A DNA stretch of 33,179 nucleotides from an uncultured bacterium (lineage in GTDB: Bacteria > Bacteroidota > Bacteroidia > Chitinophagales > Chitinophagaceae), in NCBI GenBank assembly GCA_903951405.1, contig CAJBBV010000014.1, positions 1 to 33,179 on the forward strand. The letters run 5' to 3'. Below are positions 1-33,179 of this stretch, piece after piece. Made by a program: the position numbers and the translations under genes. Positions within the stretch are counted from its first letter, which is position 1. The number at the start of each line of letters is the position of its first letter. Under the pieces are notes generated by a model that was given only the letters and a program-made list of their open reading frames with translations, was not told the DNA's origin and ran no database searches.

Positions 1-417
1 ATCTTCCTTTAGGAAAATCTTCCTGATTTCATCTTGAAGTAATTCATTCTTTTGGACTAAGTTCTTGAAGAAGCCTAATTCTATGAAGCAAACCCTACTG
101 TCTTCTACCGCTGTTGCTGTATAAGGCTGTAACCCTGTGTAGCTAAGAAATCGGTGTCCCATCGTTTGACTAGGGCCAATTAATCTTAAAATGAAGGGTC
201 TTTCGGTCTGGCTGTTGATTTCAAGCTTAATTACGCCTGATTGTATGAAATACAGGCCATTAATCTCATCACCCTCCCTAAACATTGTTTCACCTTTTTT
301 GAATTCATAGTGATGTTTGTAGGGCTTATAAATTTGTTGTTCATCTTGAGTGAACGATTTAAGCATGATACAGTTCTTTACTGTGCATGTTTGGCAATAG
401 GAGTTAATTCGAGTCAT
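1..417 (-). CDS. FNR-like Crp/Fnr transcription regulator, partial
   Basis: The first 139 residues of a minus-strand gene are visible; the C-terminal DNA-binding part lies outside the window. The N-terminus carries Cys8, Cys11 and Cys16, followed by a cyclic-nucleotide-binding-type beta-barrel (residues about 35-115, with the FKKGETMFREGD and LYFIQSGVIKL motifs). A fourth cysteine, Cys110, sits in SRVCFIEL. In E. coli FNR the [4Fe-4S] ligands are Cys20, Cys23, Cys29 and Cys122, the last in a very similar context (SMVCEIP), and the spacing matches within one residue. The inference is an oxygen- or NO-sensing Fe-S regulator rather than a cAMP-binding Crp. The start is the ATG at 417, chosen because it places the Cys cluster near the N-terminus. 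No clear TAnnTTTG promoter was seen upstream. Confidence 0.85.
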   Translation of the reverse strand, partial: MTRINSYCQTCTVKNCIMLKSFTQDEQQIYKPYKHHYEFKKGETMFREGDEINGLYFIQSGVIKLEINSQTERPFILRLIGPSQTMGHRFLSYTGLQPYTATAVEDSRVCFIELGFFKNLVQKNELLQDEIRKIFLKED

Positions 418-566
418 GTTGTAGAGTTTAAATGTTATAAAATGGCGTTTGCTCTACTATCAGTGCTTTAACGGATGTAAAGATTTCGGTTTTCAAAGCG
501 GTTAAAAATGACAATAGTTTTCTTTTTAAATGATTTCTGTCATTTTTTAGGGTCAAATCATCCGAT

Positions 567-597
567 TTTGTTTTAAGAGCCACATTCTTTACTTTTG
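567..597 (+). promoter_or_regulatory. Bacteroidota-type promoter of tRNA-Met
   Basis: TTTG at 567-570, then exactly 19 nt, then TACTTTTG at 590-597. This is an exact fit to the Bacteroidota -33/-7 consensus (TTG-N19-21-TAnnTTTG). Transcription would start near 604, about 10 nt before the tRNA. Confidence 0.85.
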
Positions 598-613
598 CAT
601 CCCATTTGCTCAT

Positions 614-687
614 GGCGAGGTAGCTCAGGTGGTTAGAGCGTCGGATTCATAACCCGAAGGTCTCGGGTTCAACTCCCGATCTCGCTA
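614..687 (+). tRNA. tRNA-Met (CAT anticodon)
   Basis: A 74-nt cloverleaf with acceptor stem GGCGAGG / TCTCGCT (one G.U pair at each end), D arm GCTC...GAGC, anticodon CAT at 648-650, and T arm TCGGG-TTCAACT-CCCGA. CCA is not encoded (CAAAG follows). It lacks the features of an initiator tRNA (the C1:A72 mismatch and three G:C pairs next to the anticodon loop), so it is an elongator-type Met tRNA; a lysidine-modified Ile-CAT tRNA cannot be excluded by eye. Its 3' half is duplicated at 962-1040 downstream of a GIY-YIG gene. Confidence 0.9.
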
Positions 688-688
688 C

Positions 689-714
689 AAAGGTCTCAAT
701 TGAGACCTTTTTTT
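689..714 (+). terminator. Rho-independent terminator of tRNA-Met
   Basis: A perfect 22-nt palindrome (11 bp per arm, core AGGTCTCAATTGAGACCT) ends in a run of seven T. The start codon of the GIY-YIG gene follows directly after the T run. A near-identical copy lies at 1031-1060. Confidence 0.85.
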
Positions 715-957
715 ATGAGATACATTGTATACATACTTTTTTCAGAGAAATACAAAAAACATTACACTGGCTATACTTCAAACTTGGAAATGAGGTTGGA
801 GAGCCATAATAAATTAGGAAATGATTGGACAGCAAGATATCGACCATGGAAATTGATCATTACAAAAGAATATTCTCATAAATCTGATGCCATGCACTAT
901 GAAAAGTGGCTAAAGACTGGAGTCGGCAGAGAATTTATCAAATCAATTCCACATTAA
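715..957 (+). CDS. GIY-YIG single-domain nuclease (YhbQ/UvrC-N type)
   Basis: An 80-residue protein consisting only of the GIY-YIG nuclease fold. The N-terminal strand pair is seen as YIVYIL then YTGYTSNL, followed by the conserved Arg in MRLESHN and the metal-binding Glu in MHYEKWLKTG. The ATG at 715 is used because it starts at the canonical MRYIVYIL; the in-frame TTG at 700 is inside the tRNA terminator. No ribosome binding site is visible and the start abuts the terminator T run, so expression may need readthrough. The gene lies exactly between the tRNA-Met terminator and a second copy of the tRNA 3' half, which suggests insertion with a tRNA-derived segment. Members of this family are widespread in Bacteroidota and usually lack an assigned role. 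Confidence 0.85.
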   Translation: MRYIVYILFSEKYKKHYTGYTSNLEMRLESHNKLGNDWTARYRPWKLIITKEYSHKSDAMHYEKWLKTGVGREFIKSIPH

Positions 958-970
958 TCTTGGATTCATA

Positions 971-984
971 TCCGCCGAGGCGGA
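971..984. repeat. Short GC-rich inverted repeat 1
   Basis: TCCGCC-GA-GGCGGA, a 6-bp stem with a 2-nt centre. It is far more GC-rich than its surroundings. I saw no other copy in this window. Confidence 0.75.
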
Positions 985-990
985 CTCGGG

Positions 991-1009
991 CCTGCCTGCC
1001 GCAGGCAGG
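991..1009. repeat. Short GC-rich inverted repeat 2
   Basis: CCTGCCTGC-C-GCAGGCAGG, a 9-bp stem around one base. From memory, near-identical palindromes are common dispersed repeats in Bacteroidota genomes. Here it sits precisely at a T-stem/T-loop boundary of the tRNA remnant. Confidence 0.8.
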
Positions 1010-1030
1010 TTCAACTCCCGATCTCGCTAC

Positions 1031-1060
1031 AAAGGTCTCAACTGAGACCTTTTTCTTTTT
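1031..1060 (+). terminator. Duplicated tRNA-type terminator
   Basis: A copy of the 689-714 hairpin with one change at its centre (AACT instead of AATT), followed by TTTTTCTTTTT. It would terminate transcripts coming through the GIY-YIG gene. Confidence 0.75.
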
Positions 1061-1129
1061 TGGCTATTTTATGGAGGTAGATTTTAGTTCATACTCATGT
1101 TAAATCAACAATAGAATAAACTGGTATTT

Positions 1130-1537
1130 TTGAGTGTGGAAAGAAGGATAGGTCAAATGTCGATATTAGTGAAAGACTACGATGAGGCATTGAGATTCTA
1201 TATCACTAAATTAGGATTTGAATTGATTGAAGACACTCAACTTACTCCAGAAAAAAGATGGGTAGTAATAGCCCCTAAAAATTCAGGTGGTAAAGGTTGT
1301 AACCTACTCTTGGCAAAGGCCTCAAATTCCCTGCAAGAAAATTTTATAGGCAACCAAACTGGAGGTAGGGGTTTCTTATTTCTCTATACAGATGATTTCA
1401 AACGGGATTATGACCAACTTCTTAAAAATCAAGTAAAAATCGTTAGGCCGCCCAGTCATGAAGCCTATGGGAAAGTGCTTGTGTTTAGTGATTAGTATGG
1501 AAATTTATGGGATAGAATAGAGCCGAATAACACATAA
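1130..1537 (+). pseudogene. VOC-family (glyoxalase/dioxygenase-like) protein with in-frame stop
   Basis: The open part (1130-1495, 121 residues) is a vicinal-oxygen-chelate fold: RIGQMSILVKDYDEALRFY, then RWVVIAP, FLFLYTDDF and GKVLVFSD. A TAG at 1493-1495 interrupts it. The same frame continues after the stop with YGNLWDRIEP and ends at a TAA at 1535-1537, which is the usual family ending (commonly DLYGNLWDLIEP). One base change from TTG (Leu) to TAG would explain it. The truncated product lacks the last beta strand and the Glu that normally binds metal. The start is uncertain: TTG 1130, GTG 1136 or ATG 1157. It is either a recent pseudogene or a sequencing error. Confidence 0.75.
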
Positions 1538-1675
1538 TTGTAATTTAGTAGTTTCTCTTAATGATCAAGTTATATTCTGTATAAAGGCATTGATGTATTT
1601 AAAATCATTAATCGGAGAAACTTTAAAAAGGATATTCGCGAATTCTTAATTATATTTATACCATAACATCACATC

Positions 1676-1840
1676 ATGGGATTTCATATCAATCAAAAAA
1701 TTGCTGCTAAGAACTCTTCCGGAAATGCAAAGAGTAATGTGCAAGGGGGTAATTCGAAATTTATAGCAAAAGCCACATCAACAAAATCTTCAGGAGCAAC
1801 CAAAAAGCCTATCAAAACAGGCGGCACAAGGGGTAGTTAA
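1676..1840 (+). CDS. Small basic Gly/Lys/Ser-rich protein, unknown function
   Basis: A 54-residue reading frame starting MGFHINQKIAAKNSSGNA and ending IKTGGTRGS. It has no membrane segment and no cysteine, and is strongly basic, rich in Lys, Ser, Asn and Gly and probably disordered. Its segments QGGNSKF and GGTRGS look constrained and resemble small conserved Bacteroidota proteins I recall without a name. It stands alone with 138 nt before it and is convergent with the HD hydrolase gene that ends at 1880. Nucleic-acid or ribosome binding is a guess from composition only. Confidence 0.55.
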   Translation: MGFHINQKIAAKNSSGNAKSNVQGGNSKFIAKATSTKSSGATKKPIKTGGTRGS

Positions 1841-1879
1841 TAGTCTAAGATTTTCAACTAAATAAGTTATTCTGTTGCA

Positions 1880-2308
1880 TTAAATTAATGTAAACAGTTT
1901 TTTATACGCCTTTAGGTATTTGTTTAGCCTCTTGATGTCTTTACTTCTCACTTTGTCCATTCTTCTGATGTCCATATTATCAGATAGGTCGTTTAGTTTT
2001 ACTTTTACTGCAAGCTTATTTTTAGTAATTCTATTGATAAATGCCTCATAGTCCTCATTGTCTGAAGTTTTGGTAACACATTTTAGTGCAGCTATAATTT
2101 TTTTTGAAAATCCTTCTTTTTCTAGTTGCTTGAATGTCCAATTCGTGTCTTCTACCACATCATGTAAAGCGCCAAGAATTTTTTCTTCTGTTGTCTTTCC
2201 CAGATCCATTACTCTTGTTACATGTTGTATGTAGGGTGAGCCATATTTATCTTGTGCTGATTTGTGGGCTGCTGTAGCTATAGCAATAGCTTTTTTTAGG
2301 GTTGCCAT
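1880..2308 (-). CDS. HD-domain metal-dependent hydrolase, SpoT/MESH1-like
   Basis: A 142-residue protein made of a single HD domain. Comparing with MESH1 and the SpoT hydrolase domain, one sees His29 (SPYIQH), His49-Asp50 (GALHD), the Glu53-Asp54 pair (VVEDT) and Asp107 with Asn111 (KLNDLSDNMD), so the metal site and the ED motif are complete. The Arg/Lys-rich segment that precedes GTPYINH in MESH1 is replaced by HKSAQDKYG, so specificity for (p)ppGpp is not assured. At 142 residues it is shorter than MESH1 (about 180) and has no synthetase or regulatory domain. It is monocistronic. A small alarmone hydrolase is a reasonable but unproven role. Confidence 0.75.
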   Translation of the reverse strand: MATLKKAIAIATAAHKSAQDKYGSPYIQHVTRVMDLGKTTEEKILGALHDVVEDTNWTFKQLEKEGFSKKIIAALKCVTKTSDNEDYEAFINRITKNKLAVKVKLNDLSDNMDIRRMDKVRSKDIKRLNKYLKAYKKLFTLI

Positions 2309-2434
2309 TTCTTTTGAGGTTTATTGATTTAAATAAGTGTAAATGTGTTTATTTGTTACTATTTGGATTTAAAAAATAGGTACATTTAAAATAGCAATGA
2401 TTAATATTATTTTCTATTCTAAATGTATTCAATA

Positions 2435-3361
2435 ATGGCATACAAAAGACGTCAGTTTTTAAAAACAACTTCACTTTCAGCAATTTCCGGGCTCTTATTG
2501 CCTAGTGCTATTTTATCAAATCCAATAAAAAAGGAAAAGATAAGGGTCTTGGTGTGGGACGAGCGATCTGATTCGGAGAAAGAAGGGTATCCTAATTTTT
2601 TAGGAAATTGTATTGCCGACCAATTAAAAGAGAACCCAGATTTTTCAGTCACCTCAGCTGGCTTAGATGATAAACATCAAGGACTTTCTGATGAGGTGCT
2701 AGACAATACAGATATATTGATTTGGTGGGGGCACATCAAGCACGACCAAATTTCTGTTAAAAAAGGAAAAGAAATTGTTCGTCGGATCAAATCTGGAAAA
2801 TTATCATTTATTGCTTTGCATTCTGCACATTGGTCAACACCATTCGTTCAATGCATGTATGAAATAACGAAGCTCGATTTATTAAAAGACGGTTCTGTAA
2901 AAGAGGAAGATCTTTCATTTGTTTTACCATATACGCAGTTCACACAGCCCAAATACGATTCCCGATTAACGCCATATACTATCGAACGAAAATTTCCTGA
3001 TGGTCGAAAAAAACTTGAAGTGTTTCTGCCTTATTGTTGTTTTCCTGGTGTGCGTAATGACGGAAAACCTAGCACAGTTAAAGTACTTCAGCCAAGCCAT
3101 CCAATCATGAAAGGACTTCCAACACAATTCAATATTCCTCAAACAGAAATGTATGATGAGCCATTTCATGTGCCCAAACCTGATCAATTGTTATTTGAAG
3201 AATCATGGGATACTGGAGAATGGTTTCGTTCGGGGATGCTCTGGAATTTGGGGGCGGGTAAAATATTTTATTTCCGACCAGGGCATGAAACATATCCAGT
3301 TTTTAAGGAATCAAGTGTTATGCAAATTATTACTAATGCTGTTTATTGGATGGCGCAGTAG
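2435..3361 (+). CDS. Exported ThuA-like domain protein
   Basis: 308 residues. The N-terminus MAYKRRQFLKTTSLSAISG is a Tat-type signal (RRQFLK) with a hydrophobic stretch after it, so export in folded form is likely. The ATG at 2435 is preferred over 2423 because it puts the twin arginines near the start. The rest is a ThuA/trehalose-utilisation fold, a class-I glutamine amidotransferase-like domain: IRVLVWDERSDSEKEGYPN, NTDILIWWGHIKH, FIALHSAHWS, and LGAGKIFYFRPGHETYPVF near the C-terminus. ThuA-family proteins are linked to sugar catabolism in rhizobia, but their reaction is generally unclear. The gene ends 100 nt upstream of phnW, which has its own promoter, so co-regulation with phosphonate genes is uncertain. 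Confidence 0.8.
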   Translation: MAYKRRQFLKTTSLSAISGLLLPSAILSNPIKKEKIRVLVWDERSDSEKEGYPNFLGNCIADQLKENPDFSVTSAGLDDKHQGLSDEVLDNTDILIWWGHIKHDQISVKKGKEIVRRIKSGKLSFIALHSAHWSTPFVQCMYEITKLDLLKDGSVKEEDLSFVLPYTQFTQPKYDSRLTPYTIERKFPDGRKKLEVFLPYCCFPGVRNDGKPSTVKVLQPSHPIMKGLPTQFNIPQTEMYDEPFHVPKPDQLLFEESWDTGEWFRSGMLWNLGAGKIFYFRPGHETYPVFKESSVMQIITNAVYWMAQ

Positions 3362-3394
3362 TTGAATTAATATTTTTTATTTGATCTTCTAAAA

Positions 3395-3425
3395 TTGCGA
3401 TTGATAATGGCAATTATTACCTTTG
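3395..3425 (+). promoter_or_regulatory. Predicted phnW promoter
   Basis: TTG at 3395-3397, a 20-nt spacer, then TACCTTTG at 3418-3425 (TAnnTTTG consensus). Transcription would start near 3432, about 30 nt before the phnW ATG. Confidence 0.65.
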
Positions 3426-3461
3426 TCATTATCACATTAAATCATCTTTAAAACCTCTCCG

Positions 3462-4571
3462 ATGAGCATGAAAAAATTCTTGTTTACCCCTGGGCCACTT
3501 ACCACTTCAAGAACGGTTAAAGAAGCAATGCTTGAAGACATGGGCTCTAGAGATCATGAATTCATGGATGCTATCAAAGTAATCAGAACTCAGCTGTTAA
3601 CTATTGGGCATGTGTCTAAAGAGCTTGGCTATGAATCAGTGATTGTTCAAGGATCAGGAACATTTGGGGTCGAGAGTGTAATAAGCAGTGTTGTAAAGAA
3701 AGAAGATAAGCTACTCGTCATTGCTAATGGGGCTTATGGTGAACGTATCATCAAAATGGCGAAGATTCATCAATTGAATCTATTAGAGCTTCGTTTTGAA
3801 GAAGATGAAATCATCTCTCCATCGGTAACTGAAGAATTCATCAGATCAAATCCGGGTATTACACATATTGCTTGCATTCACTCTGAGACTACTACCGGAC
3901 TTTTCAATCCAATAGAAGAAATAGGTGCAGTCTGCAAAGCACATGGCATAATTTTTATTGTTGATGCCATGAGTAGCTTTGGTGGGGTTGAAATTGACAT
4001 AAAAAAATGCAACATTGATTTTCTACTGTCTTCATCTAATAAATGTATAGAAGGAGTTCCTGGTTTTGCCTTTGCTATTTGCAAAAAAACAGAACTGGAA
4101 AAATCAAAAGGGAATGGCAGAAGCTTAAGCCTTGACTTATACGATCAATGGGCTGGATTGGAAGCCAATGGTCAATTTAGGTTTACGCCTCCAACCTTGA
4201 GTCTTATGGCATTCAGGCAAGCGTTAAGAGAGTTGGATGCTGAGGGAGGTGTTAAAGCTCGCGAACTTAGATACAAAACAAATAAACAACTATTGGATAA
4301 AGGTATGGAGGCACTTGGTTTCCAGCAATACCTTAAACCTGAAATTCAAGGACATATCATCTCTTCTTTTTTATATCCTTCAGACCCTGGATTTAACTTT
4401 GAACAGTTTTACAAAAAGTTAAACGATAGGGGATGTATCATTTATCCAGGAAAGCTAAGCAAGACAAATGCTTTCAGAATAGGAAATATTGGTCAAATCT
4501 TTCCAGAGGATATCACTTACTTGCTTAATGCGATTAAGCAAGTAATACAGGAAGAGGGTATTAAAATATAA
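3462..4571 (+). CDS. phnW: 2-aminoethylphosphonate--pyruvate transaminase
   Basis: 369 residues, the normal family length. A PLP-dependent fold-type I (class V) aminotransferase: N-terminal FLFTPGPLTTS, QGSGTFGVES for phosphate binding, Asp168 in IVDAMSSFGG, and Lys194 (SSSNKCIEGVPGF) as the PLP Schiff-base lysine. It transfers the amino group of 2-aminoethylphosphonate to pyruvate, giving phosphonoacetaldehyde and alanine in the cytoplasm. phnY is convergent and ends 25 nt away, and phnA lies beyond it, so the product can go on to phosphonoacetate and acetate. The start could also be the second ATG at 3468. No phosphonatase (phnX) is seen in this window. Confidence 0.93.
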   Translation: MSMKKFLFTPGPLTTSRTVKEAMLEDMGSRDHEFMDAIKVIRTQLLTIGHVSKELGYESVIVQGSGTFGVESVISSVVKKEDKLLVIANGAYGERIIKMAKIHQLNLLELRFEEDEIISPSVTEEFIRSNPGITHIACIHSETTTGLFNPIEEIGAVCKAHGIIFIVDAMSSFGGVEIDIKKCNIDFLLSSSNKCIEGVPGFAFAICKKTELEKSKGNGRSLSLDLYDQWAGLEANGQFRFTPPTLSLMAFRQALRELDAEGGVKARELRYKTNKQLLDKGMEALGFQQYLKPEIQGHIISSFLYPSDPGFNFEQFYKKLNDRGCIIYPGKLSKTNAFRIGNIGQIFPEDITYLLNAIKQVIQEEGIKI

Positions 4572-4594
4572 ACCGATATTATAGGTTTTATTTT
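4570..4594. terminator. Short hairpin between convergent phnW and phnY
   Basis: AAACC (4570-4574) and GGTTT (4584-4588) form a 5-bp stem followed by a T-rich tract in the phnW direction. The stem is weak but well placed between two convergent stop codons. Confidence 0.4.
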
Positions 4595-4596
4595 TA

Positions 4597-6021
4597 TTAC
4601 CAAGGCATGGAAAAAGTCTTCACATAAGTGAAGCATTTTATGGCTTCAATCACGCCTTCTTTTATGCCAAGTCCTGAGTCTTTTATTCCTCCGAACGGTG
4701 AACTTTCGATTCTATATCCTGGAACTTCATTGATATTGACGGTACCTACTTTTAATTCTTTGATGAATCGGATTGCATAATCCATATTATTAGTGATGAT
4801 ACCAGATGATAGGCCATATGCTGTTGAATTGGATAATGCTATAGCGTCATCAATATTTTTAAATGTCATGATTGGCGCTAAAGGTCCAAAGGATTCATGA
4901 ACAACCATGTCGGCATTTCTAGGAACATCCACTATGACTGTTGGTTCCATTAAAGCACCAGTTCTTTTTCCTCCGTATAATACGCGTGCACCTTGCTCAA
5001 CAGCCTTTTTTACAACACTTTCAAGGTATATGGCAGATGCTTCATCTATAACCGTACCTACTTTTGTAGCAGGATCTGATGGATCTCCACAGGTATATTC
5101 TTTTACTTTTTCTAAGAATTTCTCAAGAAACAGGTCATTGATTTTTTCATGGACCAATATTCTTTTCACTGCTGTGCAGCGTTGGCCGCTATTTCTAAAC
5201 GATCCTTCAGCAGCTAATAAAACAGCAGTGTCAATATCTGCGTCTTCCATGATAATGATAGGGTCGTTGCCTCCGAGTTCTAAAATAACTTTTTTATACC
5301 CTGCTGTAGTAGCTATTCTTTTGCCCACAGCAACACTACCTGTAAATGAAACAAGCTCTATAGCTGGGTGCTTTACCAATGGTTCTGCCACTTCATTAGT
5401 TGGCCCAAGCAAAACGCTAAGCATATAACCAGGTAAGCCAGCTTCGTATAGTAGTTCAACAATCTTTATGGCTGTTAATGGAGTCTTTTCAGATGGCTTT
5501 AAAATAACTGGTGTTCCAGCTGCGATTGCAGGTGCGATTTTATGAACTACTTGATTCAATGGGTGATTGAATGGCGTAATTGCCACAGCTAATCCAAGGG
5601 GCTCGCGTGTAGTGAAAATTTTTCTAGCTTTTCCACTTGGAGAAATATCGCAAGAAAAAATTTGTCCATCATCTTTTAAACATTCAATCGCAGCAAACAT
5701 CAATACATCATGCGCTCTTCCAGTTTCATAAATCGCTTCACGTATAGCCAGGCCAGATTCTGCGCTGATTACTCTTGCGAATTCTTCTTTTCGTTCAACA
5801 AGTAGTTGACGGGTTTTATCTAAAATGAGATAACGATCATATCGTGTTAGCTTTTTGCCACCTGCAAGTCCAGCCGCAATAGCCTCTTCAGTATGGGATG
5901 CATTAGCTAGTGCTACTGTACCAACAAGTCTATTATCATAAGGGCTTCTAACGTCAAGAGAATTACTTGATTCAATTTTTTTTCCAGCTATGTAACAAGA
6001 GAGATTGGTGGATTCGGACAT
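4597..6021 (-). CDS. phnY: Phosphonoacetaldehyde dehydrogenase (NAD-dependent ALDH family)
   Basis: 474 residues of the aldehyde dehydrogenase superfamily. Catalytic Cys282 is in NSGQRCTAVKRI, general-base Glu248 in VILELGGNDP, Asn152 in TPFNHPLN, and the NAD-binding Lys175 in ILKPSEKTP. Context sets the substrate: it follows phnA on the same strand (84-nt gap) and faces phnW, the arrangement of the PhnW-PhnY-PhnA route in which phosphonoacetaldehyde is oxidised to phosphonoacetate. This is the dehydrogenase PhnY, not the unrelated 2-oxoglutarate oxygenase called PhnY*. Without context it could be read as a general ALDH. The ATG at 6021 is well placed. Confidence 0.85.
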   Translation of the reverse strand: MSESTNLSCYIAGKKIESSNSLDVRSPYDNRLVGTVALANASHTEEAIAAGLAGGKKLTRYDRYLILDKTRQLLVERKEEFARVISAESGLAIREAIYETGRAHDVLMFAAIECLKDDGQIFSCDISPSGKARKIFTTREPLGLAVAITPFNHPLNQVVHKIAPAIAAGTPVILKPSEKTPLTAIKIVELLYEAGLPGYMLSVLLGPTNEVAEPLVKHPAIELVSFTGSVAVGKRIATTAGYKKVILELGGNDPIIIMEDADIDTAVLLAAEGSFRNSGQRCTAVKRILVHEKINDLFLEKFLEKVKEYTCGDPSDPATKVGTVIDEASAIYLESVVKKAVEQGARVLYGGKRTGALMEPTVIVDVPRNADMVVHESFGPLAPIMTFKNIDDAIALSNSTAYGLSSGIITNNMDYAIRFIKELKVGTVNINEVPGYRIESSPFGGIKDSGLGIKEGVIEAIKCFTYVKTFSMPW

Positions 6022-6104
6022 AATGTATTTTTTAAATCAAACGATGGATATAATTTATAAGATTATTTCAATGTTACGAACTAAAGTCAAAACAACTGAT
6101 TATG

Positions 6105-7349
6105 TTATGCGTTGGTTCCATTGATGGTGAAATCAAAAATGTCAAAGTTTCGTGGGTCGCCTGCAGCCTTTCTTAAATATACCGTGTTAAGAGGGTGAGA
6201 AATAATCATAGGCACCATCTCCTCATAGCGTCCACCATGGGAGCGAAGTGTTCCGTCTAAGGCAGACAAATCATGATACTGCGGACGTCTTCCTACCACT
6301 ACATTTCGTCCAGATAGTACTACTAAATCACCAATGCGGTCTTCTGGTTGTTCTAGTACTTTAACTGCTGTTGATTTATCGTACACTTCAGTAATGCCAT
6401 CCAGTCCGGCTAGCCAATTTTTTACATCAGAAATGATGGATTTATCGGCTACATGTATAACAATATATGAACCTAGGGCTCCATGGTGTTTTACATATGG
6501 ATCAGTGATTGGACATATTACACGAAAATGGTTTCCGAATTTTTCTTCTAAGAGATCTTCTACAAACAATACATTAGGTGTACCATCTTCATGAATTTTT
6601 GCATTCATTCCATGGTCAGCAGTTGCTCCAACTATTGCTCCAAGAGCGATTAGCTTTCCAATTTCTGCATCCATAGCCTCATAAAAAGCAAGTGACTCCT
6701 CAGCATAGGGGTCGTAGGTATGTTGCATATAATCGGTAAGTGAAAGATAGAGGAAGTCGGCAATACCTTTTTCTATCAAGGCTACTCCTGCCTGGAGCAC
6801 GAATAGACTGGCATCCGGACTATAAATAGGTGGTGTGGGATGGCCTACAATTTCTTCTAGGTTGTCAATACCATGAGTTTCTTTTTTAGCTTGATTAGCC
6901 TTTTCTGCTGAGAAAGCGATTCCATTTAGTTTAAAAGAAAGTATGTCTCTAAGTTTCTCCTTTGCTGTAACGACTGCCACTTTCCTTCCTGCATTGGCGG
7001 CAGCGGCAAGTATTGTTTCTGCCCTCAGGTATTCTGAGGAGTTCATCATCACTTCACGGTCTTTTGCCTCTTCATAAAAGAAATTCCCGCATATACCATG
7101 TACAGCAGGGGTAACTCCCGTGACAATGGAAGAATTATTGACATTCGTAAACGACGGCAATGCCCCCCTTACCATTCCTCTATATCCAGACTTAGCGATT
7201 TTTTCGAGATTCGGCATCCTTCTAAATGCTAAGGTGGTGTCTAGATATTCATCTGCTGAGCCATCAATACATATGACCACAATCGGCTTTGCAGATGGAG
7301 TATACGTTCTATTATTAATGCTAAATGGGGTGGTGGAAATTGTTGCCAT
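6105..7349 (-). CDS. phnA: Phosphonoacetate hydrolase (alkaline phosphatase superfamily)
   Basis: 414 residues from the ATG at 7349. An upstream TTG at 7373 is in frame but adds eight residues of no obvious value. Metal and nucleophile residues known in the family are present: Asp29 (VVICIDGSADEY), nucleophile Thr68 (PSFTNVNNSS), Asp206 and His210 (LTDYMQHTYDP), Asp245-His246 (ATADHGMN), and a late His in LRSHGGRYEE. It splits phosphonoacetate into acetate and phosphate using two zinc ions. It is the first gene of a minus-strand pair with phnY. The name phnA is also used for an unrelated E. coli zinc-ribbon protein; this is the hydrolase. Confidence 0.92.
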   Translation of the reverse strand: MATISTTPFSINNRTYTPSAKPIVVICIDGSADEYLDTTLAFRRMPNLEKIAKSGYRGMVRGALPSFTNVNNSSIVTGVTPAVHGICGNFFYEEAKDREVMMNSSEYLRAETILAAAANAGRKVAVVTAKEKLRDILSFKLNGIAFSAEKANQAKKETHGIDNLEEIVGHPTPPIYSPDASLFVLQAGVALIEKGIADFLYLSLTDYMQHTYDPYAEESLAFYEAMDAEIGKLIALGAIVGATADHGMNAKIHEDGTPNVLFVEDLLEEKFGNHFRVICPITDPYVKHHGALGSYIVIHVADKSIISDVKNWLAGLDGITEVYDKSTAVKVLEQPEDRIGDLVVLSGRNVVVGRRPQYHDLSALDGTLRSHGGRYEEMVPMIISHPLNTVYLRKAAGDPRNFDIFDFTINGTNA

Positions 7350-7392
7350 TGAAACTAGGTTTTTTTTAGTCAATTAACGATTTAGAATGGTG

Positions 7393-7400
7393 CAAAAGTA
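7393..7400 (-). promoter_or_regulatory. Candidate -7 element for phnA-phnY
   Basis: On the minus strand this reads TACTTTTG, an exact TAnnTTTG match 43 nt upstream of the phnA ATG. No TTG is found at the expected distance, so only half the promoter is supported. Confidence 0.45.
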
Positions 7401-7517
7401 AGATTCTTATTCCATCTACTTTATGTAAAATTTCATGTGGTATAGAAATTTTTATTTATCCCCAACTCTTTGTTGGTTTGGCCATAATTCCTGTAAAAAA
7501 TGGGTATACTATATTTC

Positions 7518-7548
7518 ATGGATATCCTCGTTTTAAGAGATTATCCAT
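7518..7548. repeat. Interrupted inverted repeat in the phnA/phnZ divergent region
   Basis: ATGGATA (7518-7524) pairs with TATCCAT (7542-7548), and inside it CTC (7527-7529) pairs with GAG (7537-7539) across a 7-nt loop. It lies in the 308-nt space between the divergent phnA and phnZ starts, where a regulator could bind. The rest of that space shows only the half promoter at 7393. Confidence 0.35.
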
Positions 7549-7657
7549 AAATTGCTCCTTTGAATCTATTCTAATTAGTTCTAGAATCTGACCTGAATTA
7601 GCTTGATTTAAACTTGTATTGAATTTTATATAATGTGATTATTAATAAAACCTCGCT

Positions 7658-8233
7658 ATGACCATAAATAGTGCTCAAGTCGCTGTAAATGAAGTATTTG
7701 CTCTTTATGAAAAATTTGGGGCAGAAGATTATATCGGAGAGCCAGTTTCTCAAATAGAACATATGTGCCAAGCCGCTCAATTGGCTGAAGCAGAAGGGTA
7801 TGATGACGAAATTATTCTTGGTGCTTTTTTTCATGATATCGGTCATTTATGTGAACATGTAATGCATGTTGAGCAAATGGATGGATATGGCGTAGTAGAC
7901 CACGAAAAACTTGGAAGAGCGTTTTTGGAGCAAAAAGGGTTTTCCCCGAAAGTTTTAACCCTTGTGGAAAGTCATGTACAAGCAAAACGATTTCTTACAT
8001 TCAAATACCCTGATTATTTTAGTAGGCTCTCTGAAGCAAGTAAAAAGACATTAGAAATGCAAGGAGGAGTGATGAGCGAGACGGAGGCAAAGGCATTTGA
8101 AGCAGACGAGTTTCATGAAATTTATATTAAACTAAGGGAATGGGATGATAGAGCTAAGGAAATAAATTCACCGTTGCCTTCTCTTGAAGTGTATAAAGAA
8201 CGTGCTTTGAATCATCTCTTGAGCCAAGGGTAA
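7658..8233 (+). CDS. phnZ: HD-domain mixed-valent diiron oxygenase PhnZ
   Basis: 191 residues, the usual length. PhnZ cleaves the C-P bond of (R)-2-amino-1-hydroxyethylphosphonate with O2, giving glycine and phosphate. Residues equivalent to the studied enzyme are all present with an offset of one to two: gate residues Tyr25 and Glu28 (YIGEPVSQIEH), iron ligands His35, His59-Asp60 (FFHDIGH), His82 and His106, substrate-binding Lys110, and final ligand Asp163 (REWDDRA). It is divergent from phnA and followed after 96 nt by the carrier gene. Its usual partner, the 2-oxoglutarate hydroxylase PhnY*, is not in this window. The related TmpB, acting on N-trimethylated substrate, is an alternative. 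Confidence 0.88.
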   Translation: MTINSAQVAVNEVFALYEKFGAEDYIGEPVSQIEHMCQAAQLAEAEGYDDEIILGAFFHDIGHLCEHVMHVEQMDGYGVVDHEKLGRAFLEQKGFSPKVLTLVESHVQAKRFLTFKYPDYFSRLSEASKKTLEMQGGVMSETEAKAFEADEFHEIYIKLREWDDRAKEINSPLPSLEVYKERALNHLLSQG

Positions 8234-8329
8234 TTCACTTTAGAATTAAGTGTTCTCACACGTCTTGACTCTGCATATTTATTAAGAAGGAATTTGATAA
8301 GAATTCCAAAATGAAAAGTAAATTTTATT

Positions 8330-9616
8330 ATGCCTGAATTATTGGTTTCCCCAAAGAGATCCTTCTCAAAAGACATATTGCTTCCAGTATACACTGCAGC
8401 TATTGCATTTCTTGCTTATGCATCCGTTTATGCATATCGAAAACCATTTACCGTGGCTACGTTTGATGGGATTAAGTATTGGAATATATCGTATCAAACC
8501 TTACTGATTATCAGCCAAGTGATTGGTTATATGTTTAGTAAATTTTATGGGATTAAGTTTATCTCTGAGTTGAAGCGATTTGGAAGGTGGAAAACAGCCT
8601 TAATTCTCATGAGCATATCATGGGGGGCATTATTTCTATTCGCATTAGTTCCCGCGCCTTATGGTATGATATTCCTATTTATCAATGGGTTTCCGTTAGG
8701 CTTTCTATGGGGAATTGTTTTTAGTTATGTTGAAGGGCGAAGAACAACCGATTTTATTGGTTCTGTTTTAGCTATCAGTTTCATTTTTGCAGGGGGCTTC
8801 ACTAGGTCCGTGGCAAAATGGCTGTTGATAGATATGCATGTTGCAGAAAAGTGGATGCCATTTATGGCCGGTCTTATCTTCGCTTTACCACTAGCTTTAT
8901 TTATTTTCTTACTTGAACGAATACCTAAACCAACAGAAGCTGATATTGAGGAAAGGGCTGAGCGGCTTCCTATGTCAAAGGATGATCGAAAAAAGTTTCT
9001 CAAATTGTTTACTGTAGGAATTTTCGCGGCAACATTCACCTATACTTTACTGAGTATCATGCGCGACATTAGAGATAATTACATGTCAAACATATGGAAT
9101 GAACTTGGATATGGGAAAGACTACTCCATATTTACTAAAACAGAAACTAGGACTTCCGTTGTTATCTTAATTATGATTGGCTTACTTGTGCTAATTAGAA
9201 AAAACATTAGGGCTTTTCGATTTATACATGTTATTATTATTATGGGTTTTCTTTTAGCTGGAATATCCTCATGGATGTATGTCCAACACCAAATCGAAGG
9301 TGGACTTTGGATGCAGCTGGTTAGCTTAGGCCTTTATATGGGCTATATTCCATTTCAGTGTATTTATTTTGAAAGATTGATTGCAACATTTAAGGTCAAG
9401 GGTAACGTAGGTTTTCTTCTTTATATTGCTGATTCATTTGGATACCTAGGAAGTGTATTGGTAATGCTCGGCAAAGAATTCTTTGATGTACACGTTAAAT
9501 GGGCAGACGTATACTCTCATGGTGTAGTAATCGTTTCAATCATCGGGGTATCTACTACAATACTGTCTTTTTTATATTTCAATCATAAATACAAGTTGCT
9601 AAAGTCTGCTTTATGA
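8330..9616 (+). CDS. MFS-type multi-span membrane carrier, candidate phosphonate transporter
   Basis: 428 residues with about 12 predicted membrane helices and an MFS-like two-halves layout. The first half includes AYASVYAYRKPFTVATFDG, a motif resembling organophosphate:phosphate antiporters (GlpT/UhpT/UhpC), and a charged central loop around residues 205-220 separates the halves. I think it belongs to the family called DUF5690 in Pfam, but this is from memory. The stop overlaps the start of the FAD oxidoreductase by four bases (ATGA), so the two are translationally coupled. Sitting between phnZ and a TIGR03364-like gene, it most likely imports an aminophosphonate in place of the usual ABC transporter. 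Confidence 0.75.
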   Translation: MPELLVSPKRSFSKDILLPVYTAAIAFLAYASVYAYRKPFTVATFDGIKYWNISYQTLLIISQVIGYMFSKFYGIKFISELKRFGRWKTALILMSISWGALFLFALVPAPYGMIFLFINGFPLGFLWGIVFSYVEGRRTTDFIGSVLAISFIFAGGFTRSVAKWLLIDMHVAEKWMPFMAGLIFALPLALFIFLLERIPKPTEADIEERAERLPMSKDDRKKFLKLFTVGIFAATFTYTLLSIMRDIRDNYMSNIWNELGYGKDYSIFTKTETRTSVVILIMIGLLVLIRKNIRAFRFIHVIIIMGFLLAGISSWMYVQHQIEGGLWMQLVSLGLYMGYIPFQCIYFERLIATFKVKGNVGFLLYIADSFGYLGSVLVMLGKEFFDVHVKWADVYSHGVVIVSIIGVSTTILSFLYFNHKYKLLKSAL

Positions 9617-10728
9617 TTAAAAAATCAGCCATAGTAATTGGTGCTGGTATAGTTGGGTTGGCTGTTGCTCGTGCCTTCGCGATTCGGGGTTATGCGGTAA
9701 CGGTTATTGAAAGGTCATCTAAGTCTATTGGGGCCTCTGTACGAAATTTTGGAATGGTGCTTCCTATTGCACAGCCAGATGGAATATTGTTTGAACGGGC
9801 AATGAATTCACGTCGTATATGGAAGTCATTATGTGATGATGCGAAAATTTGGTACGACGAAGTAGGCTCATTACAACTGGCCTATGCAGCCGATGAATGG
9901 CAAGTGCTTTCTGAGTTATCTGATATATACAAGCATAGAGGATATCAACTTTTGAATAGTGAGCAAACCTGTTCATTGTCATACCCCATTGTACAACGAA
10001 ATTTGCATGGTAGTCTTTATAGCAAGGATGAGATTATCGTGGATCCTAGAGAAGCTATTTCTAAGATTCCTGAGTTCCTTTTTGAACGGTATGGTGTGCA
10101 GTTTATTTGGAATACTACAGCAACATCAATCACACGCGACACTGTTTTTGCTGGATCAAAATCGTACAGCGCAGATGAGATTTTCGTTTGCTCAGGCTCT
10201 GATTTTGAAACATTATTCCCTGAAGAATTTGCCAATCAAAACATTACCAAGTGTAAGCTTCAGATGATGAGGATGACAACACAGGATGGAAATACTAGAA
10301 TTGGCCCTATGTTGTGCGCAGGATTATCACTCATTAATTATAGCAGTTTTTCAGTGGCTCCTACGCATGCGCAACTAAAGGCTAGGCTTCATCTTGATTT
10401 TCCTGAATATATAAAATGGGGAATCCATGTTATGGTTTCTCAAAATAAAAGCGGAGAATTAACTGTCGGAGATTCTCACGAATATGGGCTAACTCCTGAA
10501 CCATGGGATAAAGCCTTGGTCAATGACTTGATTTTAAAATACCTTAGTGATTTTGCTCAGTTCAAGAGTGAAAAAATTATTGAAACATGGAACGGAGTAT
10601 ATTCAAAAATGAAAAGTGGAGAAACCGAATTGGTCATAAAGCCTGAGGATGGTATCACAATTGTCAATGGACTTGGAGGAGCTGGTATGACATTATCATT
10701 CGGACTCGCTGAAGAAATTCTCTCTTGA
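9613..10728 (+). CDS. FAD-dependent oxidoreductase, TIGR03364-like, phosphonate-associated
   Basis: 371 residues of the DAO (D-amino acid oxidase-like) fold. The N-terminus AIVIGAGIVGLAVARAFA binds the FAD dinucleotide, and ASVRNFGMVLPIAQP (residues about 43-57) is typical of the TIGR03364 group, whose members are repeatedly found in phosphonate loci. The C-terminal NGLGGAGMTLSFGLAEE closes the FAD site. The likely reaction is oxidative removal of the amine or N-methyl group from an aminophosphonate, giving phosphonoacetaldehyde or 2-aminoethylphosphonate, which PhnW, PhnY and PhnA could then use. It is coupled to the carrier gene by a 4-nt overlap. The exact substrate cannot be read from sequence. 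Confidence 0.8.
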   Translation: MIKKSAIVIGAGIVGLAVARAFAIRGYAVTVIERSSKSIGASVRNFGMVLPIAQPDGILFERAMNSRRIWKSLCDDAKIWYDEVGSLQLAYAADEWQVLSELSDIYKHRGYQLLNSEQTCSLSYPIVQRNLHGSLYSKDEIIVDPREAISKIPEFLFERYGVQFIWNTTATSITRDTVFAGSKSYSADEIFVCSGSDFETLFPEEFANQNITKCKLQMMRMTTQDGNTRIGPMLCAGLSLINYSSFSVAPTHAQLKARLHLDFPEYIKWGIHVMVSQNKSGELTVGDSHEYGLTPEPWDKALVNDLILKYLSDFAQFKSEKIIETWNGVYSKMKSGETELVIKPEDGITIVNGLGGAGMTLSFGLAEEILS

Positions 10729-10810
10729 TTATTTTTTCATCTATTTATTCTTTCTATCTTATTGATTTCATTAGATTTTAGTCTTAATTTATTGTAAAGC
10801 GAAAGGGTGT

Positions 10811-13171
10811 ATGAAATTTTATCTTCTAATAGGCTATCTGTTTATTTCATTTTTTACTCAAGGCCAAGTAATTATTTATGTTTCATCTGCTGGGGATGAT
10901 TCTAATTCTGGTAGCATTGAAAAACCCTTGAAATCAATTCATGCTGCATTGGAAAAAATTGCTAATGCTAACTCAACGCACGTAGAGATTTTATTGAGAT
11001 CAGGAATCTATTATTCGAAGAACGTAATTTCTCTTACTCCTGCCATATTAAACAAACATAGTCTAACTATTTCCGCTTATAAAAATGAATCAGTAGTACT
11101 AAGCGGAGCATTGCCAATTCATACAACTTGGAACCCTGTAGTAAGGCGAAAAGGATTAGTTGTAGCATCAATTGAGAAAGGGTTGATGCTGGACCAATTG
11201 ATTTGTAATGGGAGGATTTTACATATGGCTCGTTATCCAAACTTCAATGAAGATGTTCTCCCTATGAATGGCACTGCTCCAGATGCATTAAGCCCTCAGA
11301 AAGTTAGAACGTGGGCTAACCCTAAGGGAGCTTATGTTCATGCATTGCATAATGGAGAGTGGGGCGGATTTCATTATAAGGTGATCGGAAAACTACTGCA
11401 GGACAGCCTATTATTAGAAGGAGGCTGGCAAAATAATCGTCCAGCTCCAATGCATAAGGAATATAGGTATGTTGAAAATGTTTTTGAAGAACTTGATGCT
11501 CCTGGGGAATGGTATTATGATTCATCCCTTGGTAAATTATATCTGTATCCTCCTGATGGAATAGACTTAAAGAAAGCATTTTTTGAACGTTCCACTCAAA
11601 ATGATATTCTTCATATCGTAGGAACTGAAAACAAACCAGTCGAAAATATAGATGTTTTTGGTATAACGTTTGTGCACACCAATAGGACGTTCATGTTAAC
11701 GAAAGAGCCGCTGTTGAGAAGCGATTGGACAGTCTATCGAGGTGGGGCAGTTTTAATTGAAGGAGCAAAGAATGTTACTGTGGATAATTGTCAGTTTAAA
11801 GACTTAGGAGGTAATGCGGTTTTTGTAAGCAAGTTCAATCGCAATATCTCTATTCGAGAAAATAGTATAAGCCATATTGGAGGAAATGGTATCGCATTTG
11901 TCGGTGATACATCTGCTGTTCGATCTCCATCCTTTCGCTATGAAAATTTTATTCCATTAGAAGCACTAGACAAAACTCCGGGCCCAAAATCCAATAATTA
12001 TCCTTCCCATTGTGACGCCACAGAAAACCTCATTTATGATATTGGAAAGATAGAAAAACAGGTGGCTGGAGTGGAAATAAGCATGTCTTCTGAAATTAAT
12101 GTTAGTCACAATACTATTTACGACGTTCCACGTGCAGGTATTAATATAGGGGATGGATGTTGGGGTGGACATACCATTCAATTTAATGATGTGTTCAATA
12201 CCGTATTAGAGACGGGTGATCATGGCGCATTTAATTCTTGGGGAAGAGATCGCTACTGGCATCCAGATTATGAAAGGGTGCAAGAGATTGCCGAACATGA
12301 TAGCCTATTGATTTTTGCCGATGCCATCAAGCCCACTATACTTTTAAATAATCGTTTTCGGTGTGATCATGGTTGGGATATTGACTTGGATGATGGCTCT
12401 AGTAATTACATTATTACCAATAATGTTTGCTTGCAAGGCGGGCTCAAATTAAGAGAAGGATTCAATAGAAAAGTAGAGAATAATATTATGATCAATAACT
12501 CATTTCATCCACATGTTTGGTTTAGAAGGAGTCATGATGTTTTTACACATAATATTGTATTGGATAAGTATAAACCAATTATGCTAAATGGTTGGGGGGA
12601 TAATGTTGATTTTAATATTTTCCCAGATAGTGCATCATTGTTCTTTGCACAGAAAAATAGTACAGACTTACATTCGGTTTTCGGAGATCCTGAATTCATA
12701 GACCCACTTACGGGTAATTATCAAGTTAAAAATACTTCTAGGGCATTGGAACTTGGATTCATAAATTTTAGCATGAATGAATTTGGTGTGACTAAACCCA
12801 AATTAAAGCGCTTGGCTAAGCAGCCTACGTTTACCAAGCAGCTTTTTACAGAAATGATAAATGAACCAAATGTTATAATAGTTTGGTTCGGCGCAAGCTT
12901 GAAAAAGATTTCAGGGTTGAACGAGCGCTCAGCAACGGGTATGAAGGACGAAGAGGGAGTTTATGTATCTCAAATTGAGAAGGGGAGTATTGCAGAAAAA
13001 TTTGGACTTAAAAAAGGAGATGTTATATTAAAGGTAGATGGGGAAGATGTACATGATAGTAAAGATGTATTCACGATCTACAATGGCTCGAAATGGAAAG
13101 GAGCTGTTGAGCTGGCTGTATTTAGAGGGCAGCAATTAACCACGGTGTTTACAAACGAAAAATCGAATTGA
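10811..13171 (+). CDS. Secreted right-handed beta-helix protein with C-terminal PDZ domain
   Basis: 786 residues. Signal peptide MKFYLLIGYLFISFFTQGQ, then IYVSSAGDDSNSGSIEKPL, a typical start of polysaccharide-acting parallel beta-helix proteins (pectate-lyase-like, DUF1565). Repeated short turns rich in Asn and Gly run from about 230 to 620 (VTVDNCQFKDLGGNAVFV, ISIRENSISHIGGNGIAFV). A motif DHGAFNSWGRDRYW near residue 472 recalls GH141-type glycosidases, though I cannot confirm the family. From about residue 690 to the end is a PDZ domain (GSIAEKFGLKKGDVILKVDG), unusual on such an enzyme. It is 82 nt after the FAD gene but chemically unrelated to phosphonates, and ends at a strong hairpin. 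Confidence 0.8.
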   Translation: MKFYLLIGYLFISFFTQGQVIIYVSSAGDDSNSGSIEKPLKSIHAALEKIANANSTHVEILLRSGIYYSKNVISLTPAILNKHSLTISAYKNESVVLSGALPIHTTWNPVVRRKGLVVASIEKGLMLDQLICNGRILHMARYPNFNEDVLPMNGTAPDALSPQKVRTWANPKGAYVHALHNGEWGGFHYKVIGKLLQDSLLLEGGWQNNRPAPMHKEYRYVENVFEELDAPGEWYYDSSLGKLYLYPPDGIDLKKAFFERSTQNDILHIVGTENKPVENIDVFGITFVHTNRTFMLTKEPLLRSDWTVYRGGAVLIEGAKNVTVDNCQFKDLGGNAVFVSKFNRNISIRENSISHIGGNGIAFVGDTSAVRSPSFRYENFIPLEALDKTPGPKSNNYPSHCDATENLIYDIGKIEKQVAGVEISMSSEINVSHNTIYDVPRAGINIGDGCWGGHTIQFNDVFNTVLETGDHGAFNSWGRDRYWHPDYERVQEIAEHDSLLIFADAIKPTILLNNRFRCDHGWDIDLDDGSSNYIITNNVCLQGGLKLREGFNRKVENNIMINNSFHPHVWFRRSHDVFTHNIVLDKYKPIMLNGWGDNVDFNIFPDSASLFFAQKNSTDLHSVFGDPEFIDPLTGNYQVKNTSRALELGFINFSMNEFGVTKPKLKRLAKQPTFTKQLFTEMINEPNVIIVWFGASLKKISGLNERSATGMKDEEGVYVSQIEKGSIAEKFGLKKGDVILKVDGEDVHDSKDVFTIYNGSKWKGAVELAVFRGQQLTTVFTNEKSN

Positions 13172-13183
13172 TTAGCATCTAAA

Positions 13184-13218
13184 AAAAATCCCAGCACTTC
13201 GTTAAGGCTGGGATTTTT
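13184..13218. terminator. Bidirectional terminator
   Basis: AAAAATCCCAGC (13184-13195) and GCTGGGATTTTT (13207-13218) form a 12-bp stem with A and T runs on both sides. It serves both the beta-helix gene on the plus strand and the inositol oxygenase gene on the minus strand. Confidence 0.88.
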
Positions 13219-13234
13219 ATAATCTAGAAATTTA

Positions 13235-14119
13235 TTAAAACTTCAATGTTTTTGGAAGGTATTTTTCAATCAATTCGGTATAGTATGATTTTAGTTCTTT
13301 CCAATCAGGTTGTACAGGGCATTTTGAGTATAGATCATATGGATTAAATAGCATAACCCATTTCAACATTTCCCTGTCATGATCATCCAAAAGATGTTCG
13401 TATGCCCCTTCACGATGCCAAGCATAGAAGGAATGATACCTTAACATATACAATGCAGGTTCTGGAAGATGATCTTTCATCATTTGATAGATATATTCAT
13501 CGTGGCCCCAGCTCATATGAACATTACGAAGACCACAATTCGGCTCGTAAATACCAAATTTTGAATTGTAAGCAGGATTAGTAAAATCAGGATTGGCTTT
13601 AAAGAATTCTGAATAAATAATTTTATCAGAGTATGCGCAGCCAACAGGGAACGTGTCACCTACTACTGCCCATTGTGGCTCTCCAAACAAACAAAGCACT
13701 TTCCCCATGTCGTGCATTAAACCAACAAGTACCATCCAGTCTGGGTGTCCATCACGTCTGATAGCTTCTGATGTTTGTAGTAAATGCTGAAATTGGTCCA
13801 AATCAGTGTCTGGATCTGAATCATCAACCAATTCATTTAGAAATTCAAACGCATCCCATATAGCCATTTCTTTTTTGTCAAAAGAAAGATATTGCTCACG
13901 CTTTTGCATGACAAATTCATATGTCTGATAGGTGTGGTTCAGTCTATAAAATTCTTTTACAGTATCACGAGCAGGCTCCTCATAATTTCTGTAGGCTTCA
14001 GTAGATTTTGCAGTTGCAATTTTTTCAGGATCAGGGTAACGCTCAAGCAAATCTTCTTCCCATTCATCCAAACTTCCTAACGGATTTATTTCCTTTGAAC
14101 TAAGATTATTCGGTTGCAT
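13235..14119 (-). CDS. Inositol oxygenase (myo-inositol to D-glucuronate)
   Basis: 294 residues, close to animal MIOX (about 285). It is a mixed-valent diiron HD-domain oxygenase that turns myo-inositol plus O2 into D-glucuronate. Iron ligands by comparison with mouse MIOX are His112 ([12 protein letters not shown]), His136-Asp137 (GLMHDMGKV), His206 (SWGHDEY), His229 ([10 protein letters not shown]) and Asp262 (FNPYDLYSK). The substrate-side Lys140 follows the HD motif. The gene is divergent from a sodium/solute symporter and a flavoprotein reductase, which together look like an inositol import and oxidation module. PhnZ at 7658 belongs to the same oxygenase superfamily. Uronate-pathway genes are not in the window. 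Confidence 0.93.
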
Positions 14120-14274
14120 AATATGTTGTTTTTTAATGCTTTTATATAATTGACACTACAAGTTAAAAACTATTTTGGAAATTGTACGCATATAAACCGT
14201 TTTCGTTGAAATTTTACCTGTTTTAGTGAAATAATGTGTATTTTAAATCCCATTAACTCACACTAACGACTGCC

Positions 14275-15936
14275 ATGACACTTCATTTAGCCGATTATTT
14301 AATCATTATTATTTATTTCATTTTTGTAATTGCTGTAGGGTTCATCATTAAAAATAGGATTAAGTCTAGTAATGACTTCCTGAATAGCAATCGAAGCATC
14401 CCACTTTGGATTACTAGCCTTGCTTTTATTTCTGCAAATCTTGGCGCTCAAGAGGTATTAGGAATGGCCGCTTCTGGAGCGAAGTATGGCATTATGACTG
14501 TTCACTTTTATTGGGTTGGTGCCGTTTTTGCTATGATCTTTTTAGGTGTTTTTATGATGCCCTTTTACTATGGTAGTAAGGCAAGAAGTGTTCCTGAATA
14601 TCTCTCGTTGAGGTTTGATGAAAAAACAAGAGGGTTGAATGCGCTCACCTTTGCTGCTATGACCATCTTTTCCTCCGGCATTTCATTGTATGCCTTGGCG
14701 AAACTATTAGAAGTCATCCTGCATTGGAATTTCGATGTATGTATTTGGGTAGCAGCTGGTGTGGTAATGATTTATACATTTATGGGTGGACTTACCAGCG
14801 CAGTGTATAATGAAGTGCTTCAGTTTTTCTTGATCGTAATCGGATTGTCTCCATTAGTTATTGTGTCTTTGCATGATGCCGGTGGTTGGTCCTCCATTAG
14901 AACTAACCTTCAACCAGAGCTTACACATGCTTGGAAGTATATGGGAAATGCGGAATCGAATCCAATGGGTATAAATTTTATATCCATGTTTTTCGGACTA
15001 GGTTTTGTGATGTCTTTTGGATACTGGTGTACTGATTTCCTCGTAATTCAGCGTGCTATGATTGCGAAAAATATGAGTGCAGCACAGCGAACTCCAATTC
15101 TCGCAGCCATCCCCAAAATGTTTATGCCATTGATTGTTGTGCTACCAGGGGTTGTCGCAATTACCCTAATGCAGCCAGCTCTTCAATCAAAAGGATATAG
15201 TATACCGCTTGATGCTAAAGGGGCGTTGGATTATACCATGACATTACCTTCTCTCATTGCACACTATTACCCTAGTGGACTTCTTGGCGTGGGTATAACT
15301 GCATTGATTGCCTCTTTCATGAGTGGAATGGCTGGAAATGTAACTGCGTTCAATTCTGTATTTACATATGATATTTATCAATCGTATTTTGTTAAAAATA
15401 AATCAGACAAACACTACCTGTATGTTGGTAAAATGATTACCCTGATTGGAATCCTACTTTCCATCATGACAGCATATATAGCCCAAGGCTATGATAACAT
15501 AAATGACTTTCTTCAACTGGTCTTTAGTTTTGTAAATGGGCCTCTATTTGCCACGTTCTTATTGGGTATGTTTTGGAAAAGAACTACAGGGCATGGTGCT
15601 TTTTGGGGGCTAATGGCAGGAACACTTGCCGCAACCATAACCCATGGGTTGACAATAGCAGAAGGGAAGGGCGGATGGATCTCTCCAATGTTTGAAATTA
15701 AGAGCGGCATGGGACAGGCATTCGTAGTAGCCACATTCTCCTGGTTAACCAATTTTACGTCAACTATTTTAATTAGTCTCGTTACAAAACCAAAGAGTGA
15801 TATCGAGTTAAAAGGACTTGTCTATTCTCTAACAGAAAAAGTAAATGCATCTGAACAAAAGTGGTACCTTAAGGCTGGACCAATTGGCATCATCTTACTT
15901 ATCATTACCATAATTCTAAATATACTGTTGTTCTAA
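14275..15936 (+). CDS. Sodium/solute symporter (SSS family), likely inositol or sugar uptake
   Basis: 553 residues with about 14 hydrophobic segments. The family signature region is seen as FLNSNRSIPLWITSLAFISANLGAQEVLG (residues about 33-62), followed by GGLTSAVYNEVLQFF (about 173-187), both typical of SSS/SGLT carriers. It takes up a polyol, sugar or sugar acid with Na+ across the inner membrane. Its placement, divergent from inositol oxygenase with a 155-nt shared upstream region, makes myo-inositol the best candidate. A 56-residue membrane protein starts 9 nt after its stop and a reductase follows. No full TAnnTTTG promoter was seen in the shared upstream region. Confidence 0.88.
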   Translation: MTLHLADYLIIIIYFIFVIAVGFIIKNRIKSSNDFLNSNRSIPLWITSLAFISANLGAQEVLGMAASGAKYGIMTVHFYWVGAVFAMIFLGVFMMPFYYGSKARSVPEYLSLRFDEKTRGLNALTFAAMTIFSSGISLYALAKLLEVILHWNFDVCIWVAAGVVMIYTFMGGLTSAVYNEVLQFFLIVIGLSPLVIVSLHDAGGWSSIRTNLQPELTHAWKYMGNAESNPMGINFISMFFGLGFVMSFGYWCTDFLVIQRAMIAKNMSAAQRTPILAAIPKMFMPLIVVLPGVVAITLMQPALQSKGYSIPLDAKGALDYTMTLPSLIAHYYPSGLLGVGITALIASFMSGMAGNVTAFNSVFTYDIYQSYFVKNKSDKHYLYVGKMITLIGILLSIMTAYIAQGYDNINDFLQLVFSFVNGPLFATFLLGMFWKRTTGHGAFWGLMAGTLAATITHGLTIAEGKGGWISPMFEIKSGMGQAFVVATFSWLTNFTSTILISLVTKPKSDIELKGLVYSLTEKVNASEQKWYLKAGPIGIILLIITIILNILLF

Positions 15937-15945
15937 ACTATTTTT

Positions 15946-16116
15946 ATGCTAGAAAAATTAAATCAGTTAAGTTTTGTAATCGGTGTATTTTTTGTTTTAG
16001 TATCTCTCGTGTTATTTGGGGAATATTTTTTTTCAGACTTGCCAAAGGATATAAATCTATATACGGGAATAGGCATGTTGGTTTTTGGCTTTTTAATGAT
16101 TCGCGCAAAAGCTTGA
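15946..16116 (+). CDS. Small two-span membrane protein, possible symporter partner
   Basis: A 56-residue reading frame beginning MLEKLNQLSFVIGVFFVLVS. It has two hydrophobic helices (about residues 9-29 and 39-53) separated by a short loop with DLPKDIN, and ends in IRAKA. It starts 9 nt after the symporter stop and ends 26 nt before the reductase, so it fits the operon. Small membrane subunits occur with several sodium symporters, but a role here is inference from position. I do not recognise a named family. Confidence 0.7.
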   Translation: MLEKLNQLSFVIGVFFVLVSLVLFGEYFFSDLPKDINLYTGIGMLVFGFLMIRAKA

Positions 16117-16142
16117 TAATATTAACCCTTTAATACATCAAC

Positions 16143-16874
16143 ATGGCTGCACAACCTTGGCAAAATGGCAAAATCATTCGTATTGAAGACGAAACAATCT
16201 CTACAAAAAGGTTCTGGATTGAATTGACTGAAATCGATAAGTTTGATTTTATCCCCGGGCAATTCGTTTCCTTGGATTTGCCAATCCATGAACAGCCAAG
16301 TAAGCGATTGAGAAGCTATTCTATTGCGTCTTGCCCAAATGGAACGAATGTATTTGAACTTGTAATTGTAATCATGGAAGGTGGATTAGGAACTACCTAT
16401 TTATTTAATCAAGCTCTAGTAGGAACCGAGTTTCCAGTTCGGGGTCCAATGGGGCATTTCATCCTGCCCGATCCCATTACCACTGATATTTATATGATTT
16501 GTACTGGTACTGGAATCGCTCCATTTAGATCTATGGTTCAACATATTCATCGAAATAATATTCCACACCAAGATATTTTTCTAATTTCTGGTACAAGAAA
16601 ATGTCCGGATGCGCTGTACTTAGAAGAAATGTTTGATTTGAAGGAAAAACTACCAGGATTTCATTACTTCCCAACCTTTTCAAGGGAAGAGAATGTTCCA
16701 GAAGGCCATTGTATTGGCTATGTACATGCCATTTATGAGCAACTTTTAGAAGACAAAAAAGAGTCCGCTCATTTTTATTTATGTGGATGGCGAGATATGA
16801 TTAATGATGCTCGTAAACGTATCCAAGATAAAGGGTTCGATAAAAAGTCGATTCATTTTGAACTCTACGGTTAA
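16143..16874 (+). CDS. Ferredoxin-NADP reductase-like FAD/NAD(P) oxidoreductase
   Basis: 243 residues, soluble. The FAD domain holds FIPGQFVSLDLP and RLRSYSIAS (the RxYS motif, about residues 55-63). The nucleotide domain holds ICTGTGIAPFRSM (about 120-132) and YLCGWRDMINDA near the C-terminus, as in plant-type ferredoxin reductases. There is no fused 2Fe-2S domain. It is the last gene of a three-gene unit divergent from inositol oxygenase. Inositol oxygenase needs its diiron centre reduced to the mixed-valent state, so this flavoprotein may be its reducing partner; that is inference. A general ferredoxin or flavodoxin reductase is the alternative. Confidence 0.85.
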   Translation: MAAQPWQNGKIIRIEDETISTKRFWIELTEIDKFDFIPGQFVSLDLPIHEQPSKRLRSYSIASCPNGTNVFELVIVIMEGGLGTTYLFNQALVGTEFPVRGPMGHFILPDPITTDIYMICTGTGIAPFRSMVQHIHRNNIPHQDIFLISGTRKCPDALYLEEMFDLKEKLPGFHYFPTFSREENVPEGHCIGYVHAIYEQLLEDKKESAHFYLCGWRDMINDARKRIQDKGFDKKSIHFELYG

Positions 16875-16958
16875 GCATTTGTATCTTAAGTATAAACAGC
16901 TTTCAGTAATTATAATATATAAGCTACAGGTATCGATAATAGAATTAAATAAATAGTA

Positions 16959-17669
16959 ATGAAACAGAATTTTAAATCATTTTTTTTATTTGCATCCTTC
17001 GCATTTTTGTCATTAGGATTATTTGCACAAAAAAAGATTAGTGAAGATTGGTCTGCTTGGGCGAATTTTCAAAAATATGCCTCTGAAAATGAAAAAGTTC
17101 CAGCCCCGATGGCTGGAGAAAAACGAGTGGTATTTTTGGGAAATTCTATTTTCGAAGGATGGTTGGAGTTAAGACCAGAATTTTTTGCAGGCAAGCCCTA
17201 TTACGATAGAGGAATCAGTGGACAAACTACGCCACAAATGCTGCTTCGATTTTATGATGATGTCTTAGCCCTTAAGCCAGATGTAATGGTGCTTAAAGCG
17301 GGTATCAATGATATTGCTCAAAATACCGGTCCATATGATCAACAGAAAACGTTGAATAATATTAAAGCCATTGTTCAATTAGCTCGAGCAAATCATATTA
17401 AAGTTGTGTTATGTTCAGTCTTACCTGCAAATATTTTTGGATGGAGGCCTGAACTTCAACCGGCCGATTTAGTAATTGCACTCAATAAAGAAATCAAAAA
17501 GTTCGCAGAAGAAAATAAATTCTACTATCTCGATTTATATTCTGCCGTAGTAGATGATAAAAAAGGAATGAAAATCGAATATTCAGAAGACGGAGTCCAT
17601 CCAACAGTAGAAGGCTATAAAGTTCTAGAGCCTTTAGTTGAAGCGGCGATAAAGCAAGTTAAACGATAG
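16959..17669 (+). CDS. Secreted SGNH/GDSL-type esterase or deacetylase
   Basis: 236 residues with a signal peptide (hydrophobic stretch FFLFASFAFLSLGLF, cleavage after FAQ). The SGNH blocks are in order: Ser63 in VVFLGNSIFEGW (GNS instead of the commoner GDS), Gly in RGISGQTT, Asn in LKAGINDIA, and Asp211/His214 in DGVHPTVEGY. The layout resembles PAF-acetylhydrolase-like SGNH proteins that remove acyl groups from sugars or lipids. It has its own 84-nt upstream gap and is convergent with the next gene, so there is no operon partner to suggest a substrate. Confidence 0.85.
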   Translation: MKQNFKSFFLFASFAFLSLGLFAQKKISEDWSAWANFQKYASENEKVPAPMAGEKRVVFLGNSIFEGWLELRPEFFAGKPYYDRGISGQTTPQMLLRFYDDVLALKPDVMVLKAGINDIAQNTGPYDQQKTLNNIKAIVQLARANHIKVVLCSVLPANIFGWRPELQPADLVIALNKEIKKFAEENKFYYLDLYSAVVDDKKGMKIEYSEDGVHPTVEGYKVLEPLVEAAIKQVKR

Positions 17670-17768
17670 TATAAAAAAGTGATAACATAGTGGCTAGTGA
17701 ATTGACGTCATTAGCGTTCCTTTTCCTAGCTCTGTTTTTATGGATCTACGATAGACTAAATTAATCAA

Positions 17769-19028
17769 TTACACGCTAGCTAATTCTCTTTTCTGTAGGG
17801 TAGTAAAATAGATTGAAGCAATAAAAGAAATGATAAGATATCCTTGAACGAGGTAATTGGCGAATGGAATGTATTTGTCTGCTCCAAACCAATTTCCAGC
17901 GACACTTAAAAAGTATAAGCCAGATAAACATTTTAGTCCTTCCCAAGCATACGCAATAGGATTTTTATCCATCAGTTCAGTCATCGCATAAATGTATATG
18001 AAAATAAATAGGCCATATTGAAACATACCAGGACTTCCAATCGTTGCTATGTTTCCAAATAGATGCCCTACAAAAAACATCAGAAATAGTAATTGAATAA
18101 ACGACCAAGTCCTAAGACTATATGAGCTTATCGGGTCGTATTTTCTGTAATCATATACATTGTCTATTTTGTCAACCGGATAGCTAGAGTCCACATCAGC
18201 TGGTCTCCACCCCGTTGGCATAAACCAAATTCGAAATTTATCAAGAATATTTTTGGTTCTCCATGCATCTCTAATCAATAAATAGAGATGCTGAAAATTT
18301 ATTTTTATGGGGTTCCAGGTGGCTGCAGGTCTTGTGATTCCATATACTGCAGGCACTTCAGCTAACTCTTCTTGAAAAGTTCCAAAGAGCTTGTCCCAAA
18401 TAATAAAGACTTGCGAATAGTTTTTATCGATGTATTCAGGATTTATTGCATGGTGAACTCGGTGGTGTGAGGGGGTAACGATTATTTTTTCAAGGAATCC
18501 CATCTTCTTTATTAGAACCGTATGATACCAGAACTGTATAAATAAATGTAATGGGGCTACTATAGCAATAACTTCTGGCGGCACTCCTAGAATTGCAGCA
18601 GGGACAAGAAAAAAGGTGAAAAGGTGAATAAAAACTGAAATGCTTTGTCGTAAAGCGCAGGCTAAATTGAATTCTTCGCTGCTATGATGAATAATATGTG
18701 CATTCCAAAAAATATTTGTTGTATGTTGAATTCGATGAACCCAGTATCCGGAAAAATCAAGCGCTATAAAGGCTATTATATAAAGATAAATATTATGTTC
18801 AATGTGAATTATGGCAAAGTGGTTTACCATCCATTGGTAACTTAATATACCAATACTCAACCCCAATACATCTTTGGTTACATTAGTTACACCAGAAGTG
18901 AGACTTGATATCATATCCATGCTCCTTACCCATACTCGCCCAGTTTTCCACCCATACCATTTTTCTAATAATACCAATAGTAAAAAAACAGGCATCGCAA
19001 TCAATAATATTCTACCGTAAGTTTCCAT
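17769..19028 (-). CDS. Fatty acid hydroxylase superfamily membrane protein, alkylglycerol monooxygenase-like
   Basis: 419 residues, membrane-bound, with the His clusters of non-haem diiron membrane oxygenases: His98 and His102 (HRIQH), His111/114/115 (HIIHHSSEEFNL) and His188/189/192/193 (HHRVHH). The stretches NAHIIHHSSEEFNLACALRQS and IDKNYSQVFIIWDKLFGTF closely resemble animal alkylglycerol monooxygenase (TMEM195), as do the HLYLLIRDAW region and the extra C-terminal membrane helices. AGMO cleaves ether lipids using tetrahydrobiopterin. Sterol desaturase-type hydroxylases normally lack this C-terminal block. The true substrate is unknown. It is monocistronic and convergent with the SGNH gene. 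Confidence 0.8.
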   Translation of the reverse strand: METYGRILLIAMPVFLLLVLLEKWYGWKTGRVWVRSMDMISSLTSGVTNVTKDVLGLSIGILSYQWMVNHFAIIHIEHNIYLYIIAFIALDFSGYWVHRIQHTTNIFWNAHIIHHSSEEFNLACALRQSISVFIHLFTFFLVPAAILGVPPEVIAIVAPLHLFIQFWYHTVLIKKMGFLEKIIVTPSHHRVHHAINPEYIDKNYSQVFIIWDKLFGTFQEELAEVPAVYGITRPAATWNPIKINFQHLYLLIRDAWRTKNILDKFRIWFMPTGWRPADVDSSYPVDKIDNVYDYRKYDPISSYSLRTWSFIQLLFLMFFVGHLFGNIATIGSPGMFQYGLFIFIYIYAMTELMDKNPIAYAWEGLKCLSGLYFLSVAGNWFGADKYIPFANYLVQGYLIISFIASIYFTTLQKRELASV

Positions 19029-19038
19029 AATTGAAGTA

Positions 19039-19067
19039 TTGAAGGCTAATTTCGTTTATTACCTTTA
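19039..19067 (+). promoter_or_regulatory. Candidate promoter of the hydroxyproline/glycosidase operon
   Basis: TTG (19039-19041), an 18-nt spacer, then TACCTTTA (19060-19067), one base off TAnnTTTG. It lies about 65 nt upstream of the first ATG of the operon at 19133. Confidence 0.4.
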
Positions 19068-19132
19068 AAATAAGGGAAATTTAAAAGAAAGAATTCAACT
19101 CTTAGGGGCATTTTAATTAATTTGTAAGTCAT

Positions 19133-20185
19133 ATGGTAACAAATGCATTATCACTCACTGTTAACAAAGTTAAACATAATCTTGGCGGTCATATATTTCA
19201 TTGTATTGACGCTCATACCTGTGGGAATCCAGTAAGGCTAGTTGTATCTGGAGGACCAGCACTTGAAGGGAATAACATGAGTGAAAAGCGCCAACATTTC
19301 TTAAGGGAATATGATTGGATACGAAAAGGATTGATGTTTGAACCAAGAGGGCACGATATGATGAGTGGCAGTATTCTTTACCCCCCGCATGATCCTCAAA
19401 ATGATGTGTCTGTTCTTTTCATTGAAACAAGCGGATGTCTTCCAATGTGTGGGCATGGAACAATCGGTACAATCACAGCAGGTATTGAAAGTGGATTAAT
19501 AGTCCCAAAGAAAGAAGGATTTGTTAATATGGAAGCTCCTGCCGGCTTAATCAAAATTTCATATTCATTAGAAAATGGAAAAGTAAAAAACGTCAGGCTT
19601 GTGAATGTGCCTGCTTATTTAGATCAACAAGACCTCACAGTGAATTGTCCGGATTTAGGGGAATTAAAAGTGGATGTATCATACGGTGGAAATTTTTATG
19701 CCATTGTAGATGTGCAAGAAAATTTTAAAGGCCTTGAACATTATTCAGCTGATCAATTAATTGGGTGGGCTAGGCAATTGAGAAAGAATATCAATGCGCT
19801 TTATCAATTTGTTCATCCAGAAGACCCAACGATTAATTCATGTAGTCATATTTTATGGTGTGGAGCAGTAATCGATACATCTTCTACTGCACGAAATGCC
19901 GTCTTTTATGGCGATAAGGCAATCGATCGATCTCCGTGTGGTACTGGAACAAGTGCTCGGATGGCACAATGGTATGCGAAGGGTATGCTCAAAAAGGGAG
20001 ATGAGTTTATTCATGAAAGTATTATCGGTAGCAAATTTGTTGGCAGAATCGAAGAGGAATCCATCTTCCACGGAAAACCTTCTATGCGTCCATCCATCGA
20101 AGGATGGGCTAAGATTTATGGCCATAATATAATTTCAATTCAATCAGAAGATGATCCATATGCACATGGATTTCAAGTATTATAA
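19133..20185 (+). CDS. 4-hydroxyproline 2-epimerase (proline racemase family)
   Basis: 350 residues. It inverts the alpha carbon of trans-4-hydroxy-L-proline to cis-4-hydroxy-D-proline without a cofactor, using two active-site cysteines. Both are present: Cys106 in [11 protein letters not shown] and Cys269 in [13 protein letters not shown] Cys/Cys pair excludes the dehydratase branch, which has Thr in place of one Cys. Substrate-loop residues are seen in [10 protein letters not shown]. It is the first gene of a six-gene operon; the GH95 gene starts 10 nt downstream. A DadA-like dehydrogenase in the same operon (25732) would oxidise the D-product. Proline racemase activity is the main alternative. 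Confidence 0.87.
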
Positions 20186-20195
20186 AATCGTATAT

Positions 20196-22598
20196 ATGAA
20201 GATTATTTATATTGTCTTAGGATCTCTATTGCAACTTTTCGCAAATGCACAGGATAGCAATGTTATGTGGTATAAAAATCCTGCTCGCCACTTTGAAGAA
20301 GCTTTACCAATCGGAAATGGTAGAATTGGGGCGATGATATATGGGGGCATAAATAAAGAGCGTATTTCACTCAATGAGGCAACACTTTGGTCAGGCCATC
20401 CAGTAGACCCCAACATGAATCCTGAATCAAAAAAGTACTTACCATTAATTAGAGAGGCGTTGTTGCATGAAGATTATCAAGCTGCCGACAGCTTACTCCA
20501 TTTTGTACAGGGAAAATTCTCCGATTCTTACGCTCCATTAGGAAACCTTTACCTTGACTTCAATATACCAAGTGTTTCTAGCTATAAACGAAGTTTGAAT
20601 ATTGCTACGGGTATAGCTAGGGTTGATTTAGTTGCAGATCAAACAACCTATACGCGTGAATATTTTGTTTCCTATCCGCAACAGTTGATGTTTATTCGGT
20701 TGACTTCAAGAGGAAAGAATAAGACTAACGTTACCCTTAAACTGGAAAGTTTATTACGTCATCGAACACAATCTGAATTGCTTGTTGATAGGCCCTTCAT
20801 GAATAGACTTAAAATGAATGGAATAGCCCCATCATTAGCAGAGCCTAATTATAGGGGAGATATGGAAAATGCTGTTCAATTTGATCCAGCTCATGCCATG
20901 AGATTTATGGCTGATGCTCGAGTATTGAAAACTGATGGGCAAATCAATAGTAGTGATTCAAGCCTAACTGTTTCTGGTGCAACTCAAACTATTTTAGCTG
21001 TATCCTTGGCAACAAGTTTTAACGGATTTGATAAGGATCCTGCTCTTGATGGGAAAAATGAGGTGATCATTTGTGAACAGCCTTTTAATCTATTAAAGTC
21101 TGATTCTTTTGAAACATATTTAGCCTCACACATCGCTGATTTTGGACAATATATGAATCGGGTTTCATTCAATATTGGCTCATCACATAATAGCACTTTG
21201 CCTACCGATGAACGGCTAAAAAAATTCACCCTAGGCGAAAAGGATAACTCCTTGATTTCCCTCTATTTTCAATATGGTCGCTACATGATGATTAGTTCAT
21301 CAAGAACATTGGGGGCTCCAATTAATCTTCAAGGTATATGGAACGAGCAGGTTCGTCCACCTTGGAGTAGTAACTATACCATTAATATCAACACAGAGAT
21401 GAATTATTGGCCTGTAGAATCTACTAACCTATCAGAGTTTCATAAGCCCATGTTGAACCTTATTAAAAATATGAGTGTAACAGGTGCTGTTACAGCAAAA
21501 TCATTCTATGGATTAGATGGTTGGGTCGCACATCATAATTCAGACATTTGGGCTATCACAAATCCAGTAGGTGATTTTGGTAATGGTGATCCTGTGTGGG
21601 CTAATTGGACGATGGGCGGAACCTGGATGAGTACCCATCTCTGGGAACATTTTTTATTTACCAGAGATCTTGGGTTTCTTAAAAATGAAGCCTATCCTAT
21701 TATGAAAAGTGCAGCATTATTTTGTTTGCAGTTTCTTGTAAAGGATAATAATGAACAACTGATTACATCTCCTTCAACTTCCCCTGAAAATGGATTTATT
21801 ACCAATAAAGGGTCTCGTGGAAATGTTTTTTATGGAGGAACTGCTGATTTATCAATGATTCGAGAGCTTTTTTCTGATGTACTTGAGGCGCAGAAAATCC
21901 TTAAGCATGACGAGGAATTTGCCTCAAAAATTGAATCTGCATTAGCAAACCTGCATCCATACTCTATTGGCAAAAAAGGAAATCTTCAAGAATGGTATTA
22001 TGATTGGGAAGATCAAGATCCAAACCACAGGCACGTGTCTCATCTGTTTGGATTGTATCCAGGTTCATCCATTACAATGAATAAAAATCCAACACTAGCT
22101 AAGGCGGTGCAAAAATCATTAGAATTGAGAACGAATAATGGAACGGGTTGGTCCATTGCCTGGAAGATTAATTTATGGGCAAGGTTGCAAAATGGTAAAA
22201 TGGCATTGGACGCAATTCGAAAAATTTTATCATATTACCCTGCCGACAAATCTGAAATCGTCATGCATGGTGGAGGAACATATCCTAATTTATTTGACGC
22301 GCATCCGCCGTTTCAAATTGACGGCAATTTTGGAGCAACATCGGGCATTGCAGAAATGTTGATGCAAAGTCATGATGGAGAAATTCTTTTATTACCAGCA
22401 CTTCCTCCTGAGTGGTCAACGGGAAGTGTAACAGGACTAAAAGCACGGGGTAATTTCACCGTTGATATATCGTGGGAGAATGGCAAACTTAAAAAAGCAA
22501 TCATTACACCTTTGGGCGGCATGACTCAAACGATACGTTATCAGCATAAAACCTGGAAGCTTAATTCCATGAAACCATTGGTCATCCAAAATCTTTAG
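20196..22598 (+). CDS. Glycoside hydrolase family 95, alpha-L-fucosidase/galactosidase type
   Basis: 800 residues from the ATG at 20196, chosen because it begins a clean signal peptide ([19 protein letters not shown]); a longer frame would overlap the upstream gene. The N-terminal beta-sandwich opens with [20 protein letters not shown], followed by an (alpha/alpha)6 barrel. Family residues seen are the paired Asn in [12 protein letters not shown], the general-acid Glu in TSPENGF, and the Asp in [14 protein letters not shown]95 enzymes release alpha-1,2-linked L-fucose or L-galactose by inversion, from xyloglucan or arabinogalactan side chains. It is periplasmic or secreted. Spacing of 10 and 26 nt to its neighbours supports one transcript. 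Confidence 0.92.
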
Positions 22599-22624
22599 TA
22601 TTATTACCTCTCAAATTCATCATC

Positions 22625-24589
22625 ATGTTTAAAAAAGTATTTTCTTCTTGCCTTGTTTTCATGATTACCAGCAACCTCAATGCTCAGGGTAGTCATGTAA
22701 AAGTGAATCCAGTAAATTTTTCCAAGGTGACCATTAATGATGAATTTTGGAAACCAAAGATTGATAATGTTGCAACTAAAACGTTGCAAGCATGTATTTA
22801 CCAGACGGAGGAAAAGACTGGACGAATTCGAAATTTTGAAAAAGTGGCAAGGAAGAAAAGAGAGCAACACGAGGGTATCTTTTTTGATGACTCAGATGTA
22901 TTTAAAGCGATTGAAGCAATGGCTTATGCAATCAAAACGAATAAGAGCCATGAATTAATGGTAAAGGCAGATGAATGGATTGACAAGATCGCTGCAGCTC
23001 AACAACCAGATGGGTATTTGAATACGTATTATACGCTTACCGGCCTGGAAAATCGCTGGAAAGATATGAGCATGCATGAAGATTATATTGGTGGACATAT
23101 GATTGAAGCGGCAGTCGCGTATTTTGATGCAACAGGAAAAAGAAAGTTTCTTGATGTGGCTATTCGTTGGGCAGATCATTTTGATTCTGTTTTCGGACAG
23201 GGAAAACGTGATTGGGTAACTGGTCACCAAGAACTTGAGTTGGCGTTGGTTAAATTGTATAAGACTACTCAAAATCTAAAGTACCTCAAGTTGGCAGAGT
23301 GGTTATTATCTGAGAGAGGAAAAGGACTTGGTGTGGGATATACTTGGACGGATTGGAAAGACACAGGCTATGTGCAAGACTTAGTGCCGGTTAAAGATCA
23401 AAAAGAAATCACTGGGCATGCTGTAAGAGCGATGTATCTCTATACGGGTGCTGCTGATGTTGCCACCTATACAGGCGATCAAGATTATATGAAGGCCATG
23501 AGAAGGGTATGGGAAGATGTTGTATATAGAAACATGTACATCACAGGAGGTATTGGTTCAGCTGGTACGAATGAAGGGTTTTCAAGCGACTATGACTTGC
23601 CAAATGAACAAGCATATTGTGAAACTTGTGCATCGGTAGGTATGGTATTTTGGAATCAACGTATGAATAACCTTACAGGAAACGCAGAATATATTGATGT
23701 GCTTGAACGCAGTCTGTATAATGGAGCATTAGATGGACTCTCTTTGAGTGGTGATCGTTTCTTTTATGGCAATCCACTAGCTTCTGATGGTAGGCATTCA
23801 CGTAAGGAGTGGTTCGGAACAGCATGTTGCCCATCAAATATTGCTCGACTGATTGCTTCGCTCGGTAATTTTATTTATGGGTATGCCGATAATAAAATAT
23901 TCGTCAATTTATTTGTAGGTAGTGAGACAAGTTTTTCACTTCCTAAAGGGGAAATGCAATTTAAAATGCAAACTAATTATCCTTGGAGTGGCGATGTAAA
24001 GTGTGTGCTTGGTATGAAGAAAAAAAGTAAAGCAGCAATTGCTTTTCGTATTCCCGGTTGGTCTAAAGGTATTCCTGCTCCAGGAAATTTATATACATTT
24101 TTTGATGATAAGGAAGAAAAACCAACATTGTTGATTAATGGCGTTGAGTCGCACTATACAGATCAGGATGGATATGCTGTAGTGGATCGAGAGTGGAAAG
24201 ATGGCGATATTATTGAATATAAAATTCCTATGACGATAAAAAAAGTGGTAGCACGAAATGAATTGAAGTTGGACAACAACCGTATGGCATTACAGCGTGG
24301 TCCACTCGTATACTGTGTTGAAGGTGCTGATAACAATGGGAAAGCCTGGAATATCGTATCCCCTAAAGAGGCAGTTTATACAACTGAAAATATGGGCATC
24401 GTAAATGAAAATGTAGTTAGTCTTGTTTCAAACTTACCTGTGTTAACGATTTCAGATGATGGATTGTCTGCTAATACACGTAGTCAGAAGGTCAGGGCGA
24501 TTCCATATTATAGTTGGTGTAATAGGGGAAGCAACCCCATGCAAGTGTGGTTGCCAATTTTATTGAGCGATATCAAGATAAATTATTGA
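22625..24589 (+). CDS. Glycoside hydrolase family 127, beta-L-arabinofuranosidase type
   Basis: 654 residues with signal peptide MFKKVFSSCLVFMITSNLNA. An (alpha/alpha)6 barrel covers residues about 30-430, then beta-sandwich domains. The zinc/thiolate catalytic site of HypBA1 is recognisable: Glu333 and Cys335 in YCETCASVG, and Cys401-Cys402 in GTACCPSNIARL, one of which is the nucleophile. The prototype enzyme removes beta-L-arabinofuranose from short arabinans attached to hydroxyproline in extensin. That matches the hydroxyproline epimerase and D-amino-acid dehydrogenase of this operon. Families GH137, GH142 and GH146 have related folds, and GH146 is the main alternative. Confidence 0.88.
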   Translation: MFKKVFSSCLVFMITSNLNAQGSHVKVNPVNFSKVTINDEFWKPKIDNVATKTLQACIYQTEEKTGRIRNFEKVARKKREQHEGIFFDDSDVFKAIEAMAYAIKTNKSHELMVKADEWIDKIAAAQQPDGYLNTYYTLTGLENRWKDMSMHEDYIGGHMIEAAVAYFDATGKRKFLDVAIRWADHFDSVFGQGKRDWVTGHQELELALVKLYKTTQNLKYLKLAEWLLSERGKGLGVGYTWTDWKDTGYVQDLVPVKDQKEITGHAVRAMYLYTGAADVATYTGDQDYMKAMRRVWEDVVYRNMYITGGIGSAGTNEGFSSDYDLPNEQAYCETCASVGMVFWNQRMNNLTGNAEYIDVLERSLYNGALDGLSLSGDRFFYGNPLASDGRHSRKEWFGTACCPSNIARLIASLGNFIYGYADNKIFVNLFVGSETSFSLPKGEMQFKMQTNYPWSGDVKCVLGMKKKSKAAIAFRIPGWSKGIPAPGNLYTFFDDKEEKPTLLINGVESHYTDQDGYAVVDREWKDGDIIEYKIPMTIKKVVARNELKLDNNRMALQRGPLVYCVEGADNNGKAWNIVSPKEAVYTTENMGIVNENVVSLVSNLPVLTISDDGLSANTRSQKVRAIPYYSWCNRGSNPMQVWLPILLSDIKINY

Positions 24590-24627
24590 TAAATCATTTA
24601 TATTTAAGGGGTCATTAAATTAGTTAT

Positions 24628-25683
24628 ATGAAAAAAATAGTAGTTGCTTTTGTTTTTGCTTTGAGTTTGCTTAACTCTACTGCACAAGAATCAAATATTT
24701 GGACGAAAGAAAAGGCAAATCAGTGGGGCGCAATGCAACCATGGTATGTTGGGGGTAATTTTCTTCCAAGTACAGCAATCAATCAGCTAGAGATGTGGCA
24801 AGCCGAAAGCTTTGACCCGGTAACCATTTCAAGAGAATTGGGTTGGGCCTCATCTATTGGCATGAATGTGATGCGTGTATACCTGCATGATATTGCATGG
24901 CAGGTGGACCCTCAAGGGTTTAAAAAAAGGATGAATGATTTTCTTGGCATCGCGGATAAACATAAAATAAAAATATTATTTACTGTATTTGATGATTGCT
25001 GGAATCCTGACGCGTCACCAGGTAAACAACCCGATCCTAAGCCAGGAATCCATAATAGCGGGTGGGTAAGAAGCCCCACTATTTCTGTTCATAATAATCC
25101 ACTAAAATGGCAATACCTTGAAGCATACGTAAAAGATGTTATCTCTTACTTTAAAGACGATAAGCGCATTTTAATGTGGGATCTATACAATGAGCCAGGA
25201 AATAATAATTATGAAAATGGATCAGTGGAGCTGTTGCAACGTGTGTTTGAGTGGGCTTGGTTTGTTAGACCTTCTCAGCCACTTACGTGCGCCGTATGGA
25301 GCCAGAATGAAGTAATCAATCAACTAATCCTACGTAGTTCAGATATAATTACCTTCCATAATTATGACGAGCTTACTGCACTCGAAAAACAAATCTTATC
25401 ATTAAAAAATTATGGTCGTCCTGTGTTGTGCTCTGAATACATGGCAAGAACTCGAAACAGTAAATTTCAAACACATCTTCCCCTATTTAAAAAATACAAT
25501 GTAAGTGCAATCAATTGGGGTTTAGTAGCTGGGAAGAGCAATACTATTTATCAGTGGGACACGCCTATGCCCGATGGCTCAGAACCAGCCGTTTGGTTTC
25601 ATGATGTTTTTAGAAAGGATGGATCTCCTTACAAAAAAGAGGAAGTTGATTTCATTAAGAGCATCACAGCAAGAAAAAAATAA
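24628..25683 (+). CDS. Clan GH-A glycosidase (cellulase/GH5-like)
   Basis: 351 residues with signal peptide MKKIVVAFVFALSLLNSTAQ. A (beta/alpha)8 barrel: GMNVMRVYLHDIAW near strand 2, KILFTVFDDCWNPD, acid/base Glu189 in WDLYNEPGN, and nucleophile Glu270 in PVLCSEYMAR, the standard strand 4 and strand 7 glutamates. Public annotation often labels such proteins 1,4-beta-xylanase or cellulase family, but small single-domain members have varied activity. It sits 38 nt after the GH127 gene and 48 nt before the dehydrogenase. A role on a galactan or arabinoside part of plant glycoprotein is inferred only from the operon. Confidence 0.8.
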   Translation: MKKIVVAFVFALSLLNSTAQESNIWTKEKANQWGAMQPWYVGGNFLPSTAINQLEMWQAESFDPVTISRELGWASSIGMNVMRVYLHDIAWQVDPQGFKKRMNDFLGIADKHKIKILFTVFDDCWNPDASPGKQPDPKPGIHNSGWVRSPTISVHNNPLKWQYLEAYVKDVISYFKDDKRILMWDLYNEPGNNNYENGSVELLQRVFEWAWFVRPSQPLTCAVWSQNEVINQLILRSSDIITFHNYDELTALEKQILSLKNYGRPVLCSEYMARTRNSKFQTHLPLFKKYNVSAINWGLVAGKSNTIYQWDTPMPDGSEPAVWFHDVFRKDGSPYKKEEVDFIKSITARKK

Positions 25684-25731
25684 ATAAACAAATAAATTGA
25701 TTCAGTAATAGTTATTATATAAAATTAGAAC

Positions 25732-26973
25732 ATGTCAAGAGTTGTTGTAGCAGGGGGTGGAATAATTGGATTATGTACAGCATATTATTTAAAGAAATCA
25801 GGTCATGATGTTTTAATTATTGATCGAGGAGATCTAAAATCCGGCACTTCTTTTGGAAATGCAGGATATGTTTCCCCAAGTCATTTTATTCCTCTAGCCT
25901 CGCCAGGAATTATTGCGAAGGGTATGAAATGGATGATGAGCTCGAGTTCCCCATTTTATATTAAACCTCGGTTAAATATCGATTTGATTCGATGGGGGCT
26001 TACGTTTTGGAAAAGATCTAGTAGGTCAACGATGGAACGCAATATCCCTCATCTTGATGCCCTTCTACAGCTTAGTAGAGCTCTTACCTCTGAAATCAGA
26101 GATGAGCTAGGGGATAATTTCAGAATGAAGGAAATAGGCTGTTTAATGTTGTATAAAAGCCTAGCCACTGAACATCACGAAATAGAACTTGCAAAAGAAG
26201 CTGCAGCGTTAAATATTGACACCCAAGTGCTCAACCTTCAGGAACTGCAAGCGATGGAGCCTGAGGTTGAATTGAATGTTAGAGGAGGCGTATTGTATCC
26301 AATCGATTGTCATCTTCATCCTGGAGATTTGATGCAAAGCATTACGGATTACCTCAAAAATAATGGCGTTGAATTTGCATTAAATACTAATATCATAGGT
26401 TTTGAAAAAGGGAATAAAACTATTGTCGGAATAGTAACCGACAAAGGTGTTTTTAGAGGTGATGAATATGTGTTGGCTACGGGATCTTGGTTACCTATCG
26501 TAAGTAAGCAACTTGGAATAGATATACTCATGCAAGCTGGAAAGGGATATAGTATGACATTCGAAAATGTAAAGAAAAACCTTCACTATCCTGCTATACT
26601 TGTAGACGACAGGGTAGCTATGACTCCAATGGGAGCAGATCTTCGAATGGGAGGCACAATGGAAATTAGCGGAATAGGTTCTCCTCTTTTGATGAAAAGA
26701 GTAAAATCGATTTTTGCGGCTGCAAAAAATTATTATCCTAATTTACCAGTTGAGTTTCCGGAGCAGGATAAGATATGGTATGGGCTTCGCCCGTTGAGTC
26801 CAGATGGACTTCCTTACATTGGAAGACATTCGGCCTATAACAACCTCATACTTTCAGGTGGTCATGCCATGCTAGGCATATCGCTTGCTGCTGCAACTGG
26901 TAAACTAGTAGAAGAAATAGTAGGTCATAAAAAAACAAGCATAGATATAGCTGCATTTAATGTTGAACGTTAG
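25732..26973 (+). CDS. DadA-like FAD-dependent D-amino-acid (D-hydroxyproline) dehydrogenase
   Basis: 413 residues of the DAO fold. N-terminal VVVAGGGIIGLCTAYYLKKSG with a following acidic residue (LIIDRGD) binds FAD; GTSFGNAGYVSPSH is typical of the DadA group; IWYGLRPLSPDGLPYIGR and GGHAMLGISLAAATGKL close the FAD site. It probably passes electrons from cis-4-hydroxy-D-proline to the respiratory chain, giving 1-pyrroline-4-hydroxy-2-carboxylate. This is inferred from its operon with a hydroxyproline epimerase. The later enzymes (the deaminase related to dihydrodipicolinate synthase, and the 2-oxoglutarate semialdehyde dehydrogenase) are not in the window. Confidence 0.82.
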   Translation: MSRVVVAGGGIIGLCTAYYLKKSGHDVLIIDRGDLKSGTSFGNAGYVSPSHFIPLASPGIIAKGMKWMMSSSSPFYIKPRLNIDLIRWGLTFWKRSSRSTMERNIPHLDALLQLSRALTSEIRDELGDNFRMKEIGCLMLYKSLATEHHEIELAKEAAALNIDTQVLNLQELQAMEPEVELNVRGGVLYPIDCHLHPGDLMQSITDYLKNNGVEFALNTNIIGFEKGNKTIVGIVTDKGVFRGDEYVLATGSWLPIVSKQLGIDILMQAGKGYSMTFENVKKNLHYPAILVDDRVAMTPMGADLRMGGTMEISGIGSPLLMKRVKSIFAAAKNYYPNLPVEFPEQDKIWYGLRPLSPDGLPYIGRHSAYNNLILSGGHAMLGISLAAATGKLVEEIVGHKKTSIDIAAFNVER

Positions 26974-26989
26974 TCCTAAAATAATCGTT

Positions 26990-27823
26990 ATGAATAAAGT
27001 ATTGAGCATCTTAGTTATCAGTTTACTCAGCCATTCAGTCGCTAATTCGCAAAGCTTAACAATGCTTTGGTCTTCGGATACAACCTTGAAAGTGGCAGAG
27101 TCTGTTTTGGTAGATTCTAAAAATGAGCGATTGTTTGTCGCCAATATTGGCAGCAAGAATCCATGGGGTAGAGAGGGCAAGGGGTCGATTGGCATACTTA
27201 CGCCAAATGGTAAAGTATTAAATCCAACTTGGTTGAAGGGCCTGAATTCTCCTAAAGGTATGGCGTTGATTCAAGACGATATTTTAATTGTTGCAGATGT
27301 AGACTCTATATTGATTATTGATATTCCTCATGCTGCGGTTATTAAAAAAATAGGTATCGAAGGCGCACAACAACTCAATGATATCAGTATTGATAAACGA
27401 GGTGATATATATGTTTCAGATTCTAAGGCTAATAAAATTTATCAGATCTCCAAGTTCAAGCCTGCACTATTAGTAGATGGAATGAAGGGGGCTAATGGAG
27501 TTCTTTATGTTGATAAGACATTATATTTCGTTGATAATGGATCATTTTGTAAGCTAGGTAAGAACAAAGAAATAATCCATATTGCCGATGACTTAGGGGG
27601 CGGTACAGATGGAATAGAGCAAATTGATGAACAGAACTTTCTTGTCTCTTGTTGGTCAGGAACCATTTGGCATGTAAATCTCAATGGGACTAAAAAGCTC
27701 CTTTTAGATACACGCAATGAGCAAATAAACTCTGCTGATATTGGGTACGATAAAAAAAAGAAAATTGTTTATGTTCCTACATTTTGGAAAAATAATGTAG
27801 TGGCTTATCAACTTGTTGATTAG
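26990..27823 (+). CDS. Secreted SMP-30/NHL-like beta-propeller protein
   Basis: 277 residues from the ATG at 26990, which gives a clean signal peptide (MNKVLSILVISLLSHSVANS); an earlier in-frame ATG at 26960 overlaps the previous gene and is less likely. The repeats look like propeller blades: AESVLVDSKNERLFVANIG, LNSPKGMALIQDDILIVADV, LNDISIDKRGDIYVSDSKANKIY, GANGVLYVDKTLYFVDNG. This is the SMP-30/gluconolactonase and NHL type. Catalytic metal residues of a true lactonase cannot be confirmed. It is the last operon gene, 16 nt after the dehydrogenase and immediately before a strong terminator. Its role could be a lactonase or a binding protein. Confidence 0.75.
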   Translation: MNKVLSILVISLLSHSVANSQSLTMLWSSDTTLKVAESVLVDSKNERLFVANIGSKNPWGREGKGSIGILTPNGKVLNPTWLKGLNSPKGMALIQDDILIVADVDSILIIDIPHAAVIKKIGIEGAQQLNDISIDKRGDIYVSDSKANKIYQISKFKPALLVDGMKGANGVLYVDKTLYFVDNGSFCKLGKNKEIIHIADDLGGGTDGIEQIDEQNFLVSCWSGTIWHVNLNGTKKLLLDTRNEQINSADIGYDKKKKIVYVPTFWKNNVVAYQLVD

Positions 27824-27868
27824 TATATAGCGCTGCTGTTTAAATTTTGTAGCAGCGCTATATATTTT
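27824..27868. terminator. Strong hairpin terminator ending the glycosidase operon
   Basis: TATATAGCGCTGCT (27824-27837) pairs with AGCAGCGCTATATA (27851-27864), a 14-bp stem with a 13-nt loop followed by TTTT. It starts directly after the stop codon and lies just before the end of the minus-strand peptidase gene, so it may act in both directions. Confidence 0.85.
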
Positions 27869-27877
27869 AAACACAAA

Positions 27878-30355
27878 TCATTTCATTTGATTTTCTAAAT
27901 AAGTCATCATTTCAGTATTGCCGTTTTCTTTTAATTTCTTTAGTATACTTGGCAATAGAAATTGATTCACATATGGATTGATTTGCTCTTTCAGCGATGT
28001 AGGGAGTTCATTCCTGAAATTGATAATTAGACCAATGGCGTTCTTTATTCTTTCATTACTCTTCATATTCCCAGTCATTTCAGCTATTTGTTGTAATACC
28101 ATTATCTTTTCATTTGACAAGCCTAGTGATGTGAATTTTTCAGCTAGCTTATCATAGATTTCTTCATTTCCGGAGGCGATTAAAATTTTATTAATCGCTG
28201 CATCCAATTCACCCTTCGCGGTTTCATGTGAAAGGTCTATTGCTATTTTCAAGGCAAGGGCAGAGTCGATTTTGCTCAAAGCAGTTAATGCTTTACCAGA
28301 TACGGAATAGGAAGAATCCTTTACATTTTTAAGGTAGATGTCCTTGTAATTAGTATCCAGTGTGTTACCCAAGACCCCAATCATATTTGCTTTTAAAGGT
28401 CTATTTTTTTCTCCAATCAATAAAGAGGCTATAATTGGCTCGAATTCTTTTCTAATGCTTTCTTTTTTTAAGTCAATCTTAGTTAGTGCCAGTTCTCGAA
28501 TCCCGTCGAATGGATCTTTGAGGGCGTCTTTTAGGAGTTGGATTGCTTTCGTGTTATCCATTTTTCTTCCACAAAATTCTACTGACTCTCTTCGATCTAA
28601 ATATTTTCCAGCAAAGTAATATTGATGAAAATAGTTGTCGATGTTTTTATTCTCTTTCTTTTCGCAAAGCAGGACTTTATCTCCGTCGAAATTGATTAGA
28701 TCCGGTTTTGTTAATGAAGAGAATGTAAAGGTGTCAATTGGATTTTCTATCCATATTTGATTTCTTGTTTTTTTGTCTCCTGCGTAAATGTCAATGAATG
28801 ATGGGATGCGAAATATTTTACCTGTTTTTTGTGTTTGCTTGACAATAACTTTTATAGATTTTGATGAATCAACATAGCTATAGGTTATATCAAGCTTAGG
28901 ATGTCCGCTGCCGTAATACCATTGATTGAAAAACCAGCTCAAGTCTCTGCCACTTGTTTCCTCAAGGGCAAGTCTGAGGTGTGCGGCTTCGGCTGATTTA
29001 AATTTATTGGTGGTTAAGTATACATTTAATCCTTTGAAAAAAGCAGAGTCTCCGATGTGATTTCTAAGCATATGTAATATCGCTCCGCCTTTTTGATAGG
29101 ATACTGCATCAAACATATCTTCTCTGTCGGCATAATAAAATCGAACAAGATTCTTTTCCGCATTGTTTCCGCGTAAATAGGATAGGATGTTTGTATGATT
29201 TTCTGCATCACCAGCATCTTTTCCGTATTTGTATTGATTCCAAAGTGTTTGGCTGTAATCTGCAAATGATTCGTTTAGAGTTAGGTTGCTCCAGCTTTCT
29301 GCCGTAACATAATCGCCAAACCATTGGTGGAATAATTCATGGGCAATGGTAGATTCCCATCTATTGCCATCTGTAAGCTCTCTGGCATCTTGTTGAGCAG
29401 ACTCCTGGTGCAACGTAGCGGTCGTATTTTCCATTGCGCCTGATACATAATCTATGCCTGTAATTTGAGCGTATTTATTCCAAGGGTATTCAACTCCTGT
29501 TATTTTAGAAAAGTAACTCATCATTTCAGGTGTGTTCCCAAATATTTTTTTGGCAACTGGGCCAAATTCCGGCTCTACATAATAATTTACCTCTTTGCCT
29601 TTCCAATGGTCTTTTATTATAGCATAGTCACCAACTCCCATGAAGAAAAGGTAAGGCGAGTGCGGGAGTGTCATTTTCCAATAATCTGTCCTTGTCCCAT
29701 TCTTATTAAGCTTTTGGTTCACCAATACACCATTGCTAAGTGTTACATACTTTGTTGGGACAGTCATGTAAATCTCTTGAGTTGTTTTTTGTTGTGTCTG
29801 ATCAATTGTTGGGAACCACACCGAGTTTGATTCGGTTTCACCTTGCGTCCAAATTTGTGTCGGTTTGTTTTTTATCTCACCTTTTGGGTTGATAAAAAAG
29901 AGTCCTTTGACGCCTAGCATCGGGTCTGCGCCAGAGGCTTCTTCATATTCATTTGGCATTGAGGTATAGCTGATGTAAATGGTATACAGCTCTCCTTTAC
30001 TATAAAGCTTAGGGAGTTTGATATTTAGTTGTAGGCCATCATAGGAATAGATCAGTTTACTTGTGGTGTTATTTTTCCCAATAATAGAAACATCATGTAG
30101 CTCCATTCCTTTTGCATCAAGTCTCAAGGAGTCGGTTGGATCGATATGTGGTGTTAACGTAATCCATGCTTTGCCTAATAAATGTGACTTATCGAAATCA
30201 AACTGAACATCGAGTTTAGTATGAACAAGATTATTTGTTCTGGTCGGGGTGTATCTCGGGATTTTTTTCCAAGAACTGTCAATTGGATTGGTATCCTGTC
30301 CGATTACGTTAAGGGCCGTTATCAAAACAATAAGAAGTAAAGAGATATTACGCAT
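27878..30355 (-). CDS. M1-family zinc metallopeptidase (aminopeptidase N-like), secreted
   Basis: 825 residues with signal peptide MRNISLLLIVLITALNVIGQ. An N-terminal beta-saddle domain leads to GAMEN (306-310) for the free amino terminus and the zinc site HELFH (339-343) with the third ligand Glu362 after exactly 18 residues. The C-terminal 250 residues are helical, HEAT-like repeats. It trims N-terminal residues of peptides in the periplasm or at the cell surface. It is monocistronic and faces the glycosidase operon; a role in degrading the same glycoproteins is possible but not shown. Confidence 0.92.
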   Translation of the reverse strand: MRNISLLLIVLITALNVIGQDTNPIDSSWKKIPRYTPTRTNNLVHTKLDVQFDFDKSHLLGKAWITLTPHIDPTDSLRLDAKGMELHDVSIIGKNNTTSKLIYSYDGLQLNIKLPKLYSKGELYTIYISYTSMPNEYEEASGADPMLGVKGLFFINPKGEIKNKPTQIWTQGETESNSVWFPTIDQTQQKTTQEIYMTVPTKYVTLSNGVLVNQKLNKNGTRTDYWKMTLPHSPYLFFMGVGDYAIIKDHWKGKEVNYYVEPEFGPVAKKIFGNTPEMMSYFSKITGVEYPWNKYAQITGIDYVSGAMENTTATLHQESAQQDARELTDGNRWESTIAHELFHQWFGDYVTAESWSNLTLNESFADYSQTLWNQYKYGKDAGDAENHTNILSYLRGNNAEKNLVRFYYADREDMFDAVSYQKGGAILHMLRNHIGDSAFFKGLNVYLTTNKFKSAEAAHLRLALEETSGRDLSWFFNQWYYGSGHPKLDITYSYVDSSKSIKVIVKQTQKTGKIFRIPSFIDIYAGDKKTRNQIWIENPIDTFTFSSLTKPDLINFDGDKVLLCEKKENKNIDNYFHQYYFAGKYLDRRESVEFCGRKMDNTKAIQLLKDALKDPFDGIRELALTKIDLKKESIRKEFEPIIASLLIGEKNRPLKANMIGVLGNTLDTNYKDIYLKNVKDSSYSVSGKALTALSKIDSALALKIAIDLSHETAKGELDAAINKILIASGNEEIYDKLAEKFTSLGLSNEKIMVLQQIAEMTGNMKSNERIKNAIGLIINFRNELPTSLKEQINPYVNQFLLPSILKKLKENGNTEMMTYLENQMK

Positions 30356-30456
30356 AGTATAGTTTATATAACAAATATATTTTGCCTGAAAGTAACTATA
30401 TCAATTATTTTATGAATGGCAAAATTGGCTGAGCTCCATTTGTTTAATACTTTCGG

Positions 30457-30464
30457 TAGATTTG
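30457..30464 (+). promoter_or_regulatory. Candidate -7 element upstream of the secreted protein gene
   Basis: TAGATTTG matches TAnnTTTG 15 nt before the ATG at 30479. No TTG lies at the proper distance. If it is used, the transcript would be nearly leaderless and the later ATG would be the start. Confidence 0.35.
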
Positions 30465-30478
30465 TAAGGATGAATACA

Positions 30479-31672
30479 ATGAAGAAATATGTTGTTTGTT
30501 TGGTTTTATTAGTTGTTTCGATAAACAATGCCCTAGGCCAACATTATTTTTTTATCGAAGCTGACGGTGGGCAACCTTTTTATGTAAAGAAAGCCGATAC
30601 ATTGTTTTCTTCGAATGCACTTGGTTTCATTATACTTTCGCGCAATTATCAATCTGAATTGACTTTTTCTATAGGGTTCCCTCAGCATAAATATCCTGAA
30701 ATCGTTTTCAGTTTGTCGGCCATGGATCACGACAGAGGTTTTCAATTGAAAAAGTTAGATCAAAAAGGATGGGTGCTTTTTGATCGTGAGACATTTGAAA
30801 TCTTCGAGTCTAACTTACCGGTGGAGGTCAAAAAGCCAGAAATCGCAGAACCAGTAGGAAGATCAGGAAGTGAATTTGGCAACATGTTAGCTGAAGTCAC
30901 AGATGATAAGACGTTATTAGACAACACAGCAATTCCAATTTCTGATGGTACCAAACTGGCTAGCGTAGATAAAAGTCCTGACAAAAAAACAACTAGCTCT
31001 CTTGGAAATGCAAAGAATAATGTTGCTGCAAAGCCATTGTCTCTAAGCAGAGTCCGGTTGCTAAGTCAGGATACTAGCGGCCAAGAATCAGCTAAGTTTA
31101 TATACGTTGATCAATTGTCTAGTAAAAAGTCGGATACTGTTCAAATTGAGATTGAATATCCGATTTCTAAAGCAGCCACCTCAATTATTTTATTGGATAC
31201 AATACATGCCGTAATAGGCTTGGTGCCTGGTGATACCATTATAACTGATAGTCTAAAATATTTTGTTGTTCCTACGGCAATTGAGAAAGATACGTCAGGT
31301 GTTTTATTAATTACTAGCGATTTGAAAGTGCCTGAAAGTGAGTCTAGTGCTCAAGATTCGGTGAAAGCCATTCGTTCTGAAAAACCTGCAACTACTAAGG
31401 CGATTAGGCGAGTACTAAAAAAGTTATTAGGCATTTCAGCAGTAGAAGATCAGTTTAGTTACCTTCAAAAGATATATACCAATAGGCAGTATACAACGTC
31501 GGAGACCAAAGAAATAGGTTGGTTTTTTGTATCAGAAGAGGAGCGGCTTCGTTTTTTTCAATTGGCAGTTCAATCGATTTCTGATATTGAAAATGTACAT
31601 GAGCTGCAGCATGTTTTTTTAAAAGAGGAGAGTTTAAAAGCATTTAAGGAAAGCATCTCCAATCATTTTTAA
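30479..31672 (+). CDS. Secreted protein of unknown function, DUF4476-like C-terminus
   Basis: 397 residues from the ATG at 30479 (another ATG is at 30470), giving signal peptide MKKYVVCLVLLVVSINNALG. Residues 22-105 form a beta-rich domain with FIEADGGQPFYVKKADTL and ends that look like a carboxypeptidase-regulatory or DUF4476 companion fold. Residues 110-330 are a low-complexity, Ser/Thr/Lys-rich linker. The last ~60 residues, with repeated helical pattern (TTSETKEIGWFFVSEEERLRFFQLA), resemble DUF4476. I recognise no catalytic motif. It is 22 nt upstream of truA on the same strand and may be cotranscribed. Confidence 0.7.
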   Translation: MKKYVVCLVLLVVSINNALGQHYFFIEADGGQPFYVKKADTLFSSNALGFIILSRNYQSELTFSIGFPQHKYPEIVFSLSAMDHDRGFQLKKLDQKGWVLFDRETFEIFESNLPVEVKKPEIAEPVGRSGSEFGNMLAEVTDDKTLLDNTAIPISDGTKLASVDKSPDKKTTSSLGNAKNNVAAKPLSLSRVRLLSQDTSGQESAKFIYVDQLSSKKSDTVQIEIEYPISKAATSIILLDTIHAVIGLVPGDTIITDSLKYFVVPTAIEKDTSGVLLITSDLKVPESESSAQDSVKAIRSEKPATTKAIRRVLKKLLGISAVEDQFSYLQKIYTNRQYTTSETKEIGWFFVSEEERLRFFQLAVQSISDIENVHELQHVFLKEESLKAFKESISNHF

Positions 31673-31694
31673 TTCTCAGTTATATACCTACCGG

Positions 31695-32447
31695 ATGCAT
31701 TATTATTTTTTATCACTTTCTTATCATGGGTCTAACTATGCTGGATTCCAGATTCAAGATAATGTAATGACTATTCAAGGGGAATTAGCGCGAGTCATGG
31801 CAATTTATTTAAAACAGCCAATTGATCTCACTGGTTCGTCTAGAACAGATGCTGGCGTTCATGCAAAGGTCAATTACTTTCATTTTCAGAGTGAGAATGA
31901 GTTGGATGCTCGTATGGTGTACAATTTGAATGCTATGCTCCCTAAGGACATTTCAGTAACCGGATTATTTAAAGTAGGGCAGTCCGCGCATAGTCGATTT
32001 GATGCTTTATCGCGTAGTTATGGTTATTACCTATTCAATAAGAAAGACCCTTTTTTGCAGGATAGGGCTTGGTTTTATCCTTATCCGTTAGATATAGGTC
32101 ATTTGGGAGAAATGTCGAGTGTCTTATTGGGGCAGCATGATTTTACGAGTTTTGCTAAGAAAAACAGTCAGGTGCATACCCATATGTGCAGCATAAGTAC
32201 TTCTGAGTGGGTGCTAAACGATGGATTGTTGAAGTATACTGTGGAGGGTAATCGATTTTTGAGGGGTATGGTTAGGGGCTTGGTGGGCACGATGATCAAT
32301 TTTGCCAGACAAAAACGGAGTGTTGACGAGTTTATTGAGGTATTGAGAGTGAAAGACAATACCAAGGCTGATTTTACTGCACCAGCGCATGGATTATTTC
32401 TTGAAAATATACGATTTCCTTATTCGTTAACGTCTAGTGAATATTAA
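31695..32447 (+). CDS. truA: tRNA pseudouridine(38-40) synthase TruA
   Basis: 250 residues, the usual bacterial length. Catalytic Asp52 is in GSSRTDAGVHAKVNYFH, the TruA signature. Other family blocks are YHGSNYAGFQIQ near the N-terminus, the Tyr-containing RSYGYYLF (about 112-119), HDFTSFAKK, and RFLRGMVRGLVGTM. It isomerises uridines 38-40 in the anticodon stem of many tRNAs. It lies 374 nt before the 16S gene, in a translation-related neighbourhood. Confidence 0.95.
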   Translation: MHYYFLSLSYHGSNYAGFQIQDNVMTIQGELARVMAIYLKQPIDLTGSSRTDAGVHAKVNYFHFQSENELDARMVYNLNAMLPKDISVTGLFKVGQSAHSRFDALSRSYGYYLFNKKDPFLQDRAWFYPYPLDIGHLGEMSSVLLGQHDFTSFAKKNSQVHTHMCSISTSEWVLNDGLLKYTVEGNRFLRGMVRGLVGTMINFARQKRSVDEFIEVLRVKDNTKADFTAPAHGLFLENIRFPYSLTSSEY

Positions 32448-32528
32448 GTTCGCAAAAATCTATTTTTTCGCTGAAAGCCCTTATTTTACTGCGTTTCTAT
32501 TGTAGTGAAAAAAAACAATTGAATTTAA

Positions 32529-32561
32529 TTTGGGAGGTATGAGAAATGCGTCCTATATTTG
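32529..32561 (+). promoter_or_regulatory. rRNA promoter P1
   Basis: TTTG at 32529-32532, a 21-nt spacer, then TATATTTG at 32554-32561. The sequence GCATCCC just after it resembles that after the tRNA-Met promoter. Confidence 0.75.
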
Positions 32562-32636
32562 CATCCCGCTTCTAAAAAAGGCGCAGTTCTTAGAATCAAT
32601 TACGAATCATTTTTTGGATAAGTTTTCAAAAAATAT

Positions 32637-32667
32637 TTTGTTGAATAAATTTAAACAGCTACTTTTG
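32637..32667 (+). promoter_or_regulatory. rRNA promoter P2
   Basis: TTTG at 32637-32640, exactly 19 nt, then TACTTTTG at 32660-32667: the same ideal geometry and -7 sequence as the tRNA-Met promoter at 567-597. Transcription would start near 32674, about 150 nt before 16S. Confidence 0.85.
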
Positions 32668-32673
32668 CACTCC

Positions 32674-32821
32674 CATTGAAAAATGGGGCAGCCGAAAAGC
32701 TGAAAGATCTTTGAAAGTTTGGAAAGCAGTAACACTCTAGTTTGATGGAAACATCAATCAGAGGTAAGGTAAGACGCAATTTATAGTTTTTTGAAATTGA
32801 GCAATCAATTCTACATTATTT
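32674..32821 (+). other. 16S rRNA leader region
   Basis: The transcribed spacer between P2 and the mature 16S end. It has a small hairpin TTGATG-GAAA-CATCAA (32742-32757, GNRA tetraloop) and a boxA-like GATCTTTGAAA near 32706. No reading frame is seen between truA and 16S. Confidence 0.55.

Positions 32822-33179
<358 letters not shown>

Follow-up and report, generated by a model that had tools for sequence, protein, structure and literature searches.

Putative glycan-removing enzymes and predicted enzymes of hydroxyproline catabolism are encoded together in six consecutive genes of an uncultured Chitinophagaceae bacterium, and the association of the 4-hydroxyproline 2-epimerase gene (HypE) with glycosidase genes is non-random, lying far above chance in related genomes. 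The six genes probably form an operon for the utilisation of hydroxyproline-rich glycoproteins (HRGPs) from plant or green-algal walls. The window (the whole stretch of DNA analysed, 33,179 nt) had been read in the initial annotation as carrying a so far undescribed coupling of glycan removal to the use of the amino-acid core; in agreement with that claim, no paper describing glycan removal coupled to hydroxyproline catabolism was found in the open-access full-text literature. The features are collected in the table.

Features of the operon and its borders (positions in the window)
Feature	Position	Strand	Support
Fatty-acid-hydroxylase-family gene, divergent	17769..19028	-	Pfam FA_hydroxylase
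4-hydroxyproline 2-epimerase (HypE)	19133..20185	+	Pfam Pro_racemase 414.6 bits; NCBIfam PRK13971.1
GH95 exo-glycosidase, signal-like N-terminus (ORF also open from 20151)	20196..22598	+	Pfam GH95 catalytic domain 590.8 bits
GH127-type (beta-L-arabinofuranosidase family) enzyme, signal-like N-terminus	22625..24589	+	Pfam GH127 catalytic, middle, C domains
Clan GH-A-like TIM-barrel protein, signal-like N-terminus	24628..25683	+	Weak GH2 TIM-barrel match
FAD-dependent D-amino-acid oxidase/dehydrogenase (DAO) family protein	25732..26973	+	Pfam DAO 206.2 bits
NHL/SMP-30-like protein, signal-like N-terminus (ORF also open from 26960)	26990..27823	+	Pfam NHL 26.3 bits
17-pair hairpin (two G-U pairs, 11-nt loop)	27822..27866	+	RNA fold

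The open reading frame analysis placed the six genes on the same strand between 19133 and 27823, in the order epimerase, GH95, GH127, clan-A-like protein, DAO-family protein and NHL/SMP-30-like protein. All the reading frames and intergenic gaps described earlier (10, 26, 38, 48 and 16 nt, with starts at 20196 for the GH95 gene and 26990 for the last gene) were reproduced, but the end at 27868 was not: coding stops at 27823, and the remainder is a hairpin 3' of the last gene. This hairpin (MFE -23.9 kcal/mol for 27818-27880; z -5.33 against 200 shuffles) is a probable terminator separating the operon from the convergent M1 peptidase gene, and its 11-nt loop places it outside the scope of the terminator pattern scan. 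In that scan, none of the 11 terminator-like sites fell into the intergenic gaps, and the six genes would be carried on one transcript. Promoter-like sites numbered 25, against 32.7 expected by chance; one of them, at 25697-25725, falls within the 48-nt gap that precedes the oxidase gene, so that a second transcription start at this point is possible. The operon contains no peptidase, SusCD or transporter gene, and a SusC/SusD pair was absent among the 20 window ORFs scanned with Pfam (out of 27, the longest with 825 aa).

The first gene product exceeds the cut-off of the NCBIfam 4-hydroxyproline epimerase model (573.5 against 376), and both cysteines of the motif, which we take to be the mark of this enzyme, are in place (Cys106 and Cys269); its earlier naming as a hydroxyproline epimerase is supported by both results. 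A trans-3-hydroxyproline dehydratase was rejected for this gene, given scores under the respective cut-offs and the two motif cysteines. HypE would act in the cytosol. The fifth gene had been named a D-amino-acid dehydrogenase; membership of the DAO family holds at the Pfam cut-off, but the closest NCBIfam model, PRK00711, is matched below its cut-off (264 against 383 bits), and the protein is put forward as a candidate cis-4-hydroxy-D-proline oxidase. On another contig of the same genome (C178), genes for a DHDPS-family deaminase and an aldehyde dehydrogenase were found, the latter truncated by the end of the contig; the NCBIfam equalog models name neither. Because homologues of both families adjoin HypE in relatives and both genes sit on C178, the context supports the placing of the epimerase operon in the 4-hydroxyproline pathway, which is established as 4HypE-DAAO-DHDPS-ALDH in the part of PMC4113996 used here. 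The aldehyde dehydrogenase at 4597-6021 was rejected as the last pathway enzyme, as it is a phosphonoacetaldehyde dehydrogenase, over the cut-off.

The GH127 domains lie over the curated Pfam cut-offs, with identities of 47% to GsAbfA, 42% to HypBA1 and 46% to 6ex6 (catalytic part). HypBA1 has a Zn-Cys3Glu site, the nucleophile Cys417 and the acid/base Glu322. All ten of its catalytic, zinc and binding residues (10/10) are kept in the window enzyme, the sugar-binding ones being taken from the available part of PMC10850190. Of 22 PF07944 controls taken from places remote from HypE, 13 have all ten as well; since the residues are thus common to most GH127-type genes that do not lie near HypE, the match fixes the family and the catalytic site, but not the substrate, and the earlier proposed action on hydroxyproline-linked arabinans is a prediction. 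In the PF07944 tree, the window GH127 clusters apart from the solved enzymes; its clade has 11 other members, of which 4 come from places away from HypE. According to the same part of PMC10850190, two GH146 members cleave Araf-beta1-Hyp, and HypBA1 acts on beta1,2-linked arabinose. The window genome (91% complete) holds a single PF07944 gene, which is the GH127, and therefore no GH146. An aceric acid hydrolase (NF049879) was rejected for the GH127, which scored 419 bits against a cut-off of 950.

The GH95 protein, which scores over the Pfam cut-off and whose best solved relatives are 2rdy, 8zbv, 4ufc and 7kmq, keeps the catalytic Asn pair (N412/N414, aligned with Asn372/Asn374 of BACOVA_03438). 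The initial annotation had called it an alpha-1,2-fucosidase type; the family stands, but Thr410 (ORF from 20151) occupies the position of His419 in AfcA-type fucosidases, a C6-pocket marker for L-Gal/L-Fuc. At this position FucOB has His, and all four solved relatives have Thr. Since one of them, 8zbv, is named an alpha-L-fucosidase, the His marker is not decisive and fucosidase activity is possible; as judged from sequence, the enzyme may act on L-galactose or on L-fucose. Terminal fucose is a property of arabinogalactan proteins rather than of extensins.

For the clan-A-like protein, the GH2 TIM-barrel match is weak (30.2 bits, Pfam cut-off 21), and E189 and E270, candidates for the two catalytic Glu of clan GH-A, are invariant in 20 of 20 homologues. 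The AlphaFold2 model (pLDDT 74.7, low confidence in residues 298-332) gave GH5/GH2 as the best Foldseek matches (TM about 0.5, 10-17% identity). On the predicted fold and the GH2 match, the protein may be the clan-A glycosidase claimed earlier, but it fits no characterised family. Its homologues occur in 13 other genomes of the 149-genome order sample, 3 of them with a HypE match and none close to HypE; a general link of this gene to HypE was rejected, as its neighbours vary away from Hyp loci.

These features bear on a rather unlikely reading, in which the glycosidases are directed at a different wall glycan (rhamnogalacturonan, arabinan or arabinogalactan) and have nothing but regulation in common with hydroxyproline catabolism, because both substrates come with plant debris. 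The GH95 protein resembles 4ufc, from a xylan locus, and 7kmq, which we take to be a xyloglucan enzyme; two clan-A homologues adjoin PF07944 genes away from HypE (L020, L026), and GH127/GH146 members also cleave arabinan and arabinogalactan (PMC10850190, in part). Against this, the families beside HypE, taken together, suit Hyp-linked arabinans, Ser-Gal and proline-rich peptides, and with Pfam neither a pectin lyase nor a polygalacturonase family was found among 40 representative neighbour proteins, a subset of the neighbours.

The association was counted in 81 other Bacteroidota genomes with HypE, the own genome being excluded. As shown by matches above 100 bits, 13 PF07944 (GH127/GH146-type) genes in 10 genomes lay at most 10 kb from HypE, against 0.42 expected (Poisson P about 2e-15, or 4e-11 by genomes; about 31-fold enrichment). 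The HypE search matched 20 of 149 genomes including the own one; left out of the 81 were G001, G041 and G076, at 28-35% identity, and G062, where the match is a 133-residue piece at the start of a contig. A chance or neutral origin of this clustering of sugar and amino-acid genes is very improbable. Bacteroidota genomes do carry many glycosidase islands, and 71 of the 81 genomes lack a PF07944 gene in that 10-kb range of HypE, but beside proline dehydrogenase, a control gene that was present in 78 of the 80 genomes covered (the same 81 without G111), the PF07944 count was 0, and the pairing recurs scattered over the phylogeny.

Related loci were compared in the best 80 of 593 confirmed HypE loci, obtained in one pattern scan, in which short contigs make some absences unsure. 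Genes were called there as the greedy longest ORF (at least 90 residues), names came mostly from phmmer and cluster membership, and Pfam was run on 40 representatives. Among these best 80, PF07944 was present in 21 loci (and in 16 of the 51 loci flanked by 8 kb or more on each side), GH95 in 2, the DPPIV family in 6, the Xaa-Pro aminopeptidase family in 5 and an NHL/SMP-30-like homologue in 6. In 62 of the 80, HypE has a DAO gene downstream on its own strand, with intervening genes in 18 of these 62; 12 of the 18 hold a GH95, GH127, GH146, GH51 or clan-A gene between the two. Cultured relatives with a coupled arrangement include Chitinophaga oryziterrae (L076), Flavihumibacter (L055, L068) and Mucilaginibacter (L093). 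Other relatives carry GH27, DPPIV, Xaa-Pro aminopeptidase or SusCD genes near HypE, and amino-acid permease genes occur in some loci. A fatty-acid-hydroxylase-family gene adjoins HypE in 25 of the best 80, and the divergent gene of the window is such a neighbour, which may or may not be functionally linked to the Hyp genes.

In the HypE tree, a quick one with many weak branches (L113, L116, the same record as L062, and L127 left out), the label 'PF07944 within 10 kb' switches 20 times across 102 rows; the proportion of 31 in 102 is not a frequency, nine rows (L148-L156) having been fetched because PF07944 was near or fairly near. In the PF07944 tree, likewise quick (without L060, a GH127 split over two ORFs, and L113, the same record as L051), the Hyp-linked genes fall into at least four separated groups; these rows include the opposite-strand genes L106, L108, L110, L115 and L116, the last 12 kb away. 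GH127/GH146-type genes are enriched beside HypE, and both trees support their recruitment on more than one occasion.

In the proposed pathway, the exported GH127 would take beta-L-arabinofuranose off Hyp-linked arabinans, and the exported GH95 (alpha-L-galactose or alpha-L-fucose) and clan-A protein would take off other residues. Hydroxyproline would be freed by peptidases encoded elsewhere and epimerised by HypE from trans-4-hydroxy-L-proline to cis-4-hydroxy-D-proline, which the DAO-family enzyme would oxidise; the C178 deaminase and aldehyde dehydrogenase would complete the conversion to alpha-ketoglutarate. In extensin, Ser bears alpha-Gal, and Hyp bears beta-Araf chains that end in an alpha-Araf cap (PMC5371791, in part), so GH27, GH127/GH146 and GH51 would fit its sugars. 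Of the strip-then-consume reading first suggested, the hydroxyproline pathway is supported by context, and the pairing with GH127 by the enrichment of GH127/GH146-type genes; the His marker of the fucosidase type is absent, and plants need not be the only source: plant glycoproteins fit, but green-algal walls carry such glycoproteins too and are as good a source. That the natural substrate is a green-algal wall (Chlamydomonas type) rather than a plant one, with the same mechanism, is a realistic variant overlapping our preferred explanation, at somewhat less than an even chance. Loci of the same kind in Mucilaginibacter, Pedobacter and Chitinophaga, which are soil or plant-associated genera, argue against it. 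In its favour, some related loci (e.g. L039, L040, L061, L075, L102) bear record names that we interpret as lakes or ponds, most of the Chlamydomonas wall is extensin-type glycoprotein (PMC5371791, in part), and for Latescibacteria the section of PMC4454575 used here proposes that HRGPs of algal walls are used.

Extensins and the wall glycoproteins of algae occur widely, and their backbone is shielded by arabinosylated hydroxyproline. A genomic signature linking sugar removal with hydroxyproline catabolism would flag bacteria that draw both carbon and nitrogen from these molecules in full. It would also supply sets of co-acting enzymes and put the uncharacterised clan-A-like hydrolase in a testable context. 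More speculatively, Bacteroidota may possess a class of HRGP utilisation loci, assembled independently several times, in which glycosidases, prolyl peptidases and Hyp enzymes are co-encoded, with the clan-A-like protein as a new glycosidase family cutting sugar at or near the Hyp linkage.

Compared with the 4-hydroxyproline catabolic clusters of PMC4113996, whose main text lacks the terms 'glycosid' and 'arabinofuranos', the same four enzyme families occur in the window's genome, but here the epimerase and oxidase share one operon with glycosidase genes lying between them, and the deaminase and dehydrogenase genes lie on another contig. The beta-arabino-oligosaccharide cluster of Bifidobacterium longum (HypBA1 GH127, HypBA2 GH121, BLLJ_0213; PMC10850190, PMC5928203) has a GH127 that agrees with the window enzyme in its catalytic, zinc and binding residues, whereas in the parts of these papers concerned it is described for sugar use, without a hydroxyproline catabolic gene; GH121 was covered by the Pfam scan of the window ORFs. 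GH146-type genes related to the beta-L-arabinofuranosidases BT0349, XeHypBA1 and Bll4HypBA1 fill the same slot in related loci (that of L051 matches the BT0349 entry 5opj at 492 bits), whereas the window has a GH127 and no GH146. For Latescibacteria, GH127 and GH95 were also read as acting on algal-wall HRGPs, although the relevant section of PMC4454575 gives a genome-wide inventory and describes neither an operon nor hydroxyproline catabolism. As in the polysaccharide utilisation loci of Bacteroidota, putatively exported exo-glycosidases are clustered, and SusC/SusD-family genes occur in some related loci; unlike them, the window operon has no SusC/SusD and joins its sugar enzymes to a predicted cytosolic amino-acid catabolism.

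The row of six genes that the initial annotation had read as one operon was found to be real. The genes lie on the same strand with intergenic gaps of 10, 26, 38, 48 and 16 nt, and the window spans the whole of contig C14 (33179 bases), part of a 2.46-Mb genome (204 contigs, 91% completeness). RNA folding placed a 17-pair hairpin (z -5.33) 3' of the operon. By pattern scan, no terminator-like sites were found in the intergenic gaps, and one promoter-like site was found in the gap 5' of the oxidase gene, such sites being at chance level overall. Elsewhere in the window, genes for a phosphonoacetaldehyde dehydrogenase and an HpnW-type FAD oxidoreductase (both over the cut-off), a class V aminotransferase, a type I phosphodiesterase family protein and a DUF5690 protein likely form a 2-aminoethylphosphonate catabolic cluster.

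Features in the window and at loci from other genomes (L-numbers)
Feature	Locus	Position	Context
Six-gene operon	window	19133-27823	
Hairpin	window	27822-27866	3' of operon
Fatty-acid-hydroxylase-family gene	window	17769-19028	divergent, upstream of HypE
M1 peptidase gene	window		convergent, downstream of operon
Likely 2-aminoethylphosphonate cluster	window	3462-10728	
Clan-A homologue adjoining a divergent PF07944 protein	L020	10706-12772	away from HypE
Clan-A homologue adjoining a divergent PF07944 protein	L026	10654-12729	away from HypE
Split GH127	L060	8644-10613	near HypE
BshC	L095	12347-13948	
GH95	L033, L036		between HypE and oxidase
GH127	L039, L051, L056, L075, L083, L102		between HypE and oxidase
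GH146	L039, L041, L051		between HypE and oxidase
GH51	L039		between HypE and oxidase
Clan-A gene	L036, L039, L054, L070, L075, L083, L088, L102		between HypE and oxidase
GH127 adjoining GH27	L087, L093, L094, L101, L148, L149		ahead of deaminase
GH127, no GH27	L150, L151		ahead of deaminase
SusC/SusD, GH127, GH51, Xaa-Pro aminopeptidase-type gene	L077 (Ilyomonas)		
Deaminase-dehydrogenase-epimerase-oxidase	L153, L154		with amino-acid permease, DPPIV, GH146-type and DUF885 genes

The assignment of gene 1 as a 4-hydroxyproline epimerase (HypE) was upheld, the NCBIfam cut-off being exceeded and both motif cysteines present. Gene 2 belongs to GH95, gene 5 to the D-amino-acid-oxidase family, and gene 6 is NHL/SMP-30-like. 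Gene 4 encodes a TIM-barrel protein in which two glutamates are unchanged across 20/20 homologues; the modelled structure is similar to those of GH5 and GH2 enzymes (TM about 0.5, identity 10-17%), and when the PDB was searched with a profile of 20 sequences the only matches were weak ones to GH2/GH5. It may be a clan-A glycosidase, as initially described, but has no assigned bond. Away from HypE, clan-A homologues adjoin a divergent PF07944 (GH127/GH146 catalytic domain) protein in two genomes. Gene 3, a GH127 member, matched the zinc, catalytic and binding-site residues of the characterised enzyme HypBA1 at 10/10 positions. The binding residues were those given in PMC10850190. All ten were also present in the 18 other GH127-type rows linked to HypE and in 13 of 22 PF07944 controls away from it, the other nine being five of a clade without the acid/base Glu and four of GH146 type; the site is a general feature of GH127-type genes, with or without HypE linkage. 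The clade (L132, L133, L142, L144 and L147) has Phe for His142 and Gln for Glu322, retains the zinc site and includes no HypE-linked row. Judged by eye and hydropathy, the N-termini of genes 2, 3, 4 and 6 are signal-like and those of genes 1 and 5 are not, from which it is predicted that sugars would be stripped outside the cytosol and hydroxyproline then consumed within it.

HypE orthologues were taken from 15 of 149 genomes (order sample) and a further 66 of 395 (phylum sample), giving 81 with the window's genome excluded, and PF07944 was searched in these, with the number expected calculated from gene count and genome size. Up to 5 kb from HypE, 6 PF07944 genes were found in 5 genomes (0.21 expected), within 10 kb 13 in 10 genomes (0.42 expected), and within 25 kb 18 in 15 genomes (1.06 expected); 71 of the 81 had none within 10 kb. 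Proline dehydrogenase, looked for in 80 of the 81 genomes and detected in 78, had no PF07944 gene within 5, 10 or 25 kb, which points to a link with hydroxyproline rather than proline catabolism. In the PF07944 tree, the 26 HypE-linked rows required 10 label changes (shuffled mean 17.7) and fell into at least four separated groups, suggesting independent origins: window-type GH127 (100*; the window's gene, 7 linked and 4 control genes), GH146 (12 linked rows, 2 controls), Mucilaginibacter-type GH127, and L077/L115/L116. The label "PF07944 within 10 kb" switched 20 times across the 102-row HypE tree, a count that mixes gains, losses and missing flanks.

Arrangements were compared at the best 80 of 593 confirmed HypE loci, which are Bacteroidota or uncultured records, many titled Chitinophagaceae. 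PF07944 was found in 21. The oxidase gene lies downstream of HypE on the same strand in 62, adjacent in 44 and with intervening genes in 18; these include GH95, GH127, GH146, GH51 or clan-A genes in 12 loci, and are MocA-family, metallo-beta-lactamase-fold, GtaA-like or unclassified in the other six. From the fatty-acid-hydroxylase gene (homologues at 25/80) to truA, L036 has the same order as the window, minus GH127. DPPIV-family and Xaa-Pro aminopeptidase-type genes, whose products would suit a proline-rich backbone, occurred in 6 and 5 of the 80, so full gene sets are a minority. Hydroxyproline clusters at L153, L154, L155 and L157 contain, or lie close to, genes for GH146-type proteins of >1000 aa that are accompanied by DUF885, DUF5695 or SusCD-type genes. 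In a different HypE cassette (L035, L037, L046, L049, L067), a GH130/GH43-like gene lies upstream in all five, and some of the five also have metallo-beta-lactamase-fold or MocA-family genes on the downstream side. The split GH127 at L060 is divided between two ORFs that overlap, owing to a frameshift or an error of assembly. The bacillithiol synthesis gene BshC (16/80, for example L095, often after the oxidase gene) is probably an unrelated neighbour.

The established hydroxyproline route comprises 4HypE, DAAO, a DHDPS-family deaminase and alpha-ketoglutarate semialdehyde dehydrogenase (PMC4113996). The window's genome has two DHDPS-family genes, one of them on contig C178, where the next gene, of the aldehyde-dehydrogenase family, is cut short by the end of the contig; homologues of this pair occurred at 57/80 and 51/80 loci, respectively. 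In extensin, serine bears alpha-galactose and hydroxyproline bears beta-linked arabinofuranoses with an alpha-linked cap (PMC5371791); HypBA1 acts on beta1,2-linked arabinose, and the GH146 enzymes XeHypBA1 and Bll4HypBA1 on Araf-beta1-Hyp (PMC10850190). GH27, GH51, GH127 and GH146 would thus each have a predicted bond in one substrate. Since Chlamydomonas walls consist mainly of extensin-type glycoproteins (PMC5371791), algae are an equal candidate source. The window's own set is incomplete: no peptidase or transporter gene lies inside the operon, and the PF07944 search found no GH146 in the genome (91% complete).

Terminal fucose, which had been ascribed to both extensins and arabinogalactan proteins, is typical of the latter rather than the former. 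The GH95 protein, initially typed as an alpha-1,2-fucosidase, has Thr instead of the His of the fucosidase AfcA at the position separating it from the L-galactosidase BACOVA_03438, a marker its authors call unproven (PMC4491172). Because of this, and because Thr also occurs in 8zbv, which is named alpha-L-fucosidase, as well as in 7kmq and 2rdy, the substrate may be L-galactose or L-fucose.

For this type of locus, utilisation of hydroxyproline-rich glycoproteins, as initially suggested, is probably the correct interpretation and the best one available; the GH95 and fucose details need correction, and the window's own gene set is incomplete. Rather than being peculiar to the window, the coupling is better framed as modular and recurrent, present in a minority of the Bacteroidota that use hydroxyproline. 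No description of HypE-glycosidase coupling was found in searches of open-access full text, nor, in wider listings from the same source, in titles or the openings of abstracts; the nearest published case among them is a Latescibacteria genome inventory, which proposes use of such glycoproteins from algal walls (PMC4454575).
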